64,000 bases of DNA from a virus. This document shows, piece by piece, positions 1-64,000 of the stretch. Each line of letters starts with the position of its first letter. Position 1 is the first letter of the stretch. Location of the stretch: the IMG/VR virus record IMGVR_UViG_3300018080_000003, positions 1 to 64,000 of that record. The stretch is one strand, 5' to 3'. The position numbers were made by a program, and so were the translations under genes. The notes beneath the pieces are model-generated. The model had not been told where the DNA came from, searched no databases, and worked only from the letters and a program-made list of their open reading frames with translations.

Positions 1-400
1 TCTGAGGACCCGAAGTGTCAGGCACACCCTCGCTCGGCGTCAAGTGGAAGGGGATCTGATTGTCGTTCTGGAAGTCCAAGAGCGTTCGGTAGCGCCACCA
101 GAAGCTCCAGGTGTACGGCAAGATGTTGACGCCGTCGTTGTACGTGATCTGAGGGACCCAGATGAGAACACGGGCGCCCTCAGGAACAGAAAGGCCACCG
201 ACGAGATTGGGATCGTACCCTTGCTTGCCCTGCGACGCGAGAGGATCGATCGCACGACCACGTTCGGTGAACATGATGGGGGTGTCTACCGGCTGACCGC
301 TGTAATCCGTGGTGAAGCCGTCATAGGGCACAAGTGAGCGGACCAGCCCGAACTGGGCATCCGCCATCACGGTCGTCGTCGTCGGTAGCGCTTCACTCAT
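1..400 (-). CDS. Partial structural-type protein, C-terminus off the left edge
   Basis: Reading the minus strand from an ATG at 400 gives 133 codons without a stop up to the window edge. A purine-rich GGAAGA site lies just before the ATG. The N-terminus is short and polar with a run of four Thr. The rest is rich in aromatic residues and hydrophobic alternation, with segments such as VPEGARVLIWVPQ and WSFWWRYRTLL. This resembles the beta-rich capsid-type proteins at 36408 and 37561 in style, though no identifiable motif is shared. It follows the gene at 412 in the same operon with an 11-base gap. A virion role is inference; the family is not recognised. Confidence 0.6.
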   Translation of the reverse strand, partial: MSEALPTTTTVMADAQFGLVRSLVPYDGFTTDYSGQPVDTPIMFTERGRAIDPLASQGKQGYDPNLVGGLSVPEGARVLIWVPQITYNDGVNILPYTWSFWWRYRTLLDFQNDNQIPFHLTPSEGVPDTSGPQ

Positions 401-411
401 CTTCGTCTTCC

Positions 412-1143
412 TCAGGGACCAACCGGCCGGATATCGCAATCTTCAGGCGCGTTCTGAGAGAACTCCTTGTAGTTCCGGCGCCCACCACCAGAGGATTTGC
501 GCTTCGACTCAGCGTTCTTCTTCATGTCGCGATCTGAGACGAAGTAATACCAGAGAGCACCCGCTCCGACCGCAGAAACAACGGCGTAGGTGCCAGAAAT
601 CTTCGCCTCACGGTCGTCCGCTCCGGAAGTGAAGTACTTCATCGCTCGATACGCATTGACGGCGGCCCCTGCTGCCAGCCCGCCGGCTAGGCCCCCGAAG
701 GGGCCTCCGTAGTACGTGCCCACAGCAGCACCGCCAGCCACGCCGATGACAGACAGGCCCAGATTGTGCCCCACCATGTCCTCTTCGTACTCGCCCAAGT
801 CGTCCATCGGGTAGCGAGCAGGCGCAGGCTGAACTCGAAGAGGAGGACCCGGCATGCGCGGCATCGGCGAAACTGCTGGAAGCGGTACTTCCGAAGGACC
901 GAAGTTGTAGCCCCGCGGCGGAGGCGGAGGATTCTGCTGGCTCTTCGTCCTGTCAATAGACGGGCCAGGCGTTGCTTGTGCAAATATTCCGCCACCTTCG
1001 TAGGTGGTCGTCGAAGGGATGGCACCCTTCGGAGCAACCGTCTGATGCTCGGCGGGTACCGCCGCAGGGGGCGTGTAGGTAGGCGGAGCAAAATCTCCAC
1101 CAGGGGCTCCCCCAGCCGCCAAATCATCAAAAGGGTTGTTCAT
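412..1143 (-). CDS. Small membrane protein with proline-rich N-terminus
   Basis: This is a 243-residue protein not recognised as a family member. Residues 1-110 are rich in Pro, Gly and Ala and probably disordered. Two glycine-rich hydrophobic stretches follow, roughly residues 128-165 (NLGLSVIGVAGG then many G/A) and 185-202 (YAVVSAVGAGALWYYFV). The C-terminus is a basic, serine/glycine-rich tail. The glycine-zipper look of the first stretch suggests tight helix packing in a membrane. It belongs to the leftmost operon of tail-anchored proteins; a virion membrane location is inferred from that context. Confidence 0.75.
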   Translation of the reverse strand: MNNPFDDLAAGGAPGGDFAPPTYTPPAAVPAEHQTVAPKGAIPSTTTYEGGGIFAQATPGPSIDRTKSQQNPPPPPRGYNFGPSEVPLPAVSPMPRMPGPPLRVQPAPARYPMDDLGEYEEDMVGHNLGLSVIGVAGGAAVGTYYGGPFGGLAGGLAAGAAVNAYRAMKYFTSGADDREAKISGTYAVVSAVGAGALWYYFVSDRDMKKNAESKRKSSGGGRRNYKEFSQNAPEDCDIRPVGP

Positions 1144-1157
1144 CTCGAAAGTTTACC

Positions 1158-2183
1158 TCAGCGGTTCGATCTCATCCACGAAACAAGGGAGAAGCCAGCG
1201 ACAGCTCCCGCAGCGAAATAGAGCACCTGCTCCGAGCCACCCATGGCTGCGACCATCGTGGGCTTGGGAGGCTGCGCACTTGGCGCATGAGGGGGATTTT
1301 TTGGCGACGGCTTGGGCGTCGGGAGGGGCTTGGGCTTGTCCGTCCCAGGCGGAGCAGGCTTCGGCGGAGGAAGGTCCTTTTGCCGCACACCAGGGTGACG
1401 GTACTCGGGGAGCTTCCCCTCGTGAGAGATGATCGGCCAATACTTCTCGCTCGTCGCGAGGTACGGAACCGTCGTCGGGATGCACTCCGCCAAGTCCGGG
1501 TCGCAAAGCTTCCCATCGAGGCGAAGCAAGCGAACCGTCTGACTGTAGTCCGTGTAGCCGATGGGATGGGCCAAAGCCTGCGGCTGAAGCACCCCGACCT
1601 CACCAGGGAAGAGGATCGACTTGTAGTGCCCCTTGGCTGGCGTGATGTGCCAGCCGTACTCTGCACCCATGCCTGGACGCTGCCAGAGCGACTTGGCGAA
1701 CACCCAGTCTTTGCCTTGACCGGCTACGAGCGGCGGCTTGTCGAACCGCTTGTTCATCATCGCGTCGAAGATCTGCGCATCGACCGCCTGACTCTGCTCC
1801 ACCATCCGGTTGGTGTGAGCCATCGTTCCGTCGGCGTACCAGTTCCTGGCAATAGGCTGAAGCTTGATGTCAGCGGCGCGGTAGATCTCATCACTGAGCT
1901 TGGAAGTCAGCAACGTGACCCCCAGCTCATCAGCGATCCGTTGAGCTGCCTCGTGACTCGTCGTCACACGAACCGAGTCCTCTGCGTCTCCGATCCGAAG
2001 CGTGTCCTGGCTCGCGTAGAGCGTCACCAGCTCCTGATTCGGACCCACGACTTGAAAAGGAATCCAGTTGATAGGCGCGTAGTCACCTCGGCGCACAGCG
2101 TCGAGGATCATCGAGTCCCGCCGCTTGAACTCGTCGAGGTTCCTCCCCTTCGGGAGGGTCTGTACGAACGCGCTTCCCTTCAT
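1158..2183 (-). CDS. Tail-anchored protein with Lys/Pro-rich stalk
   Basis: This is a 341-residue protein of unknown family. An open frame extends 93 codons further upstream, but that part lies inside the preceding gene, so the ATG at 2183 next to the neighbour's stop is taken as the start. Residues 1-270 form a soluble region with repeated aromatic/proline motifs. Then comes a 40-residue stalk of PKP and PTPKP repeats. The end is a hydrophobic segment (QVLYFAAGAVAGFSLVSW) with a short basic tail. This ectodomain, stalk, C-terminal anchor plan recurs in many neighbours. Confidence 0.75.
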   Translation of the reverse strand: MKGSAFVQTLPKGRNLDEFKRRDSMILDAVRRGDYAPINWIPFQVVGPNQELVTLYASQDTLRIGDAEDSVRVTTSHEAAQRIADELGVTLLTSKLSDEIYRAADIKLQPIARNWYADGTMAHTNRMVEQSQAVDAQIFDAMMNKRFDKPPLVAGQGKDWVFAKSLWQRPGMGAEYGWHITPAKGHYKSILFPGEVGVLQPQALAHPIGYTDYSQTVRLLRLDGKLCDPDLAECIPTTVPYLATSEKYWPIISHEGKLPEYRHPGVRQKDLPPPKPAPPGTDKPKPLPTPKPSPKNPPHAPSAQPPKPTMVAAMGGSEQVLYFAAGAVAGFSLVSWMRSNR

Positions 2184-2187
2184 CGTC

Positions 2188-3252
2188 TCAGTCCAGATCG
2201 AGCATCCACACCTGACGGAAGAGGGCGTAGTCAGAAAGGGCAGAGCGGGCGCCGGCCTTGCTGCTGTTGTCGACGTACTCACTGCCCCGGACGCGCTCGG
2301 GACCAGAGCCAGGGCCGCCCATGACGTACTCAACGCCAGTAGCAGCAGCGACTTCATCGAGCGGAACAGGGCGTCCACGATGGGCCTTGAGGTAGTCACT
2401 GACAGCCTTCTTTTGCTCAGGAGTGAGCTGCTCCTTGAACACACGAGCGTTGCTCGTGTCAACCTTCCGGAAGCCCCAGCTCTGGCGAGCCTTGCCCTGC
2501 GCCGGGCGCGCGAGAGGACGATCGCCCATCATGCTCGTCGGTACCTGAACCCAAAGAAGCTCCTTGTCAGAGGCGTAGACTTCGACCGGTCGTCCGATCT
2601 CTTCAGCCTGTGCCGACCAGACCGCAACGAAGTACTGCGGAGGCATCGAGTCAGCGTCACGAAGCAAATCCCGAACAGCCTCTGAGTCCTTCTTGTCGAG
2701 ACGGACCTTCATCGGCTGCGTCGCCGTGATGTAGAAGAGGTGCGACCACGACTTCCGAAGGATCTTCATCCCGTCGTTGTAGATGACCATGAAGTCGACC
2801 TGCTGCTCCACAGGATCCACGACCAAGTCGATCTCCTCGCCCGGCAAGAGCGCCTCCAGCTCCTTCATCGCAGCCTGAAAGCCCTTCGCAGCCTTGTTGA
2901 TCTCAGACTTCGGACTCGTCGCAACCTTCTCGTCCCGGGTGAAAGCCTTCAGACGCGCCTGCGCGCCCTTGGTGACGTTGAACACGAACTGGACCGCCTC
3001 TTGAAGTCGATCCAAGTCATCCGTCGTCCAAGGCTCACCGCCCTCGTACTTGTACTTCTCGTCCGTAACCTCTTCGTCCGCGATGAACATCGCCTGACCG
3101 ACAGCACGACGGATGCTGCGCACCACATCGAGCTGAGACACCGGGGGAGGTTTCGGCGCACGCATCGCACGCTTCAATTCCGGACCCATCAGATACTGCG
3201 CGTTGCGCTGCGTCTTCCGAGTCGAAAGGCCCATTCGCTTGGTTTCAGCCAT
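2188..3252 (-). CDS. Unknown soluble protein, 354 aa
   Basis: The protein begins with a basic N-terminus (MAETKRMGLSTRKTQRNAQ). A mixed helical domain follows with many charged residues. The C-terminal part from about 265 has a helix rich in Lys/Glu and a Gly/Ser loop (VMGGPGSGPERVRGSE). No signal peptide or convincing membrane segment is seen, unlike most genes of this operon, so it may be a soluble virion or assembly protein. AGGTTGAG precedes the ATG. The stop lies 5 bases before the start of the next gene, so translation is probably coupled. The family is not recognised. Confidence 0.7.
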   Translation of the reverse strand: MAETKRMGLSTRKTQRNAQYLMGPELKRAMRAPKPPPVSQLDVVRSIRRAVGQAMFIADEEVTDEKYKYEGGEPWTTDDLDRLQEAVQFVFNVTKGAQARLKAFTRDEKVATSPKSEINKAAKGFQAAMKELEALLPGEEIDLVVDPVEQQVDFMVIYNDGMKILRKSWSHLFYITATQPMKVRLDKKDSEAVRDLLRDADSMPPQYFVAVWSAQAEEIGRPVEVYASDKELLWVQVPTSMMGDRPLARPAQGKARQSWGFRKVDTSNARVFKEQLTPEQKKAVSDYLKAHRGRPVPLDEVAAATGVEYVMGGPGSGPERVRGSEYVDNSSKAGARSALSDYALFRQVWMLDLD

Positions 3253-3255
3253 GTC

Positions 3256-3864
3256 TCAACCTACAATCCCGTCTTTCTCGATATCGAGCGTCTTGCCAGT
3301 CACGAGCATCAAGGGACCTTCGCTCTTCGTGAACACGAAGATGAAAGGCTCATCCTTGCCACAGCCAACCTCAGACCAACGAAACTTTGAAGCGCCCAGG
3401 TAACCGTGGCGCACCGTCGACTTGACGATCCCATCGTCACGGCCTCTGCCGAATTTCGGATCATCGTCGTCGCCACCCGTGTAGAGCTTCAAGTTGATCT
3501 CTTCGAAGAGGCCAAGGATGGCGAAGGAATCCGGCATCGGAACCTCATCGAAGTAGACTTTCGGTCCGATGACCTTCCACTTCTTGTTCCGCTTGTAGTA
3601 GTCGTGAAGCAGCCCCGGCTTGACGAAAGCGCGGTTGCGACTCTCAGCAAGATGCTTGTACAGCTCGCCCGGACGAGCGCCCTTGTCGTTCTTCCGCTGC
3701 CACTTGTCAGAGCCATAGGCAACAGCGAGAGAATCTCCGACGTTCTGAAGGACACGCGGCCACTTCCAGCGGTACTTCTCTACGTACTCGACATCGCGAT
3801 CGTTGAAGGTCTTGACCATCCCCCGCGCGAGGTCTTCCGCCTCATATACCTTGACCCTAGGCAT
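3256..3864 (-). CDS. Unknown soluble protein, 202 aa
   Basis: The start is placed at the ATG at 3864, which overlaps the end of the upstream gene by 8 bases. A longer in-frame reading exists but lies wholly inside that gene. The protein is rich in Lys, Trp and Tyr near the N-terminus (KYRWKWPRV). It has a KRNKKWKVIGPKVYF segment, an acidic DDDDP loop and beta-like hydrophobic strands at the end (EPFIFVFTKSEGPLMLV). No membrane helix is visible. Function is unknown; co-transcription with virion-type genes suggests a structural or assembly role. Confidence 0.65.
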   Translation of the reverse strand: MPRVKVYEAEDLARGMVKTFNDRDVEYVEKYRWKWPRVLQNVGDSLAVAYGSDKWQRKNDKGARPGELYKHLAESRNRAFVKPGLLHDYYKRNKKWKVIGPKVYFDEVPMPDSFAILGLFEEINLKLYTGGDDDDPKFGRGRDDGIVKSTVRHGYLGASKFRWSEVGCGKDEPFIFVFTKSEGPLMLVTGKTLDIEKDGIVG

Positions 3865-4261
3865 CTTTGTTCCCGACGAAGGATACCAGGAGAGCCGATC
3901 CTGCGCCAAGAGCCACACCAAGAGGTACGGAGCCTCCTCGCTCCTTCTGGATGTAGTAGCCCAAGCCACCCGCCACGAGAACGTAGGGGATCAGGAGAGG
4001 ATTGCCCTTGAGATCGATGGAACCAATGCCTTGAACCGGACGGTTCTTGCAGTTCACCACCATGCCCTTGGCTTCCCAGCCAGTGCCAGCACGGCGAACG
4101 CCCGACGGAAGCCTGCGCCCCGCGTCTGCTGCAGGAACACCTACAGTGCCAGCCATCTGACCGTCACGAGGCGTCGGCAGGTCGCCGTTCGTAGGATGAT
4201 GCCCTGGACCCTCAAAGTACTCGTAGAGGCCGAGCTTGTCGTTGAAGCAGGAGTACATCAT
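3857..4261 (-). CDS. Small membrane protein, 134 aa
   Basis: Translation likely starts at the ATG at 4261, which overlaps the TGA of the upstream gene (ATGATGA context). The first residues are MMYSCFNDKLGLYEYF. This resembles the Met-Tyr-x-x start seen in several other tail-anchored proteins here. A polar middle is followed by two hydrophobic stretches near the end (LLIPYVLVAGGLGYYI and VPLGVALGAGSALLVSFV) and a short NKDA tail. It is probably a one- or two-pass membrane protein with most of the chain on one side. The family is not recognised. Confidence 0.7.
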   Translation of the reverse strand: MMYSCFNDKLGLYEYFEGPGHHPTNGDLPTPRDGQMAGTVGVPAADAGRRLPSGVRRAGTGWEAKGMVVNCKNRPVQGIGSIDLKGNPLLIPYVLVAGGLGYYIQKERGGSVPLGVALGAGSALLVSFVGNKDA

Positions 4262-5088
4262 CGGCTTTTCTCCAAGAGCTTGTCCGTGGCCCACGGCAAC
4301 GCGTATCGGATCCCGATGTAGATGGCGCCCAAAGCCATCACGACCTTCCCCGCTTCAGACGTGATACCCGCCCACGGATCCTTCGCCTGTAACTCCTTCG
4401 CAGCTTCGATGCACTTTTCAACGGTAGCAGTGTCGCCCTCGGCCTGAGCCTTCAAGCACTGCTCGCGCATGAGGTTGTTGTTCACCTCCAAGCGCCGAGA
4501 GATGAACATGTAGTTCACGATCACCGCCGCCAAACCGATGACCGTCACGACAACAGCCCAGACCGCCATCGCAGGGATCCCCATCGCCGCCGGAGTGCCC
4601 TCGAAGATGTAACGAAGATCGCCGTCCTGATCCATCTTGACGATCATCGCGAACGCCTGGAGACGGTCGTTCTCATCCGCCTGGGCCCAGTTCAAGCTGA
4701 TGTTCGAGTTGGGGTCTGCGATCTCACGCACCACACGACCGCTCATCCAAGGACCGAGTCCGATGGATGCGATGACGTAATTAGCGATCACCCAGTCTTG
4801 AACCCGCGCCGCGTTGCCCATGTTGAGCACGAGGTAACGAGGAAGGCTCGTTTCCGGCGACTCCATCGCCTTGGAAAGGTCATCCTTGTTCCGCTCAGAC
4901 CAGCCACTCACCTGGCTCATGACCTGACGAGCGCGCTCAGGGTCAAACTCGAAGTTGGGAGCGTACTTCCGCAGAGAAGCCTCTGCAGAAGCACGGGCAA
5001 TCTGCAGGCGCTCCTGAGGCGTCGCGCCAGGAAACACGGGGAGTGAGCCCTTGATCCGATTCAGGGCAAGCTGCTGCAGACGCTCCAT
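4258..5088 (-). CDS. Two-pass membrane protein, 276 aa
   Basis: The N-terminal 90 residues are helical and polar (MERLQQLALNRIKGSLPVFP). Residues around 100-115 are hydrophobic. A strong membrane helix near 170-195 (IPAMAVWAVVVTVIGLAAVIVNY) is followed by an Arg-rich turn and an amphipathic helix with Cys residues. A second hydrophobic stretch lies close to the C-terminus (GKVVMALGAIYIGIRYALP). The architecture suggests an assembly or membrane-shaping protein rather than an enzyme. No known family is recognised. The stop overlaps the next start by ATGA. Confidence 0.7.
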   Translation of the reverse strand: MERLQQLALNRIKGSLPVFPGATPQERLQIARASAEASLRKYAPNFEFDPERARQVMSQVSGWSERNKDDLSKAMESPETSLPRYLVLNMGNAARVQDWVIANYVIASIGLGPWMSGRVVREIADPNSNISLNWAQADENDRLQAFAMIVKMDQDGDLRYIFEGTPAAMGIPAMAVWAVVVTVIGLAAVIVNYMFISRRLEVNNNLMREQCLKAQAEGDTATVEKCIEAAKELQAKDPWAGITSEAGKVVMALGAIYIGIRYALPWATDKLLEKSR

Positions 5089-5090
5089 GC

Positions 5091-6152
5091 TCAGAACACC
5101 TTCTTCTTGCGAAGGAAGTCCACCAGGAAGTACGCACCGACGGCGACACCACCGACCACAGCGACCTTCTGACCTGCCGTCAATGGCTTGCGCATCGAGA
5201 TGTCCAGCTCAGGAAGCACAACCGCACAACCATCCTGACCAGGCACGACTTCCATGCCCTCAGGGCAGCGCGGGATGCACTTGTTCTGCTCCCACGACCA
5301 CTTCAGGTTGATGTTGTTGCAGTCCCGCGGAGGAGCACCCTTGTTCATCTCACGAACGATCTGATCTCTCGTCGCACGGTTGCTGATGAGACTGCTCGCG
5401 CGCTCCTCGCGACCCTTCTCATCAGGCTCGTCTTGGGCCATCCGCCAATTGGCCTGGATACTGTCCTCGACGAGGTCCAGCTCATCGACCAACTGAGGGT
5501 TCGCCTGAGCGACAGGCCCATCACGCCAAGCCAGCGTCCAGCCTCTCGCGTCGTAGATGGGTCCCGCCTTCAAGACAGGAAACACCTTTGCATCCGGAGG
5601 CAAGTCCAACAGGCTGCTGAGATCACCACCACGCCACTGCACGTACTGCGAGAGCTGAGGGGCACCACCAAGCAGCTGACGCGCCGCTTGCGCCAACATC
5701 TCCATGCCGGCGATCGTTGGCTGAGGGCCGCCAATGACCCCCGTCTTCCCGCCCTGGAACTCGATCAGAAGCTGCGACATCGGAGGCGGAGACAGCAGGT
5801 ACCCCGCGAGGTCCTTGTAGCGGCCGATCGCCAAAACAAAGGCATCCGCCGTCGCGCCGTCCCATGCATCAGCATGCTGGCCACTCCGACGCATATGCTT
5901 CCAGGTGTCCTCGGTCTGAAGCTCCTCGGCCGGCGTCTGAAGCGAATCAGACTTCAGCTTCGAGAGATGGTAGAGGACGTCCTTGATCTCTTTGACGCGA
6001 CCCGGCTGGTTCAGGTCGTAGACCCGCTGCGCCTCGTCACCCATCGGTACGAGCGCGTACTGCCCCTCCTGAGGAGCAGACGTCGTGTAACCCTGGACCG
6101 AGCGCGAAAGACCGGTGCCGACAACTTCTCGGATCCCAAGAATCTTCGCCAT
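5091..6152 (-). CDS. Tail-anchored protein with Cys-containing membrane-proximal region
   Basis: This is a 353-residue protein starting at the ATG at 6152, which overlaps the upstream stop. The body (to about residue 280) is soluble, with Pro/Gly-rich loops and an acidic helical part near 235-265. A cysteine-bearing stretch near 285-320 (PPRDCNNINLKWSWEQNKC, then CPEG and GC) may form disulfides. The C-terminus is a membrane helix (VAVVGGVAVGAYFLVDFL) followed by RKKKVF. The Cys pattern suits an oxidising compartment or exposed virion surface. Family unknown. Confidence 0.7.
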   Translation of the reverse strand: MAKILGIREVVGTGLSRSVQGYTTSAPQEGQYALVPMGDEAQRVYDLNQPGRVKEIKDVLYHLSKLKSDSLQTPAEELQTEDTWKHMRRSGQHADAWDGATADAFVLAIGRYKDLAGYLLSPPPMSQLLIEFQGGKTGVIGGPQPTIAGMEMLAQAARQLLGGAPQLSQYVQWRGGDLSSLLDLPPDAKVFPVLKAGPIYDARGWTLAWRDGPVAQANPQLVDELDLVEDSIQANWRMAQDEPDEKGREERASSLISNRATRDQIVREMNKGAPPRDCNNINLKWSWEQNKCIPRCPEGMEVVPGQDGCAVVLPELDISMRKPLTAGQKVAVVGGVAVGAYFLVDFLRKKKVF

Positions 6153-6397
6153 CACTTCCTCGCATAGTAGTAGGCGCCGCCCGCCACAGCCATAGCTAGC
6201 AGACCAAGAGCCAACGGGTTCGCGACACACTTGCCAGATCCGTCCCGCTTCATCAGCGGACGAAACTTGCAGACACAACCCTCTCGGGACGCGTACCAAG
6301 TCTCATCCGTTCGACAGAGTGCAGGGCCGAGCTTCTGAACCTCCTCGGGGGTCAGACACTCACCCTTCCAGCTCTTCTGTCCAGCAGGACACGCCAT
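6152..6397 (-). CDS. Small Cys-rich tail-anchored protein, 81 aa
   Basis: The start is the ATG at 6397, directly coupled to the upstream TGA; the GTG just before it is also possible. Five cysteines lie in the first 60 residues (MACPAGQKSWKGECL, CRTDE, GCVCKF, KCVANP). They resemble a small disulfide-knotted ectodomain. The final 20 residues are hydrophobic (LALGLLAMAVAGGAYYYA) with an RK end. It is similar in plan to the proteins at 6397-6675 and 7490-7909. It is probably displayed from a membrane; function unknown. Confidence 0.7.
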   Translation of the reverse strand: MACPAGQKSWKGECLTPEEVQKLGPALCRTDETWYASREGCVCKFRPLMKRDGSGKCVANPLALGLLAMAVAGGAYYYARK

Positions 6398-6675
6398 CAC
6401 TTGTTTCTTCCGAAGTAGTAGGCGCCCGCGATCACCGCAGCACCCAAGAGAAGCATCGACCCGCCCGCCATGCCAGCCTGCGCCATCGTGGGAGACGAGC
6501 CTGGGCGACTACTGGGTCCCGTCGGCCCCAAGTCGACCTCCTGGTAGCCGCGACTGCCGGGGACCTTGTACATGTAGTCTCTCTGCGAGCAGTCGCAGCG
6601 ATTCAAGAGCGTGTCATACGCACAAGGCGCACACTCCTGTTCCTTGAGGAAATCGAAGCCCAAACTCGTGTACAT
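6397..6675 (-). CDS. Small tail-anchored protein with MYTSLG N-terminus
   Basis: This 92-residue protein begins MYTSLGFDFLKE. That six-residue start recurs in proteins at 38585 and 44584 on the other arm. Four cysteines (ECAPC, RCDC) sit in the first 32 residues. A Pro/Ser/Gly linker follows, then a C-terminal membrane helix (GGSMLLLGAAVIAGAYYF) and a GRNK tail. The shared start and tail plan argue for a common targeting or assembly route with the other virion-type membrane proteins. The family is otherwise unknown. Confidence 0.7.
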   Translation of the reverse strand: MYTSLGFDFLKEQECAPCAYDTLLNRCDCSQRDYMYKVPGSRGYQEVDLGPTGPSSRPGSSPTMAQAGMAGGSMLLLGAAVIAGAYYFGRNK

Positions 6676-6678
6676 GGC

Positions 6679-7071
6679 TCACCGCATCAGGAAGTAGACG
6701 GCCCCACCGATCACCACAGCACCGGCCGCGATGTAGGCCCAAGTCGGGATCCCACCAGGCGAAGCCGGCGGGTACTCATCGGGGTTGATCATGCCCTCAG
6801 GGCCCTGCTCGCCCGACCGCATCGCCTGCATGTCGATCAGACGCTGCTGCGTCGGAGCAAACATGATCGGCGTCTGCATGACAGCACGATTGATCATCGA
6901 CGGCATGTTCTGCGGAAGGGGCGCAGGCGTCCCCGGACCAGGAGCCGGAGGGGGCGCGGCCTGACTGCCGCCACTCGCACCGGGAGGGGGCGGAGGAGGA
7001 GGCGGCGGCGGCGGAGGGGGAGGCGGAGCCTGACCCATCGGAACAGACATGTGGAAGATCCCTTGACTCAT
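6679..7071 (-). CDS. Tail-anchored protein with polyproline tract
   Basis: The 130-residue protein has an uninterrupted run of 15 prolines near residues 16-30. A Pro/Ala/Gly-rich linker follows. A conserved-looking IMFAPTQQRLIDMQ segment comes next, echoed in the protein at 45346 (KFGPQQQRLVDLMNQ). The C-terminal helix (TWAYIAAGAVVIGGAVYFL) ends in MR. The polyproline stretch would form a stiff rod between an N-terminal cap and the membrane. Ribosome stalling at the run is possible. Function is unknown; a virion membrane protein is inferred. Confidence 0.7.
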   Translation of the reverse strand: MSQGIFHMSVPMGQAPPPPPPPPPPPPPPPGASGGSQAAPPPAPGPGTPAPLPQNMPSMINRAVMQTPIMFAPTQQRLIDMQAMRSGEQGPEGMINPDEYPPASPGGIPTWAYIAAGAVVIGGAVYFLMR

Positions 7072-7493
7072 CTCTGTGAACTCCTCGCCTGCGGCGTCAT
7101 ACGTGTGGCTACGGCCACAGCTGCAGTTCCGAGCAGGCCCGCGGTGCCTGCGAAGTAACCAGCAAGACCGCCTCCGAAGACGAGCATCGGCCGGTCAGAC
7201 TCCTTCGCCATCACCCAGCCCATGGCAGCTCCAAGAGCCGCATCGACGAAGGCATAGCCAGAAGCATGCTGAAAGATGGGCGCCGTCCCACCGAAACCGA
7301 GATAGGGCGACTCAGCGTACGGGCGCTCACGGTAGGTTGAACGCGCATCCGGAACCGTGTAATTCGGCCCATGGTACCGCGTCGGGTAGGGGTGCTTATG
7401 CGGCACGAGAGGGTTCGGCACGCCGCCGTAGGTGTAACCGAAGATGCTCGCCTGCTCCGGAGGAAACACCGTCTGCATTGCCTTGAAGCTCAT
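7068..7493 (-). CDS. Small membrane protein, 141 aa
   Basis: The start is taken at the ATG at 7493, overlapping the upstream stop as ATGA. A longer frame lies inside the neighbour and has an implausible Arg-rich composition. The first 75 residues are rich in Tyr and Pro (YTYGGVPNPLVPHKHPYP). The rest carries two or three glycine-rich hydrophobic stretches (FVDAALGAAMGWVMA, MLVFGGGLAGYFAGTAGLLGTAAVAVA) and a polar RSSQR end. It is probably embedded in the viral membrane. Family not recognised. Confidence 0.68.
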   Translation of the reverse strand: MSFKAMQTVFPPEQASIFGYTYGGVPNPLVPHKHPYPTRYHGPNYTVPDARSTYRERPYAESPYLGFGGTAPIFQHASGYAFVDAALGAAMGWVMAKESDRPMLVFGGGLAGYFAGTAGLLGTAAVAVATRMTPQARSSQR

Positions 7494-7909
7494 CGACGAC
7501 GACCCTTCTTCTGGCTCTGCTTCCCAGCCATGTAGAGCAACGCGATGCCGCCCGCGGCCAAGGCGATCATGCCGACGTTCCCAAGACCTGCGGTCTGAGG
7601 CTTGGTCTGAGACTGCGGCTGAGCGCCACCTCCTCCGCCTCCGGAAGGGATCTGAGGCGTCGGCTGCTGAAGCACGTTCACACACTTCCCACCCTGGTCG
7701 AGGTAGGGAGGCGGACACCAGCACTTGCCAGCCGAATCACGGAACATGATCCGATCAGGACAAGGAGCAGGCTTCGGCGCAGGCTTGGTCAGAGCGTTCA
7801 CGCACTTGCCGTCCTCGTCCAAGTAAGGCGGAGGACACCAGCACTTGCCGTCCGGGTCCTTGAACATGATGGGGTCAGGACACCCCGTGTTTCCCATCGC
7901 AGAATACAT
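7490..7909 (-). CDS. Tail-anchored protein with two tandem Cys-rich repeats
   Basis: This 139-residue protein starts MYSAMGN. Residues about 10-37 and 49-76 are two copies of one unit: C, then PD-x-IMF-x-D, GKCWCPPPYLD, GKCVN. Each copy has four Cys that could form a small disulfide domain. A Gly/Pro/Gln-rich linker leads to a membrane helix (GMIALAAGGIALLYMA) and a strongly basic KKGRRR end. The unit duplication is visible directly. A receptor-like or wall-contact ectodomain is one possible role; no family is recognised. Confidence 0.72.
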   Translation of the reverse strand: MYSAMGNTGCPDPIMFKDPDGKCWCPPPYLDEDGKCVNALTKPAPKPAPCPDRIMFRDSAGKCWCPPPYLDQGGKCVNVLQQPTPQIPSGGGGGGAQPQSQTKPQTAGLGNVGMIALAAGGIALLYMAGKQSQKKGRRR

Positions 7910-7918
7910 CTCTGAACC

Positions 7919-8776
7919 TCACTTCGCGTTGAGCGCACCGTAGACCAGGGCAGCAGCCACACCGACCGCGGCGCCAGCGAGTGCGAGCTGTCCGACCGTA
8001 GCCGGCTCTTTGATTTCTTCCTCTTCGCCGAAACCGCTGATCGGAATCGGACGAGTCGGGCCCACGTTCACCGTCGAAGTGAAGGGAACAGCCGGGTAGA
8101 TCGGCATGTCAGGCGCGGCGTGAGCAACGGGGTTCGCCACCGGATTCACGGGAGCCGGCGTCTGACGAGGGAACACGATGTTCTGCTTCGGGAGACGCTT
8201 GCGCTTGATGTTGAAAGGAACCGGACCCAACGTCGCGGGCGAAGAAGGAATGGGACCAACCGGAGCGGGCGACTGCGGTACGATGTGAGACATCGGGTTG
8301 TGAAGAGGACCAGCGAGCCGGCCGTTTCTCTCGACGTACGCCATGCCGCCACCCGGGACGTAGACCACGTCTGCACCCGAGTTGATGTCCTTCACGTCCT
8401 TGCTGACCGTGAAGGGGACGCCACGAGCGATGTAACCAGGCAGGTCGTAGCTGCTGGAGAACACCCCTGCGTCTGGGTTGCTCGTGCCCGTGCGACCAGG
8501 CGGATCGAAGATGCCCGAGCCGAAAGAGTCGTCTTCCTTCTCCAGCTCGTAGATCGCCTTGTTCTGGTAGCCCGGGTCAACACCCACGCTTCCCATCCCC
8601 GACGTCGAGCCCATGCCCGCGAGAGTTCTTCCGTACATCTTTCGCATCCTCTGCAAGTTGGCGCGGGTCTGGCCCGTGTAGAATTCGAGGTTTTGCGCGA
8701 TCTTGTCCCCGTAGATGGGGCCATAGTAGCGCTGGCGGCTGTTCACCGCGGTACGAGGGCTCAGTCGGCTCCGCAT
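7919..8776 (-). CDS. Tail-anchored protein with proline-rich stalk, 285 aa
   Basis: The N-terminus is basic and Tyr-rich (RQRYYGPIYGDKI), followed by a GMGSTSGMGSVG glycine/methionine motif. That motif recalls the GMG repeats of the histone-like protein. The middle holds beta-like segments (FTVSKDVKDINSGADVVYV). Residues 160-255 are a long Pro/Val linker. The C-terminal helix (QLALAGAAVGVAAALVYGAL) ends in NAK. Plan and position match the other virion-type membrane proteins. Function unknown. Confidence 0.7.
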   Translation of the reverse strand: MRSRLSPRTAVNSRQRYYGPIYGDKIAQNLEFYTGQTRANLQRMRKMYGRTLAGMGSTSGMGSVGVDPGYQNKAIYELEKEDDSFGSGIFDPPGRTGTSNPDAGVFSSSYDLPGYIARGVPFTVSKDVKDINSGADVVYVPGGGMAYVERNGRLAGPLHNPMSHIVPQSPAPVGPIPSSPATLGPVPFNIKRKRLPKQNIVFPRQTPAPVNPVANPVAHAAPDMPIYPAVPFTSTVNVGPTRPIPISGFGEEEEIKEPATVGQLALAGAAVGVAAALVYGALNAK

Positions 8777-8819
8777 ACTGGTTTCCTTTCAGGCCCGACC
8801 GGGCTCAGTAGTTGCCGCT

Positions 8820-9308
8820 TCAGCCAAGCCCGTCGGGGCTCATGCCAAAGCCGGCCATGGTGATCTTGCGCATCGTCCGCTCCTGCGGGACGCTGCCACC
8901 GACGTACATGCCGGAGGTGTGCACCATGCCGTGGCCGAAGATGCCGCCTTCGGTGCGGCCATGAGGCGTCGGGACCGGACGACGCATCCCGATCGGAATG
9001 GGACGCGGGTCAGCGGCTTCCACCATCATGTGCGCGCCCATGCCGTGCATCGGCACGTAGGTCTTCATGTAGCCCATCCCGCCGTGCATGCCGGTGATGG
9101 GACGAACGGTCTGAGAGTCCCGGAAGGGAACCTCGGACCGGAACACGTCCTGGCTGACCATGTGGCCGCGCGGACTGTCCGTCGGAATTGTCGGACGACG
9201 CATGTCGATGTAGGTCGCCGGCACGTAGCCAGCTTCGAAGATGCCGCCACGGGTGTTGCCATGCGGCAGAGCCGGCGTGACGGGAGGCTGAAGGGGGAAA
9301 CGACGCAT
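8820..9308 (-). CDS. Met/Gly/Pro-rich protein with internal repeat, no anchor
   Basis: This 162-residue protein starts at the ATG at 9308, coupled to the upstream stop. It lacks a membrane segment, unlike its neighbours. Two copies of a unit are visible: HGNTRGGIFEAGYV near residue 17 and HGRTEGGIFGHGMV near residue 117, each followed by a Tyr or Met patch. Many Met, Gly and Arg-Pro pairs suggest an extended, non-enzymatic structural chain. Function is unknown. It may lie beneath or bind the tail-anchored set. Confidence 0.65.
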   Translation of the reverse strand: MRRFPLQPPVTPALPHGNTRGGIFEAGYVPATYIDMRRPTIPTDSPRGHMVSQDVFRSEVPFRDSQTVRPITGMHGGMGYMKTYVPMHGMGAHMMVEAADPRPIPIGMRRPVPTPHGRTEGGIFGHGMVHTSGMYVGGSVPQERTMRKITMAGFGMSPDGLG

Positions 9309-9856
9309 CACTGTTCTTCCTTTTTCTTGGTCCAGAAGTAGTACCCTGCACCCGCAACGGCCAGAAGGCCAAGGCCAACACCCACGTACTTCCAGGTGTT
9401 GTTTGGGCCCTGTTGGGCCCCCGGCGCGAGAGCAGAAGGTTGCTCGTACGCCATCATCATCGGATCGGTCATCATGGGATCCATCATCGGATCACCAGGA
9501 ATCGGTTGAGGCTGTGGAATCACCTGTGCATCACCGCCCGGTTGGGGCTGCGGCATGGGCATCGGCGCAGGCGGACCCTGAGGGAACGCCGGCTCGTCAG
9601 CAGGAAGCGGGACCAGCGCCCCACCAGGGTCCTGCGGCATGTCCATGTCCGGAGACTGCGGCGTGCCAGGCTGCGGCGGAGGCGGACCCATGTGCGCCGG
9701 ACCAGGAGGCTGAGGAGCCGCTCGGAATGTCGGCTGACGAGGCGGAGGCGCGGGTTGGTACATGACCGGTCCACGCGCAGCTTGCCTGAGGGTCTGCTGC
9801 TGAGCAGCGATGCTCCCCGGATGACCACCGGACGAATATGTGAACGAATTCGACAT
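9308..9856 (-). CDS. Tail-anchored protein with Pro/Gln/Met-rich stalk, 182 aa
   Basis: The start at the ATG at 9856 overlaps the upstream stop; the longer frame is read from inside the neighbouring gene. Residues 1-145 are a low-complexity chain of Pro, Gln, Met and Gly (PMPMPQPQPGG, DPMMDPMMTDPMM). A membrane helix near the end (YVGVGLGLLAVAGAGYYFW) is followed by TKKKEEQ. The protein shares the plan of its neighbours: long flexible stalk, single C-terminal anchor, charged end. Confidence 0.7.
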   Translation of the reverse strand: MSNSFTYSSGGHPGSIAAQQQTLRQAARGPVMYQPAPPPRQPTFRAAPQPPGPAHMGPPPPQPGTPQSPDMDMPQDPGGALVPLPADEPAFPQGPPAPMPMPQPQPGGDAQVIPQPQPIPGDPMMDPMMTDPMMMAYEQPSALAPGAQQGPNNTWKYVGVGLGLLAVAGAGYYFWTKKKEEQ

Positions 9857-10455
9857 CAATCCAAACTCCAGAAGAGGACCTCTTTCGCGGTCTCTGCTGC
9901 TTCCCTTTCTCGGGGACCCGCTACCGGGTCGACCCAAATCCATCTGTTGCTCTTGGGTTCCTTGACCCGGTAGCCCACATGCGTGAGCTGACGGGGCGCG
10001 AAACCCAACGCTACCAGCTCGACCTCGCGACCAAGCTGAAGACACATCGTTGCACCCAACAAAGCGATCTCATCGCAGTCGGCCACGCAAACACCTTGCT
10101 GTGCGACCTCTTCAACCATCCGCTGCGGGTCCTTGATCCACTCGACGTGACGAGGATCATTCGCGTAGCGAAACATCCGCGCCCCTGCGCGCGTAGGGCT
10201 CGGCTGCAGAAAGCAGTTGCGGACCGCCAGAATCTCGCCCTGGTAGTCCTTCGGCCAGATGTCCTTCACCACGTACTCGGTGAACTGGCGCACGACAGGG
10301 CTCTGCTCGCCTCTCGGGCCAAGCGCGATCCGCTCCATCGCCTTGAGCGTGTCCTTTGGACCCGTAAAACCCGAGAATCTTGTGTCCTCGGGCGCACGGC
10401 CAAGCATCCCGCCCTGGGTTGGGGGACGAAGTTTTTGCTTTCCGAAGGGCTTCAT
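9856..10455 (-). CDS. Transglutaminase-like cysteine protease-fold protein
   Basis: This is a 199-residue soluble protein. Cys127 sits in an A-DCDE-IA motif. It is followed by His159 (QLTHVGYRV) and Asp176 (IWVDPVAG). This Cys-His-Asp order and spacing is that of transglutaminase-like cysteine hydrolases, which cleave or cross-link peptide or isopeptide bonds. The sequence before Cys127 has the helix-rich region typical of the fold. It sits at the head of the tail-anchored run, upstream of the lytic transglycosylase's 3' neighbour. It could mature virion proteins or act on the cell wall; which one cannot be told from sequence. Confidence 0.72.
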   Translation of the reverse strand: MKPFGKQKLRPPTQGGMLGRAPEDTRFSGFTGPKDTLKAMERIALGPRGEQSPVVRQFTEYVVKDIWPKDYQGEILAVRNCFLQPSPTRAGARMFRYANDPRHVEWIKDPQRMVEEVAQQGVCVADCDEIALLGATMCLQLGREVELVALGFAPRQLTHVGYRVKEPKSNRWIWVDPVAGPREREAAETAKEVLFWSLD

Positions 10456-10540
10456 CGCGCGCAGGAGTAGTTTTCAGCCACGCTCCAGCGACGAAGGGCT
10501 TCGGCTACACTCTACTTGATGTCGCGGGTTTGGACAACAA

Positions 10541-11086
10541 TCACTTCGACGCCTTCATGAGCTGGTGAACACGGAAGTAGGTCGCCACGCGAGCCTCAAT
10601 CCGCTCCTTCACTTTCGGCTTCATCGGGCCGCGGCCCAAACCACCGTAACTCTTGAAAACACAGCGAGCGTTGCCGTTGCAGGCTTTGATCTTCGGGCGG
10701 AGCACCCAGGCCGCTGTCCAGACAGCACGCTTCGTGCTCGCCTCATCCGTCCCCACGATGTCCTTCGCGCGCCACTTCTTCGGGTGCTTCGGGATGCGGA
10801 TGTACTTGTCGTTCGCACCACCTGGCGGCATCTGGTGCTGGAACAAGCCGTAGCTACGACCCCCATCACCTCGACGCTTGCCCTCATGCACGTCGAGCGC
10901 GTACTCGCTCTCGTGACGGGCAACGGAAAGCAGAAACGCCTCCAGCTGCTTGTCGCCAGCCGCCTCGAAAACGATCGCCTCAGCGATGCGCTCGTAGCGG
11001 AGCTTGGCCGCAGCTTCATCTTCTCCTCGGTGCTCCTGCCAACGCAGAGGCACCAACACCAACATGATCACAAGCAACGCCTTCAT
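10541..11086 (-). CDS. Lytic transglycosylase-like protein with signal peptide
   Basis: This is a 181-residue protein. Residues 1-16 (MKALLVIMLVLVPLRW) look like a signal peptide or membrane anchor. The SLT-type motif RHESEY places the likely catalytic glutamate at Glu59, and SYGLFQ at 78-83 matches the downstream GLxQ signature. A lysozyme-like fold cleaving the MurNAc-GlcNAc bond of peptidoglycan is expected, acting in the periplasm or in the virion during entry or exit. A late pair of Cys residues is present (ACNGNARCVF). Family assignment rests on these motifs only. Confidence 0.72.
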   Translation of the reverse strand: MKALLVIMLVLVPLRWQEHRGEDEAAAKLRYERIAEAIVFEAAGDKQLEAFLLSVARHESEYALDVHEGKRRGDGGRSYGLFQHQMPPGGANDKYIRIPKHPKKWRAKDIVGTDEASTKRAVWTAAWVLRPKIKACNGNARCVFKSYGGLGRGPMKPKVKERIEARVATYFRVHQLMKASK

Positions 11087-11108
11087 AGGCGCGCTCTTCT
11101 ACATCAGG

Positions 11109-11336
11109 TCAGCTGTCGCCGTCAATCTCGGCCACGGCGCGATCGTATCCTTCAGGGGACACCTTCGAGAGTTGGTGAAGGGTTTCTTCGATCCGAGACT
11201 CAAACATGAAATGCTGCATCGAGATGTAGGTCGAAAGACCCAGCTCGACAGCCGCAGCTCCCAATGCTTTCGAAGGCTTGGCGTGGATGCTCCGCATCTC
11301 GAAGACCTCTTCGTAGACCGCTTTCTTCAACGTCAT
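11109..11336 (-). CDS. Small helical protein, 75 aa
   Basis: The protein is short and apparently all-helical (MTLKKAVYEEVFEM ... ESRIEETLHQLSKV), with no membrane segment or known motif. It lies between the small membrane protein at 11342 and the transglycosylase gene, 22 bases before the latter, so the three may act together, for instance in lysis. The function is not known; the reading frame is supported by tight packing and an ATG start. Confidence 0.55.
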   Translation of the reverse strand: MTLKKAVYEEVFEMRSIHAKPSKALGAAAVELGLSTYISMQHFMFESRIEETLHQLSKVSPEGYDRAVAEIDGDS

Positions 11337-11341
11337 CGCTG

Positions 11342-11560
11342 CTACACCGAAGCCTTGAGTTGAGGGCTCGAAGGCTCACCGAACCCCTGAGCGATGGCCA
11401 CCGGAACGGTGATGACAGGGACGATGGATCCAGCCACCCCCCACATCAACGCCCAGAAGATCGGGTTGTCCGCCTGGTTTCGCTTGTAGCCATGGTAGAC
11501 CGAGGCGCCGACCGCCGCAGTGTACGCTGCCCAGGCAACCGTTTTTGCAGTTCCATCCAT
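11342..11560 (-). CDS. Small two-pass membrane protein, candidate holin-like
   Basis: This 72-residue protein is read from the ATG at 11560; a TTG two codons upstream is less likely. Residues 6-22 (KTVAWAAYTAAVGASVY) and 33-56 (PIFWALMWGVAGSIVPVITVPVAIA) are hydrophobic, giving two likely membrane passes with a basic turn (HGYKRNQ). Size, topology and position two genes upstream of a lytic transglycosylase are what one expects of a holin, but no holin family signature is recognised. The holin idea is inference. Confidence 0.6.
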   Translation of the reverse strand: MDGTAKTVAWAAYTAAVGASVYHGYKRNQADNPIFWALMWGVAGSIVPVITVPVAIAQGFGEPSSPQLKASV

Positions 11561-11629
11561 CGTCAAGATCCTCTCAGTCGAGTGCCCTCAACGCCAAGTT
11601 GGAGCCGACCTCTGACGGCATTCTAGCCG

Positions 11630-14143
11630 TTACTGGCTGATCACCACAAGCTTTCCGGCTTCCTGCCAGAGCGCCGTGATATACTTTCGGCCCGAGCGGG
11701 ACTGAATGTTGGGAAGTCGGTCACCTGCATGTTCCGAGACAAGCTCGATGAGGCCTTCCGGTGTTATCTGCTGAAGGAGCTGAGCGGTCGTCTCCGGCCC
11801 AGCCTCTTCGACGAACTTTTCCGCGAACTTATCCGGGCCCACGAACCCAACACCGATGGCCAAGTCAAGCTGCTCGACGAAGCGAAGGATCGACTCCTGA
11901 TCCATCTGGAAGCCTTGGCCGCCTGCCGACTCCGGCATCGCGTCGTGCGGATCTTCCGCAGGCTCCTCCGGTGCCGCGAACGGGTCCTGCGCAGCCTCCA
12001 TCGGAGGCGGCTCAGGCGCCGCCTGAACTGGGGGCTGAGGCGCTGGCTGAGGCGCAGCCGGTGATGAAGCCTGTTCTCGCGCCAGTTCCTCCGGCGTTTT
12101 TCTGATCTCAGGACCCATGACGAACGACGGCCCCGTCGAAACCGGCATCGGCGTGTCGTCATACACCGGAGGCGGCGTAGGTGCGTTCGGAGGCGCCACG
12201 TCCGGAGCCAAAGGCGCCGGCTCAGGCATCGGAGGGCCCTGGAACTTAAACGGCACCGGAGGGCCCTGCGAGGGGTCACTCGGCCCCTGGTCCCACGATG
12301 GCGGCGGGACAGGCTGTTGCGTCCGCTGGGCCACTGCTGGCCCCATCACAGCGGGCGCCATGGGCGGCGGAGCCGCCAGAAGCTGTTGCTGCTGCTGACG
12401 CCGTACCGCAGCGGCACGCTGCGCCTGGGCGGCGCGGGCAGCTGCGACCGCCTGCTGGTTCTGCTGACGGGCACCAATGACCGCCTCCATCATCTCAGGA
12501 GCCTTCTGAAGGGCGCTGGAAACACCGTCGACCAACGACTCCTTCCAGTCCTTCTTCTCAGGCTTGCTCTCGAAGAGGCCGAGTGCTTCACCGATGGTCT
12601 TCGTCTCCTCAACCTGCTGCAAGAGGGGCTTGTTCGTGTGACGCATCAGTTCCTCACGGAGCGCAGCGGCTTCCGCCTGAGCTGCTGCTTCGGACTTCTG
12701 CGCCTCCTTGAGCTGCATGTTCAAGAAGCTCATCTGATTGCTCGCCGTCTGCTCCGTGAAAACAGCCTTCGAGCTTTCCGTCGACCGAATCATCTCCAGA
12801 TCGCGCTTGTTCTGGCGCTCCATCATCTGAAGGCGGCTCTCAAGCTCTCTGCGTGAAGCCTCTTCCCGACGGTTGTACTCGTCGCGAATCATCTGCTCAC
12901 GGTCCCGATGCGCCTGCTCACGCCGGTTTGCCTCATCCTGAAGCGCCTGCTCCCGACGGTTGGCGTCATCACGCAGCCGCTCACGCTCGCGTGCCTCGGC
13001 GTCACGAAGCTGAGCAAGCTCACGCTGGTGGCCCTCCGTCAAGGACTGAATCCGACGCCCGCTCTCTTGCTCGATGCGAGCCACGGTGGCCGCGTGCTCC
13101 TCGGCGATACGCTGCAGGTCAGAAGCATGTCGCTCCTTCAAGTCGCGGATCTGACGACTCTCTTCTTCCTTCCAGCGGTTCGACGCGTCAGCCTTCACCT
13201 GCAAAAGCTCGTCACGGAGCTGCTGGATGTGCTGATCCTTACGCTCGATGATCCCGCGAGCGTTTTCGATCTCACGGCTGAGATTCTGAATCGTCTGCTG
13301 ATGGACACTCGTAGTCACAGCCGACTGCTCACGATGCATCTTGCGAAGCTCGTCGATCGTGCTGTTGAGTATGGGCTGCTGGCTCTGCTGCTCGCGACGC
13401 TGGCGCTCTTCTTGCTGCCTGCGAATCGCATCCTCGCGCTGTTGAGCCTCGCGCCGCGCCTGATGTTCGAGTTCCATCCGGCGTAGTTCGATCGCCTGAT
13501 CTTGCTGACTCTGTCTCATGCGACGTGGATCCCCGTAACCATTCTCATCTGCGCGAGCCAAAAGCTTCGGCGGACCGGGCACCTGAAGCCGGATCGTCTT
13601 CAGCGTGCGGTCTGAGCCATCGCCGCCACTCTTCCCCGGACCCCGGACACTGACCTCGTACGTGTGACCACCGAACTTCTCGGAGAACTCACGCATGCTG
13701 ATCTGATGATGGAGGTCTTCCAAGAAGCCAGCCACGCGCTGGCCCTGGTAGCTCGCCGGATGCTTGCGCTCGACTCGGATGTAGAACTCACCGTTCCCAA
13801 TGTTTGGCCAAGACGCGTAGAGGTCCTCCAACGTCTTGTGCTCACGCACACTCGGAAAGTCCTGCTCCTCGTGACGAGGCGTACGCTCCACCACCGGCTG
13901 AAAACTGGGGACCTGAGCGAAGCCCGAGGCCATGCCAGCGCCCATGCCGTAGGTAGGGTCAAACGACTGCTGCTGTTGAAAGCGACCATCATCCTGGCCA
14001 AGCTGCGCATGGAGCCTGTCTAGCTCCTCCATGGCATCCTGCTCGATGTCTTCAGGAGCATCCTCTTCAGGAAGATCCTCCATCGCAGCAGGAGGGGGAG
14101 CGTCGACCCCTTCGTCCGAGAAGTCATTCTCTGTCACATCCAT
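11630..14143 (-). CDS. Long coiled-coil structural-type protein, 837 aa
   Basis: Residues 1-60 are acidic (DLPEEDAPEDIEQDAMEEL). Residues 85-190 look like a globular beta domain (GEFYIRVERKHPASYQG). Residues 215-480 form an almost unbroken Arg/Glu/Gln coiled coil with heptad character and the repeats NRREQALQDEA and NRREQAHRDRE. A Gln/Ala-rich then Pro-rich linker spans 550-740 and includes a DPFA motif. A helical domain ends the protein (MDQESILRFVEQL onward). It is probably a scaffold or internal virion organiser. It is not assigned as a tape measure, since no tail genes are present. Confidence 0.78.
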   Translation of the reverse strand: MDVTENDFSDEGVDAPPPAAMEDLPEEDAPEDIEQDAMEELDRLHAQLGQDDGRFQQQQSFDPTYGMGAGMASGFAQVPSFQPVVERTPRHEEQDFPSVREHKTLEDLYASWPNIGNGEFYIRVERKHPASYQGQRVAGFLEDLHHQISMREFSEKFGGHTYEVSVRGPGKSGGDGSDRTLKTIRLQVPGPPKLLARADENGYGDPRRMRQSQQDQAIELRRMELEHQARREAQQREDAIRRQQEERQRREQQSQQPILNSTIDELRKMHREQSAVTTSVHQQTIQNLSREIENARGIIERKDQHIQQLRDELLQVKADASNRWKEEESRQIRDLKERHASDLQRIAEEHAATVARIEQESGRRIQSLTEGHQRELAQLRDAEARERERLRDDANRREQALQDEANRREQAHRDREQMIRDEYNRREEASRRELESRLQMMERQNKRDLEMIRSTESSKAVFTEQTASNQMSFLNMQLKEAQKSEAAAQAEAAALREELMRHTNKPLLQQVEETKTIGEALGLFESKPEKKDWKESLVDGVSSALQKAPEMMEAVIGARQQNQQAVAAARAAQAQRAAAVRRQQQQQLLAAPPPMAPAVMGPAVAQRTQQPVPPPSWDQGPSDPSQGPPVPFKFQGPPMPEPAPLAPDVAPPNAPTPPPVYDDTPMPVSTGPSFVMGPEIRKTPEELAREQASSPAAPQPAPQPPVQAAPEPPPMEAAQDPFAAPEEPAEDPHDAMPESAGGQGFQMDQESILRFVEQLDLAIGVGFVGPDKFAEKFVEEAGPETTAQLLQQITPEGLIELVSEHAGDRLPNIQSRSGRKYITALWQEAGKLVVISQ

Positions 14144-14144
14144 C

Positions 14145-14726
14145 TCAGTTCACTCCCTGAGGCATTCGGATCTCAGAAGGATCTTCCTCCTCCTCTTCCT
14201 CTCCCTCTTCATCCTCCTCAGGAGTCATAACCGCACCCTCGACGAGGGCCTTCGCTGCCGCACACTTCTCTTGAAGCTGCGTCAACGCTGCCGTAGCATC
14301 CTCGTCCGGAGCCTCGATCGGGAACGGACCCTGAAGGAGCTTCTGCGCGACGAACGCGCAGCCCTCGATGACATCTAGCAATGCCTGAGCATGATCCGGA
14401 AGGATCTGCGTGTCCCCACCGAACGTCTCCAACAAGTCGAGTCGTTCGTCCTGAAACCCCTCGTTCTCGGCGAACTTCTGGAACTCCCCCGCCGCCCAGC
14501 TCTGAACGGCAAGAAGGTGGTTTCTGATCCCAAGCATCTGCTTGAGAGCATCCTCCAACAGGTCGAGATTCGTTCCGCCCACCTCTGCCTTCAATGAAGA
14601 CACCGTCGGTTCTTTGATCCCTTGGATCCTCTTCTTCTCGACCTGAACCTCAGCCAAGAGGTTCGCCAAAGGGTCTTGCTTCTGCGCCGGAGCCGGCTGC
14701 TGCTGTTGCGGTGCCTGGTTCGCCAT
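14145..14726 (-). CDS. Acidic helical protein, 193 aa
   Basis: The start is put at the ATG at 14726, after the upstream stop at 14731. The N-terminus is Gln/Pro-rich (MANQAPQQQQPAPAQKQDP). The body is amphipathic helix with many Leu/Glu (LLDVIEGCAFVAQKLL). The C-terminus is a run of about 17 acidic residues broken only by Gly and Pro (EEDEEGEEEEEEDP). Such tails often mask a basic or DNA-binding partner. Here the histone-like protein at 33107 would be an obvious candidate partner, but that is speculation. Confidence 0.65.
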   Translation of the reverse strand: MANQAPQQQQPAPAQKQDPLANLLAEVQVEKKRIQGIKEPTVSSLKAEVGGTNLDLLEDALKQMLGIRNHLLAVQSWAAGEFQKFAENEGFQDERLDLLETFGGDTQILPDHAQALLDVIEGCAFVAQKLLQGPFPIEAPDEDATAALTQLQEKCAAAKALVEGAVMTPEEDEEGEEEEEEDPSEIRMPQGVN

Positions 14727-14730
14727 CTTC

Positions 14731-15528
14731 TCAGTCCTTCCGGTAGCCGTCGCCACCCACTCCAAACGCGGGGACCATCTCCTTGTCCGGTCGCGTTCTC
14801 AACTTGATGAGGTCTCTCTCGTCCTGCTTTTTCGTCGTCTCAGGACAAGGCGGGTCTCTCAGATCGCACTGGTAGATCCCTTGGTCGCGAAGCGACATGA
14901 ACGCTCCACCGTTGCTGCGGCGCGCCGTGCACAGACGGAACACCTCCTGATGCCCGAATTCGCCCTCAGGGATGCCCAAACGGCTGTTGAGCACTTGCCG
15001 CTTGAGGTACTTGCACTTCGGTCGCTTGGGGCGAACGGCTATCAAGCTCGTTCCGTCCGAGACGGCGTAGTAGCCAAAGAGGCGCATAACGTCCTTCGGG
15101 GGGAACACCCGTCGTTCACGGTCTTGCCCGTTGTCGTGGTAGCGAGTCTTGTTGCCGAACTCCGAAGTGTAATTCTTGATCTCTTCAAGATGCAGCTCCA
15201 CGTACTCACGCGCATCCTCCACGCACAGCTGCGTCTCGTACGTGAAAGGAACCGCGAACGAGTCCTGCAGATTGCCGTCCACCGGAACCGGCATCCCGTC
15301 ATCAGGATGCATGCCCATCTGGATGGGCTCGACAGGAAAAGAGTCGTGAAACTCGTCCTCCGCAGAGAACTCCGAATCATGAGGCGTAGCCTCGTGATCT
15401 TGCTCCTGTGGAGTCTGTTCGGCCCGGTTCGGGCCGCACTCGCTCTCCTCAGGTCCAACTTCTTCGTCCGGACGCAAGCCGTCGAGAGCCTTCTCCGCCC
15501 GCTCCTTCTCTTCGTCGTCGAAGCTCAT
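14731..15528 (-). CDS. Unknown protein, first gene of left operon, 265 aa
   Basis: The first 75 residues are strongly acidic and low-complexity (MSFDDEEKERAEKALDGLRPDEE). The remainder looks globular, with Cys residues near 105, 172, 200, 222 and 228 (KCKYLKRQV, RLCTARRSN, YQCDLRDPPCP). The C-terminal third has many Arg/Lys. A Zn-binding role of the Cys is possible but their spacing fits no known finger. It is the promoter-proximal gene of the leftmost minus operon, 35 bases downstream of the palindrome at 15564. Confidence 0.65.
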   Translation of the reverse strand: MSFDDEEKERAEKALDGLRPDEEVGPEESECGPNRAEQTPQEQDHEATPHDSEFSAEDEFHDSFPVEPIQMGMHPDDGMPVPVDGNLQDSFAVPFTYETQLCVEDAREYVELHLEEIKNYTSEFGNKTRYHDNGQDRERRVFPPKDVMRLFGYYAVSDGTSLIAVRPKRPKCKYLKRQVLNSRLGIPEGEFGHQEVFRLCTARRSNGGAFMSLRDQGIYQCDLRDPPCPETTKKQDERDLIKLRTRPDKEMVPAFGVGGDGYRKD

Positions 15529-15563
15529 GCTGCGAAGGAAGGTAACAGATGCGACGACAATCT

Positions 15564-15578
15564 GGTAGAACTTCTACC
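15564..15578. promoter_or_regulatory. GGTAGA-N3-TCTACC palindrome, copy 1
   Basis: The sequence GGTAGAACTTCTACC is a perfect 6+6 inverted repeat with a 3-base centre, 35 bases before the ATG at 15528. Near-identical elements stand before the genes at 32309 and 48437. It is a candidate operator or virus-specific promoter element for the left operon. Confidence 0.55.
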
Positions 15579-15621
15579 GAGGAAAGTGTACGCTGACTCA
15601 CATACTCGGACAGAAGGCAAG

Positions 15622-15652
15622 AAAAAACCCGCCGAAGCTACCTAACGGCGGG
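15622..15652 (-). terminator. Rho-independent terminator reading leftward
   Basis: CCCGCCG and CGGCGGG form a 7-bp GC stem around an 11-base loop. On the minus strand the stem is followed by six T residues (15627 to 15622). It would stop minus-strand transcripts entering from the right, insulating the left operon promoter from read-through antisense to the HNH gene. Confidence 0.65.
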
Positions 15653-15738
15653 CTGCAGAAGCCTGCGGGCGGGCGAAAGGGGGAAGCCCTCGCTGCTCCT
15701 GCATGTCCGAAGCTAACACAGAGTGAAGGGGACGCAAA

Positions 15739-16878
15739 GTGCGCAAAGTCGTAGGCCACAATGTCATCGATGTCTGCTTCCCCAAGGCCAAGCTCAAGCC
15801 TTTCTGGAAGAAAGTTCAGAAAGAGACCGTCAGCGGCTGTTGGAACTGGCTCGGGGCAGAAAGGCCGTCAGGTCCTCCTGTCTACCGCGTCAACAGCGCC
15901 AAGTCGATCAACTGCCCCAGAATCGCATGGGTACTCGAAAATCGCACCCCTCTCCCTTCCTGGCATCGGCTCAAGCGGACCTGCAAAAACCGGATGTGTG
16001 TAAACCCACTACATTACACCCGAATTGAGACAGATTTGCGTCATCCGGACATCGGCAAGAAAAGGCCGAGACCTTGGGTGCTGCATCCTCCCGGAAAGAC
16101 TACGATTCTTGCCTTGTCAGATGCGCTGCATCCAGATAACGACGCCAGCAGCATACAATTTCAAGAGACAGCAGCACAAGTTCTAGAAGAAATTCAATCT
16201 TCTAACAAAGCAAAGCGGGAACTCATCACAAGCGTGCAGAAGCTCCTAAGTGGTCAAAAAATAAGGATGAGAGACCTTGAGTCCCAGGTCTCTGGACTGG
16301 CCGAGGCGGGCACCAGAATACTGAACATCGAAGGTGCGCTGAACATTTTCACTGAGATGATGGAGGCTCGGCAGAAAAGACAAGACGAAACAATCGTCAA
16401 GTCCATGAACGAGATAACAGACTCGATGAAGAGGCTGTCAGAAAGCAACAGCAACATCGCGGAAGCCCTGAGAGAAAACACCGCAGCCATCGTGCGCTCA
16501 GAGGCCAAGGTGGATGTTCTCGTCGGAGCGCTGAACAAGCCTCTCGCGCCTGCGACCGAGATAGTGCCACAGCAGGAAGAGCAGACAGATACGGCAGCGC
16601 CTGACTCAAAACCAAACCCCCCCTTCCTCGAAAAGCTGGCTCACGTGTTCCAAGAGATCACTGGCACAAAAGTCTCAAACATGAACGACCTGCAAGAGGC
16701 CTTTCTGCTTATCTCAGCAAAAGAAGAAGACCCAGTCCCAGCTTTCTTCAGAGAAGTAGAGCGATATCATGAGCTTATCCAGTCATCTCCTGAATACGCA
16801 AGCGTTACGGGGTTCCTCGCGATGATTCAGAAACCCCTCAGAAGCGATGCCCGCCACCCTGCTCATCCCCCAGAATGA
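15739..16878 (+). CDS. HNH-type endonuclease-like protein with coiled-coil C-terminus
   Basis: GTG start with an AAGGGGA site ahead; 379 residues. Residues 30-95 carry an HNH/His-Me finger pattern: GCWNWLG, then PRIAWVLENR, RTCKNRMCVNPLHY. Such domains bind a zinc or metal ion and nick or cut DNA. In phages many are homing or free-standing nucleases. Residues 140-270 are coiled coil and 290-365 a small helical domain, an unusual extension. It is the only plus-strand gene among minus-strand operons, is visibly more A-rich than its neighbours, and overlaps the tail of the gene at 16838. Likely an insertion; a regulatory DNA-binding role is the alternative. Confidence 0.7.
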   Translation: MRKVVGHNVIDVCFPKAKLKPFWKKVQKETVSGCWNWLGAERPSGPPVYRVNSAKSINCPRIAWVLENRTPLPSWHRLKRTCKNRMCVNPLHYTRIETDLRHPDIGKKRPRPWVLHPPGKTTILALSDALHPDNDASSIQFQETAAQVLEEIQSSNKAKRELITSVQKLLSGQKIRMRDLESQVSGLAEAGTRILNIEGALNIFTEMMEARQKRQDETIVKSMNEITDSMKRLSESNSNIAEALRENTAAIVRSEAKVDVLVGALNKPLAPATEIVPQQEEQTDTAAPDSKPNPPFLEKLAHVFQEITGTKVSNMNDLQEAFLLISAKEEDPVPAFFREVERYHELIQSSPEYASVTGFLAMIQKPLRSDARHPAHPPE

Positions 16879-17347
16879 GCGTAGGTCCATGGCCATCATC
16901 TGTTGAGGCATCGTCAGGCGGGACAGGTATGCCCATCGCTTCCAGGCGCGCTCGGATGGAGTCGTACGCCGTTCCGGCCGAAGTGCAGTAGGCGCTGCGA
17001 AGGAGCTGCCCCTTGAGCGCGAAGGGGGCTCCGGCGAGCAGCAAGTTCTGGATGATCAGGTCGTTCGTCTCCTGGTCATCGTCACGGAGCGCGCTCTGGA
17101 CTGTCATCGCGATAGCGGTCTGCAGGTTGACCTGAAGCAACTCCGTGAACTCTGCAGCGTCAAGGCGGCGTTTCGAAGGGGTCGACTCGAAAAGGACCTT
17201 CCCCAGAGGTTTGCTCGGCTCGTTCACGTCCACCACCTTCACCTTCCTTGCCTTCGCCGCCTCTGCCCTTCGCGCCTTCCGGTTCTTCGGCCATGACGCA
17301 GAGGGGGATGTGTCGACGGGCTTCTTCTTGTGCTTCTTCGGTCTCAT
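16838..17347 (-). CDS. Unknown protein with basic N-terminus, 169 aa
   Basis: The start at the ATG at 17347 has a good GGAG site 5 bases ahead. The first 45 residues are very basic (MRPKKHKKKPVDTSPS, RKARRAEAAKARKVKV). A helical domain follows (EFTELLQVNLQTAIAMTV) and the C-terminus is acidic and Gly-rich. The first 188 bases overlap the end of the gene at 17160 in another frame, and the last 41 overlap the HNH gene tail to tail. The basic start suggests nucleic acid binding. No family is recognised. Confidence 0.6.
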   Translation of the reverse strand: MRPKKHKKKPVDTSPSASWPKNRKARRAEAAKARKVKVVDVNEPSKPLGKVLFESTPSKRRLDAAEFTELLQVNLQTAIAMTVQSALRDDDQETNDLIIQNLLLAGAPFALKGQLLRSAYCTSAGTAYDSIRARLEAMGIPVPPDDASTDDGHGPTLILGDEQGGGHRF

Positions 17348-17600
17348 CTTCACTCCGAACTGGATCATCATCGAACGGGAAGGCCTCAGCGACCTCCCGC
17401 GCGATGCGTTCTCGGTCCTTCAGCGGTGCACGTTCAAGCTGCTCAGAGGAGACGAAGGACAAACTCTCCACCGAAGCACCGTCAAAAAGACGAGAGACGG
17501 CACTCGTGGCCGCCTCCCGCGCGTCGTACGCGTACTCGCCCTCGACCTCCACCTCGACGATGGCTTGAAAGCGAACGCGCCACATGGTCCTAGCTGCCAT
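17160..17600 (-). CDS. Small acidic protein, 146 aa, overlapping the next gene
   Basis: The ATG at 17600 has a GGGGGAG site; an inner ATG at 17585 is possible. The first 60 residues look globular (MWRVRFQAIVEVEVEGEYAYDAREAATSAVSRLF), a short alpha/beta pattern. After residue 80 the chain becomes acidic then Gly/Glu/Arg low-complexity, which is where it overlaps the basic N-terminus of the gene at 16838. The N-terminal part is credible; the last 60 codons may be tolerated rather than selected sequence. Function unknown. Confidence 0.55.
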   Translation of the reverse strand: MAARTMWRVRFQAIVEVEVEGEYAYDAREAATSAVSRLFDGASVESLSFVSSEQLERAPLKDRERIAREVAEAFPFDDDPVRSEDETEEAQEEARRHIPLCVMAEEPEGAKGRGGEGKEGEGGGRERAEQTSGEGPFRVDPFETPP

Positions 17601-17802
17601 CAGTCGCTCCCCCCCCTCGCCGCAGCTCCGCTAGCTCTTCCTTCACGCCCTGAAGCTCCGTCGCCAGCGCGAGGATGGCTGCGGAAGACGCGGCGCCACG
17701 GTCAGACGAGAGCAGGAAGGCTTCGAGAGTGTCCTGAGTCTCAGGACATAGCTCGTCAAATTGAACCGATACCATCTGCCTCGTGCTGAGCTTGTCACTC
17801 AT
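17590..17802 (-). CDS. Small helical protein, 70 aa
   Basis: The chain is short and soluble (MSDKLSTRQMVSVQFDELC) with a helical C-terminal half (ALATELQGVKEELAELRRGGG). No motif is recognised. It overlaps the gene upstream by 8 bases and the next start by 11 bases, as expected for coupled translation in the small-gene block. Function is not known. Confidence 0.55.
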   Translation of the reverse strand: MSDKLSTRQMVSVQFDELCPETQDTLEAFLLSSDRGAASSAAILALATELQGVKEELAELRRGGGATDGS

Positions 17803-18160
17803 CCTCCGGCGTCTCCTCCTCAGCAGAGTCCTCTTCCGGCTCCTCAGCCTCCTCCTCCTCTTCGCCCTCTTCTTCGGACTCCACCACGCGCTTCAGGAAC
17901 ACCTCGAAGCTCTCGCAGGAGCTGACCCAGTACCCCACGAAGTCCAGGCCGTAGTCCTCCAGCTCCTGCTCCGCGATGAGAAGCTCTCCGGCGTAACTCA
18001 CCATCCCTAGCGCCGCCGTCTCAGAGGCCTCAGCGGACTCAAAAACCGCAAAAGACACCAGCGGGAGCTGTGTGTGACCGTCTTCGGTCGAAAAAACAGC
18101 GAACGTGCCCTGCGCAGGGGCACTCATGTTCGCCAGAACCATGTCGTCATCTTCACTCAT
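17795..18160 (-). CDS. Acidic-tailed small protein, 121 aa
   Basis: The start is the ATG at 18160, 8 bases inside the upstream gene; the longer open frame is read from within that gene. Residues 1-85 look like a small alpha/beta domain (GTFAVFSTEDGHTQLPLVSFAVFE, here quoted as two strands around TEDGHTQ). The last 35 residues are almost all Glu, Ala, Pro and Asp. Highly acidic tails on small early phage proteins can mimic DNA or inhibit host proteins, but nothing more specific can be said here. Confidence 0.55.
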   Translation of the reverse strand: MSEDDDMVLANMSAPAQGTFAVFSTEDGHTQLPLVSFAVFESAEASETAALGMVSYAGELLIAEQELEDYGLDFVGYWVSSCESFEVFLKRVVESEEEGEEEEEAEEPEEDSAEEETPEDE

Positions 18161-18446
18161 CAGCGTCTCCTTCGTAGTAGTCGCCAAACGGACAGCGGTC
18201 GCACTTGCGATACACAGGGTCCCAGGCGACCTTTTCGCCACCCTCTTCGTCACCCTCCCGCCAGGCATGCTGCCCATCAATGGAGAGGGTAATCTTTCCA
18301 CCTGAGCCCACATCATGAATCTTCAAGGCCCGACCCTTGAACTCGATCTCCACCTCATCACCCGATGGGTGGTCCAAGACCAGCGTCTTCCCCACCTGGT
18401 CGATGGAAACCTTCTTGTCATGGCGGGTGCGAAGCTTGATCTTCAT
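18153..18446 (-). CDS. Small beta-rich protein with CxxC, 97 aa
   Basis: The ATG at 18446 overlaps the upstream TGA (ATGA). The body reads as alternating strands (MKIKLRTRHDKKVSI, KTLVLDHPSGDEVEIEF, ALKIHDVGSGGKITLSI). It ends with KCDRCPFGDYYE, a CxxC that could bind a metal or form a disulfide. The N-terminal pattern suggests a small beta barrel or sandwich. The family is not recognised. Confidence 0.55.
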   Translation of the reverse strand: MKIKLRTRHDKKVSIDQVGKTLVLDHPSGDEVEIEFKGRALKIHDVGSGGKITLSIDGQHAWREGDEEGGEKVAWDPVYRKCDRCPFGDYYEGDADE

Positions 18447-18673
18447 CCCTCGCCCCCCTTCGATGTGAACATGTTCGCGAAGTCGAACGTCTTGTCGATC
18501 AACAGTTTGCACTGCTCACGCGACATACCAGCTCTCGCCGCAAACTGCGAGCCCATCGAGATGAGCCCCACACAAGCCGCCAAGTCGCCGTACTTGTCTG
18601 CCGCGTCCCAAACCTTGCGACCAAGGTCTGAGAGAAAGCCCTGGACGCTCTTATCTTCTTCTTCATCTGCCAT
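18443..18673 (-). CDS. Small helical protein, 76 aa
   Basis: Starting at the ATG at 18673 gives MADEEEDKSVQGFLSDLG. The chain is helical with a mildly hydrophobic middle (GDLAACVGLISMGSQFAARAG), probably not a full membrane helix. A CKLLIDKTFDFANMF helix follows. No recognised motif. It belongs to the tightly overlapping run of small genes between 16.8 and 19.7 kb, whose products may be early host-directed proteins. Confidence 0.5.
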   Translation of the reverse strand: MADEEEDKSVQGFLSDLGRKVWDAADKYGDLAACVGLISMGSQFAARAGMSREQCKLLIDKTFDFANMFTSKGGEG

Positions 18674-18845
18674 CTGTCTTCTCCAAAGGAACGACACCCA
18701 GGGTCGCTACATGCAACCAGAGCCTCTCCTCGAACGCGGCAATCTCACGAGATGCCTGCAGTCGCATCTGACCCTCGACAGTGAGGTCCACAGGACGGGC
18801 CGAGGGTATGAGGTACTTGCGGAGGTCACTGTAGGTAAAGATCAC
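18663..18845 (-). CDS. Small protein, 60 aa
   Basis: A GTG at 18845 coupled to the upstream stop (GTGA) is preceded by AAGG at 8 bases. The product (MIFTYSDLRKYLIPS...) is helical with a central REIAAFEERLWLHVATLG stretch. It is too short for family recognition. Support comes from the coupled start, the ribosome site and the lack of any gap. Confidence 0.5.
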   Translation of the reverse strand: MIFTYSDLRKYLIPSARPVDLTVEGQMRLQASREIAAFEERLWLHVATLGVVPLEKTDGR

Positions 18846-19219
18846 AATAAAGCCTTGGCTGCACTACGCGCCGTTTTGAATACCTCCGAGCACCCTTCGG
18901 CATCTGTCACGACCCAAGCCTCGCCATGCTTGTGAGCAAAGGGCGCGCCTTCTGAAGTGCACAAGTATTCGTTTCGCAACAAGAGCCGAGTGGCAGCCTC
19001 CACATCCCGATCATGCTCAGTCGCACTAGCGAGCCACTTCAAGCACCTCGTCGCCATATCCGCCGCCTCACTGTTTCCGTAGAAATCGTCGACCTTCCAG
19101 TCCGGTCTTTGGGCGACGATGGCCCTCCATCTCTCAACGAACCATTCCTCGATTATTCCAAGGTTCAACTCTGGGTCTGCTGGGGCACTCCACATGCCAC
19201 CTTGATCCTCACCACTCAT
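18842..19219 (-). CDS. Unknown protein, 125 aa
   Basis: The protein is Trp-rich and helical (GIIEEWFVERWRAIVAQRPDW) with a mixed C-terminal half (EYLCTSEGAPFAHKHGEAWVV). No membrane segment. It overlaps both neighbours by 4 bases. The role is unknown; it is placed in the small-gene block upstream of nothing recognisable. Confidence 0.55.
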   Translation of the reverse strand: MSGEDQGGMWSAPADPELNLGIIEEWFVERWRAIVAQRPDWKVDDFYGNSEAADMATRCLKWLASATEHDRDVEAATRLLLRNEYLCTSEGAPFAHKHGEAWVVTDAEGCSEVFKTARSAAKALL

Positions 19220-19509
19220 GATGCTTCCCCCTCTGGAAAGGAGATCTTACGAAGCCGCTTCATCGTATTCGGATGCATCGCCACGGCATGAACGGGGTCG
19301 TCATCACCAGCTCGCTCGGTCAGACGAACGTATGTTCCGTCATCCAAGAGCTGCATCGGGACATCCGGCTTGAGCTTCGGATCAGCAAACACATTCACCG
19401 TTCCGACGCCCAGAATCTTCCATCGTTCCATCATCAGCGAACGGTTCCCAACAATCTGGAATGGCAAGAGCCCACGGCCACCGCTGCCCTCTAGCTCGTC
19501 TGAACTCAT
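19216..19509 (-). CDS. Small beta-rich protein, 97 aa
   Basis: The ATG at 19509 overlaps the upstream stop. After an acidic Ser/Gly start (MSSDELEGSGG) the chain looks like strands and turns (FQIVGNRSLMMERWKILGV, YVRLTERAGDDDP) and ends KRLRKISFPEGEAS. No family recognised. The Arg-rich Gly extension upstream in the open frame lies within the neighbour and is not used. Confidence 0.5.
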   Translation of the reverse strand: MSSDELEGSGGRGLLPFQIVGNRSLMMERWKILGVGTVNVFADPKLKPDVPMQLLDDGTYVRLTERAGDDDPVHAVAMHPNTMKRLRKISFPEGEAS

Positions 19510-19715
19510 CAGCCTCCCTCCGGCCAGTCTTCCTCCGGCACTTCGTCGTCTTCCACCCACTGGCCAGCCTCGTTAGTGACCATGTTTGGGAAGGGCCTGT
19601 CTCGTACGTCATCAGGCGCTTTCGGTTTCTTCTTTGAGCCAAAAATGCGGTCGTAGTTCTCCGCATACTGCCGCTCATCCGTCGGGCGCCGCTTGCTTCC
19701 CTTGCCGTTCATCAT
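19509..19715 (-). CDS. Conserved phage-type NGKGSxxRP small protein
   Basis: Starting at the first of two ATGs (19715), with an AAGGGG site 5-6 bases ahead, gives a 68-residue protein MMNGKGSKRRP followed by YAENYDRIFG. Short proteins with an N-terminal NGKGS/D-x-R-P and a Y-x-x-N-x-D-x-I-F-G motif are common in phages, and their role is undefined. The C-terminal half is acidic and Pro-rich. Recognition is from memory of that pattern; no function can be assigned. Confidence 0.62.
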   Translation of the reverse strand: MMNGKGSKRRPTDERQYAENYDRIFGSKKKPKAPDDVRDRPFPNMVTNEAGQWVEDDEVPEEDWPEGG

Positions 19716-19740
19716 GCTCACCCCTTTCGAGTTACGTATG

Positions 19741-21438
19741 TTACCGCTTGATCTTCCTGCCGTCCAGGTAAACCTGCTTCTTGTCCACGTGAGCCATGGC
19801 CTCCAAAAGGGCCATCAGCATCGCCTGACGCGGCTTCTCAAGCTTTAGAGAGCGAACGTACTCCTCCATGTTGCCCTTCTGGACCTTCACAAACTTCTCG
19901 AAGTCGAGTTGATCCGGCGTGATGCCGATGCGCTTGAACGCCGCTTCGATCTTGTCCAGCGTCCAGTGCCTCTCAGACCGCTGAATCGGCTTGTAGCGCA
20001 CGTTCCCGCCCTCTGAGACGTAGAAGCCCTCATCCATCTTGTCCAAGCGGTTCAAGATGATCTTGTCGATGTCACGACGACGCTTGCCCGCCAACTTCTC
20101 CACCGCATAGGCCTTCTCACGAGCATCGCAGATGTCTTCCAGCTCCAGGTCCTCGCTCGCCACCATGCCCATGAGCTTGTCAGCGTTTTCAGGCTTCTGC
20201 GCCTCACCGTACGCCTTGCAGTGATGACGCACATTGCACCACGAACACAGCATGCCCAGCGTCGGAGGGAAGTTGCTACGCGTCTCCAGCTGCCTCGCCA
20301 TGTCCGTCAAGTAGCGAACGCCGTCGATGCACTGCTCCGGCGTCCTGTGCGCACGTTGCGAGAGCCCGTGCCGCAGCATTTCGAACCGGAAGTGAACCTC
20401 CTTGACATTCTGGAACAGTTCGCGGATCGCCCAGCCGTAAACCGACAGCTGCACGTCCTTCGCAAGCTCTTCTCGCGTGAACATGTTCTTGTTCGTCTTG
20501 AAGTCCACCACCTCGAAGATGCCATCACCGTGGTACTCGATGAGGTCGATGTAGCCCAAGATCCAAAACTCGCCCGCTGCGATCTCAAAACGACGCTCGA
20601 TGCCACCACCAAGCTCCTCTGGGATCAGCTTGTCGAAGTCGAACTCCGTCTTCTCGACGTACTCACGAACCATCTCTAGCCCGCGCTGATAGTCGTCCTC
20701 ATCCCGCACGTCCGACTCGATGAAGGCACGACGGAACGCCTTCGTGGCCACCTCCTCAGACACCTCGCCCTGGATACGCTCTCGCAACACGTGCTTGTAC
20801 ACGCGCTCCAGACCACCGTGGACCAAGACACCGAAACGGCTCGATTCCTCCAGCTCCTCAGCGAACTCCGTCATGATGGCCGAGTCCTTCGGGACCTTGT
20901 CGATGTAGCTCAGCTTGAACGCATGCAGGCAGTGCTTCGCCTTGCGGATACGAGACACCGACAAAGGCTCATCTTGCAGCACCGAAAGCCTCTTCGGAGG
21001 CGCGAACGGATCAGGTCGCTCCGTCGGATTCTCACCCGGAGCCGGAAGGCTCGACTCGGGCGTGTGTGAGATCCCAGGGAGGGGTCCATACGGAGCGCCC
21101 CCATGGGCGTCCTCGCACGTCGTCCCACTCGGGGTTGAGTACACTGGCTTGCCGCAGATCTCACCGTCGCCCAAGTCCGCCAGGCAAAACTCCCCCTGAA
21201 GCACCACGTACGACGAGTCGTACTTCACACCAGGGCCCCTCACCGGGTTCTTGAGCAACGCCTCCGACTTCGGCTGCGGAACGTCCGGAGGGAAGATCTT
21301 CTTCAACTCCCGCCTCTCCTGCTTCACCTGCTCCTTCGGAGAGATGGCGGGCTCCTCCATCGGCTTCGCCCCCGCAAAAGCGTTCCCAGGGTCGTACTCG
21401 AACGCCGGAGCGAACGGATCAATGTCTTCTGCTGCCAT
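19741..21438 (-). CDS. Cas4/RecB-like PD-(D/E)XK nuclease with Fe-S cysteines
   Basis: This is a 565-residue protein. Nuclease motifs: His207 (GVLVHGGLE), Asp298 (GYIDLIE), Asp312-x-Lys314 (VVDFKT) and a following QLSVYGWA helix. Cys170, Cys398, Cys401 and Cys407 have the one-plus-three layout of the 4Fe-4S cluster in Cas4/AddB-type nucleases. These cut single-stranded or end DNA in recombination or replication. Residues 1-150 are a disordered lead with two DPFAP motifs and a small Cys-containing stretch (C85, C95, C108). It is encoded just downstream of the primase-helicase, so a role in recombination-dependent replication or DNA-end processing is likely. Confidence 0.85.
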   Translation of the reverse strand: MAAEDIDPFAPAFEYDPGNAFAGAKPMEEPAISPKEQVKQERRELKKIFPPDVPQPKSEALLKNPVRGPGVKYDSSYVVLQGEFCLADLGDGEICGKPVYSTPSGTTCEDAHGGAPYGPLPGISHTPESSLPAPGENPTERPDPFAPPKRLSVLQDEPLSVSRIRKAKHCLHAFKLSYIDKVPKDSAIMTEFAEELEESSRFGVLVHGGLERVYKHVLRERIQGEVSEEVATKAFRRAFIESDVRDEDDYQRGLEMVREYVEKTEFDFDKLIPEELGGGIERRFEIAAGEFWILGYIDLIEYHGDGIFEVVDFKTNKNMFTREELAKDVQLSVYGWAIRELFQNVKEVHFRFEMLRHGLSQRAHRTPEQCIDGVRYLTDMARQLETRSNFPPTLGMLCSWCNVRHHCKAYGEAQKPENADKLMGMVASEDLELEDICDAREKAYAVEKLAGKRRRDIDKIILNRLDKMDEGFYVSEGGNVRYKPIQRSERHWTLDKIEAAFKRIGITPDQLDFEKFVKVQKGNMEEYVRSLKLEKPRQAMLMALLEAMAHVDKKQVYLDGRKIKR

Positions 21439-21440
21439 CC

Positions 21441-22355
21441 TCAGTCCCCTTTCCTTCGACGCAGGCCAGCAAGGTTCATCTCAGGGAATGTCTCCTTCAC
21501 TGTCAAGATCTGTTTCAGCATCTCCCACGTCATCTCAGCCCGGTCCTCATCCGTGTGGTCCGTCACCAAGAAGAACCTCCCCAGCTTCGGGTGCTCCATC
21601 TCCACCTCCAAACCGAAACGCCGCCACTCCGCAATCAACTCGTCAGTCACGAAGTCCGCGCCCGCACTTGGTAACTTCACGTTGTCGAAGAACTCGCTCG
21701 GCATCCGACCATCAGCACGCGCAGGCAAACGGTTGGTGTGACCAAAGTACTCACCTTCGTCATCGGAAGCAGTACGCGCAGAATATGCGCCCTCGGGCGC
21801 GGGCGCCGCGGGCGGCGGGGATGCCGGGGCGAAGGGGTCCGACATAGGACTGCCTCTGGGCTCCTCACGCTCTGGACGCTCTGAGACAGGCCTGGGCGAC
21901 GGAAGCGTTGTCGTGGGCGCCCTGAGGGGCGCTGGGGCCTCCTGGGAGGCCTCCGCAGAGCTGAGGACGCCATCATGCCGCATGGTGGGTGCCTCCGCGT
22001 CCACAGAGGCCGCCTGGGGCGGCCCTGCCGGCGCGAAGGGGTCAGGCGGTGGAGGTGGCTTGCCAGGCAAAGTCCTGACAGTCGGATCCGACGGATCTGA
22101 CGCAGGTGCAAAAGGGTCTCGGTCTTGACTCATGGGTAGCTTTCTCTTGTCCTCTGACGAGTTTTCAGGCACTTGCCAGGCAATCAGGTTCTCGTAAGCC
22201 TCGGGGTCATGGTGAAGCAACCATTCCACACACGCGAATTCACTGGGCTTTGAGCACATTCCATCGAGGTAGAACAGACAGCCACCAGTGTCACTTCGAG
22301 GCCTGAATTTTAGGCAGCTTACATCTGCCCACATGTCGAAGTGATCGCCGATCAT
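21441..22355 (-). CDS. Cys-motif protein with three DPFAP linear motifs
   Basis: The start is uncertain; the ATG at 22355 is used, with TTG at 22403 and ATG at 22334 as alternatives, none with a strong ribosome site. Residues about 12-45 hold a Cys cluster (CLKFRP, GGCLFYLDGMC, FACVEWL) like a small metal-binding module seen in phage proteins. A long disordered region carries DPFAPASDP, DPFAPAGPP and DPFAPASPP. The C-terminal 100 residues are folded (FGLEVEMEHPKLGRFFLV). The repeated motif, shared with nuclease, primase and SSB-like protein, suggests a hub of the replication complex. Confidence 0.65.
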   Translation of the reverse strand: MIGDHFDMWADVSCLKFRPRSDTGGCLFYLDGMCSKPSEFACVEWLLHHDPEAYENLIAWQVPENSSEDKRKLPMSQDRDPFAPASDPSDPTVRTLPGKPPPPPDPFAPAGPPQAASVDAEAPTMRHDGVLSSAEASQEAPAPLRAPTTTLPSPRPVSERPEREEPRGSPMSDPFAPASPPPAAPAPEGAYSARTASDDEGEYFGHTNRLPARADGRMPSEFFDNVKLPSAGADFVTDELIAEWRRFGLEVEMEHPKLGRFFLVTDHTDEDRAEMTWEMLKQILTVKETFPEMNLAGLRRRKGD

Positions 22356-22410
22356 TTTGCCCGACCAGGGCAAACTGAATGATATCGGCAACTTGTGGCG
22401 CAAAACAAGC

Positions 22411-22620
22411 GAACGATCAAACGATCACCTGATTTGGCACAGTACAACTCTTGTCCATGGAGTTCTCTCTGTGTCCATGAAAGACAGATGATTCTCCTCA
22501 TTACGTGGTCCTTCTATTTATCGATCGATCGATCGTTCTGATCGTTAAAAATATAAATATATATAAATAAAGGGGAAATCGAAAAACGGTCGACGATCAC
22601 TCCGATCACTCCGATCACTA
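22411..22620. repeat. AT-rich GATC-repeat region, candidate origin
   Basis: The longest intergenic region of the replication block. It holds GATC-centred repeats at 22414-22428 (two CGATCA), 22522-22535 (CGATCGATCGATCG) and three tandem 9-mers CGATCACT(C/A) at 22594-22620. Between them is a 25-base A/T run (22547-22571). Direct repeats next to an AT-rich element beside a primase-helicase gene are the usual look of a replication origin. A regulatory leader for the gene at 21441 is the alternative. Confidence 0.5.
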
Positions 22621-25600
22621 GTTCGAGCCCCAACCTTTTGAAGAAACAATCTCTGGGGTTGTTGGCCCACCTTCCTCTCCCGGGAATTTTTCATCAGAAA
22701 TGTATTCTTTGAATTTTGCCAGACTGACCTTGATGCAGACCTTCTGGTTGACACCGTCTGACCAGCCACTGGTTGAGGCTCTCACGCTGACAATGAGTGA
22801 GTCTTCGCCCTCCTCTTCTCTCATGGCTGCTCTCAAGGCGTTTTTGCCCACTCTCACCTCATCTTCCTCACCGGTGCGACGAAGGAACTCTTTGAACTCG
22901 GAGTACACACTCTTGAAGTGGAAGTAGAGAAATTCACCATCATCACTCACCTTGTAGTGACTGCGGTTCTCAAGTGCTCCTCTGATGGCCATGGTATGCA
23001 AGGCTTCCAAGAACACCGACACGGAAGTCTTGGGTGCGGGAAGTGAAGTGGTCCCGTCTGCTCCAATCTCCAGATCACCCTCTGCGCTGAGGCACGTAGC
23101 CACGATGCGCGTGAAGACTTCGGTGTTCAGAGAGGTGTCGAGCTGAACCCCAAGGGTGTCTGCCCATGCTTGAAGCTGGTTGAGCCCGAAGAGCATGACG
23201 GTGAGCCCGTTTCTGTTGCGGATTGGGATCTTCCCCTTGATGCCCGCAGAAATTTCTAGGGTCAGCAGTTCTGCTCTGGCTGCTTCAAGGTGAGCCTCGA
23301 CGTTCTTGTCGATGCCGTACTGGTACCAGCTGGCTGCCAAACGCCAGAGGGGCAGCTCGAAGATGTCTTCGAACATGAGCTGCCTTTCCACTGAGACATC
23401 CTTCTTGGAGGGGTTGCAGATGAGACAACGTTCCTTCGTTGCAGCATCGTTTGGTGGGCTCTCCCCTCCGATGAGGACGGGGCGACTGATCTTGTACATC
23501 TTCAGTTGTTGTGAAGCGGTGCCCTTAGCAAGGGTGGAATCAGCGTTGGCAGTGATCCGGAGCTTTTCCAGCAGGTTGTTTCTGACTTGTAGCCGTTGGT
23601 CGTCTCGGTACTCGTCCAGTTCGACAGGGATACAGTCGGAGCTGTCTAGCTCTTTGGTGAGAGCGAATGAGGACATGTTGACTGGCTTCATGCCGCCTTT
23701 CTTGCCCGTGAGACGAGACACCAGCCCACCGAGGGTGGTCTTGCCTGCGCCTTGGGTTGCCCACATCCAAAGGATGGGGAACATGCCCAGTCGTTTCTTG
23801 ATCTCAGGGGAGAAGGCGCAGGCGTAGGTCCAGCCCAGTAGGGTGTACATGACGCTGGGCTTGTTGAGCTTCAGGAGAAGGGGGAGGACCTTCTGTGCCA
23901 GCTCTCGTAGCTGATCGTGGGACCATGGTTCGTCCTGCTCTTCGCGGAGTCTGAGTTCGCTGGCCAGCGGGTTGGGCTCGTCGTGCCATCGAAGGTTGAC
24001 GTCTTCGCGGACGCCGTTGGCGTCCATGACTCCGCCGGGCCACAAGAAGTAGCGTTCGCCCTCGTGATCGGTGTATCCGATGTTCTTTCTGGTGTAGACG
24101 ACCTCTTCGGTCTGGAAGGCGAGGTGGGCCTTGAGGAACGACACGTTGTCGCTGGTACCGTTGAACCAGTACTTGCCGAAGTGGCTGTAGAACTCCCTCA
24201 TCTTGGCGATGGATGACCACGCTCCGGCTGGCACAGCGATGGGTCCGAGGCGCTGGTCGGCTTGCTGTCCTTCAAGTCGGAAGTAGACACTTAGCTCTTC
24301 TTGTCTGTCCTCTTGCACGAGTAGTTGGTGAGGCTCGAAGACGAAGTTCGAGATGCGCTCTACTCCCTTGTCTTGTTCCTCATCGCCGTCGTAGACGAAG
24401 TCTCCGTCACCACCTTTCTTCTTGACGTAGCCGTAGTAACAAGAGTGACCGAAGATCACTTCACCTCGCGTGACTGCTTCATCTTCTTGCTTCTCGGTGG
24501 CGCGCTTTCCGCCGAAGCCCCTGTCTTCGACCTCGGCTTCTGCGAAGGGGTCATAGGGCTCTTCGGCCTTGGGCTCGGGCTCTTCCAGGCCGCTGACGAG
24601 CTTGACTTGCTTCTCTACGACGGAGTTTTTGATCCCAAAGCGCTTGCTCACCTTCTTGGTGAGCAGGTCTCTTACGATGTCGCTGCTCTCTTTGAGCAAC
24701 ATGAAGACAGGCTCAAGCTCCTGGACGAGCCGAGCCGGGTCTTCCTTCATCGATTCTGGGATCTCCCCGATGAGGAAGTCGGGAAGCGTCGGCGCGCTCT
24801 TGACTGCGACTTGAACAGCTGCCGCGCCCTTGTCGACGAAGAAGCTGTTGAGGTCGACTTTGTTGCCCTTGGTGGGTTCGTCGATGCCAAGGGCTTCCGC
24901 GTTGACGAGGCGGACGTCCACGCCGTTGGTGTGGAGGTAGATGGCGGTCTTGACGGCCCCTTTCTTTCCGCTGTCTTCACGGTCTCCGAGGTCGTTGAAG
25001 ATGACGACCCGCTCGAACCGCTGAGCGATGCGAAGGATCGGCTCGTAGTCTTGCTTGCGGAAGGCAACCGTGACGGGCGAGATGACTTTGAGCCCTGCCT
25101 CCATGGCGGAGATGGCATCGGTCACGCCCTCGGTGACGACGAGGATGTCGTCCTTCTTTGCGACACGCACGGTGTCGAGGCCGAAGAGGGGATGAAGGGC
25201 CCCTTCCATCACGAAGGGGTACTTGGCGCTGTGTGTCAGCAGCTTCTTGTACTTGGCTGCTTCCCATGGCTTGTCCTTCGGGTCATGAGAGACGCCTTCG
25301 TAGCGTCGAGCGATGAAGAACTCGGCCTGGTTGTTCCTGAGGTAGGGGAAAACACCTCGGCGGTCGAAGACGTCGTGCAAGCCATCGGCTCGCTGGTAGA
25401 AGAGGCCGGTCGAGAGCAGCTCTTCTGTGCTGAACTGCCATGGGAAGCAGTCTTGGATGTGAAGGTGGAGCTTTCCGTCGGCGTAGCCGGCTCGGTACTT
25501 CTTGAGACTCTTATCGTTGAGGCCATGGGTGGCCTTCATGGCTTCTAGAGCGGGCTCGTGCTCCTCGCTCCAGAGCATCTTCTCCCAGTAGTCGCATGCG

Positions 25601-25956
25601 ATCTCTAGGATCTGCCTTCTGGCTGCGTACTTGTCTGGGTCGAAGCCTCCGGTACTCTCCCACTGGATGGGCCGGAGGCCGAAGACATCGCAGAGAGTCT
25701 TCAGTGCATCGATGAAGCCGCATCCGTCGCGCTTGCGCACGTAGGCGACGACATCACCGCTTTCGTTGGTGCCGAAGTCGTGCCAGAACTGTCGAGCTTG
25801 GCTGACGAAGAAGCTCGGGTTGCGGTCGCTCCGGAAGGGGCTGGAGCACATGAAGCCGTCCCCAGATGGCTCCGTTTCTGACACGTCCCGGCTGACGAGG
25901 TCTTCGAGCCGGCTTCCTTCCTTGATGCGTTCCAGCTCCCCGTCTTTGATCCCCAT
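22618..25956 (-). CDS. Primase-helicase fusion (Toprim plus P-loop ATPase)
   Basis: This is a 1112-residue replication protein. Residues 25-95 resemble the DnaG/CHC2 N-terminal domain (FMCSSPFRSDRNPSFF, GDVVAYVRKRDGCGFIDAL), but only part of the zinc-binding Cys set is present. Residues 270-345 are a Toprim domain (ILVVTEGVTDAISAM, VVIFNDLGD). A linker has a DPFA motif at 469-472. Residues about 700-960 hold an ATPase with Walker A ATQGAGKTT (733-741) and an acidic ELDEYRDD segment. A winged-helix-like end is possible. It likely primes and unwinds viral DNA. The helicase subfamily (SF3/D5-like or other) is not settled. Confidence 0.8.
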   Translation of the reverse strand: MGIKDGELERIKEGSRLEDLVSRDVSETEPSGDGFMCSSPFRSDRNPSFFVSQARQFWHDFGTNESGDVVAYVRKRDGCGFIDALKTLCDVFGLRPIQWESTGGFDPDKYAARRQILEIACDYWEKMLWSEEHEPALEAMKATHGLNDKSLKKYRAGYADGKLHLHIQDCFPWQFSTEELLSTGLFYQRADGLHDVFDRRGVFPYLRNNQAEFFIARRYEGVSHDPKDKPWEAAKYKKLLTHSAKYPFVMEGALHPLFGLDTVRVAKKDDILVVTEGVTDAISAMEAGLKVISPVTVAFRKQDYEPILRIAQRFERVVIFNDLGDREDSGKKGAVKTAIYLHTNGVDVRLVNAEALGIDEPTKGNKVDLNSFFVDKGAAAVQVAVKSAPTLPDFLIGEIPESMKEDPARLVQELEPVFMLLKESSDIVRDLLTKKVSKRFGIKNSVVEKQVKLVSGLEEPEPKAEEPYDPFAEAEVEDRGFGGKRATEKQEDEAVTRGEVIFGHSCYYGYVKKKGGDGDFVYDGDEEQDKGVERISNFVFEPHQLLVQEDRQEELSVYFRLEGQQADQRLGPIAVPAGAWSSIAKMREFYSHFGKYWFNGTSDNVSFLKAHLAFQTEEVVYTRKNIGYTDHEGERYFLWPGGVMDANGVREDVNLRWHDEPNPLASELRLREEQDEPWSHDQLRELAQKVLPLLLKLNKPSVMYTLLGWTYACAFSPEIKKRLGMFPILWMWATQGAGKTTLGGLVSRLTGKKGGMKPVNMSSFALTKELDSSDCIPVELDEYRDDQRLQVRNNLLEKLRITANADSTLAKGTASQQLKMYKISRPVLIGGESPPNDAATKERCLICNPSKKDVSVERQLMFEDIFELPLWRLAASWYQYGIDKNVEAHLEAARAELLTLEISAGIKGKIPIRNRNGLTVMLFGLNQLQAWADTLGVQLDTSLNTEVFTRIVATCLSAEGDLEIGADGTTSLPAPKTSVSVFLEALHTMAIRGALENRSHYKVSDDGEFLYFHFKSVYSEFKEFLRRTGEEDEVRVGKNALRAAMREEEGEDSLIVSVRASTSGWSDGVNQKVCIKVSLAKFKEYISDEKFPGEEGGPTTPEIVSSKGWGSN

Positions 25957-25968
25957 GTGCGCTGGCCC

Positions 25969-26259
25969 TCACTTCACTTGGTTACGCTTGTCCGCGTACT
26001 GCTTGCGGATGCGGTCGAGGTCGTGGAGGTCGATGGACCACCAGATCATTCCCCGCTCTTTTTGCCTCTTGACTTCGAAGCTTCCGTCTTCGAAGAAGGC
26101 GACCCGTTCTCCGGCAAGTTCAAACTTCACGGAGAACCGCTTGTCGTCGATGAACTTGACGAAGAAGGCGGTCTTGGTGAGACCGCCTTTGTGACGCACG
26201 ACGATGGGATCGTCTTTCTTAATTGGCTCCAGCAGGGGGAACGCTTGTTGTTGTCCCAT
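25969..26259 (-). CDS. Small beta-rich protein, 96 aa
   Basis: This compact protein has a strand-rich look (DPIVVRHKGGLTKTAFFVKF, RFSVKFELAGERVAFFEDG) and a basic C-terminal helix (LHDLDRIRKQYADKRNQVK). It lies between the primase-helicase and a ribbon-helix-helix-like gene, in the same operon. It might be an accessory DNA-binding factor; no family is recognised. Confidence 0.55.
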   Translation of the reverse strand: MGQQQAFPLLEPIKKDDPIVVRHKGGLTKTAFFVKFIDDKRFSVKFELAGERVAFFEDGSFEVKRQKERGMIWWSIDLHDLDRIRKQYADKRNQVK

Positions 26260-26266
26260 GTTTTCC

Positions 26267-26455
26267 CTATTCAGCTTCGAGATTGGCTATGGCGGACCTT
26301 CTTCGCTCTTCAAGAATGAGCAGTCGTCTTATGAGTTCACCCATGCTCTCACCAGAGTTGTCGGCGAGCCTTTGGAGGCGCCTTTTTTCTTCTTCGTTGA
26401 GGTGAAGCACGTAGCGAATGCCTCTACGCCTTGCCTTCAGGCTTGGTGCGATCAT
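26267..26455 (-). CDS. Ribbon-helix-helix-like DNA-binding protein
   Basis: Starting at the ATG at 26455, with AAGGGAAG ahead, gives 62 residues. A basic strand (RRRGIRYVLHLNEEEKRRL) is followed by two helices (QRLADNSGESMGELIRRLLILEERR). This strand-helix-helix layout matches Arc/CopG-type repressors, which dimerise and contact DNA through the strand. It may regulate the replication operon, perhaps via the palindromic sites in this genome. Its 5' end overlaps the helicase gene by 32 bases. Confidence 0.62.
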   Translation of the reverse strand: MIAPSLKARRRGIRYVLHLNEEEKRRLQRLADNSGESMGELIRRLLILEERRRSAIANLEAE

Positions 26456-28523
26456 GTTGCTTCCCTTTCCAGCCTTCGATGTACCTCTCACAGAGCTGTT
26501 CGTTCAGCCCGTTCTGTCTGAAGAGCGGCATCTTGGGCATGCTCCCAAGGAACATCTTGCGACCGTAGGCCTTGTCGGCGACACGCCGGTCGGCGATGAG
26601 GATGATGCCGCTGTCTGTCACGCTTCGGATGAGGCGCCCGGTACCTTGCTTGAACTGCATGACGGCGCGGGGCACTGAGACTTGCATGAACGCGTTTTTC
26701 TTGCCGACCTTGAGTTCGAGAGCGGCCATGAGAGGATCACCGGGATGAGGGAAAGGGATCTTGTCGATGAACAGGACCGAGAGTGATGGTCCTTGTACAT
26801 CGAGTCCTGCCCAGAAGCTTTCGGTCCCGAGCAAGACCGCCCTTTCGTCAGCCCTGAATTGTTGCACGAGGGCAGTGCGAGAGTCACTGTCTCTTTGCAC
26901 CAAAAGACGTACATTCAGTTGCCTCGCTTGAATGTACTCGGACACAAACTCGGCACACTCTCCAAGCATCTTGTGCGAGGTGAAGAGGCCAAGAGTTCTA
27001 CCTTCAGCTCGTTCGATGGTTTGCGCGAGCATCATGGCCGTGCGTTGCTCCCAGCGGTCCCGGTCGTTGTAGTTGCACTCGGGGTACTGATCGTTTGGGA
27101 TGACGAGAGCGGCCTTGTTCTCGTAGTCGAAGGGGGTGTCAACGATGAGGGGTGAGAAGCGCATCTCTTCGACGCCTGTTTCGTTGAGCTGGTAGACGAG
27201 ACTGCCTGCGATGGCGAGGGTGGCGCTGGTCTGTAGGGATCCTTTGACCTTGGACCAGAGGATGCGTCTCAGGACATGGCTGACGTCTACGATCTTGCTC
27301 CTGAGGAGGACCCAGAAGGGCTTCTTGAACTTCTTGTTATAGTTCCTCTCGAAGAAGTAGACGCTGTCGGGGTCACGAAGAAAGACGAAGTCTTCGAGCT
27401 TGTCGATGAAGTTGTCGATCTGTCGCTGTGCTCGCCCCTTGGCCTTGACCCGTTTCTTCTCCTCGTCTGGAAGTGCGTGGAACTCCTTCTCTGAGACGGT
27501 GGATTCGAGCAGGTCACTGCAAGACTTGAGATGGTCTCGGAAGTCTAGCCAGTGCTGCTCGTGGATAGGCTCCTTGAGGAAGGGCCTTGCGTTGGGTTCT
27601 TGGTCGTAGCAGAGCGAGAAGAAGGCTTCTGCGTGTCGTTCGAGGGTTACGGTCTGTCGCATGTAGCCGAGGCGCTGCATCTTGCGGATGATCTGTCGGA
27701 TGCCGCGGTAGCTGATGTTGACTCCGAAGAAGTCACGAGCGATGTCAGGGGCGACGTGTGCCTCGTCGAAAATGACATAGTCGAAGGGAGGTAGCAGCTC
27801 GACGGCTCCGTCGGTGACCTGGAGCACGGAGAGGTGGGCGAAGAGCAGGTGGTAGTTGGAGACGATGATGTCGGAGTTCTCCCACTCTCGCCGAGCCTTG
27901 TAGGCGAAGCAGTAGTCGTGCTGGTCGCACTCTTTCCCTTCACAGCTCTCGTTGGAGATGGTGGTGAGGCGGCGGACGCGTCCGTAGTGATCCTCTTGCT
28001 TGCGTTGGCGGGCGATGGCGTTCAGCTCTTGGATTTCTCCAAGCTCGGTCTGGTCCATCCAGTCCGTAACCCAGGGATACTTGGCGTCGATCTCATCGAC
28101 GTTTTCCCAGTAGGAAACGTGGCAGAAGTAGTTGCTGAGCCCCTTGGCGACGGAGTACTTGAAGGGCCAAGGCAGGAGCTTTTGAAGCTCGGGGAGATCC
28201 TTGTTGATGAGCTGGTCCTGCAGCGACTTGTTGCCGGTGCACACAAGCACTCGACATCCTTCGTGATATGTGCGACGAATAGCAGGGATAAGGTAAGATA
28301 AACTCTTTCCTGTGCCCGTAGGCGCCTCTACTACAGCGTGGTCTCCTCGGTCCCATGCGCGCCCGATGTGCTGCGTCATCTTCACCTGGGGCATGCGGAC
28401 TTGGTAACCGCTGAAGGCCTTGGAGAAGATGCCCTCGGGTCCGAAGACGCCTCGGATCCAGTCCGAGTCATCGAACTCGAACTTGAGAGGCCCCTTCTCC
28501 TCTTCGATTTTTTTGTCGCTCAT
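26424..28523 (-). CDS. DinG/XPD-family helicase
   Basis: This 699-residue superfamily 2 helicase carries Walker A APTGTGKS (67-74), a DEAH box (253-256), a late GTESFWAGLDVQG segment and a QFKQGTGRLIRS motif VI. Cys134, Cys194, Cys199 and Cys205 lie between motifs I and II where XPD and DinG bind a 4Fe-4S cluster. The family unwinds DNA 5' to 3', including forks, R-loops and G-quadruplexes. It is co-transcribed with a SLOG-type protein and another helicase, which suits fork restart or transcription-replication conflict roles. Confidence 0.88.
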   Translation of the reverse strand: MSDKKIEEEKGPLKFEFDDSDWIRGVFGPEGIFSKAFSGYQVRMPQVKMTQHIGRAWDRGDHAVVEAPTGTGKSLSYLIPAIRRTYHEGCRVLVCTGNKSLQDQLINKDLPELQKLLPWPFKYSVAKGLSNYFCHVSYWENVDEIDAKYPWVTDWMDQTELGEIQELNAIARQRKQEDHYGRVRRLTTISNESCEGKECDQHDYCFAYKARREWENSDIIVSNYHLLFAHLSVLQVTDGAVELLPPFDYVIFDEAHVAPDIARDFFGVNISYRGIRQIIRKMQRLGYMRQTVTLERHAEAFFSLCYDQEPNARPFLKEPIHEQHWLDFRDHLKSCSDLLESTVSEKEFHALPDEEKKRVKAKGRAQRQIDNFIDKLEDFVFLRDPDSVYFFERNYNKKFKKPFWVLLRSKIVDVSHVLRRILWSKVKGSLQTSATLAIAGSLVYQLNETGVEEMRFSPLIVDTPFDYENKAALVIPNDQYPECNYNDRDRWEQRTAMMLAQTIERAEGRTLGLFTSHKMLGECAEFVSEYIQARQLNVRLLVQRDSDSRTALVQQFRADERAVLLGTESFWAGLDVQGPSLSVLFIDKIPFPHPGDPLMAALELKVGKKNAFMQVSVPRAVMQFKQGTGRLIRSVTDSGIILIADRRVADKAYGRKMFLGSMPKMPLFRQNGLNEQLCERYIEGWKGKQHDRTKPEGKA

Positions 28524-28918
28524 AGCTCGTGCACCTCGACGTCGAGCCCCATGGCTCGTGCTTTTCGGATGAGGTCGTAGGTTCCGCGACTGAGTTCAGG
28601 GTGAGGGAAGGCGAGGATGAAGACTTCGTGGTCGAGGATCTTGAGGTCCAAGGCCAAGTCGAGCATGACTTGGTTCCTTCGCGGTCCTGCAGGTTTACCT
28701 TGAGTCCTCCACGGTGCAGGGACCTCGAAGGGGCAAGAAAACACAAGAGAAGCGACATGGTCGACGCCAGTGGCGCCACCATGGATGACAGTGCATGTGC
28801 CCTTGGCCGCGACAGCCTTACGCACGGTCTCTTCTTCTTTGGGTGTGAGCCCCATGTGGTTGGCGAAAGGGCGACTCTTGTCGCCTCTCCAGCCGGACAC
28901 GACCATGTAGCGAGCCAT
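28520..28918 (-). CDS. YspA/SLOG-type nucleotide-binding protein (DUF2493-like)
   Basis: This 132-residue protein starts at the ATG at 28918, overlapping the stop of the SF2 helicase gene. MVVSGWRGDKSR, IHGGATGVDHVAS and GPRRNQVMLDLA match the cpYpsA-related SLOG family, a Rossmann-like fold thought to bind nucleotides or ADP-ribose-type ligands. Phages often carry such proteins, without an assigned role. Its place between two helicase genes suggests a link to DNA or NAD metabolism. The longer upstream reading overlaps the neighbour and was not used. Confidence 0.75.
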   Translation of the reverse strand: MARYMVVSGWRGDKSRPFANHMGLTPKEEETVRKAVAAKGTCTVIHGGATGVDHVASLVFSCPFEVPAPWRTQGKPAGPRRNQVMLDLALDLKILDHEVFILAFPHPELSRGTYDLIRKARAMGLDVEVHEL

Positions 28919-30393
28919 CAGGTGTCCTCCAGGTTGACTTTGATGCCGAGTTTTTTGTAGATGCGCCGCCGTGCGTCCCAGCGGTTCTTGAGGATGTCGC
29001 TCCACTTGGTCTCGACGTAGTTGCCATCCTCGTCAAAAACGCGCGTTCCGGCGCGCACCTCGTCGTCTACGTAGTCGTAGAGCCGAGGCATCTTGCCTTC
29101 GAAGGGTCGCATGATCCGTCCTGCGCGCTGTTCGAGGCGTCCACCTGCTCTTTCCGGGAAGCTGAGGTGGATGGCGCCTAGGGCGGGCACGTCGACCCCC
29201 TCGTCGAAGATGGGCATCGCGACGACGAGCTTCTCTTCGCCCTTCCGCATGCGCTCGATGGTGTCCTCGCGAACCTTCTGAGTCGACCACCCACCCAGCA
29301 CGGGAACCTCTATTCCTTGCGCTTTCAGCTCCTTGGCGAGGAGCTTTGCGTGGTTCTTCCGGCTCGTCATGATGATGGTGACGAGGCCGTCTTTCATGTC
29401 CTGGATGGCGTTCCGAACGATGAGCTGGTTGCGCTCTTTGCTCTTGTAGACGGCGCGAGCGATGGCCTCGTTCTTCTTCTTGTCGTCGCCGGTGTACTCG
29501 AACTGGAGCCCGGTTCGGATCGCAGTCAGCTCGGGGAGGGTGAGAAAATTGCGTTCGACGAGCTGCTCGACCGTGCGAATGGAGAGCGTGGAGCCGAAGG
29601 CCCAGTACATGAGTTCCGTGAGCCCGTCTTCGCGCTTGGGTGTGGCGGTGAGCCCCAGGCGGTAGTAGGCAGGGATGTAGTCGAGCACATGGCTGAAGGT
29701 CCGGGCTGGAGCATGGTGGCACTCGTCAAGGATGCAGAGGCCGTAGCCCGCCAAGATCTGAACCGTGGCGTTGTGGTCGTCTTCCAGCATCCGCCGCAGC
29801 TTGTGGATGCTGATGAGGGTGATGTCGCGCCACTCGGGCTTCTTGCTGCCGCGAACGAAGCCGGCGTCGTAGCCCATCGTCTTCTTGATGGCTTTGATCC
29901 ACTGACGGAGGAGGTCGTCGGTGTGAACGAGGACGATGGTACGCTGCTTCACCTTGGCGATGCAGCCAATGCCGGTGGATGTCTTCCCGCCTCCGCAGGG
30001 GTAGGTGATGACACCTTGAGACACGCGAGCGAAGGCGTTCACGCCTTCCTGCTGGTAGTCGCGAAGAGTGAGCGCCTCCGGATCGATCTCAGGGCAGTCG
30101 TCCCAGGGAGCGAGAGCGCGGTCGTCTCGAACGACTTTTGCGAGGACGCCCAGCTCGCTGAGCGTGCCGCGGACTTCACGGATGGTTCCTCTTGGGAGGA
30201 CGACGTTGCCGTTGGGTCGCTCTCTCACGAGAGAGATGTGCTTCTTGGAGAGGGGATGCTTTATCCCTCTCATCATCTCTGCTCGGTATTCTGGGTTGAC
30301 GTACTGGAACTCGTAGCGAAGGGGGTAGGTCTCCGGCGGTCCGAGGTCTGCGATCTCAATGACCCCTGAGACGCGAACGCGTGCGGTCTTCAC
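28918..30393 (-). CDS. SF2 DNA helicase, ResIII/XPB-like
   Basis: This 491-residue protein starts at a GTG coupled to the upstream stop. Walker A PCGGGKT (132-138), DECHH (223-227), TATPKR (249-254) and motif VI EQRAGRIMR (421-429) are all present. This order and the N-terminal 100-residue domain match phage and XPB/UvsW-like helicases that remodel forks and recombination intermediates. Together with DinG-like and primase-helicase proteins it makes three helicases in one operon. Confidence 0.85.
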   Translation of the reverse strand: MKTARVRVSGVIEIADLGPPETYPLRYEFQYVNPEYRAEMMRGIKHPLSKKHISLVRERPNGNVVLPRGTIREVRGTLSELGVLAKVVRDDRALAPWDDCPEIDPEALTLRDYQQEGVNAFARVSQGVITYPCGGGKTSTGIGCIAKVKQRTIVLVHTDDLLRQWIKAIKKTMGYDAGFVRGSKKPEWRDITLISIHKLRRMLEDDHNATVQILAGYGLCILDECHHAPARTFSHVLDYIPAYYRLGLTATPKREDGLTELMYWAFGSTLSIRTVEQLVERNFLTLPELTAIRTGLQFEYTGDDKKKNEAIARAVYKSKERNQLIVRNAIQDMKDGLVTIIMTSRKNHAKLLAKELKAQGIEVPVLGGWSTQKVREDTIERMRKGEEKLVVAMPIFDEGVDVPALGAIHLSFPERAGGRLEQRAGRIMRPFEGKMPRLYDYVDDEVRAGTRVFDEDGNYVETKWSDILKNRWDARRRIYKKLGIKVNLEDT

Positions 30394-31172
30394 AAGATGT
30401 CCCAGGTTCTCTCGTTGACGATCTTCCCGCCCTCTAGCACGTAGCGGAGCCAGCAGTAGTCAGCTGCATCTGTGCGCACGAGCTTCATCTTGCCGTTGTC
30501 ACAGGCTGGGCAGATCTGAACGGTGATGCTGGTGGACAGCTTGAGCTTGAGTCCGCATCCGCCATCCTGAGGCCTGCAGGTGAAGCTGTGACAGAAGCTC
30601 GGTCTTCGTGGCAGGATGAGCATCTCTCCGCCGTGCTCTTTGTGCCAGGCCTTTCGCTTCTTGCTGCTCATGAAGCCCATGCGGAGGAGGAAGTTCATCT
30701 CGTCCACTGTGTGCTTGCCTGGTAGGCGCATCTCGTTGAGCCGGATGGCTTGTCGAAGGAAATCTCTTGCTCTCTCAAACGGTGGGTTGGAGATCCAAAA
30801 CTTTGCCCCCATCTTGGTCAGCTTGCCCTTGAAGGTTTCTGTCGGTGGTGACAGGAAGTTTTGGGCCAGCACGCTCGCCTTGGGCGAGCGCTGTCGCGCG
30901 AGCTTTGCTCGCACCTTGTCCAGCTCGACGGCTACGAGCTTGTCTTCGTCGAAGCGTCGGGCTAGCCGATCCAAGATCGCACCGTCCCCGCATCCGACGT
31001 CGATGGCTTGGTCGAAGCGCGAGTTGACTCCGTCGAAGTGGTACTCGCCTTCCAGGTAGTCGAGTAGTGAGTCCGTGACCCATGTAGGCGTCTGGTAGAA
31101 GTCGAGATTCCGACGCAGTTCCGGCTTTGAGGTAGCGCTCAAGTTGTCCCCTTTCATGTTGTAGAGAAGCAC
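30390..31172 (-). CDS. N6-adenine-type DNA methyltransferase
   Basis: This 260-residue protein has an SAM-binding motif DVGCGDG (58-64) and catalytic NPPF (129-132), the marks of N6-adenine methyltransferases. The N-terminal F-Y-Q-T-P motif (about 25-29) is typical of phage Dam-like and M.TaqI-like enzymes. The C-terminal part holds a Cys cluster (CRPQDGGCG, CPACDNG) that may bind zinc. The GTG start has a GAGG site; ATG at 31157 is possible. The many GATC sites near the candidate origin would be natural targets if it is Dam-like, but specificity cannot be read. Confidence 0.8.
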   Translation of the reverse strand: MLLYNMKGDNLSATSKPELRRNLDFYQTPTWVTDSLLDYLEGEYHFDGVNSRFDQAIDVGCGDGAILDRLARRFDEDKLVAVELDKVRAKLARQRSPKASVLAQNFLSPPTETFKGKLTKMGAKFWISNPPFERARDFLRQAIRLNEMRLPGKHTVDEMNFLLRMGFMSSKKRKAWHKEHGGEMLILPRRPSFCHSFTCRPQDGGCGLKLKLSTSITVQICPACDNGKMKLVRTDAADYCWLRYVLEGGKIVNERTWDIL

Positions 31173-31173
31173 A

Positions 31174-31189
31174 GGCGCCCTCGGGCGCC
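31174..31189. promoter_or_regulatory. GC hairpin ahead of methyltransferase gene
   Basis: GGCGCCC-TC-GGGCGCC folds into a 7-bp stem with almost no loop, and sits directly over the likely ribosome site of the gene at 30390. It could attenuate translation of the methyltransferase relative to the SSB-like gene upstream; no T-run follows on the minus strand. Confidence 0.4.
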
Positions 31190-31216
31190 CATGCTCACAC
31201 GATCACCAAGCGCCCT

Positions 31217-31987
31217 TCAGGTCGCAAACGGGTCGTCAGCTGCGGGCTTTTCAGCAGCCCCGCCGCTTTGGACGCCGTAGCCCTGGACGAAGTTGAAGGC
31301 TTCATCCATGCGGTCTTGGCTGACGTCGCGGATGACGCTGACCTCGAACTTGGCGAAGAACTCTTCGAGGAAGCTGGGGTGCTTTTGGTAGGTGTCTTTG
31401 CAGAGAGCGATCAGCTCGTTGAGCCTCTCTGCCTTGACGCCGCTTGGGGTTCGCATCTCTTGCTGACGGTCGCCGTCGGAGCCGCCCGAGTTACTGTTGC
31501 CGTTGGCCTCTTCTTCGAGGTTGTATAGCTCCAGCTTGGCCATCTCCTCCTTCTCGTCGTCGGTCATCTGACGGACGGGAGTGAGGCTGTAGGTGGTGCC
31601 GGTGTCGCGGGCCTTGCCCTTTCGCTTGACTTTGTACCACCACTTGGAGCCGTCAGCTTCCAGCTCCTCGGTGGTCTCGGTCCAGGTGCTGAAGAACTTT
31701 GTGCGTTGTTTGAAGACGCGGACCTTCTTGGTTTCCATGTCCCAGATGTTCCAGCGGACGGCGATGCTGGGTCGCGCGGTCTTTTCGGGGCCGTGCTTTT
31801 CCTCGTCGTACTCTTCGGAGCGGTTGGTGCTTTCGTTCCAGACCTCGTAGGTCGTGTAGCACTCGCCGAGGAAGGCACACTTGACCATGTCTCCATCGTC
31901 GGTGAGCTTGACGTATTTGCCGCCGCCGGAGTTCTTACGCTGTCGTTCTTGAAGTTCTTTTGCCTTGTTGGTTCCGTAGAATCCCAT
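31217..31987 (-). CDS. SSB-like protein with DDPFAT C-terminus
   Basis: This is a 256-residue protein. A basic N-terminus is followed by a strand-rich region (KYVKLTDDGDMVKCAFLGE, SIAVRWNIWDMETKKVRVF, FFSTWTETTEEL) that looks like a phage single-stranded-DNA-binding OB-fold. An acidic helix (DDEKEEMAKLELYNLEEE) and a Ser/Gly linker follow, then a helical part. The chain ends ADDPFAT, an acidic tip with Pro-Phe. Bacterial SSB tips (DIPF) dock onto partner proteins in the same way. The DPFA core recurs in the nuclease, primase-helicase and linker protein of the same operon. Confidence 0.68.
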   Translation of the reverse strand: MGFYGTNKAKELQERQRKNSGGGKYVKLTDDGDMVKCAFLGECYTTYEVWNESTNRSEEYDEEKHGPEKTARPSIAVRWNIWDMETKKVRVFKQRTKFFSTWTETTEELEADGSKWWYKVKRKGKARDTGTTYSLTPVRQMTDDEKEEMAKLELYNLEEEANGNSNSGGSDGDRQQEMRTPSGVKAERLNELIALCKDTYQKHPSFLEEFFAKFEVSVIRDVSQDRMDEAFNFVQGYGVQSGGAAEKPAADDPFAT

Positions 31988-32001
31988 ATTCGTTGTCCCT
32001 T

Positions 32002-32256
32002 TCAGTCGTCTTGAAGCTTCTTCTCTTGTCTCTTGATTTTGCGCGCGAGCGCTTCGAGTCCGAGGGACATTGCGTTTCTGGCCACGGTCTCGATGGCAGG
32101 AGCATCGACGCCTTCAGGAGTGAGCTTCATGAGCCGCTCTCTGAGTTCGTAGATGCTTCCCCAGTGTTCTTGGGTGAGACTGAGAAGGCGCCTTTTCTTA
32201 GGTGAAGGTGTCTTGCTCACGTTACCGACGTTACTTCCGTCACGTTTTGAACGCAA
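32002..32256 (-). CDS. Small basic helical protein, 84 aa
   Basis: The product has a basic lead (KTPSPKKRRLLSLTQEHW), then two helices (YELRERLMKLTPEGVDAPAIETVARNAMS) and a C-terminal Lys-rich helix. The start is a TTG at 32256, with GTG at 32220 as an alternative. As first gene of the long minus operon beside the palindromic region it could be a regulator, since its composition resembles small DNA-binding proteins. No family is recognised. Confidence 0.5.
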   Translation of the reverse strand: MRSKRDGSNVGNVSKTPSPKKRRLLSLTQEHWGSIYELRERLMKLTPEGVDAPAIETVARNAMSLGLEALARKIKRQEKKLQDD

Positions 32257-32271
32257 GGGCCAAGTGCGCCT

Positions 32272-32301
32272 GGTAGAAATTCTACGCTCGTTGTAGACTA
32301 C
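32272..32301. promoter_or_regulatory. Divergent regulatory region with GGTAGA-N3-TCTAC, copy 2
   Basis: GGTAGAAATTCTACG (32272-32286) is followed at 32292-32301 by GTAGACTACC. It lies between the divergent genes at 32256 (minus) and 32309 (plus). The element matches those at 15564 and 48399. A TAGACT hexamer at 32293-32298 could serve as a -10 for the plus-strand gene. Confidence 0.5.
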
Positions 32302-32308
32302 CGGGGCT

Positions 32309-32983
32309 ATGCGTTCGCTCCTGAAAGACCTCCGCTACCATGCTGCTCGTCGCCTGACTCTCTTTCTGGAGGGGGAAGAGGCGGAGCGTGATGACGCTGC
32401 GTGGGCGAAGATGCACGAGGAGGAGCTTCGTGCTGTGGAGGCCGAGTCTCAGGCTATCGATGGCCAGCTGGTTCCTCGTGGTGAGGATGATGAGCCAGAG
32501 TGGACGGAAGAGCAAGTGAGGGCTTTCGAGAAGGCCCTAGACGCTTCTGATCGAGCCTTGGATGACATTGGGGAGAAGCTGTTGGCTTTTGAGCAGGAGA
32601 AGAGGTACACGGAGGCGGAGTTTCAGGCGGCGGTCAAGGACCTGAAGCGTAAGAACTCCGAGTACTTCGATGTGATCCGCTCTTTGGAGCGGGAACGGGA
32701 CGACTGGCAGAAGCGGTTTCAGGTACATGTGAGCGGCCATCTGACGGCGCAGTCGATGTACGAAAGGGATTTGGTTCGCTCTCGGCAGGTAGGGGCGACG
32801 CTGCTCAATAAGTTCAACGAGTACCGTGTTGAGAAGGGGGACGCTCCGATTGAGTTGCAGCGTCTCTCGGATATTCTGCCTGTGGATGGTGAGCCTGTGG
32901 GTACTTTCAAGAAGCAGGTAGACGAGCACATCTCGCTCCTTCGGAGTCTGGATGAAGCGTTCAAGGCGTCTAGTCCCGAGTGA
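32309..32983 (+). CDS. Coiled-coil protein, 224 aa
   Basis: The protein is almost entirely charged helix (RLTLFLEGEEAERDDAAWAK, DRALDDIGEKLLAFEQEK) with heptad patterns from about 60 to 140. A smaller helical domain ends it. No membrane segment or enzyme motif. It is the first plus-strand gene, directly behind the shared regulatory region and ahead of the structural operon. It could be a scaffold or an early regulatory protein. Family unknown. Confidence 0.65.
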   Translation: MRSLLKDLRYHAARRLTLFLEGEEAERDDAAWAKMHEEELRAVEAESQAIDGQLVPRGEDDEPEWTEEQVRAFEKALDASDRALDDIGEKLLAFEQEKRYTEAEFQAAVKDLKRKNSEYFDVIRSLERERDDWQKRFQVHVSGHLTAQSMYERDLVRSRQVGATLLNKFNEYRVEKGDAPIELQRLSDILPVDGEPVGTFKKQVDEHISLLRSLDEAFKASSPE

Positions 32984-32999
32984 CGCCGTCGATTTATTC

Positions 33000-33028
33000 T
33001 TGACCCTTCTTACTTCTTTCCATACTCT
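33000..33028 (+). promoter_or_regulatory. Sigma70-like promoter before the histone-like gene
   Basis: TTGACC at 33000-33005 and TACTCT at 33023-33028 are separated by 17 bases, about 80 bases before the GTG at 33107. The -35 matches consensus in five of six positions, the -10 in only three. Confidence 0.4.
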
Positions 33029-33106
33029 CATCCCTGAACTCAGGTCAGCTGGTTTCGAACACAGCGCGGTTTGACCCTGGAGTGCCTCGCCGGAGGTGCG
33101 TCCGAA

Positions 33107-35356
33107 GTGTCCCGCACGAAAGCTCTGACCCGACCCATCACTCGCAAGCAAGCGAGGTCGTACAACCGAACCGTCCCAAACGGTCGCGGTGTGACGGCAC
33201 TTGCTGAGGTGAACGGGAAAGGCGCTTACAAGCGGCGCTACCAGGCCACTCGCCGGCTCCTGAAGAACGGCAGCGGGAGTGACCAGATGTACACAGCGGC
33301 CCAAAAGCGCGCGATGAAGAAGATGAGCCCGGCTCAGCGCGCATCTTTCAAGAAGATGCTCAAGCGCGCGCCCTCGATCGCAACGCTTGAAAAGAAGCGG
33401 AAGGCCTCGGCGAAGCGCAAGGCCGCTCCCCAGCGGATGAAGTCGAACGGTCGACGAAAGTCGACGACCACGCGCTCAAAGATGACGCCGAACCGGCGCA
33501 AGACGCGCGCTGGGTCCACGGCTCCTCGGAAGTCGGATTTTATCGAGGCGCAGATTTCTCGTGGCCGCACCAAGAAGCAGGCCGAGTCTTCCTGGAAGCT
33601 CGCGCATGGCCGCCACTACAGCAAGACGGCCGCGAAGGGTGCTGCCAAGCGCAAGCGCCGTCGCGTCTACGGCAAGGGCAAGTACAAGGCTGTGAAGGCC
33701 CGGATTGGTCCCAAGAGCCGTTTCACCTACAAATACACCTCCAAGAGCCGGCGCAGCGGCAAGGAGTCCCTGCGGGACATTCCGGACCATGCGCTCCTCG
33801 GGTTCAAGACCCGCAAGGCCTATCTGGAGGTCGTCCGCGACATCGGCGAGTGGGGCCTCCCCCCCAAGCGCGCTCGGCGGGCGAAGGCGCTGGAGAAGCG
33901 CCTTGATCGTCTCGCAGCTCGAAGAGAGCGTGCTGCCGAGAGAGCCGCGAAGCGCATCAGGGCGGGTCGCGGCATGTTCACACCGAACGATGGGAGCAGC
34001 GCGCTCTCGTACGAGGAGTTCGAAGACATGAAGATGCGTCGAAACATCAGAAAGAAGTCGACCAAGAAGAAGGCGACTCGCAAGAAGACGACCGCGAAGC
34101 GGACTTCGTCGGCGAAGCGTCGTGCCGCGGCCAAGAAGGCTGCCGCGACCCGGAAGCGCAACGCGGCGAAGCGGAGCGCTGCGGCCAAGAAGGCGGCTCG
34201 GACCCGGAAGCGGAAGGCGACTGCCAAGAAGCGCACCACCAAGCGCACCACCAAGCGCACGACCAAGCGTCGCACCACGCGTCGCGTACGTCGGACTCGT
34301 GTCGGGCCGCGCAGCGCAGCGATGCGTCGTCGCAAGGGCAGCGTGAGCGTGAGCTACGCGGCCAACAAGCCGAAGCGTCGGAAGAAGGCCGCCAAGAAGC
34401 GCACGTACAAGAAGACCATCACGGTCGGTCGTCGTGGGCACAAGGTGCGCATTCGGTACCGCGCGAACCGCATGTTCAAGCGCAACGAGGGCTTCGTCAG
34501 CCAGCTGACCAAGAGCCTCAAGCTTGGCGCCGTGGTTCTCGGTGGCTACCTCACGCATCGCGTTTTGACTCGCGTCATCGACGACAACGTGACCAGCAAG
34601 ATCGGAGCGCTCAACGAGGGCACCCTCGGCAAGTACCGCACCCTCATCTCGGGCGCGGCGACTGCGGCCATCGGTATCCCCGCGGCCATCGCTGGTTCGC
34701 GCGCGGCCAAGATGCCCGATATCGCGGCTCCCATCGCAGGCGGCATGGCTGCCAGCCTCATTCAGTCGCTCATCGTGACCGTCCTGGGCGAGACCGCTCC
34801 TGAGTACGCCGGCTACTTCAGCAACTACGCGAACGCGGGTGGCACGGCCACTCCCGGCGGGGTTCTCGGCAGCTACTACACCCTTCCCCAGGCGGGCATG
34901 GGTTCGTACTACGAGTTCCAGCCCCATCAGATCATGCCGGCTGCCGGCATGGGCCAGCTCACCCAGGCTGCTGCGGGCATGGGCCAGCTCACTCAGGCTG
35001 CTGCGGGCATGGGCTCGCCGATGCTCACCCAGGCTGCTGCGGGCATGGGACAAGCGATGCTGACCCAGGCCGCTGCGGGCACCGGTGAGTACGTGGCTTA
35101 CGCCGCGAACGGCATTGGCGAGTACGAGGAGACTTCGGTTTCCGCGTCTCCCATGATGGTGGACGAGGGCATTCACCCGAACCTGCACAGCGCGGAGCAG
35201 GCTCTCACCGTGGCCGAGGCCGCGGCGGGCGTCGGCGCTGCCGACATCCCCCTCCAGTCGACCGTGGAGCCCACCGTCATCGCTGATCCGATCAGCGATG
35301 CGCCCAGTGGCTCGCGTGCCGGCGTCTTCCAAGGCGGCGACGGCATCTTTGCCTGA
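33107..35356 (+). CDS. Histone-H1-like basic protein fused to membrane segments and GMG repeats
   Basis: The GTG at 33107 has GGAGG 10 bases ahead and is preferred over a TTG at 33071; length is 749 residues. Roughly residues 1-450 are extremely rich in Lys, Arg and Ala. They include AKKAAATRKRNAAKR-type units and KRTTKRTTKRTTKRRTT, as in H1 tails and bacterial HC1-like proteins. Residues about 470-580 hold hydrophobic Gly/Ala stretches (LKLGAVVLGGYLTHRVL, GAATAAIGIPAAIAG, AAPIAGGMAASLIQSLIVTVL). Then come GSYYTLP and four GMG-x-LTQAAA repeats. It likely condenses DNA and ties it to the virion membrane, a combination not known to me. Confidence 0.85.
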   Translation: MSRTKALTRPITRKQARSYNRTVPNGRGVTALAEVNGKGAYKRRYQATRRLLKNGSGSDQMYTAAQKRAMKKMSPAQRASFKKMLKRAPSIATLEKKRKASAKRKAAPQRMKSNGRRKSTTTRSKMTPNRRKTRAGSTAPRKSDFIEAQISRGRTKKQAESSWKLAHGRHYSKTAAKGAAKRKRRRVYGKGKYKAVKARIGPKSRFTYKYTSKSRRSGKESLRDIPDHALLGFKTRKAYLEVVRDIGEWGLPPKRARRAKALEKRLDRLAARRERAAERAAKRIRAGRGMFTPNDGSSALSYEEFEDMKMRRNIRKKSTKKKATRKKTTAKRTSSAKRRAAAKKAAATRKRNAAKRSAAAKKAARTRKRKATAKKRTTKRTTKRTTKRRTTRRVRRTRVGPRSAAMRRRKGSVSVSYAANKPKRRKKAAKKRTYKKTITVGRRGHKVRIRYRANRMFKRNEGFVSQLTKSLKLGAVVLGGYLTHRVLTRVIDDNVTSKIGALNEGTLGKYRTLISGAATAAIGIPAAIAGSRAAKMPDIAAPIAGGMAASLIQSLIVTVLGETAPEYAGYFSNYANAGGTATPGGVLGSYYTLPQAGMGSYYEFQPHQIMPAAGMGQLTQAAAGMGQLTQAAAGMGSPMLTQAAAGMGQAMLTQAAAGTGEYVAYAANGIGEYEETSVSASPMMVDEGIHPNLHSAEQALTVAEAAAGVGAADIPLQSTVEPTVIADPISDAPSGSRAGVFQGGDGIFA
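34951..35082 (+). repeat. Tandem repeats encoding GMGxxLTQAAA
   Basis: Four in-frame units lie end to end: two of 30 bp (34951-34980 and 34981-35010, one base apart) and two of 36 bp. Each encodes a Gly-Met-Gly start and LTQAAA. Near-identity suggests recent expansion by slippage. Confidence 0.8.
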
Positions 35357-35364
35357 GCCCCACC

Positions 35365-35388
35365 GGGGCAGCCTTTCGGGGCTGCCCC
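35365..35388 (+). terminator. GC hairpin after the histone-like gene
   Basis: GGGGCAGCC and GGCTGCCCC form a 9-bp stem with a 6-base loop, 9 bases after the TGA. No T-run follows, so it may act as a weak terminator or as an RNA-stabilising 3' structure. A second 7-bp hairpin (CGGCTGA/TCAGCCG) follows at 35412-35430. Confidence 0.5.
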
Positions 35389-35477
35389 ATCGTCCAACCC
35401 AACAGATTCCACGGCTGAATTGGTCAGCCGTCGAAACATCAACCACAGAACTGCGGACCGAAGAGGAACCAGGCCTC

Positions 35478-35483
35478 TATAAT
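35478..35483 (+). promoter_or_regulatory. TATAAT -10 element before the capsid candidate
   Basis: An exact TATAAT stands 30 bases before the ATG at 35513. No convincing -35 is found 17 bases upstream. A separate promoter here, between a hairpin and a strong terminator, would give the capsid gene its own transcript. Confidence 0.42.
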
Positions 35484-35512
35484 CATGGAAGTCCGCTAAG
35501 GTATTGAGAAAA

Positions 35513-36268
35513 ATGGCCAAGTTGACCAACGTCCGTGAGCGTGTACATCAGCCCTTCCGGGACTCGCTCATCCGCACCTCCGGCTACAGCGCCGGCTCGC
35601 TCGACGACCGCACCGACCTGTTCACCCAGGCCGGCAAGTCCGACGGTGAGACCAACCTCAAGCAGGGCAGCGTGCTGCCCAGCGACCAGTCGATGGTCGT
35701 CCTCGCGCTTCGCGCCTTCCTCTGGTTCCGCGCTCCGGTCGCCCGTTCGGCCGCGACGCTCGGCGCCAGCACTGGCGTGAACGGTGACTACTTCATCACC
35801 GCTGGCAACGAGGCCGCCGCCGTGAACCTGCTCAACGGCAGCGTTCCCGGCGACTACCACGACGTGCACCGCCTCTACTGGCAGGCCTCGGAGCAGCTGC
35901 TCTGGAGCTTCGGTGCTGGAGACAAGTTCTCCCTCACCAGCATGCCGTCCAGCTACTTCCCCTGGGGTGGTGGTCTGAGCGGCGACGTGGGCGGCGCGAC
36001 CGACCTCGTGCACTGGAACAACGGCACCCCCGACCAGGCTGGCATCCTCCGCCTGGCCCGTGCCGTGCTCATCCCCCCGCGCCAGAACATCCGTACCGCG
36101 GCCACGATCGTCCGTCTCCCCGACGGCGGCAACGGTTCGGTTCCTTTCGGCGTCAACCAGGGCTCGCGCAACATGCTGAGCCTCCAGGACAACCTGAACG
36201 CGGTCGACCTTGTCAACAAGGTCATCGCCTTCTCGTTCGACGGCCTCTTCAGCCGCGACGTCCAGTGA
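35513..36268 (+). CDS. Candidate major capsid protein
   Basis: This is a 251-residue protein from the ATG at 35513. The chain is beta-rich with no membrane helix: QSMVVLALRAFLWFRAP, DKFSLTSMPSSYFPW, ILRLARAVLIPPRQNIRTAA, and a C-terminal VIAFSFDGLFSRDVQ. The RxxxLIPPRQN strand after a Gly-rich loop, and the closing strand with DG-x-x-RDVQ, recall jelly-roll capsid proteins of membrane-containing phages. It alone is framed by a TATAAT box and a strong terminator, as expected for the most expressed virion gene. The fold is inferred from sequence character, not matched. Confidence 0.65.
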   Translation: MAKLTNVRERVHQPFRDSLIRTSGYSAGSLDDRTDLFTQAGKSDGETNLKQGSVLPSDQSMVVLALRAFLWFRAPVARSAATLGASTGVNGDYFITAGNEAAAVNLLNGSVPGDYHDVHRLYWQASEQLLWSFGAGDKFSLTSMPSSYFPWGGGLSGDVGGATDLVHWNNGTPDQAGILRLARAVLIPPRQNIRTAATIVRLPDGGNGSVPFGVNQGSRNMLSLQDNLNAVDLVNKVIAFSFDGLFSRDVQ

Positions 36269-36304
36269 AAACCGGCGGCCTACAGAAGGTCGCCCGGTGA
36301 TTTG

Positions 36305-36345
36305 AGGGCCGGCTCAGCGCGGGGCTGGGTCGGCCCTTTCTTCTT
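36305..36345 (+). terminator. Strong rho-independent terminator
   Basis: AGGGCCGGCTCAGC (36305-36318) pairs with GCTGGGTCGGCCCT (36324-36337) as a 14-bp stem, allowing two G-U pairs, with a 5-base loop. It is followed by TTCTTCTT. It lies 37 bases after the capsid candidate stop. Confidence 0.78.
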
Positions 36346-36407
36346 CCCCGATGAAGATGTCATCCCGAGTTCTGACGCGGCTGCGGGATTGAAAGGAGCG
36401 TCACACA

Positions 36408-37550
36408 ATGGATCCTCGAATCAAAGCAATTCAGCAGCAGGCCTACGAGCAGGGGCTCCTTCAGGGGCAGCAGCAGGCTCGACTGAACGACATGGGTCTT
36501 CAGCAGGCTGCGACCGAGCTTCGCAAGGAGTTCGACGCCAAGATGAACCGGATGGCAGGTGGCCTCCGGAAGCAGATGACGGATCACAGCGCCTCGGTGC
36601 ACGAGAAGCTGGGTCAGATCCAAGCTGCAGCTGACAGCATCTCCATCACCGGCGGCGGAGAGGTCGGCTACAACATGCGGGATGAGGGCAACCTGGTTCG
36701 CCCCGGAAACACCCGCATCGAAGACATTCCAGGTCGGCGTGTTCCCTACGTCTACTCGGTGGACATCTTCATCGAAAACAACACCACGAGCGTTCGTGAG
36801 GCGAGCTTGACGATCAGTCAGGAGGGCCCGTTCGTCGCGGTGAAGCGGATGGCTATCTTTCAGAGTGCCTACGAGTTCCAAGCGACGGACCCAGCTTCGG
36901 GTAACTTGGCTCGCTTCGCAGGCCGTTCGTACGGCCGGTACCGTCCGATTCACTCGGCCTGGGACCTTTTGGATGCGCAAAGCAACGCCGTGACGGACAG
37001 CAACGGTTGGTGGGTTCAGCAGAAGGCTGAAGCGGCTTCAGCTGGCGTGGGCAACCCGGTTGCAACGGCTGCGCTGAGCCTTCCGAGCAACAGCAGCAGC
37101 TTCCGCACGATGGAGTTCGATGGTCGCATCGAGGTCATCAACGCGGGCAGCAGCTACCCGCGCCAGAACAAGGAGATCCCTTCGGCGTTCTGGAGCAGCT
37201 CGATCAACTCTCCTTGGGACCTCGGTGCCCTGGACTTCTTCGAGCGTGGCGAGGTTGTCACCTTCAAGGTGAATCCGACGCACGTGAACAATCCGCCCGC
37301 GGGGAACATCCAGAGCGACTGCGTTCTTCCGAATACCTTCAACGGTGGCGATGGCTGGCCCTTCTTGGAAGGCCAGTACGACCTTCACGAAGGCATCTGC
37401 ACCCCTGAGGGCGCGACCATCGGCGAGTTGGCCGCTCCTCAGCGTGTGAACGTGGTCGCAACGGACCCCATCCAGCGCCTTCCGGATGGTATCCTCACGT
37501 TGGCCTTCGAGGGCTATCGGATCATCCAGCCCATCGGTCCGGCCGCCTGA
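36408..37550 (+). CDS. Capsid-associated or vertex protein, 380 aa
   Basis: ATG with AAGGAG 10 bases ahead. Residues 1-85 are a Gln/Ala-rich coiled coil (QQQAYEQGLLQGQQQARLND). The rest is beta-rich with strands such as VYSVDIFIENNTTSVREASL, FRTMEFDGRIEVINAG and a closing DGILTLAFEGYRIIQP. This end resembles the last strand of the protein at 35513. A virion protein with a coiled-coil base and jelly-roll-like body, perhaps a vertex or second capsid protein, is inferred. It directly follows the terminator and is coupled to the next gene by a 10-base gap. Confidence 0.62.
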   Translation: MDPRIKAIQQQAYEQGLLQGQQQARLNDMGLQQAATELRKEFDAKMNRMAGGLRKQMTDHSASVHEKLGQIQAAADSISITGGGEVGYNMRDEGNLVRPGNTRIEDIPGRRVPYVYSVDIFIENNTTSVREASLTISQEGPFVAVKRMAIFQSAYEFQATDPASGNLARFAGRSYGRYRPIHSAWDLLDAQSNAVTDSNGWWVQQKAEAASAGVGNPVATAALSLPSNSSSFRTMEFDGRIEVINAGSSYPRQNKEIPSAFWSSSINSPWDLGALDFFERGEVVTFKVNPTHVNNPPAGNIQSDCVLPNTFNGGDGWPFLEGQYDLHEGICTPEGATIGELAAPQRVNVVATDPIQRLPDGILTLAFEGYRIIQPIGPAA

Positions 37551-37560
37551 GGAGTGAAGT

Positions 37561-38460
37561 ATGGCGCATCGACGCAGAAAAAAGTCGCCCAATCTCGGTA
37601 CTGTGCCGGGTCAGGTGGTTCCGATCTCAAACGGGGGTCATCAGCTCGTTTCCAAGGGCGCAGCTCAGACCCTTCTGCGTGGTGAGATTGCGCGTGCGCT
37701 GCAGGACAAGGACGACTACCTCAGCACTTTCGAGGGACAGCAGGCTGGTGTTCCAGGAATGGGCTCGGCGCCTGAGGTTCGGCATGAGCCGGCTGGCGGC
37801 GTCTTCACCAAGTTCCTTCACCCGGCTTTCACCATCATGGAGTTCCTCCGGCGCTCGTTGCCGGAGGAGGGCTGGTTCGACCCGGGCGTGAACCCCCGCA
37901 ACCCGATCCAGTTCCAGCTTGGAAGCTTTCAGGTTCCAAGCGGTCTGGCCCTCTGGCTCTACGACTACGAGTACAAAGTTTTCCGTCCTTCTGGGGTAGA
38001 CCCGGGAGACTTCATCCCGGCTGAGGTCGGTCGCTACAGCAATCAGATCGGTTTCGATGTGACGCTGAGCGGTAAGAGAGACGCGCAGCTCAGCATTCAG
38101 CTCGACCCTCAGACGACGAGTCTTTCTCGTCAGGAGTTCGAGCAGCAGGGCAACACGGGTGGTGCAAGCATCTTCGGCAATCCTCCGACGGCATCTAGCG
38201 CGTTTGATCGCGCCACGGCGAACTCTTTCGCTTCGACGGCCGGGCCGGGAACGTCGCTTTTGCCCAACCGTCCGAACAAGTTTGGTCCTCGGGGCGGCCC
38301 GTGGACTCTGGTGGCAGACGAGGGCACGCGTGTCGCGCTCAACGTCGTCATCTTCAACCGTATTCGTTCTCCCTTGGCGGCCGTAGAGGGTCGCTTGGGC
38401 GGGTACTTGATTCAGCGGCAGGTGAGCAGTTCGCTCATCAACCGTGTCCGTCCGCGATGA
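37561..38460 (+). CDS. Second capsid-type protein, 299 aa
   Basis: GAGGAG precedes the ATG. A basic start (MAHRRRKKSPNLG) suits contact with DNA or membrane. From about residue 75 the chain is beta-rich (FQLGSFQVPSGLALWLYDYEYKV, IGFDVTLSGKRDAQLSIQL, GTRVALNVVIFNRI) and it ends in QRQVSSSLINRVRPR. The size, basic arm and strand pattern fit a minor or second major capsid protein. Viruses with two single-jelly-roll capsid proteins have adjacent genes like this. No motif proves it. Confidence 0.6.
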   Translation: MAHRRRKKSPNLGTVPGQVVPISNGGHQLVSKGAAQTLLRGEIARALQDKDDYLSTFEGQQAGVPGMGSAPEVRHEPAGGVFTKFLHPAFTIMEFLRRSLPEEGWFDPGVNPRNPIQFQLGSFQVPSGLALWLYDYEYKVFRPSGVDPGDFIPAEVGRYSNQIGFDVTLSGKRDAQLSIQLDPQTTSLSRQEFEQQGNTGGASIFGNPPTASSAFDRATANSFASTAGPGTSLLPNRPNKFGPRGGPWTLVADEGTRVALNVVIFNRIRSPLAAVEGRLGGYLIQRQVSSSLINRVRPR

Positions 38461-38466
38461 TCAGGA

Positions 38467-38573
38467 GGCGAGAGGCAGAGCAGACAGTCGGAGTAGAAAC
38501 AGTGGGGACGCAACCGCGAATGTGTTGTGCCCTCCAGCCGCTGGGGCTTCGGCTGTCTGCTCTGCTTCTCGCC
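38467..38573. repeat. 24-bp inverted repeat with 59-base loop
   Basis: 38467-38490 and 38550-38573 are inverted copies with two differences, both of which give G-U pairs in plus-strand RNA. A transcript would fold into an uninterrupted 24-bp stem. The loop contains a CCAG/CTGG mini-hairpin. It lies between a capsid-type gene and the next start, which has no clear ribosome site. Confidence 0.75.
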
Positions 38574-38584
38574 ATCGTTTGACC

Positions 38585-39253
38585 ATGTACACCTCTGTAG
38601 GACAGCTATCCGGATACGGACCTTGGGGCCGCAATGTTGCGGAGACCGATGAGGTGTACGTGTGGCGCGGTATGTTTGATGGTGCGCAGATCCTCACGCA
38701 GCAGGACCTGCAGGCCATCGTTGCAAGTGTCGGGAAGAACCAGAGTCTGGACTTCGACATCCGCGGCGTAACGGTCAAGCCTCTGGGTGGCAGGAATAAC
38801 AAGGTTGAGGTGGCCTTCACCACGAAGATCCCTCGTATTTACGCGCTCGACCCCGACTTCATCACGGATAGCGCTTCCAGCATTGCTCGGAAGCTAGAAG
38901 CTGACCTCGCGTCTCGCTTCGGACCGTTCCGTGTCGAGGATCCGAAGTTCCTCGCGATCGATGACGATGAGCCGAAGCATCCCGCCTTGGACTTCTGGCT
39001 GTCGCACGCGACCCTCTGGGATCAGCCTCTCATCGGAGATGCGATCCCCACCCAGGCCTGGGAGAAGTTCCAGGGCATGTACAAAGGATCTGTCGATCAG
39101 GGAATTGCCCTGAAGAAGTGGCAGAACCCCTCCGACCCGAGCTCGGGCAATGGAGACACTGAGAAAGACCATACCATCTTGTGGGCCATCGGCGGCGCAG
39201 CCGTGCTGCTTGGAGGCTTCTACTTGATGCGAAAAGGAGCAGCAAAAAGATGA
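38585..39253 (+). CDS. Tail-anchored protein with MYTSVG start, 222 aa
   Basis: The ATG at 38585 is chosen because the product then begins MYTSVGQ like the proteins at 6675 and 44584, although no ribosome site is visible. Residues 20-180 are soluble with a possible beta-alpha domain (QDLQAIVASVGKNQSLDFDI, KVEVAFTTKIPRIYALDPD). A Ser/Gly linker leads to the helix TILWAIGGAAVLLGGFYL and the end MRKGAAKR. It is a virion-type membrane protein by context; the family is unknown. Confidence 0.7.
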   Translation: MYTSVGQLSGYGPWGRNVAETDEVYVWRGMFDGAQILTQQDLQAIVASVGKNQSLDFDIRGVTVKPLGGRNNKVEVAFTTKIPRIYALDPDFITDSASSIARKLEADLASRFGPFRVEDPKFLAIDDDEPKHPALDFWLSHATLWDQPLIGDAIPTQAWEKFQGMYKGSVDQGIALKKWQNPSDPSSGNGDTEKDHTILWAIGGAAVLLGGFYLMRKGAAKR

Positions 39254-39843
39254 GTTACGGTGGAGTTGGTTCGTACTACACCCTTCCTGGCATGGGTTCG
39301 TACTACACCCTTCCTGGCATGTCCGGGTTTGGCTCGACGGCCGACACCTTCGATGCCGCGGCGGTGTGGGCAGACGTGCAGCTTGGCGGCTCGTGCTACG
39401 GCGCGCAGGGCGTCATCAAGGGCTCGAACGTCGGCGCGTGCAACGCGGCTGGTGGTCGTGCGGCTCGCGCGATCCAAGCGGCGCTCAACGAGATGGGCTA
39501 CGGCCCGCTGGCCGTGACGGGCAAGTGGGACGGCGCGGTCTCGGGCAAGTGGAAGCGTTTCCTCTCGGATCACGGCCTTCAGCCGGGACCGGGCCTCGGT
39601 GTCTCCGAGCAGGGCCTTCTCCTGATGGAGAAGCTCCTGAAGGAAGGCAAGACCCCCGGGCCCAACAAGCCCATCGTCTACGACAAGCAGGGCGACCAGT
39701 ACATCCCGCGTGATGCCGGACCCGGCACCGCGACCGCGGGCATGGGCGCTGGTGGTCTACTCCTCGGCGTTCTCGTCATCGGTGGACTCGGCTACGCGGC
39801 CTACCAGAGCGGCAAGAAGCGGAAGGGTCGACGCGTCCGATGA
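39250..39843 (+). CDS. Tail-anchored protein with GSYYTLPGM repeats and PG-binding-like domain
   Basis: This 197-residue protein is coupled by ATGA. It begins MSYGGVGSYYTLPGM and repeats GSYYTLPGM once; a 27-bp perfect DNA tandem lies at 39268-39294 and 39295-39321. Residues 35-130 resemble a peptidoglycan-binding domain (RAIQAALNEMGYGPLAVTGK, then KWDGAVSGKWKRFLSDHGL) with two Cys. The end is a membrane helix (GLLLGVLVIGGLGYAAY) and a highly basic tail. It could hold the virion to the cell wall, or help an entry complex cross it. The GSYYTLP tag is shared with the histone-like protein. Confidence 0.72.
   Translation: MSYGGVGSYYTLPGMGSYYTLPGMSGFGSTADTFDAAAVWADVQLGGSCYGAQGVIKGSNVGACNAAGGRAARAIQAALNEMGYGPLAVTGKWDGAVSGKWKRFLSDHGLQPGPGLGVSEQGLLLMEKLLKEGKTPGPNKPIVYDKQGDQYIPRDAGPGTATAGMGAGGLLLGVLVIGGLGYAAYQSGKKRKGRRVR
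39268..39321 (+). repeat. 27-bp perfect tandem repeat encoding GSYYTLPGM
   Basis: Two identical 27-base copies stand end to end in the gene at 39250. A TACTACACCCTTCC core recurs at about 34874 in the histone-like gene, where it encodes the same peptide. Confidence 0.8.
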
Positions 39844-40088
39844 TCGATCCCTCCCAGGTCGACTACGCAGCGGTAGCCAACGTCGCGCAGAACGGGTCGC
39901 CGTTGCTGCTCTCGGCGCTCGGTCGTCTGTACGGCATCGGCCCCCAGGAGCGTCATGCGCTCGGGGCTGACGGCACCGGCGTGCCGACCTGGACGTGGGC
40001 TGCTTTGGCCTTTGTCACTGGGTACGTGGTCGGCGTCAGGGTCTACAAGGCCTACCCTGGCTACGTGCCAAAGATCATCAGCGGGTGA
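39840..40088 (+). CDS. Small membrane protein, 82 aa
   Basis: The product starts MIDPSQVDYAAVANV and overlaps the upstream stop by 4 bases. A hydrophobic helix near residues 51-68 (TWAALAFVTGYVVGVRVY) is followed by a 14-residue tail with Lys and Pro (KAYPGYVPKIISG). The first half is polar with a GADGTGVPTWTW loop. It fits the tail-anchored set though its tail is longer. Family unknown. Confidence 0.65.
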   Translation: MIDPSQVDYAAVANVAQNGSPLLLSALGRLYGIGPQERHALGADGTGVPTWTWAALAFVTGYVVGVRVYKAYPGYVPKIISG

Positions 40089-40092
40089 ATCT

Positions 40093-40341
40093 ATGCACTT
40101 TGGAATCGACACGCCGGCTTCCGGCACATCTGAGATCGCAAGACAAGGACTTCGAGATGGGATTTACACCCTCGGAGAGACCATGTCCGGGCTTGGCCTG
40201 GAGTACCAGGAGTCTGGAGGCAGGTACATGCTTGCGACGACCAAACACTTCGAGGGTGAAAAGACGAAGTCTTTGGTGATTGGCGTTGGAGCTGGTGCTG
40301 CAGCAGCTCTGCTCATGGGTTTCTTTATCTTCCGGAAGTAG
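40093..40341 (+). CDS. Small tail-anchored protein, 82 aa
   Basis: Start ATG at 40093, 5 bases after the upstream stop. The first 58 residues are polar and mildly helical (SEIARQGLRDGIYTLGE). A C-terminal helix (VIGVGAGAAAALLMGFFIF) ends in RK. It has the single-pass plan of its neighbours with the shortest possible basic end. It is likely a minor virion membrane protein. Confidence 0.65.
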   Translation: MHFGIDTPASGTSEIARQGLRDGIYTLGETMSGLGLEYQESGGRYMLATTKHFEGEKTKSLVIGVGAGAAAALLMGFFIFRK

Positions 40342-40348
40342 GCTCGTC

Positions 40349-40903
40349 ATGTACGCAGGACTCGGCAACATCCAGGTACCGACGCCCATCCCGGGCAACA
40401 TCAACCGCGTCGCGACGGTGCGGGCGACTGGCTACAACTACTGCGGCGACCTTCGCGGGTTGCAGCAGATGTTGGCTGAGCTGGGCTGGTACCAGGGCGC
40501 GGTCGACAACCAGTTCGGTCCTGCGACTCGAAAGGCGGCGGAGGCTGCCGCTCGTGAGTACGGTGTTCCTTTCACCAAGGGTGGCACCATCAACAACGAT
40601 TTCTGCCAGGCGGTGATGGATGCTTGGAAAGCGCAGAACGCTCCCAATCCCTCCCCCGCTCCGGCACCCAAGCGTCCGTCCTCTTCTTCTCCAGCAGGCC
40701 CGGCCCCCTCACCATCGTCCAAGCCTGCCGCGTCTCCTTCCGGCAAGCCGGCGTCACCCCCTCGTCAGGGCGGTGGTGAGGGGATCACCGGCTGGTGGAG
40801 TAGTCAAGAGAAGAGCACACAGATCGCCATCGGCCTCGGAGCTGTGGGGATTGTCGGACTGGGGGTCTACCTTCTAGCCACCCCCAAGAGACGTCGAGTT
40901 TGA
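40349..40903 (+). CDS. Tail-anchored peptidoglycan-binding-like protein
   Basis: This 184-residue protein begins MYAGLGNIQVP. Residues 30-75 match the PG_binding_1 pattern (LRGLQQMLAELGWYQGAVD, then QFGPATRKAAEAAAREYG), with Cys31 and Cys87 flanking it. A 55-residue Pro/Ser/Ala stalk leads to a membrane helix (IAIGLGAVGIVGLGVYLLA) and the tail TPKRRRV. PG-binding domains tether enzymes or proteins to peptidoglycan. Here the stalk and anchor would present the domain from a membrane. It resembles the protein at 39250 in function but not in sequence. Confidence 0.75.
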   Translation: MYAGLGNIQVPTPIPGNINRVATVRATGYNYCGDLRGLQQMLAELGWYQGAVDNQFGPATRKAAEAAAREYGVPFTKGGTINNDFCQAVMDAWKAQNAPNPSPAPAPKRPSSSSPAGPAPSPSSKPAASPSGKPASPPRQGGGEGITGWWSSQEKSTQIAIGLGAVGIVGLGVYLLATPKRRRV

Positions 40904-40930
40904 TGCCCACCGAGGCATAGGAGAAAAGAA

Positions 40931-41551
40931 ATGTACAGCGGAGTTCCTGCATACACCGAGATTTCGCACTTCCGTGCGCCCTACAAGAACGCTGTGATCT
41001 CTGGCTTCGGCCAGGAGGCCGGCGGGCCGGACCCGGCGGCTGCCTTCCTCATGGAAGACGAGCGCGGATATCGGTTCCTCAAGCCTGAGATGCACGTCTT
41101 GTTCATGAACATGATGGCGGAGGCTTACGGCGCTGAGACCATCACCGGCGACCGCATCAAGATCAGTGCGCTCACCCCTGAGCAGGCTGCTGTGGCCGCG
41201 ATCCCGCGCCCCGCGCCTTGGATCAAGGCGGCGGTGGAGTCTGGCAAGGTCGTCTTCGCGAACCAGGCGCTGGTCTTCGCGGTCCTTGGTGGCACGCAGA
41301 TCCCCAGCGGTGTCGACGAGCTTGGTTCGGCCAAGGTCGGGTCCGAAGCCGCCAAGACTTCCGCCAAGGACTACGGCCTCATCATCGTGGCCGGCGACCC
41401 CGACAAGGACCTCGGTGGGGGGAGCAAGAAAGACAGTGGCGAAGGCTTCCTCGCGAACCTCGGTCCGGCCGGAACGGCAGCCGTCGCGGCTGCGGTGATT
41501 GGCGTGGGGTACGTCGCCCTCAAGGGCGCCAAGAAGCGCAATAAGAAGTGA
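40931..41551 (+). CDS. Tail-anchored protein with MYSGV start, 206 aa
   Basis: AGGAGAAAAGAA precedes the ATG. The start MYSGVPAYTEI fits the MYxxx group. Residues 25-150 are soluble (KPEMHVLFMNMMAEAYGAE, WIKAAVESGKVVFANQALVF). A Gly/Ser/Lys linker (DKDLGGGSKKDSGEG) leads to a membrane helix (AAVAAAVIGVGYVALK) and the tail GAKKRNKK. Function unknown; the membrane-anchored virion role is inferred from its series. Confidence 0.68.
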   Translation: MYSGVPAYTEISHFRAPYKNAVISGFGQEAGGPDPAAAFLMEDERGYRFLKPEMHVLFMNMMAEAYGAETITGDRIKISALTPEQAAVAAIPRPAPWIKAAVESGKVVFANQALVFAVLGGTQIPSGVDELGSAKVGSEAAKTSAKDYGLIIVAGDPDKDLGGGSKKDSGEGFLANLGPAGTAAVAAAVIGVGYVALKGAKKRNKK

Positions 41552-41555
41552 GCTG

Positions 41556-42236
41556 ATGAACGCTCTTCTCCGCCTCGTTGATCCTTCCTTCGCTGCGCAG
41601 CAGCAGCGGCTGAAGCAGACCTCCAGCTCGGCCCATTCCGGTCCGCGCGGAGGTTTGCTGATGGCTGATGGCTCGTCTGGTCCGGCGATGATGTTCGACC
41701 CATCCCGCACTTCGGGCGCTTCTATGTCTCAGGGAGGCGGCGGAGCCACGATGCAGCAGCTCGATCAGCCTGGCCCTGGTGGTGCTCCCCCGAGTGACCT
41801 TGGGTTGCAGGCGACGAAGGTCGCGGGCGGAAAGAGCTACTGTGGGATCACGCCGAACGGCTTGCTCCTCTTCAACTCGGTCTACCCGAGTCAGATCTCC
41901 GGGCTTGGCCCCGAGATGGCGACCGAGGTCAACGGAAAGAAGGTCACGGCACGAGAGATGGTCCCAGTGGGTGGTGCCCCTTCAATCTCTGTGGAGAACT
42001 ACGTCCGCGGTGAGCAGGAGAAGGGCAACGGCATCATCATGACCAACACGGCCATGATCGCGACGAAGAACCTCAACGTCGCTGTTGCCCTCGCGCCTTC
42101 GCCTTGCGGCCAGAACGTGGTCTTGATGGATCCGCCTGGTGGCTGGTCGACGATGAGCCCTCTGGTGTATGCAGGCATCGGAGTCGGCGTCGTCGCGGTT
42201 CTCGGCGGCGCGTACTACCTGACGAAGAAGAAGTGA
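41556..42236 (+). CDS. Tail-anchored protein, 226 aa
   Basis: Starting at the ATG at 41556 after the upstream stop. The N-terminal 90 residues are Ser/Gly/Gln-rich and probably disordered. Residues 95-190 form a folded part with Cys at about 104 and 187 (KSYCGITPNGLLLFNSVYP, PSPCGQNVVLMDPPGG). The end is a membrane helix (YAGIGVGVVAVLGGAYYL) with TKKK. Its folded part resembles the neighbour at 42236 in length and position and could be a distant paralogue. Confidence 0.66.
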   Translation: MNALLRLVDPSFAAQQQRLKQTSSSAHSGPRGGLLMADGSSGPAMMFDPSRTSGASMSQGGGGATMQQLDQPGPGGAPPSDLGLQATKVAGGKSYCGITPNGLLLFNSVYPSQISGLGPEMATEVNGKKVTAREMVPVGGAPSISVENYVRGEQEKGNGIIMTNTAMIATKNLNVAVALAPSPCGQNVVLMDPPGGWSTMSPLVYAGIGVGVVAVLGGAYYLTKKK

Positions 42237-42883
42237 TGAAGCATCAGAGCTACGATCAGGCATGCCATGGCTACGGCGTCTACGCCAGCTTTGGCTCTGC
42301 TGCGGCTATCCCTTCGGCCGAAGAGGTGTTCCGCAACGTCGACAAGTACATCTTGAACGACGATGGCATCCAGGTGCTTCAGCCCCAGTTGCGCAAGGCG
42401 GCGATTGATGGCTTGGGCAAGACGACGCTCGGCATCATGGGCTCTGAGGACGGCCCGGTCATCACGGCCACGGCCACGGCGGACCTACTGGGCTTGAACG
42501 TGGGTGGCGGTTGGGCCGCGGACTACTTGGCCATGGGCTACGCGATCATGGGTGACAAGACCAGCGTGGGCAAAGGCTTGACGGGTCGCATCATGATGGC
42601 CAAGGCGCCGGGCTACATCAAGGACAACGCTGGTGTCGGTGGCAATTACGTCGTGATCGACGCGCCTCCTCAACTCTTGTTGGACGCCCAGAAGCTGGCG
42701 GCTGGCATCCCGCCGGGGATCCCTGGAAGTGAGATCCCTCCGGGTGGTGTCCTCCCTGAAGACAAGCAGAAGCAGCCTGAGTTCAAGGCTGCGGGTGCGG
42801 CGCCCACCTGGCTCGTGCCTGCAGTCGTTGGCGTGGGTCTGTTGACGCTGGGCGCTTTCGCGGTCAGCGCGAGAAAGAAGTGA
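42236..42883 (+). CDS. Tail-anchored protein, 215 aa
   Basis: ATG overlaps the upstream stop. The chain has an N-terminal GYGVYASFGS segment, a soluble middle with small residues (ITATATADLLGLNVGGGW, GYAIMGDKTSVGKGLTG) and a Pro/Gly linker with IPPGIPGSEIPPGG. A membrane helix (LVPAVVGVGLLTLGAFAV) ends in SARKK. It belongs to the same virion-type series; no enzymatic motif. Confidence 0.66.
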   Translation: MKHQSYDQACHGYGVYASFGSAAAIPSAEEVFRNVDKYILNDDGIQVLQPQLRKAAIDGLGKTTLGIMGSEDGPVITATATADLLGLNVGGGWAADYLAMGYAIMGDKTSVGKGLTGRIMMAKAPGYIKDNAGVGGNYVVIDAPPQLLLDAQKLAAGIPPGIPGSEIPPGGVLPEDKQKQPEFKAAGAAPTWLVPAVVGVGLLTLGAFAVSARKK

Positions 42884-42888
42884 CGACA

Positions 42889-43680
42889 ATGCGCGGTTTC
42901 GGACAAGCTCCCGTTTTCATCGACCCCCCTGTCTACAACGACGGAGGGCTCAAGCGCGTGACGGCTGCGGCCAAGCCTGCGGCGATGTGGTCGCTGAACG
43001 CGACGACCGTCTTGGACCCGAGCCTTGGCTTCACCCAGAGGCCGTACAGCAACTTCAAGGACAGCTTTGAGCTGAGCGTCCCGAGCGGCCCTGGCACCAA
43101 CTGGCTGGATGCGAAGGTCAAGGAGGGATACGTGGTGATGCTGGTCCCGCCGGATCCGACGAACCTTGGCCCGAATCTCACGTTCATCATCACGAAGGAC
43201 CCGGTCGCGGTAAAGACCGCGTCTGCGTACATCAACCCGGTTGGTGCGGTGATCCTCGACGGCCCCCGTTCGGTCATCGAGGCGGCGAAGGGGCAGGCCC
43301 CCTCCGTCCCAGGTATCCCCGGCTCTGGCGGTACGTGCCCTCCCGGCAAGGTGGGTATTCCTCCTTTCTGTCTTCCTGTGCCTTCGGGCGGAGGAGGGGG
43401 TGGTCAGCAGCCCACGCCTCCTTTCGTTCCTCCGCTGCCGGGTGGTGGCGGCCAGAGCCCCGCGCCTACCCCGACGCCTTCTCCGACGGACCCGAGCCAG
43501 ACGCCGACCCCGGTCGTGCCGCCTCCGGCGCCCACACCGACCCCTGCACCCGCTCCCGCTCCTCAGAAGCCGGCAACGGCTGCGATGGGCGGCTCGGGAT
43601 GGGTCCTCCCTGTCTTGGTGGGGATCGGAGCCATCTCCCTCATCTCCCTGAGTGCTGCGAGCCGGAAGAAGCGTCGCTGA
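42889..43680 (+). CDS. Tail-anchored protein with long proline stalk, 263 aa
   Basis: The ATG at 42889 gives MRGFGQAPVF, alike to MMIRGFGAFGQ at 44283; the GTG at 42880 is the alternative. Residues 20-135 are beta-like (YVVMLVPPDPTNLGPNLTF). A Cys pair (GTCPPGKVGIPPFCLP) precedes a stalk of about 80 residues, mostly Pro, Thr and Ala. A membrane helix (WVLPVLVGIGAISLISL) and SAASRKKRR close it. This looks like a stalked surface protein on the virion membrane. Confidence 0.7.
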   Translation: MRGFGQAPVFIDPPVYNDGGLKRVTAAAKPAAMWSLNATTVLDPSLGFTQRPYSNFKDSFELSVPSGPGTNWLDAKVKEGYVVMLVPPDPTNLGPNLTFIITKDPVAVKTASAYINPVGAVILDGPRSVIEAAKGQAPSVPGIPGSGGTCPPGKVGIPPFCLPVPSGGGGGGQQPTPPFVPPLPGGGGQSPAPTPTPSPTDPSQTPTPVVPPPAPTPTPAPAPAPQKPATAAMGGSGWVLPVLVGIGAISLISLSAASRKKRR

Positions 43681-43695
43681 AATCACTCCTTCTGC

Positions 43696-43701
43696 TAGGA
43701 T
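43696..43701 (+). promoter_or_regulatory. Possible TAGGAT -10 close to the J-domain gene
   Basis: TGCTAGGAT forms an extended -10 that ends 6 bases before the ATG at 43708, so transcription would begin near the start codon. No -35 is visible. Confidence 0.3.
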
Positions 43702-43707
43702 TGCCAG

Positions 43708-44286
43708 ATGGAGATCGATTTTCGACAGATGCTCTTTGGGGTGGGCAGCACCGCTGTTCAGAGCCTCCGTTCGGGCAATCCGACCACCGACAGCTACGCA
43801 CAGGCGGCGGCTCGTCTTCTCCAGCATGCCGGCAAGTGGTCTGCGGTCAGCCAGTCGGGGGTACGTTGTACGACGCGTCAGCGCACACCGATCGGAACGA
43901 CTGAGATCTGTCGAGCCCCTGGGATTGGAGCCTGTGTCGTCTGTGACCAGCCGACTTGTTTCAACCACTCGATGATCTCTCCCCATGATGGAACGCAGAT
44001 CTGTTTTGGGTGCGTGGGGCGTTCTCAGCAGCAGTACCGTGCGGGTGGTCCGGCAGAAGCTCCTGGGGTCAGCGACGCTGAGAAGAAGGCGGATTGCCTC
44101 ATCGTACTTGGCCTCGCGGGAGAGGTGACTTGGGCTCAGGTCCAGGCGGTCTACAAGGCTATCGCCAAAGAGCAGCACCCCGACAAGTTCCCTCCCGCTC
44201 AACGGAAGGAGCAGGAGAAGAAATTCAAGAAGATCAACCAGGCCTATGAGTGGCTCAAGGCCCACTACGAGAAAGAAGCAGCATGA
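43708..44286 (+). CDS. J-domain (DnaJ-like) protein with zinc-finger-like Cys cluster
   Basis: This is a 192-residue protein. Residues about 130-190 are a J-domain, with helix II, the HPD tripeptide at 157-159 and helix III (KKFKKINQAYEWLKAHY). J-domains stimulate DnaK-type ATPases. Residues 66-104 hold Cys68, Cys76, Cys79, Cys84, His87, Cys99 and Cys102 in a RING/B-box-like zinc pattern, unusual in J-proteins. Residues 1-50 are helical. Its place among virion membrane genes suggests help in folding or assembly of capsid or anchored proteins with host DnaK, as DnaJ/DnaK do for several phages. Confidence 0.82.
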   Translation: MEIDFRQMLFGVGSTAVQSLRSGNPTTDSYAQAAARLLQHAGKWSAVSQSGVRCTTRQRTPIGTTEICRAPGIGACVVCDQPTCFNHSMISPHDGTQICFGCVGRSQQQYRAGGPAEAPGVSDAEKKADCLIVLGLAGEVTWAQVQAVYKAIAKEQHPDKFPPAQRKEQEKKFKKINQAYEWLKAHYEKEAA

Positions 44287-44579
44287 TGATTCGTGGATTT
44301 GGAGCCTTCGGGCAAGAGACCCCTGTCGTTCCTGGCATGCCTGGTGGCATCACCTCCATGGATGAACTTGGCCAGCAGGTCACCTCCGGCCTCGTCGTCG
44401 AGCTTGGGAACAAGCAAGAGGGCAACTACAAGTGCTACGAGCCGACCGAGAAGCAGGCGGCCGAGGGCAAGAAGGCCATGTGCGTGGGCTCTAAGCAGTT
44501 CTACACCATGAGCCACCTCGGAGCGCTTGCCATCGGTGGAGCTGTCGGCTTCGCCATCTGCAAGATGATGAAGAAGTGA
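44283..44579 (+). CDS. Small tail-anchored protein, 98 aa
   Basis: MMIRGFGAFGQ start, coupled by ATGA to the J-domain gene. A short soluble part with two Cys (YKCYEPTE, KAMCVGSK) precedes the membrane helix (LGALAIGGAVGFAICKMM) and KK end. It shares the RGFG start with the protein at 42889. Confidence 0.66.
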   Translation: MMIRGFGAFGQETPVVPGMPGGITSMDELGQQVTSGLVVELGNKQEGNYKCYEPTEKQAAEGKKAMCVGSKQFYTMSHLGALAIGGAVGFAICKMMKK

Positions 44580-44583
44580 TCTG

Positions 44584-44982
44584 ATGTATACCTCTCTTGG
44601 ACAGAACTTGGACTACGGCTGGGTGTTCCTCTACGGACCTCCCGCCAAGGGTGCGGCTGATCAGTTCCTTGGTTGGGTCTACACCTCCACGCCCGGCGCT
44701 CAGGTGATCGCGAAGCGAGCCTCGGGCGCTATCCCGGGGTTCCTCGACTTCAGTGCGACCACAGGTCTAGGCTGGCAGCAGCTTCAAGAGATGATCAGCC
44801 AGAAGACGGGTGAGTTCAGTAGTCAGCTGACGCCTCAGTTCTTGAGCTACTACTATCCCGCGACCCCTCAGGTCGCTCAGACGGTGCGTACCATCATGCG
44901 TGGTATCATCACGACGTCCGACCGAGAAGGTTGGATCCGCCAGGTTCGAGTGTTCGACCCGAACCGCAACCAGATCCGGTGA
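44584..44982 (+). CDS. MYTSLG-type soluble protein, 132 aa
   Basis: The start MYTSLGQNLDYGW belongs to the MYTS group, yet no C-terminal anchor is present. Residues 70-120 are helical and polar (QQLQEMISQKTGEFSSQ). It could be a peripheral virion protein that uses the same N-terminal signal as the anchored proteins. It lies 4 bases after the previous stop. Confidence 0.62.
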   Translation: MYTSLGQNLDYGWVFLYGPPAKGAADQFLGWVYTSTPGAQVIAKRASGAIPGFLDFSATTGLGWQQLQEMISQKTGEFSSQLTPQFLSYYYPATPQVAQTVRTIMRGIITTSDREGWIRQVRVFDPNRNQIR

Positions 44983-44987
44983 CAGAC

Positions 44988-45344
44988 ATGTTCGGCTCCT
45001 ACTACGAGGCAGATTACTACCGCAACCCGGTCCCCTACCGGCAGAGTGACATCGGCGAGCCGGTGCCTGGTTGGGGTGTAAACCCGTTGGTGGCTGGTCC
45101 TGCTCGTCTCGGGGTGGGAGCGCCTCCAATGCTGGACACTTCGCTCATGCGGGCTTCGGCCGCGCAGATGCAGACGCCCATTCTCCAGATGCAGACGCAG
45201 CGTGGTGGCACAACGACTACGGAGGGTGGAGTCACGCCCGGAGCGGGCGCCCCGATGGCGCTCCCGTGGTGGACGTACCCTGCTGCTGCTGCGGTCGCGC
45301 TCGGCCTCGTGGGCTTCTACGGGACGAAGAAGGGTTGGTTCTGA
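44988..45344 (+). CDS. Small tail-anchored protein, 118 aa
   Basis: The product starts MFGSYYEADYYRN, a variant of the GSYY tag found in the proteins at 33107 and 39250. A Pro/Gly/Met/Gln-rich middle (AAQMQTPILQMQTQRGG) leads to a membrane helix (WWTYPAAAAVALGLVGFYG) and the tail TKKGWF. Virion-type membrane protein by context. Confidence 0.68.
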   Translation: MFGSYYEADYYRNPVPYRQSDIGEPVPGWGVNPLVAGPARLGVGAPPMLDTSLMRASAAQMQTPILQMQTQRGGTTTTEGGVTPGAGAPMALPWWTYPAAAAVALGLVGFYGTKKGWF

Positions 45345-45345
45345 G

Positions 45346-46368
45346 ATGAGCTACGCAGCTGTTGGAAATGTTGGCTTCAACGTCCAGGTGGACATCCCTC
45401 TGTTGACGGGTGGCCCTGCGGCCGAGGACACTGGTGCAACGAAGCCGAATTGTCCTGGCAAGCTCATGTCGGCGAGTGGTAGCGGGCCTCCGGCCCGATG
45501 CGACGGTGGCATCCATGCGGTGAACTGCAAGGAGGTCTGTTGCAAGGTCGAGTCTTGGACGAACAACACGTACAAGGACATCGGCGGTGAGATCTCACTG
45601 CAGCGTTTGAACGAGTCTCGCATCGAGCACTTGTTCGCAGCGATCTTCGCCGGTGGTGGTCTTCAGAACATGGCCTACGACCTCGGCGTGAAGCCGCCCT
45701 CCCAGGCGGACATGGCGCGCTACAACGAGGCGTTCACCGACTACTTCCGCATCATGGACAAGAACCGCTGGGTTCTTGCGAAGGGCCCTCGTCGCGGCTG
45801 CGACGGTGGAGGCGTTTATGATGTGTGGCGGACGCGTCCGGGCAGGTCGACTTGGACTGTGCAGCGCGTGACGACGTTGGAGAAGCTTGTCGGAAGCCTC
45901 GGCGGCCCTGGTCGTGCGAAGGCCATCGATCAGGTGGGTGTGCCCTACAACCAGTTCCTCCCCCCGGCTCACACGGCGAAGATGGACGAGCTGATCAATC
46001 TCACGATGACGGTGCCCGGTAGCCGGATGGGCGATCGGGTAGGCATGATGCCCACGCTCGCAGCGGCCTTCCGGCCGCAAAACGGCCTGCTCATGCCCTA
46101 CGGTTGGTTTGCGACGTTCTTGCAGGCGCTTCGTCCGCCTCGGGTGATGATCTCAACCGCACTTGCGACGAAGTTCGGACCCCAGCAACAGCGCCTTGTC
46201 GATCTGATGAATCAGCCTGCGACGCAGCAGGCGGCCCGGGACACGACGCAGCCGGCGGCTCCGCCTCCGACAATGACCCAGCAAGAGGGTGGCATTCCCA
46301 CTGCAGCGCTTGTCGCTGGTGGGCTCTTGGTGGCGGGTGGCGTTGCGTTCATTGCTCTGAGAAAGTGA
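45346..46368 (+). CDS. Tail-anchored protein, 340 aa
   Basis: The start MSYAAVGNVGF resembles MSYGGVG at 39250. Residues 30-70 have six Cys (NCPGKLM, RCDGG, NCKEVCC), likely disulfide-bonded. A larger helical domain follows, including GLLMPYGWFATFLQAL. KFGPQQQRLVDLMNQPA at about 285-300 echoes the FAPTQQRLIDMQ segment at 6679. The C-terminal helix (TAALVAGGLLVAGGVAFIA) ends LRK. The echo links left-arm and right-arm proteins as paralogues. Confidence 0.68.
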   Translation: MSYAAVGNVGFNVQVDIPLLTGGPAAEDTGATKPNCPGKLMSASGSGPPARCDGGIHAVNCKEVCCKVESWTNNTYKDIGGEISLQRLNESRIEHLFAAIFAGGGLQNMAYDLGVKPPSQADMARYNEAFTDYFRIMDKNRWVLAKGPRRGCDGGGVYDVWRTRPGRSTWTVQRVTTLEKLVGSLGGPGRAKAIDQVGVPYNQFLPPAHTAKMDELINLTMTVPGSRMGDRVGMMPTLAAAFRPQNGLLMPYGWFATFLQALRPPRVMISTALATKFGPQQQRLVDLMNQPATQQAARDTTQPAAPPPTMTQQEGGIPTAALVAGGLLVAGGVAFIALRK

Positions 46369-46375
46369 TCTGGCC

Positions 46376-47749
46376 ATGTACGGCCTTGGTGTTCCCCCCA
46401 GTGAGACACTGGAAGACCTGAGAGAGCTTCAGGACTTCAAGTTCCCGTCGCCGCCGGAGAAGATGCAGGGCGTGATTGATGGGATCGATGCGGTCGTGCC
46501 CATCAAGAACATCAACTTGGATGTGGGCGGCATCATCAACCCTCCTGTTGCGAATCTGGTCACGGGTGTTCAGACGACCATCGAGAGCGCCACGGGGATG
46601 GGGTTCGGTCAGCTCGTCTCGCTGGCGGACAACGTCTACGGGCTCGCAAACGCGGCGAACACGGGGCAGTTCTTCATGGCGCTGAATCAGCTCATGAACG
46701 GAGCGCTGGACCTGGCGGCAGAGGCGAACGCGCAGGTCGCAGCGGCTGTGGAGTCGTTCCAGTCCATTCCTTACTTCGGGATGATCATGGATGCGATGCT
46801 GGGCTTCATCAGCGATGTGTTGAAGTCTCAGGCGCGGTACGCGGGAGCTACGGCGAAGTGCCAGCAGCGTGTGGACCAGAAGATGAACAACTTCTGCAGC
46901 ACGCTCTCTCGGCAGTCAACGCCTCGTCCGACGGGTCCGAAGGGGCAGACGCCTGCGGACATGTTCCGTCCCTTGGCGGTGAAGTACCAGCAGGGGAGCC
47001 GGAAGTACCCGGCGAACGTCTCTACGATGTACCTGCTCTTGTGCGGGGAGGAGACGCAGGGCTTTGGCTTCCCGCGCGGCCACAAGTTCCCTTCGGGGGT
47101 TCGGATTCAGATCCCTCAGGACACGCAGCGTCGAATGTGGCGTGTGATCCAAGGGCTGATGAAGCAGGCGAAGAACCCGTCGATCACAGCTGCTTTCTCT
47201 GAGCTGAGTGACGGGGATGACGGCTACAGCTTGATGCCCATCTTGCAGGACGTCGTCTACAACGAGTGGATGGCGGGCCGCCTGACGCGGAACACGCTGA
47301 ACTACCTCTCCGACTACGCGTTGAACTGGACCTACCACTACGAGGAGTGTCCAGATCTGACGAGGGGAGAGATCGGAGCCGGCGGCAAGCCTGCGGGTGG
47401 CGGAAGCTGCACTTCGCGTATCAACCTTGCCGAGGCTTTCGAGAAGTCGATCCAGACGTACAAGAATCAGCTTCGAGCGTATTACTGGGACCCGGTTCGA
47501 AACACGTGGAAGAATCCTCGCGGGGTCAAGTACAACATCAGCGGTGGTATTGCGAAGAACGCAAAGGCCAAGGGGCTCCTGACGCTGACTCCGAACGCCA
47601 TCAAGCAGTTGGAGCAGACGCAGAAGTCTCGCGGTGGCGTCGCCCCGCTTGCCCACCTGTCGGATGATCAGCGCAAGGCAGCGATCGCGACTACGGCTGT
47701 CGTGCTAGGAGGAGGAAGCTTCTTCTTGGCGCGGCGTCTTGCGAAGTGA
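46376..47749 (+). CDS. Large tail-anchored protein, 457 aa
   Basis: MYGLGVPPSETLEDLRE start. Residues 35-165 are amphipathic with several weakly hydrophobic helices (FGQLVSLADNVYGLANAANTG, FGMIMDAMLGFISDVL). A soluble domain with Cys pairs follows (CQQRVDQKMNNFC, EECPDL, GGGSCTS). The C-terminus (ATTAVVLGGGSFFLARRLAK) is a short membrane anchor. It is the last and largest of this series. Possible vertex or pore-forming membrane protein; not recognised. Confidence 0.68.
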   Translation: MYGLGVPPSETLEDLRELQDFKFPSPPEKMQGVIDGIDAVVPIKNINLDVGGIINPPVANLVTGVQTTIESATGMGFGQLVSLADNVYGLANAANTGQFFMALNQLMNGALDLAAEANAQVAAAVESFQSIPYFGMIMDAMLGFISDVLKSQARYAGATAKCQQRVDQKMNNFCSTLSRQSTPRPTGPKGQTPADMFRPLAVKYQQGSRKYPANVSTMYLLLCGEETQGFGFPRGHKFPSGVRIQIPQDTQRRMWRVIQGLMKQAKNPSITAAFSELSDGDDGYSLMPILQDVVYNEWMAGRLTRNTLNYLSDYALNWTYHYEECPDLTRGEIGAGGKPAGGGSCTSRINLAEAFEKSIQTYKNQLRAYYWDPVRNTWKNPRGVKYNISGGIAKNAKAKGLLTLTPNAIKQLEQTQKSRGGVAPLAHLSDDQRKAAIATTAVVLGGGSFFLARRLAK

Positions 47750-47758
47750 GCCGCTGGC

Positions 47759-47965
47759 TCAGTCTTCTTCCTCTTCATGTACGACGATGTACTCGCAGTT
47801 CTTCTCTTTCCCTCCGACGATGCCGAGGAAGACGGAGACCGAGCGTTCGCACTTGCGCACCTTCAGGCCCTCAGGGGTCTGGACGGCGTGTGTGATGTAG
47901 GGCCCGACGGTCGTCGTGCAGCCAGTGACAGATAGCAGAATGATGGTGATGATGATGCTCTTCAT
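47759..47965 (-). CDS. Small lipoprotein, 68 aa
   Basis: A classic lipoprotein signal (MKSIIITIILLSVTGC) has a lipobox with Cys16, so signal peptidase II would cleave and lipidate it. The mature part is short with two Cys (KCERSV, KNCEYIV) and an acidic end. It is the only minus-strand gene in this plus-strand stretch, only 9 bases from the divergent Nudix gene. Possible roles are superinfection exclusion or outer-membrane spanin-like function; neither is shown. Confidence 0.65.
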   Translation of the reverse strand: MKSIIITIILLSVTGCTTTVGPYITHAVQTPEGLKVRKCERSVSVFLGIVGGKEKNCEYIVVHEEEED

Positions 47966-47974
47966 GGTGATCTC

Positions 47975-48358
47975 ATGTTGACGACGGTTGCTTGTGTTCT
48001 GGCCAGAAGGGCCGACGGAAGTGTGTTGGCGGTTTCACGCCCAGACCCACCCCTTCGCTTCGGGTTGCCTGGTGGCGAGGTTGAGCCTGGAGAGTCTTGG
48101 GAGCAGGCAGCTCGTCGAGAGCTGTTCGAGGAGACGGGCATGCATGTCGCGGGTCCGCTGGTGAAGCTCTACGACACCATCACCGAGACGGGCGCTCATG
48201 TCATCACCTTTGAGGCGCCTCGCGTCTTCGGTGATATGCGGAGCAGCCCTGAGGGTTTGGCAGCTTGGGTGCCGGCTGTGACGCTGATTGCTGGCGACAA
48301 GGCGGCCTACCCTGAGCACACGCGTCGGGTCTTCACCATTGCTGGGGTTCGCGTCTAG
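47975..48358 (+). CDS. Nudix hydrolase
   Basis: This 127-residue protein contains the full Nudix box: GGEVEPGE (33-40), then RELFEETG (48-55). This fold hydrolyses nucleoside diphosphates linked to another moiety, using the Glu residues to bind metal. Substrate cannot be predicted; candidates are oxidised dNTPs, RNA caps, ADP-ribose or sugar nucleotides, the last being attractive beside the glycosyltransferase cluster. It starts 9 bases from the divergent lipoprotein gene. Confidence 0.88.
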   Translation: MLTTVACVLARRADGSVLAVSRPDPPLRFGLPGGEVEPGESWEQAARRELFEETGMHVAGPLVKLYDTITETGAHVITFEAPRVFGDMRSSPEGLAAWVPAVTLIAGDKAAYPEHTRRVFTIAGVRV

Positions 48359-48398
48359 CACGTTACAGCCGTAACACGCATCGCCGCCCGGAACAAGA

Positions 48399-48413
48399 GG
48401 TAGACTTTCTACC
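48399..48413. promoter_or_regulatory. GGTAGA-N3-TCTACC palindrome, copy 3
   Basis: GGTAGACTTTCTACC is a perfect inverted repeat, 23 bases before the ATG at 48437. It matches copies at 15564 and 32272. It contains TAGACT, a possible -10, so the element may combine promoter and operator for the glycosylation operon. Confidence 0.55.
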
Positions 48414-48436
48414 GTTACCGTGGCAACCTCTTCGAC

Positions 48437-49108
48437 ATGGCCGAACAAGAAGCCTCCGAAGGGGAGTTGAAGAAGGCTGAGGCTCCGAAGGTGCCTGAAG
48501 CTTTTGTTCGAGGTGGTACCTCCACGATGAAGAGCGAGGCGCTCTACGAGCAGCGCTTCCAGGAGGCGGAAAAGAGACGCGACGCGCAGGCGAACGAAGA
48601 GGGCGACGCTGTTCGAGTCAAGGGCTTCTCTGACCAGAAGAAGTCCGATCTAGCCTCCGCAGAGGCCATTAACGAGGCGACAGCCAAGGGCACCGGGACG
48701 CTTTTCCAGAACCAGTTCACGCGGCATCCGGAGATCCCAAAGGCTTACATCCTGCTCAAGTACTGCGACAGTCGTGGCGAGCAGATCAAGTTTCAGGGTG
48801 ACCCCGTCTTCTGCCAAGCAGACCTCATCGTGGGCATGGACCCTCTCTTCCCTGAGGAGCTGAGTCTCATCCTCGTCTGTCCTCGATGTGTCCAGCATGG
48901 TCAGAAGCATCTCCAGGACTGCCAGATGACGATCCGTCAGAGGAACCGAAACTTCGAGTTTCGTTCCGGGATGGGTCCTCCGACTTTCATCTTTCAGGGC
49001 CGCACGTTTCGATCTGCCGGCATGATCGTCGAGTCTGAGTCCTTCCGTTGCCCCGACTGCAACTGGAAGGCTCGCATCAGCAAGAACATGGTGCTTCCGG
49101 ATCGATGA
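48437..49108 (+). CDS. Zinc-ribbon-like protein, 223 aa
   Basis: Residues 1-75 are charged and helical. Cys pairs CPRC (about 154-157) and CPDC (about 209-212) with CxMT between (DCQMTIRQRN) look like a split zinc ribbon. Other Cys lie at about 115 and 132. A FIFQGRTFRSAGMIVES strand region lies between. It could be a nucleic-acid-binding regulator. First gene behind palindrome copy 3. Confidence 0.62.
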   Translation: MAEQEASEGELKKAEAPKVPEAFVRGGTSTMKSEALYEQRFQEAEKRRDAQANEEGDAVRVKGFSDQKKSDLASAEAINEATAKGTGTLFQNQFTRHPEIPKAYILLKYCDSRGEQIKFQGDPVFCQADLIVGMDPLFPEELSLILVCPRCVQHGQKHLQDCQMTIRQRNRNFEFRSGMGPPTFIFQGRTFRSAGMIVESESFRCPDCNWKARISKNMVLPDR

Positions 49109-49251
49109 TGGAAGACTTTCTCGACATGGGCCTCGTCACTTTCTTGGTATGTGTCGTCTTCTTCTTCGGAAGTTGTGCCACACATTGTGGCTGGCGAGCT
49201 GGCGACGCGTTCTCTGACTTCGCCGAGAGGCTATACTTGAAGAGTGAGTAG
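49105..49251 (+). CDS. Very small membrane protein, 48 aa
   Basis: The product MMEDFLDMGLVTFLVCVVF has one hydrophobic helix (GLVTFLVCVVFFFGSCAT) near the N-terminus and a polar, acidic end. Its ATG overlaps the upstream stop (ATGATGG). Support is the coupling, the single clean membrane helix and the tight fit to the next gene. Unlike the tail-anchored set the helix is N-terminal. Confidence 0.5.
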   Translation: MMEDFLDMGLVTFLVCVVFFFGSCATHCGWRAGDAFSDFAERLYLKSE

Positions 49252-49519
49252 TGAAGACGCCCTTCCGGGCTCCGCGTCGTTCCAGGTTGGGAACGACACT
49301 TACATCGTCTGGGTTCCTTCTGTCACCGCGCTGCGGTCGATACGCCCGACGAGCTTCAATCCTCAAGGGGAGACTGCAATCTATTCTGGTCCGACTGAGA
49401 TGATGATCTTGCCCCTCCCGATAGGGGAGGTGGCCGCGAAGATCGAAAAAGAGCGAAAGGGGTACTTGGAATGGCGAATGAAGCTGAAGAAGCGGGTGAA
49501 GGCTGGGCAAAGCAGCTAG
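49244..49519 (+). CDS. Small protein, 91 aa
   Basis: GTG start at 49244, 6 bases after a TATACT at 49232-49237. The chain looks beta-rich (SASFQVGNDTYIVWVPSV, TEMMILPLPIGEV) with a basic C-terminal helix (AKIEKERKGYLEWRMKLKKR). It overlaps the glycosyltransferase gene at 49471 by 49 bases. Unknown function. Confidence 0.52.
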   Translation: MSSEDALPGSASFQVGNDTYIVWVPSVTALRSIRPTSFNPQGETAIYSGPTEMMILPLPIGEVAAKIEKERKGYLEWRMKLKKRVKAGQSS

Positions 49520-50805
49520 CTGGCTACCATGGCGCGTACAACGCGTCAGATCAAGATCGAGCCTTTCACCCGAGCACTCGTGCAGCTGAGCACGAGAAGG
49601 GTGTTGCTTTCATCTGTCCGTGGGAGGATCCCTACTCGGGGTTCGCGGAGCATTCTCGCCGCCTCGCTCGTGCTCTCAACGACGCGGGGCTTCCCACGCA
49701 CATGCGCTCGCTCGATGCGAGCATGCAGATGCACACCCAGTTCGAGCTGGGCGGCAAGGACAAAGTCGACCTGCGTGAGCAGTACCACGACCTGCTCGAC
49801 AAGAGCATCAAACATCTGATGGTCAGCGTCTACCATCTCGTCCCCGACGATGCTGAGCTTCAGGTTCTGACGACACACCGTCATCTGACGCCGGAGCAGC
49901 TGGAGTGGGCGAACAGCTACAAGATCATCTCGACGGTCTGGGAGCGGGATCGGATCAGCCCGGCTGCGACTCAGGCGTTGAACCGCGTGGGACAGGTCTG
50001 GACGGCGACGTCGCAGCACGCAGAAATGCTGGCGGAGTGCGGTGTGAACTCCGACAAGATCAAAGTCGTCCCGCTCCCCTATTCGAAGATCGATCCCATC
50101 TTCGACTTGCGAGGCCGCAAGCGCATGAAGGGCGTCCCTCGTTTCTACCATATAGGAAAGTGGGAGCCGCGGAAGGCCCAGCACGAGATGCTGGGTTGTT
50201 TCCTCCGCGCCTTCGAGCCTGGTGAAGCGAAGTTTTACCTGAAGACGAGCGAGACGTCGCCGGACTTCGGAGACTACCCGCGCAGCCCTGATGCGTCGAT
50301 CGAGCGCTGGCTGACGAAGGAGGGCCTCTCCGGCAAGTGGTCGTTGGATCAGGTCAACCAGAACATCCACGTCATCAAGAAACGGATCAGCCCAGAACAG
50401 ATCTTCCAGCTGCATCGGATGGGGGACATCTACTTGTCGCTCAGCCGTGGTGAAGGCTGGGACATGCCCGCCTACGACGCGAAGCTTGCGGGCAATCTCC
50501 TGGTCTGGACGGCAAGCGGTGGCCCGCAGGAGTACGCAGGACAGGACAGCTTCTTCGTGGACTCCCTCGGCACTCAGCCGGCTCATCCTTTCTACAAGTG
50601 GGACGACGCAGAGTACCTCAGCTGGGACTACGTTCACGCGGTCAAACAGATGCAGAAGGCGGCAGGAGAGGTCAACTCGACGCTGAAGCCGCCTGACCTT
50701 CCACCTCTCTCTGACTTCGATCGCTTCAGCCCAGAGTGCGTTGGTCAGCTGATGAAGTCGTTCATCGAAGAGCTGGTCGAGCAGAATGAGGAGCGGTGGT
50801 CATGA
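49471..50805 (+). CDS. GT-B glycosyltransferase, 444 aa
   Basis: Residues 40-60 (GVAFICPWEDPYSGFAEHS) match the N-terminal strand and Gly-loop of GT4-type enzymes. The C-terminal half has KWEPRKAQHEML (nucleotide-sugar site region), IYLSLSRGEGWDMPAYDAKLAG (donor-binding E-x7-E-like segment, quoted in part) and SGGPQEYAG. GT-B enzymes transfer sugars from nucleotide donors to acceptors. With three further transferase genes nearby, it probably decorates virion spikes, DNA bases or host surface. Target unknown. Confidence 0.78.
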   Translation: MANEAEEAGEGWAKQLAGYHGAYNASDQDRAFHPSTRAAEHEKGVAFICPWEDPYSGFAEHSRRLARALNDAGLPTHMRSLDASMQMHTQFELGGKDKVDLREQYHDLLDKSIKHLMVSVYHLVPDDAELQVLTTHRHLTPEQLEWANSYKIISTVWERDRISPAATQALNRVGQVWTATSQHAEMLAECGVNSDKIKVVPLPYSKIDPIFDLRGRKRMKGVPRFYHIGKWEPRKAQHEMLGCFLRAFEPGEAKFYLKTSETSPDFGDYPRSPDASIERWLTKEGLSGKWSLDQVNQNIHVIKKRISPEQIFQLHRMGDIYLSLSRGEGWDMPAYDAKLAGNLLVWTASGGPQEYAGQDSFFVDSLGTQPAHPFYKWDDAEYLSWDYVHAVKQMQKAAGEVNSTLKPPDLPPLSDFDRFSPECVGQLMKSFIEELVEQNEERWS

Positions 50806-51113
50806 TGTGGGTTGTATCTTTTGCAGTTTCTGAGGACAACGTCGTCTTGATGGGCACCTTCTCCGAGCGGCTTGAAGCTAAGCGGTTTGGCGAGAGGGTC
50901 GCCAGGCGACAGGGCTACAAGGGCGAGCTGTCTTGGCATGATGGCTCCGAGACGTTCTGGTTCGAAGAGCCAGGACTCGAAGGCGGCTTCTTCATCACGC
51001 AGCCCGTCTCCAGACTCACCCATGAAGGCAAGAAGGCACAAATCGACATCAGTCGACCTAGCTTCGAGAAGGTGTTCGATCTGATGGAGGAAGAAGAATG
51101 CCAAACCGCGTAG
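50802..51113 (+). CDS. Small protein, 103 aa
   Basis: The ATG at 50802 overlaps the upstream stop by 4 bases. A strand-rich start (MMWVVSFAVSEDNVVLMGTF) is followed by a helix (ERLEAKRFGERVARRQG) and strands. It overlaps the next gene by 16 bases. It lies between two glycosyltransferase genes and may assist them. Not recognised. Confidence 0.52.
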   Translation: MMWVVSFAVSEDNVVLMGTFSERLEAKRFGERVARRQGYKGELSWHDGSETFWFEEPGLEGGFFITQPVSRLTHEGKKAQIDISRPSFEKVFDLMEEEECQTA

Positions 51114-54100
51114 GCATCGTCACCGTCGCTGATAGTCGCAAGGGGCTGTGGCGCGACATGGAAGTCCTTAGCTGGGCCGTCAGCATGCCGCCCCCCAGGG
51201 CGGAAGGCCAGCGTGCTCAAGGTTTGAGCGTCTTCTGTGCGAAGATGAGTGACCGCGTCTCCCCTTCGGTGGTGAACAGCTTGCCGGAGGGCGGTAGCGC
51301 GGGGGCACCCCTGTTCCAGGGCACCTTCGAAGCGTTTGCACAGACATGTGATGTGGTGGTCTTCTTCGAGACCTTCTACATCAACCTCGTCAAGCATCTG
51401 GTCGAGAAGGGTAAGCGCGCGATCTACGTCCCGAACCTCGACTGGGCGACCTGCTCAGACGGAGGCTCGATGGCGTGGAAACGTCAGATCAAAGAGCTTC
51501 AGAACTCGACTGACAAGTTCCAGGTCTGGGCTCGGCAGCCTTCGATTGAGCATGCGCTTTTGGAGCATGGTGTTCGGAGCGAGCATGTCCCTTGGTCGAT
51601 CCCTGATGAGATCGTTCGTGAGCCTGAGGTCAAGGCTGACGATCAGCCCTTGAAGTTCTTCGTCAACGCAGGCTTCGGAGGCCACAAGGGACGTCGCGCG
51701 GTGGACCTCGTGCTCAAGGCCTTTGCGAAGGCGAAGAAGCGCGCCCCGATGGAGCTAATCGTCAAGAGCATCAAGCCTCTCGTCGAGTACGTCGGAGATG
51801 CGATGGGTTGCATCGACGAAGACGTCGGTGTCATCGAGGGCTTTAGTCCGCGGACTCAGATCGATCAGCTGATGAAAGAGGCTGATGTTGTAGTTAGTGT
51901 CTCTCGCTGGGAGGGGTTCGGTTACGGTGTCATCGAGGCACTTCATGCGGGCAAGCCAGTGATCACACATGGTGGTTGGCCTGTTGGTGACGCGGTCACT
52001 CACAAGCACAACGGTCTCCTGGTGGAATGCGCATCTCAGGGGAAGTTCAACCTGACGCCTCACTGGGAAGCTGACGTCGACTCCATCGCCGATGCGATGG
52101 TCGAGCTTGTGACAGATCGCGATCTGTTGCGTCGTCTCACCGCACCCTGCCCGGCGGAGCTTCAGGCGCGCCAGTACGCGTTCATGCTTCGCGCTCGCGC
52201 TCTTCTCTTCGAGGAGCCTGAGCCGCGGGTCGTCATCTTTGGGAGCGAGCAGCATTTAGCTCAGCCTTCTGAGAAGTACTGGCAGATGGCGCTCGAAGCT
52301 CACGGCTATCGGGTGGACTACCAGCTGGCGAAGGGCGGCAACTACGGCGCGACTCTCGCGAAGTGGTGCGATTTCATCCTAGTGGGCAAGGCGCGCTTGG
52401 AGACGCTCAAGAAGGTCCGTGACAACAACGCACACGACGTGCCGGTGATTGTCTGGCATCACGACTACGGGACGGTTGTCAGCGAGCTTCACGACAACTT
52501 CCTCAAGTACGGCGATCTCGTCTTTGCTCCCTACGAGCAGGACGACGTGAACTATCTTCTACCGGGTCCTCGCTCGGGTGGCGACCGCGGCCGGGGCCTT
52601 CGCCGCACCTACAAGAAGCGGGCGGAGCCCGAGCATGACGTCGTGTTCATCGGTGGGGACTCCTTCGAGCGGAAGGCGATCCTCAAGCAGCTGAAGGCTG
52701 AGGTTGGCCTCGTAACGTTCGGCCCTGGGATGGCACACCCGCCTGTGTACGACGCCTCAGCTGACGACGTCTACAGCAACGCGAAGATCGCTCTCAGCCT
52801 TTCTCGCTTCAACGACACGCCTGGCTACACGAGCAACCGGCTGTTTCACGCAGCCGCGCTTGGGACGGCTGTCTTCTCGCACACATTCCCTGGTGATCGA
52901 CAGCTTTTTCCAGAGAAGCTTGCTGGCATCTTCTTCGTCCGTGGTGGCGACATGTCAGCGTCGATCCAGAAAGCGCTCATCGGCTGGGATCACCTCAAGG
53001 GACAAGCGCAGGAAGTGGAGAGCTACTGCTGGCGCCACCATTCTTGGCACGATCGGATCTACCAGATGGTCTGGCGGATCCACAAAGCCATGACGGACAT
53101 CCGAGACAAACGTCGCAAACGCAACCGGAAGAAGAAGCCGCCTCGCAACGCTCTGCAGTTCATCCCGAAAGGAAAGCCCATGGCACCCCCGAAGCCGCCT
53201 GTTGTTCAGACCCCTGACTGGAACGGACCGAAGAAGGTCAACATCGGATCTGGTCCGCGCGTCCATGCGGGCTACGAGAACATCGACGTGCGGCCGTTCC
53301 CTGGCGTGCGTCAAGTCGACTTGATGAAGGGCTTGCCGTACCCGGACAACGTTCTGCACGAGGTCCTGGCGGAGGATGTGTTGGAGCACTTCCGACCGGC
53401 GGAGCTGGTCAAGACGATCCTTCCGGAGATCTACAGAGTCCTCCGACCCGGCGGCAGACTGGTGGCGCAGATGCCCGACCTTCACGAGATGGTCAAGCAG
53501 TGGAAGCGTGGGGATGTTGACGATGAGATGATGTCGATGCGCATTCACGGTCGTCAGGACTATCCGGAGAACACGCACTACGCCTCCTACACCGAGGCGT
53601 CGATGACGAAGATCCTCAACCGCATCGGCTTTGGCACGGTGAAGCGTCTCGACACCCGGAACTGGAACATGGTGCTGGAGGCTCGCAAGGGCCCAGCGGA
53701 GGCTCCGCAGCAGAACCACCGCAAGGAGTTCAAGCCTCAGCCTGGCAAGGGCGACCAGACGGACTGGAACGCGTACTGGGAGCAGCGCTCACAGAAGATG
53801 GGACAGCTCTCGGTCACGCCGGGGAGCTGGAACGAGCTGCGTCAGCGCCAGGAGACGGACAAGCTCTTCAAGCTGATGGAGGTCGAGTGGCGCAAGCGTT
53901 CTGGCGCTGTCGTCATGGACTATGGCTGCGGCGTGGGCCGGATGTCGCGCAAGCTCCAGGAGGCGGAGGTCAAGGTCAAGGGTGTCGACGTGTCGCCGAA
54001 CATGGTGATGATCGCGCGGAAGAACGGCGTGGATGCCGATCTGATCGAAAACAAGCGCATCCCCTACGAGGACGACACCTTCGAGGGTCTCTTCGTCTGC

Positions 54101-54409
54101 ACCGTGCTGCAGCACATTCCTGACCTCGACCTCAAGGCAGCGGTGGAAGAGATCAAGCGCGTGCTCAAGCCGGGCGCTTTCATCATGCTCTTCGAGAACT
54201 GCGAGGGTCGCTACGGACGCACGTCTTCGAGTGGGCATGTCATTTTCCGTGAGCCGGGTGAGTATGCTTCTCTCTTCGAAGGGATCCAAGAGGTACTTCG
54301 CTACAACATCGAGGGCGAAGACCACGTCCTCATGTGGGGCACGCTCGCGGGCGAGCCTGAGGCGGAAGCCGAGGAGTCTGAAGGAGAGCCTGAAGAGACG
54401 GAGTCATGA
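51098..54409 (+). CDS. Four-domain enzyme: two glycosyltransferases and two methyltransferases
   Basis: GGAGGAAGAAG precedes the ATG; 1103 residues. Residues 1-370 form a GT-B domain with SVSRWEGFGYGVIEALHAG (267-285). Residues 377-660 form a CgeB/YkvP-like glycosyltransferase domain (VVIFGSEQH; later GYTSNRLFHAAALGT). A basic linker 664-705 follows. Residues 712-865 form an SAM methyltransferase (VNIGSGPRVHAGYENID, VLEHFRPAEL, VLRPGGRLV). Residues 889-1088 form a second one (VVMDYGCGVGRMS, VDVSPNMV, VLKPGAF). It likely builds and methylates a glycan in one polypeptide. Confidence 0.85.
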   Translation: MPNRVGIVTVADSRKGLWRDMEVLSWAVSMPPPRAEGQRAQGLSVFCAKMSDRVSPSVVNSLPEGGSAGAPLFQGTFEAFAQTCDVVVFFETFYINLVKHLVEKGKRAIYVPNLDWATCSDGGSMAWKRQIKELQNSTDKFQVWARQPSIEHALLEHGVRSEHVPWSIPDEIVREPEVKADDQPLKFFVNAGFGGHKGRRAVDLVLKAFAKAKKRAPMELIVKSIKPLVEYVGDAMGCIDEDVGVIEGFSPRTQIDQLMKEADVVVSVSRWEGFGYGVIEALHAGKPVITHGGWPVGDAVTHKHNGLLVECASQGKFNLTPHWEADVDSIADAMVELVTDRDLLRRLTAPCPAELQARQYAFMLRARALLFEEPEPRVVIFGSEQHLAQPSEKYWQMALEAHGYRVDYQLAKGGNYGATLAKWCDFILVGKARLETLKKVRDNNAHDVPVIVWHHDYGTVVSELHDNFLKYGDLVFAPYEQDDVNYLLPGPRSGGDRGRGLRRTYKKRAEPEHDVVFIGGDSFERKAILKQLKAEVGLVTFGPGMAHPPVYDASADDVYSNAKIALSLSRFNDTPGYTSNRLFHAAALGTAVFSHTFPGDRQLFPEKLAGIFFVRGGDMSASIQKALIGWDHLKGQAQEVESYCWRHHSWHDRIYQMVWRIHKAMTDIRDKRRKRNRKKKPPRNALQFIPKGKPMAPPKPPVVQTPDWNGPKKVNIGSGPRVHAGYENIDVRPFPGVRQVDLMKGLPYPDNVLHEVLAEDVLEHFRPAELVKTILPEIYRVLRPGGRLVAQMPDLHEMVKQWKRGDVDDEMMSMRIHGRQDYPENTHYASYTEASMTKILNRIGFGTVKRLDTRNWNMVLEARKGPAEAPQQNHRKEFKPQPGKGDQTDWNAYWEQRSQKMGQLSVTPGSWNELRQRQETDKLFKLMEVEWRKRSGAVVMDYGCGVGRMSRKLQEAEVKVKGVDVSPNMVMIARKNGVDADLIENKRIPYEDDTFEGLFVCTVLQHIPDLDLKAAVEEIKRVLKPGAFIMLFENCEGRYGRTSSSGHVIFREPGEYASLFEGIQEVLRYNIEGEDHVLMWGTLAGEPEAEAEESEGEPEETES

Positions 54410-55140
54410 GGATTGCCGTCGCCGTTAAGAGCCACAATCCGATGGCTCACATGCGCATGCACCTTTTGGAGTCATGCATGAAGTCGGTGTACGAGGCGTT
54501 CCCTTACGATCCGTCGGGCGGGATTGTCTGTGAGAACTTCCTGTTCATGAATGGCTTCGATGACGGGAGCCAGGAGGCCCAGGAGGAGCTTGCCCAGTCC
54601 TTCGACTTCCACTGCCTTCCCATCAAGTCAACGGACGACAACTACACGCCGGGGGCGGGGGCGAACGTCATCGGTGACTTGCTCAGCTACCGTTGGCGTT
54701 CAGAGTTTCCGATCTTCGACGCGGTGGTGTTCAGCGACGATGACATGATCTGGCGCCCGCGTGCGGCTGAGATCGTAGCGCACCTCATCCTCAACAAGCC
54801 CGACAGCGTCAAGATCATCTCAGGGCTCCTGGAGCCAGACTGGGCGTGGAACAAGCCGCGCCGCACGGTCTCGACTCCGGCTGGCATCAACATGCTGGTT
54901 CGGGACAGTTGTCCGGGTGCAGGCTGGTTCTTCAGCCCAAGTGACTGGGCAGACCACATCTCACCGCACATCGAGCGGAAGTTCGGTTACGACTACGACG
55001 CTTGCGTCGAGCTGAAGAAGGCGGGTTTTGAAGTGGCTCAGGTTGATCTGGCGGAGCATGCTGGTTGGGGAGCATCGACCCATGGTAACGAAGCCATCAA
55101 CCACGGAAAGCCGCTTGATCGAAAGCGCTGGGGAGTGTGA
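54406..55140 (+). CDS. GT-A-type glycosyltransferase, 244 aa
   Basis: The start overlaps the upstream stop (ATGA). The N-terminus (MRIAVAVKSHNPMAH) and the metal-binding DDD at 111-113 in VVFSDDDMIW fit a GT-A fold using a nucleotide-sugar donor. Later Cys (DSCPGAGWFF) and an acidic DYDACVELKKAGFEVAQ stretch are typical of GT2-like enzymes. It completes the four-gene glycan set with the two-GT two-MT protein. Confidence 0.75.
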   Translation: MRIAVAVKSHNPMAHMRMHLLESCMKSVYEAFPYDPSGGIVCENFLFMNGFDDGSQEAQEELAQSFDFHCLPIKSTDDNYTPGAGANVIGDLLSYRWRSEFPIFDAVVFSDDDMIWRPRAAEIVAHLILNKPDSVKIISGLLEPDWAWNKPRRTVSTPAGINMLVRDSCPGAGWFFSPSDWADHISPHIERKFGYDYDACVELKKAGFEVAQVDLAEHAGWGASTHGNEAINHGKPLDRKRWGV

Positions 55141-55174
55141 GCCTGAGGTCAGGTCGCGCGCCGACCAGCGGCTG

Positions 55175-55294
55175 ATGCGCTGCGCCTGGTGCTACATTCT
55201 GCTGGCCCAGCCTCACCCATGGTACGACAAGGATACTGGGATGCTCTGGGGTCTTTGTCGTAGGTGCGTACCGGGTGGTTTGCTATACTACTAG
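55175..55294 (+). CDS. Small CxxC-CxxC protein, 39 aa
   Basis: The frame MRCAWCYILLAQ ... LCRRC contains CAWC and CRRC 22 residues apart, a zinc-ribbon spacing. The start is unsure; ATG 55175 is used, but the frame is open upstream into the previous gene and no ribosome site is visible. It is small enough to be chance, though the Cys pairs favour a real product. Confidence 0.4.
   Translation: MRCAWCYILLAQPHPWYDKDTGMLWGLCRRCVPGGLLYY
55284..55289 (+). promoter_or_regulatory. Extended -10 (TGCTATACT)
   Basis: TG-C-TATACT matches an extended -10, ending 9 bases before the ATG at 55299. A -35 is not evident, as is usual for extended -10 promoters. Transcription would start at or just before the codon. 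Confidence 0.38.
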
Positions 55295-55298
55295 CGCC

Positions 55299-55769
55299 AT
55301 GGGCCAGTACACTTTCCAGCAGGGATTTAGCTACGTCGCAGCTTTCGACAAGCCTTGGATTGCCAGCTCGGGCATGATCAAGAGCGGCGTCGAGGACCAA
55401 GGCTTTCGGGTTGATGCCTACTACAAGTGCGAGAAGGCCCCCAACTTCCCCTTCGTCCCCCCGAGTCGCGCTCGCTGTGGCAAGGACTACGACCACGTGG
55501 CCGTGGTAACGCGGACGGCGCGAACGGAGCGAATCGATGTTCCGAAAGAGGTGAAGTGGATCGTCCAAGTTCCGAAGGCTCAGCCTTCGCCTCCGCCCAA
55601 GCCGCCTTCTGGCACGCTTCCGCAGCAGGGCCCATCGGGGCCCAACATCGCATCGTCGGCGCAGGCGCCGAACCTGTTAAAGACTCCAGGCAAGGAAACG
55701 CCGAAGTGGGTCTGGGCAGCGGCGGGCGGAGCCGGTATCATCGTGCTCTTGAAGTTGCTGGGCAAGTAG
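55299..55769 (+). CDS. Tail-anchored protein with Cys pair, 156 aa
   Basis: The product starts MGQYTFQQGFSYV. Residues 20-85 are soluble, with Cys at about 44 and 60 (KCEKAP, RCGKDY). A Pro/Gln/Ser-rich stalk of about 45 residues leads to a membrane helix (WVWAAAGGAGIIVLLKLL) and GK. This is the tail-anchored plan again, here amid the glycosyltransferase genes, so it may be the glycosylated target or belong to the virion set. Confidence 0.68.
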   Translation: MGQYTFQQGFSYVAAFDKPWIASSGMIKSGVEDQGFRVDAYYKCEKAPNFPFVPPSRARCGKDYDHVAVVTRTARTERIDVPKEVKWIVQVPKAQPSPPPKPPSGTLPQQGPSGPNIASSAQAPNLLKTPGKETPKWVWAAAGGAGIIVLLKLLGK

Positions 55770-55790
55770 CTCTGAAGGAAGGGGGAAGAG

Positions 55791-56849
55791 ATGAAGATTC
55801 GACTGTACGGCGTAGACCGTGGAGAAGGCAGCTGGACGCGCGTCAGCCGTGGGGTAAAGGAAGGCCTGGAGGCTTGCGGTGCGCTTGCGTCGTTTCTGAA
55901 TGTCAGCCGGGTGGATGATCCTGGCTACGACTCCCTTGACCAAGGTTTTGACGCTCCGGTCGGTTTGACGATCGGTCCGCCGATGGCGGCTAGCGTGATG
56001 ATGGGGCGTGGAGAGCATTATCGGCGCCTGCTGATGATCGCGAGCAACAGCTCGTGGTTGCCCCGAAGCCTGATGGAGCGGTCGGACAAGATCGTCACGG
56101 GCTACGTTGGTCCGAGTCAGTTCTCGATTGAGGTGATCAAGAGAAACACGCTGATGACGAAGAGTCTCCACCTCTACCTGCATGGGGTGGACAAGGCTTT
56201 TCAGCCGATGCGCGGGGTGCGGAAGCCGAAGGGGTGGTCGGTGCTTCACATGGCTTCGACGCACATGCAGCGTAAGGGAACGCGGGAGCTTCTGTACGCG
56301 TGGGGCTTGGCGCTCCGGAAGAAGCTGATCCCTCAGGACAGCGTTCTTCGTCTGGTGATCGATGGCCCGAAGGGGGTATATCTTTCGGAGATCCATAAGG
56401 CGACGCAAGGGATCGTTGAGCACGCGGAGAGCATCGTGGTTCTGCCGCGCCTAGAGCTTTCTGTAGATGATCTGCGTTTCTTCTACGCGCAGCACCACTT
56501 GGTGGCTCAGCCTTCTCGGGCCGAAGGGTTCGGCATGGTTCCTTTGGAATCAAGGGCCTGTGGTGTCCCTGTGCTCGCGACGGCTTGCACCGGTCATGAG
56601 GAGCACATCCAGCCGGCGGATGGCATCGTCGTGGTACCGCATGGCTTGAACGGTCCGATCGATGATGGTCCGGGAGCGGAGGCGCCAACTGTTTCTCCGG
56701 AGGACATCTGTGAGGGCCTCATCGAGGCTTACGATCGACGAGAGGTTTTGAGTGCGCTCGCGATGGAGCAGTCGGCTTACTTTCGGGATGTTTGGTCCTG
56801 GCCGAAGGTGACACAAGAGTTTCTCCGGTCTCTTGAAGCTAGCTCTTGA
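55791..56849 (+). CDS. GT4-type glycosyltransferase, 352 aa
   Basis: AAGGAAGGGGGAAGAG precedes the ATG. The C-terminal donor-binding motif reads PSRAEGFGMVPLESRACG (E-x7-E) and is followed by PVLATACTGHEEHI. An earlier LHMASTHMQRKGTRELLYAW marks the nucleotide-binding loop. The N-terminal half is a typical Rossmann-like acceptor domain. A single-domain enzyme, unlike the one at 51098, and the last transferase before the spike genes. Confidence 0.82.
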   Translation: MKIRLYGVDRGEGSWTRVSRGVKEGLEACGALASFLNVSRVDDPGYDSLDQGFDAPVGLTIGPPMAASVMMGRGEHYRRLLMIASNSSWLPRSLMERSDKIVTGYVGPSQFSIEVIKRNTLMTKSLHLYLHGVDKAFQPMRGVRKPKGWSVLHMASTHMQRKGTRELLYAWGLALRKKLIPQDSVLRLVIDGPKGVYLSEIHKATQGIVEHAESIVVLPRLELSVDDLRFFYAQHHLVAQPSRAEGFGMVPLESRACGVPVLATACTGHEEHIQPADGIVVVPHGLNGPIDDGPGAEAPTVSPEDICEGLIEAYDRREVLSALAMEQSAYFRDVWSWPKVTQEFLRSLEASS

Positions 56850-56862
56850 CAGGTCTTCCTTG

Positions 56863-56868
56863 TAGAAT
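56863..56868 (+). promoter_or_regulatory. TAGAAT -10-like element before the spike genes
   Basis: TGTAGAAT lies 6 bases before the ATG at 56875. TTGACA at 56846-56851 is only 11 bases upstream, too near for a standard promoter, so the pairing is not claimed. Confidence 0.3.
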
Positions 56869-56874
56869 GCGAGC

Positions 56875-59769
56875 ATGGATTTCGGTTCTGCTGGTATCAA
56901 GGGAAACGGGAAGGCACGTGCCTTTGAGTTCCCGGATGGCGTGGACGCTGAGGTGGCGCTCGCGGGTCGCGCTCGTCTTCGCTACAACGCTTTCACGAAC
57001 CAGCTTGAACTGAGCGTCAGTGGTAACCCTTACTTGCCTTTCACGGCAGGTGGCGGAGCGATTCCACTCAATGGAATATCCTGGGTAGACGGACGTAACG
57101 GGAACGATGGAACTGCCATTTATGGCAGTCAAAACAACCCCTTCCAGACGGTTCAAGCCGCCATCAACTCGGCGATTGGGTCTGGGTTCACGACTATCGG
57201 CATCGTCGTTCTTGGCGGAGATTACCCAGAGGACGTCGTCGTGCCGAACGTCCTCGTCGACACGCGCCTGGGGATCGTGGGCCTTGGCGGGGCGGGCGTC
57301 AACATCCGTTCGCTGACGGCCTCTTGTCCGACAGGTGCAGGTGTTCGACTTGATCTCTCGATCGAGTCGCTCACGTTGGGCACCCGAGTTGGTGGGGGCC
57401 AGACGGTAGCTCCTTTGACCCTTGTGGGGGACAACGGGAACTTGGAGGTGGAGACCCGTGGCGTGAACATGAACAGTTCGACGCCGAACATTCCTCCCTT
57501 CCAGACGTTGAACGCCGCTGCGACTGGCAACCTCGACGCCGTGATGGGAGAGTCGATTTTGCGCGCGACGGCATCTCCGGCGGCGGCCGTAGAGATGGCG
57601 TTTGGCGATGTCGAGTTTCGCGACATAACGCTTCGAGGCCTGGATACGACTCAGGTTCTGATCACGGGCCCGTGCAATTTCACGGGTTCAGACGTGGTGC
57701 TCCTCGCAGATGGTGCAGGCGGCAACCCTCTGATCGCTCACTCTGGGCCTTCTGGTCAAATCAACTTCGTCTCAAGTTTCTGTCAGCCCTCTTCGACGAC
57801 CGATGATTTTATCCAGGTCTCTTCTCCTGCGACGAGCGTTGTACTTCGCTCCTGCATCGTTGGAAGCAACGGTTACACCGGTCAGGTTCTTCTATCCGGC
57901 GGACCGGTCTTCTACAACTTTGTCAGCTCTGTAGACGGAAATCCTGTTCCGATTGTGGGTGCTGGCTTTGAGACTCGTTTTCAGAACAGTAGCCAGGTCC
58001 AGCACAACAGCACGACGGTCATCGGAACGCAGCCTGTCGATCAGGCCATGGACGACTTGCTCTTCGGGACGACGCAGATTGGAGCGCCCATCGTTGGCCC
58101 TGGCACCTTCGCCCTTGGAGATGATTCGACGATTCTCGTCGATACGGGTGCGGCTGTAACGCTGACGCTTCCGGCCATCACGACGCGGCCTCGCGGCAAG
58201 GCTTATCGGATCGTGGACGCGACGGGCGGCGGCACGCCTGTCACGATCAATCCGACGGGTGCAGATACCGTGAATGGCGGCGCGTCTCTTACGTTCACCC
58301 CTGGTGGCGCGAACGCCTCCATCGTCCTTCAGTCGGAGTCCGCTTCCACCAACTGGGCTCTGACCCAGGCGGATCCAACGACTGGCGGCGGTGGTGGTTC
58401 GACGATTCCTGTTGACCGCATCACCTACGTGAATCAGCTGAACGGCAACGACGCAACCGGTGTGGCGGGTGACATTGCTTTCCCCTTTCAGACTGTTCAG
58501 GCAGCGGTCAACGCGGCCATCGCGACTTTGGGCTTCAGTGCGGGCAACCTGGGCATCGTCGTTTCTCCTGGGTCCTATCTGGAAGATGTCGATATCGACT
58601 ACACGCTCAGTAGCGGGATGTATCTCGGCATTTACGGCGATGGTCACGCGGTGAAAATCCGGAGCATCAACGTCATCGGACCCAATATCCCGGTCGGTTC
58701 TCCTTTCTTCCAGGAGCTTTTCATCGGTGATCTCTGCATCGGCTTTCCCGAGGGCGCTGGCTTCTCTAGCCGCCCCGCACTTCAGGTCCGCGAGGGCCTT
58801 GCCCCTCTGAACGTTGTGCTCTCGAACGTGGGATGCTTCGTAGCAAACGGCAACGAAGACGTCGTCGTCATTGGCCCAGCCTCGACGGGAGGTGTCACAG
58901 TTGAGGCTGTTGGCGGCGGAGCTTTCGCGAATGACAACATCAACGCTGTGACGGGCCGCGCGCTGGTGATGGACACGGGTACCTTCCGGGGTACTGGCTT
59001 CAATCTTCAGTCTCGGAACGCCCCTGCGGTTGAGATCACTGGCGCCGCCATCTACAACGACCAGGGTTCTCGTATCGCTCAGGTGTTGGGCGTGGGAACG
59101 GACCCTCTAATCCGAACGACTGCGACGACGCTTCACCTCATCAGCCTGAACAACACGCAGCTCGTTCCGACCACGACAACGGTCGACGTCATCGAGACGA
59201 ACGACATCAACGCGGACATCACGTTGAACGATGTTCAGGTTCAGCTCATCGGTTCGTCTGGCAACATCAACATGACCTCGGGTGGCATCGTCAACGTTAC
59301 GAGCGCCTACGTCTCGCAGACGGGTCCTTGTCCCATTATCGGCGCCACGGTCGTGAACCTCGACCACCAGGGTTCACAGGTCGGCTACTCGTCCTCGACG
59401 GTCCTTGGTGACCGCGACATGACAGATGCTGTGACGCAGGTCGTACAGGGTGTCAGTGACACGGTGGCTCGGCTCACAGGTGGCGGCGCGTTCGCTGCTG
59501 GACCGGAGGAAGTCATTTTGGTGGCTGAGGGCGCCTCTCCGACGACCATCACGTTGCCTCTTCGGAGTACAGTAGTCGATGGTAAAAAGTACCGTGTGGT
59601 GGATGCGCTCCCTGCAGGTTCTGCGGGCATCACGATCGCTGCTTCTGGCGCCGATACTATCAACGGTGGCGCGACGTTTGTGATGACGACGGGCCCGAAT
59701 AACTACGTCGAGGTCATCGCTGAGGTGGGCGCTCCCTCGGCTTGGACGATCATCGGTATTCGTCCTTGA
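56875..59769 (+). CDS. Double beta-helix spike protein, 964 aa
   Basis: Residues 1-60 form an anchor domain shared with the next three genes (GIKGNGKARAFEFPDG, GRARLRYNAFTNQLELS). Residues 65-385 look like a right-handed beta-helix, starting NPFQTVQAAINSAIG. A cap domain follows (410-500: GKAYRIVDATGGG, GADTVNGGASL). A second helix and cap repeat the plan at 505-870 and 885-964. Such spikes bind or cut surface polysaccharides. The tandem duplication within one chain is clear from the repeated NGNDAT/QTVQAAVNAAI and ADTINGG motifs. Confidence 0.8.
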   Translation: MDFGSAGIKGNGKARAFEFPDGVDAEVALAGRARLRYNAFTNQLELSVSGNPYLPFTAGGGAIPLNGISWVDGRNGNDGTAIYGSQNNPFQTVQAAINSAIGSGFTTIGIVVLGGDYPEDVVVPNVLVDTRLGIVGLGGAGVNIRSLTASCPTGAGVRLDLSIESLTLGTRVGGGQTVAPLTLVGDNGNLEVETRGVNMNSSTPNIPPFQTLNAAATGNLDAVMGESILRATASPAAAVEMAFGDVEFRDITLRGLDTTQVLITGPCNFTGSDVVLLADGAGGNPLIAHSGPSGQINFVSSFCQPSSTTDDFIQVSSPATSVVLRSCIVGSNGYTGQVLLSGGPVFYNFVSSVDGNPVPIVGAGFETRFQNSSQVQHNSTTVIGTQPVDQAMDDLLFGTTQIGAPIVGPGTFALGDDSTILVDTGAAVTLTLPAITTRPRGKAYRIVDATGGGTPVTINPTGADTVNGGASLTFTPGGANASIVLQSESASTNWALTQADPTTGGGGGSTIPVDRITYVNQLNGNDATGVAGDIAFPFQTVQAAVNAAIATLGFSAGNLGIVVSPGSYLEDVDIDYTLSSGMYLGIYGDGHAVKIRSINVIGPNIPVGSPFFQELFIGDLCIGFPEGAGFSSRPALQVREGLAPLNVVLSNVGCFVANGNEDVVVIGPASTGGVTVEAVGGGAFANDNINAVTGRALVMDTGTFRGTGFNLQSRNAPAVEITGAAIYNDQGSRIAQVLGVGTDPLIRTTATTLHLISLNNTQLVPTTTTVDVIETNDINADITLNDVQVQLIGSSGNINMTSGGIVNVTSAYVSQTGPCPIIGATVVNLDHQGSQVGYSSSTVLGDRDMTDAVTQVVQGVSDTVARLTGGGAFAAGPEEVILVAEGASPTTITLPLRSTVVDGKKYRVVDALPAGSAGITIAASGADTINGGATFVMTTGPNNYVEVIAEVGAPSAWTIIGIRP

Positions 59770-59780
59770 GGAGGTGAGAG

Positions 59781-61301
59781 ATGGGTAGAGGAACAGTCGG
59801 TTTCAAGGGCCACGGGATCACGCGATCTCTGGAGTTCCCCAACGGGGAACTGGCCCCTGTTGCGCCTCCAGGTCGTGCTCGTCTTCGCTACAACGATGCG
59901 ACAAGTCAGCTTGAGCTGAGCATCTCCGGCGGCGCCTTTGCGCCTGTAGGCACGGGCGGCGCCACTGCGGCGCTGAGTTACGCGGCCTGGGTGGATGAGC
60001 GCTCAGGCAACGATGGCACGGCGGTGGTAGGCAACATCAACCTGCCATTCCTCACGGTCCAGGCTGCGGTGAACGCGGTCATTGCCCTGGGCAACCCAGA
60101 CGCATCGATTCTCATCTTGCCTGGCAATTACCAGGAGGATGTTGTGGTTCCGGCTGCCTTTGCTGACATCCAGATAGGCTTCTCTGGAGTGAGTGGTGCG
60201 AGCAATATTCGCTCGATCACGCTGAACGCTCCGGCGGCTCCTGCGGTCCGGGCTCAGTTCACGCTCAACGAGCTGACGCTGGGCAACCGTGTGGGTGGTG
60301 GGCAGACGGTTGCGCCTCTGGTGATCGTCAACGGTGACGGGGACACGGACGTCTTCGCAACGCAGCTGCAGCTCTTCACTTCGACGCCTAACATCGACTT
60401 GGTTCGAACTGAGAACAACACGGCTTTCGGTTTATTGACGGTCCAATTCAACGGCGGCCAGGCTCTAGCGACACCTGGGTCGGCGAACTCGCGAGCCTTG
60501 TTCTTGGAGGCGGGTACGATTCTGACGAACGATTTTCTCACCTTCTCGCAGACGGCTTCTGCGATTGAGATCGACGGCTTCGTTGCTCTGTTCGACGTGG
60601 GCTCGGTCTATCAGCAGAGCCTGGGCTCGGTGTCGCCTCTCATCACTTGCTCGCTGACGTCCTTCGCGTTCGTCAACCTTTTTGGAACGTCGCTCCAGCT
60701 TCCGACGGCTAACACCGTCATCGACCTGCCTTCTCCAGGCGCGAGCGTGAACCTCAACGGAGGCGTTGTTCAGTCGTTCGTGCATGCCGGCGCGGGTATC
60801 GCGACGCCCGGCACCGCGGCGGTGAACTACATCTCCGACTTGGCGGGCAACCGCCTCTCGGTGTCTGCGCTTTCTGGTTTGGGCCTCCTTCAAGGCGCCG
60901 AGCTGGTGGCCTTCGACTCGACGACGAACGTACTCCCTGCAGGCCTAACGGCCACCGAGGGCATCGATCGTGCCATCCAAGGGGTGAGCGACACGGTGGC
61001 ACGCATCACGGGCGGCGGCGCTGTGGCGGCAGGGTCTGAAGAGATCATCTTGGTGGACGAGCCTGCCCTAGCCACCACCATTCTTCTTCCGCTCCGAAGT
61101 ACGGTCGACGAGGGGAAGAAGTATCGTGTCGTCGATGCGACGCCGGCTGGTGCCGCTGGCATCACAGTGGCAGCTTCGGGCGCTGACACAATCAACGGAG
61201 GCCCTTCGACGGTGGTCACCTCTGGTCAGAACAACTACGTGGAAGTCATGGCGGAAGCTGGCGCGGCCACAAGCTGGGTGATTGTCGGCATTCGGCCCTG
61301 A
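59781..61301 (+). CDS. Beta-helix spike protein, 506 aa
   Basis: GAGGAGGTGAGAG leads into the ATG. The anchor (VGFKGHGITRSLEFPNG, GRARLRYNDATSQLELS) is about 60 residues. The beta-helix runs from NLPFLTVQAAVNAVIAL to about 400. The cap (EGKKYRVVDATPAGAAG, GADTINGGPST, NNYVEVMAEAG) ends VIVGIRP. It is a single-unit version of the protein at 56875. Different helix sequences with common ends suggest modular exchange of receptor-binding parts. Confidence 0.8.
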   Translation: MGRGTVGFKGHGITRSLEFPNGELAPVAPPGRARLRYNDATSQLELSISGGAFAPVGTGGATAALSYAAWVDERSGNDGTAVVGNINLPFLTVQAAVNAVIALGNPDASILILPGNYQEDVVVPAAFADIQIGFSGVSGASNIRSITLNAPAAPAVRAQFTLNELTLGNRVGGGQTVAPLVIVNGDGDTDVFATQLQLFTSTPNIDLVRTENNTAFGLLTVQFNGGQALATPGSANSRALFLEAGTILTNDFLTFSQTASAIEIDGFVALFDVGSVYQQSLGSVSPLITCSLTSFAFVNLFGTSLQLPTANTVIDLPSPGASVNLNGGVVQSFVHAGAGIATPGTAAVNYISDLAGNRLSVSALSGLGLLQGAELVAFDSTTNVLPAGLTATEGIDRAIQGVSDTVARITGGGAVAAGSEEIILVDEPALATTILLPLRSTVDEGKKYRVVDATPAGAAGITVAASGADTINGGPSTVVTSGQNNYVEVMAEAGAATSWVIVGIRP

Positions 61302-61309
61302 GGTGATTC

Positions 61310-62755
61310 ATGAGTGATGGCTCTATCGGTTTCAAGGACGTCGGGCGCTGGCGTGCGCTTGAGTTCCCTGACGGACAGAATGCAGAAGTCTCTCCTCTTG
61401 GGCGTGCTCGTGTTCGCTACAACGACGGCAGCGGGGAGCTTGAGGCCAGTCTGGATGGCGGGCCGTACCAGCGTATCGGAGGCCTCACGCAGAACGGTGC
61501 GGGCTGGGTTGACGCTTTTGGCGGGAACGATACGACAGCGGAGTATGGCCGTCTCGATCTCCCCTTTCGAACGGTGCAAGCAGCAGTCGATGCGGCTTAC
61601 GCGACAGGGGGAGACAATCTAACTCTTGTCATTTTTGCAGGGGACTACCCGGAGGATGTCGTCATCCAGCCCCCCCCCGCTCAGCCGACGACCTTGACGT
61701 TGTTTGGTCTCTACCGTAGCGGTGTGAGGGTCCGTTCCGTCACGTTGGACAACCCAAGTGGCGCCCAGACAGCTGACGTCGTGATGTCTTCCCTGTCTCT
61801 TGGCAGCGATGCGGGTGGCCAAACGGTTCCACCCATCACGCTCCAAGCTCCGAACAACGGGACCCTTCGAGCACGCCTCGACAACGTCATCGCGACGAGT
61901 TCCACGCCTGGCATTGACGTTTTTCAGCAGACCAACAACTTTGGCGTTGTTACCTGTGAGGCCAACAACAGCACCCTGACTGCGACGGATGCTGCAACAG
62001 GTTCACGCGCTGCCTTCATCAACTCAGGGGCCCTCGTCGCCAACAACTGCACTCTGAGAGGCTTCTCCGCCAACACCGTATTGGTCGAAGCCGCTGGCAC
62101 TTTCACTATGTCAGGAGGGTTCCTCGACCAGGGTGGCCTCTTTGGTGGTTTCACTACTCTTCAGAGCAATGGCACCGGAGCCGTGGTGCTCACCAACATT
62201 CGCGCGAGCCCAGCTGGGTTTTTCGACGACGTTATTGCCGCTAGCAACTCGCTCGCTAACTTCACTGTTCTGGGACTGCTGGTTATCGACGGTTTTTACT
62301 TCGGGAATGCTTTCATGAGCGGGAATGTGTTCGCGTATTCCTTCCTCGCGAATACGGCTGGCACTCCGATTCCGATCATCACTGCGCTACAGGTACGACT
62401 TCAGCGGGCCGAGCAGGTAGGCGCCTCGGTTGGCACTCTGGGGAACACGACTGTCAACGCTGCGCTTGACAACATCCTCGTCGGTGTCACCAACATCAAC
62501 AATCGCATCAACGGTCCTGCCGTTTTCGCACCTACGACACAGCGAACTTTGCCTTGCAATACGACGGGAGGGGTCGTCACCTTTAACCTTCCGACGATTA
62601 ACGCTTTCCCTCGTGGCAAAACTTTCCGGTTCGTTCATGCTGTGCCTGGAGCGAGCGACATCGTCATCAACTCCTCTGGTGCTGATACGATCGACGGAGG
62701 CGCATCCTTCAACCTACCGGCTGGAGCGAACAACTATGTTGAGATCCAAAGCTAG
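61310..62755 (+). CDS. Beta-helix spike protein, 481 aa, with in-frame amber before the conserved end
   Basis: The anchor (IGFKDVGRWRALEFPDG, GRARVRYNDGSGELEAS) and the helix start (DLPFRTVQAAVDAAYAT) are as in the paralogues. The cap reads ADTIDGGASF and NNYVEIQS, then TAG at 62753-62755. In the same frame 13 further codons (VGINNWVVVSRRP) precede a TGA at 62795-62797 and align with the ends of the other two spikes (WTIIGIRP, WVIVGIRP). So the stop is inside the conserved domain: either a truncating mutation or read-through giving 495 residues. Confidence 0.75.
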   Translation: MSDGSIGFKDVGRWRALEFPDGQNAEVSPLGRARVRYNDGSGELEASLDGGPYQRIGGLTQNGAGWVDAFGGNDTTAEYGRLDLPFRTVQAAVDAAYATGGDNLTLVIFAGDYPEDVVIQPPPAQPTTLTLFGLYRSGVRVRSVTLDNPSGAQTADVVMSSLSLGSDAGGQTVPPITLQAPNNGTLRARLDNVIATSSTPGIDVFQQTNNFGVVTCEANNSTLTATDAATGSRAAFINSGALVANNCTLRGFSANTVLVEAAGTFTMSGGFLDQGGLFGGFTTLQSNGTGAVVLTNIRASPAGFFDDVIAASNSLANFTVLGLLVIDGFYFGNAFMSGNVFAYSFLANTAGTPIPIITALQVRLQRAEQVGASVGTLGNTTVNAALDNILVGVTNINNRINGPAVFAPTTQRTLPCNTTGGVVTFNLPTINAFPRGKTFRFVHAVPGASDIVINSSGADTIDGGASFNLPAGANNYVEIQS

Positions 62756-62805
62756 GTGGGGATCAACAACTGGGTGGTGGTTTCTCGCCGTCCTTGAGGT
62801 AAGAA

Positions 62806-63777
62806 ATGGCAGCAGGTGATGACGGCAGCGCGGGTCCTTGGGGCTTCAAGGGACAGGCTCGAAGGCTCTTCGAGCTTCCGAATTCTGAGGAGGCTCAGGG
62901 CAATCCGAGTGAGACAGCTCCGATTGGGCGTGCTCGGATTGGCTACGACGACTTCCGGAATTGGATCACAGCGTCGATCGGTCTCGACGTCTTCCGTCCG
63001 ATCTTCGAGGACGCGCAGTACATCTACACATTCTTCCGCGAGACGATGGTCGAGAACGGCCAGTTCACTCCGGTGGAGATCGACGCGGGGCTCATCAGTC
63101 AGCCTTTTATCCAGGCATCAGACCTCCCGGTGCCTCCTCCCATGGGACCGACGATGCCTGCGTTTGCGGTTGTGCGCGAGGGTGCAGCCCAGCTTCAGCT
63201 CTACTACTGGGACTTCATCGGTGCGACCGGTTGGATCGGTACGACCTACCCTTGGCTGAGTCCGGTGTTGCCGCCTGAGTTCGTGCTCGACCAAAACACG
63301 GGCTACGGCGCTCCGCTGGGCAACTTCCAGTTCTCTTTCGGCTCTGAGATTCAGATCGCCCAAGCCTGCACGGCAACGGACATCAACGCTCGCGTGAACG
63401 CTGTCGGCGGACCTCATGCCTTCGACGTTCGACTTACGACGACGCCAGGGCCGTCAGCTCCTGCGCTTACGAGCTACACGAACATCATCGTCTCTGGCAC
63501 GCACACCTTCACGACGACGGGTTGGGAGACCATCGCGACGATCTCTCAGCCGCTGGCCGTGAACGACTGGATCCTCACGAGCATCTATGGCTCACCAAAC
63601 TCTGCGTTCTTCAACATCCCTGCAGAGCGCTCTGCTGGCAATTTGAACGAGAACTTTGGCGTGCTGAATGCCAGCCTCTATGCCTTTGTGGGAGCAGCTC
63701 CCCCGGGAAGCATCGTCATTCCTACGACGCGTGACATCAACAACTGCTACGGCCTTTGCACTCCGGAGCTTGGGTAA
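62806..63777 (+). CDS. Spike/fibre protein with shared anchor, 323 aa
   Basis: The anchor is a variant of the others (WGFKGQARRLFELPNSE, GRARIGYDDFRNWITAS) with a longer lead. The rest lacks the beta-helix pattern and cap; it has aromatic and Pro-rich strands (LQLYYWDFIGATGWIG, HAFDVRLTTTPGPSAPALTS) and ends with NNCYGLCTPELG, a possible disulfide. It is probably a different fibre type assembled on the same base. Confidence 0.75.
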   Translation: MAAGDDGSAGPWGFKGQARRLFELPNSEEAQGNPSETAPIGRARIGYDDFRNWITASIGLDVFRPIFEDAQYIYTFFRETMVENGQFTPVEIDAGLISQPFIQASDLPVPPPMGPTMPAFAVVREGAAQLQLYYWDFIGATGWIGTTYPWLSPVLPPEFVLDQNTGYGAPLGNFQFSFGSEIQIAQACTATDINARVNAVGGPHAFDVRLTTTPGPSAPALTSYTNIIVSGTHTFTTTGWETIATISQPLAVNDWILTSIYGSPNSAFFNIPAERSAGNLNENFGVLNASLYAFVGAAPPGSIVIPTTRDINNCYGLCTPELG

Positions 63778-64000
63778 TGTCTAACGAGAAAACCCTTCTT
63801 CCGCCTCTGATCACGGAAGACCGCGCCCGCCGCGAGCGCACCCTCGATGCGGTTCAAGGTCAGACGATTCATTCCATTGTGGAGACGAGCCCCGCGACAG
63901 TCGCCAAGGCCCACTTTGCCTATCAGGCCTTTCTGGTCGACAAGGTCGAGCAAGCTTGGCTCTACACTCAGACGAACTCCAATCTGCTGTCTAAGGCCGT
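63777..64000 (+). CDS. Partial helical protein at right edge
   Basis: The ATG at 63777 overlaps the upstream TAA (TAATG). 74 codons run without a stop to the window end. The product is helical and polar (LLPPLITEDRARRERTL, KAHFAYQAFLVDKVEQAW). It does not carry the spike anchor. Continuation past the edge is needed to identify it. Confidence 0.65.
   Translation, partial: MSNEKTLLPPLITEDRARRERTLDAVQGQTIHSIVETSPATVAKAHFAYQAFLVDKVEQAWLYTQTNSNLLSKA

Follow-up and report, generated by a model that had tools for sequence, protein, structure and literature searches.

Virions of the Portogloboviridae, as described for Sulfolobus polyhedral virus 1 (SPV1), an archaeal virus with a 20-kb genome, have a VP1 nucleoprotein core surrounded by a lipid layer and a single-jelly-roll shell (PMC8459092). 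The double-jelly-roll viruses of prokaryotes have genomes of roughly 7-18 kb and share, besides the capsid protein, the FtsK-HerA ATPase as their most prominent gene; some of the membrane phages among them encode lytic transglycosylases (PMC5894146). The virus described here would resemble the Tectiviridae, Corticoviridae and their kin in being a membrane-containing tail-less phage with many membrane proteins (PMC5894146, PMC10589892), but differs from them in that genomes here exceed 100 kb and no FtsK-HerA ATPase was recognised. We analysed a 64,000-nt window (positions 1 to 64,000 of IMG/VR record IMGVR_UViG_3300018080_000003), in which one gene encodes a polycationic arm fused to a membrane domain. 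Polycations are familiar from other systems. The adenovirus core proteins V, VII and mu are basic and condense the genome, and one of them links the core to the shell; the tails of linker histone H1, the bacterial H1-like proteins HC1 and HC2, and AlgP are Lys/Ala-rich and of low complexity. The adenovirus proteins, which we compared by profile searches only, belong to a different virus and have no membrane domain; the H1-like proteins differ from the fusion family in that the latter has no globular domain or profile match to them, ranges from Lys-rich to Arg-rich, and has a membrane domain attached. We consider it moderately probable that the fusion protein is a virion membrane protein of a lineage of large, membrane-containing, tail-less phages, with the arm compacting the genome and the tail facing the capsid.

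The fusion gene (P0001) occupies 33107..35356 on the plus strand and comprises 749 codons from a GTG start, with a Shine-Dalgarno-like GGAGG (33092..33096, +) about 10 nt 5' of the GTG. The sequence-only reading had described a single 749-residue protein with a basic arm, hydrophobic stretches and a repeat tail, and the ORF and its parts match that description. Division of the region into two genes with separate products is ruled out by the relatives examined, in which arm, membrane domain and tail are joined in one unbroken frame. We take an antisense ORF at 33476-35446 (656 aa) to be a composition artefact; homologs and dN/dS back the sense frame, purifying selection being apparent over regions of six pairs where it was computable (dN/dS 0.14-0.52). 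Among all ORFs of the 143,727-base record P0001 is the most basic, with 50 Lys+Arg in its best 100 residues; the runners-up, with 39 per 100 residues, are Arg-rich ORFs that are probably spurious. An internal ATG with an upstream AGGAG lies at 34028 (Met308 of the fusion), just before the most Lys/Ala-rich stretch, and initiation there could yield a truncated product similar to the short paralogs that we describe below for distant relatives. As a single query the fusion protein had no match among viral contigs or in a set of 50,697 phage records. No Pfam family (whole protein, E <= 1) or PHROG hit it; our literature search found no account of such a virus or protein either, and the family appears to be undescribed.

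The arm (residues 1-452; 33107..34462, +) has a net charge of +138 and is composed of 17% Lys, 19% Arg and 14% Ala. Near its start is a conserved motif (residues 17-41, RSYNRTVPNGRGVTALAEVNGKGAY; 33155..33229, +) for which the family alignment gives a pattern of about SYxxxxPNxxGVTxIxxVNGxGAY. The stretch most like an H1 C-terminal tail (34110..34285, +) contains tandem repeats, with DNA units of 54 and 12 bases, that encode Lys/Arg/Ala/Thr repeats. These roughly 450 Lys/Arg/Ala-rich residues had been called H1-like, which stands as a matter of composition but not as a histone H1 domain, no Pfam or PHROG model having been hit at E <= 1; the Lys/Ala-rich, disordered-polycation character does fit the arm of this virus, as simple composition and not as homology. 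The arms of the relatives have 300-630 aa and net charges of +89 to +226 and vary from Lys-rich to Arg-rich (Lys 2-21%, Arg 8-39%); charge is kept, and Lys/Arg ratio and sequence are not. Such wide variation in Lys and Arg content argues that selection keeps charge rather than a histone sequence. As judged from its sequence, the arm is a low-complexity polycation of conserved charge with no histone H1 domain, and we infer from its charge alone that it binds DNA. No signal peptide or strongly hydrophobic N-terminal segment was found at the N-terminus of the fusion, so that a polycation of 450 residues should stay cytoplasmic.

Hydropathy places the hydrophobic segments at about residues 461-563. 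That these Gly/Ala stretches are membrane segments, as originally suggested, agrees with structure prediction: AlphaFold2, run with 25 family sequences, gives three long helices with pLDDT about 93, at residues 461-494 (34487..34588, +), 506-533 (34622..34705, +) and 537-563 (34715..34795, +). Counting against our preferred reading, the segments are Gly/Ala-rich and their Kyte-Doolittle hydropathy is only about 1.0-1.8. An RRNxF-like entry to the domain is conserved in the family. Foldseek searches with the domain gave no significant match, the weak ones being mostly membrane helix bundles, and an HMM of the domain matched a single gene in each virus, except that a short paralog was matched as well in a distant branch. 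With three membrane crossings, the two ends of the fusion protein would lie on opposite sides.

The remainder of the protein, a tail predicted to be disordered (residues 576-749, net charge -13; 34832..35353, +), contains GSYYTLP and the GMG-x-LTQAAA repeats, which at the DNA level form a tandem GMG/QAAAG array (34940-35081, +). Five G[ML]G and four QAAAG were counted, and neither count was reached in any of 10,000 shuffles. A short helix predicted with low confidence (residues 693-706; 35183..35224, +) overlaps a motif of the type DLDRxLTIAEAAAGVGA that is conserved across the family, as is the C-terminal end, RAGVFQGGDGIFA (35315..35353, +), which reads about PAGILQxGGxGVFG in the family alignment and GYAGGLFARNLFAGMF in the distant branch. 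Net charge of the tail in the family is near-neutral to acidic (-16 to +1). The sequence-only reading had noted that tail motifs are shared with membrane proteins, and indeed GSYYTLP recurs nearby as a tandem GSYYTLPGM repeat (39268..39321, +) within the product of ORF 39181-39843, which is anchored at its C-terminus and gives a weak peptidoglycan-binding match. Among 60 C-terminally anchored ORFs with GxG in the loci, 51 have a net charge of +2 or more after the helix, although this association is weak, since 23 of 33 C-anchored ORFs with no GxG also have a positive tail. In these other GxG-bearing ORFs the order is GxG part, helix, positive tail; the placement of the GxG side opposite the basic side holds there as in the fusion protein.

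Co-oriented with the fusion gene and 156 nt after it is the gene for a conserved 251-aa putative capsid protein, of the ERVHQPF family (35513..36268, +). We found no terminator in the 156-nt gap (which is 109-276 nt long in relatives outside the distant branch), and the terminator search placed a strong intrinsic-terminator-like hairpin at 36304..36338 (+), closing a two-gene unit; from this arrangement the two genes are apparently cotranscribed. The model of the 251-aa protein is beta-rich and of moderate confidence (mean pLDDT 67), and its weak Foldseek matches, none significant, include jelly-roll capsids and SPV1 VP4; the name capsid protein is thus our inference from a moderate model with no significant structural match. 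Apparent cotranscription with a putative major capsid gene bears on the idea that the fusion serves in DNA delivery, as a pilot or injection protein that leaves the virion together with the genome, its helices entering the host membrane and its polycation escorting the DNA. Membrane helices and polycation do share one chain, and among the products of the genome is an anchored enzyme acting on peptidoglycan that would suit entry, but likely cotranscription with the adjoining gene suggests high copy rather than use at a vertex, and the tail motifs are common to other anchored proteins of the module; we regard a delivery role as unlikely.

Two further genes complete a conserved four-gene module with the fusion and 251-aa genes, one at 36408..37550 (+), whose product has an N-terminal coiled coil, and one at 37561..38460 (+). 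Searches of Pfam, PHROGs and PDB profiles gave no recognisable homolog for the 251-aa family or for either of these, the sub-0.001 PDB match of the 36408 family being to the coiled coil only, and profile-profile comparison showed no relation of the 251-aa family to the other two. Judged by its genes, the neighbourhood is a structural-looking module with many C-terminally anchored membrane proteins. Net charges are -6 to +2 in the 251-aa family, -10 to +2 in the 36408 family and -6 to +24 in the 37561 family; with most capsid-module proteins close to neutral, the polyanion that the arm would most obviously pair with is DNA.

As P0001 had found no match, we reached its family through the neighbouring capsid-like gene. 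The 251-aa protein (which starts MAKLTNVRERVHQPF) as query gave 24 viral loci and two assembly contigs, and the 36408 family gave more. Where enough upstream sequence exists, the fusion is the next gene upstream of the 251-aa gene in 31 distinct viruses, on contigs of 9-298 kb (25 distinct sequences plus L045, L048, L058, L062, L064 and L069); in the distant branch direct adjacency is broken by a short paralog or by stray ORFs. A profile of the C-terminal half of the fusion found matches in 18 of the 18 larger records searched. A search for this domain fusion in metagenomes had been proposed at the outset, and the architecture proved to be conserved in the family, namely N-terminal motif, cationic arm, helical membrane bundle and disordered G[ML]G/QAAAG tail. 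The distant branch (L030-L032, L062, L064) has a second, shorter paralog just downstream of the fusion, with a basic N-terminus, a membrane domain and a similar C-terminal end. The constancy of the neighbourhood makes it very improbable that the fusion is no virion protein but acts in host takeover, compacting the host nucleoid or tying viral DNA to the cell membrane while it replicates: a polycation with a membrane domain would serve for that too, but all relatives have the gene beside that of the putative capsid protein, within the structural-looking module, and the GxG motifs are common to anchored module proteins.

Several of the relatives show individual features. The largest found is L062 (IMGVR_UViG_3300033233_000001, 297,749 bases), which has fusion, short paralog and capsid-like gene and in which no terminase was recognised. 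The capsid-like gene is duplicated in L012 (8650-9843 and 10001-10777), the first copy being enlarged by an insertion of at least roughly 100 residues. By eye, homing-endonuclease-like genes were recognised in the interval from the fusion to the capsid-like gene or close by (L069:6240-6842, L068:266-868) and upstream of the L014 fusion (at about 7442). Relatives of the module occur in assemblies labelled Methanomicrobiales and Myxococcales (L035, L036), although binning of such short contigs is weak host evidence. One candidate relative, L005, was rejected as a chance 23-residue match in an unrelated contig.

In our preferred reading, the arm would bind viral double-stranded DNA non-specifically, neutralise its charge and help to compact it; the helices would anchor it in an internal membrane, with the arm pointing toward the DNA; and the GxG tail with its conserved end would face the capsid, so that one molecule links genome, membrane and shell. 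The N-terminal motif may tag the protein for incorporation or touch a partner. This largely matches the sequence-only suggestion that the protein could condense the genome and fix it to the inner face of a virion membrane, a suggestion that is plausible and gains strength from the comparison of relatives. As to amounts, the 143,727 bp of the record contain about 287,000 phosphates, and about 2,080 copies at +138 would be enough to neutralise all of them.

A possible objection to this orientation comes from assembly of the PRD1 type, in which the virion vesicle is envisaged as pinching inward with its cytoplasmic side toward the capsid. With such a vesicle a cytoplasmic arm would point toward the capsid and not the DNA, against our preferred reading. 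The conflict would be reconciled if the membrane wraps cytoplasmic DNA, or if assembly starts from open membrane sheets. The same topology favours an electrostatic cement, in which the arm would attach to the capsid's inner face or to lipid head groups instead of DNA, and both the disordered tail and the arm could bridge membrane and shell; yet the module proteins are mostly near neutral and no acidic surface of matching amount was seen, lipid head groups being left as a possible partner. We rate such a cement a little below the delivery role in probability.

We also searched for packaging genes. Of the genes looked for as signs of tailed phages (Caudoviricetes), large terminase was found in none of 24 records with PF03237 and none of 18 with PF04466, and portal (PF04860) in none of 18, in searches that detected their positive controls and in records that may be fragments. 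Likewise, no match exceeded the cut-off for the FtsK packaging ATPase (PF01580, 24 records) or the A32 packaging ATPase (PF04665, 18 records), again in possibly fragmentary records. Those sub-threshold FtsK/A32 matches that were inspected proved to be DnaB or SNF2 helicases, or spurious ORFs, and a Walker A census of this genome recognised no packaging ATPase of either type. These results suit an alternative in which the fusion is a virion membrane protein acting mainly in assembly or packaging, its arm gathering cytoplasmic DNA at membrane patches or recruiting the replication complex, with the capsid forming around it and no permanent condenser. The arm, with no strongly hydrophobic segment at its N-terminus, would naturally be cytoplasmic, and the fusion and capsid genes are linked; the amount of charge, however, would go unexplained. 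This alternative overlaps strongly with our preferred reading, from which sequence alone does not separate it, and we consider it rather improbable, if less so than the delivery role. More speculatively, and only as a tentative proposal, these viruses may be a new lineage of large (about 110-298 kb), tail-less membrane phages that package DNA with no dedicated motor, many membrane-anchored polycationic arms coupling DNA capture, membrane wrapping and capsid assembly.

Enzymes for entry bear on the type of virion. A candidate virion enzyme for crossing peptidoglycan is a protein with a transglycosylase domain and, at its C-terminus, a hydrophobic segment (L006:1607-2296, minus strand; record 64604-65296). 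From their predicted domains, this protein and the peptidoglycan-binding-like proteins point to a bacterial host, and a tail-less virion with a membrane is suggested by the peptidoglycan enzymes, together with the large number of GxG proteins anchored at their C-termini. Two kinds of PHROG match with tail-related names were set aside: a 'baseplate hub' match covers only a lysozyme/transglycosylase-type domain, and the 'tail protein' matches are short stretches within fibre-like proteins (two of the paralogs described below).

Of the known systems, the Portogloboviridae would be the closest in concept. Shared features would be a membrane beneath an icosahedral shell and a genome condensed by protein, both putative here; the 251-aa protein also has a weak, non-significant structural match to SPV1 VP4. 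SPV1, however, has a separate VP1, whereas here the arm is fused to the membrane domain and genomes are roughly 110-298 kb; the fusion would combine nucleoprotein and membrane linker. No sequence similarity was seen in the phage-record collection, where neither the fusion nor the 251-aa protein had a match. If our preferred reading is true, one conserved protein does jobs that other viruses assign to nucleoproteins on the one hand and to membrane or minor capsid proteins on the other, and a life-style like that of the double-jelly-roll viruses would extend to genomes of 100-300 kb. The fusion and the ERVHQPF protein form a marker pair for finding these viruses, which offer a testable case of genome packing in a large tail-less phage with no recognised packaging ATPase.

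Finally, paralogous fibre-like proteins are encoded at 56875-63777, L006:9857-10504 and L009:1459-4779; they share the N-terminal motif GFKG..R.LEFP....APxGRARxRYN and are perhaps receptor-binding spikes. Also in the window, a 1103-aa protein with glycosyltransferase and methyltransferase domains (51098-54409) adjoins a glycosyltransferase-like gene (49471-50805).
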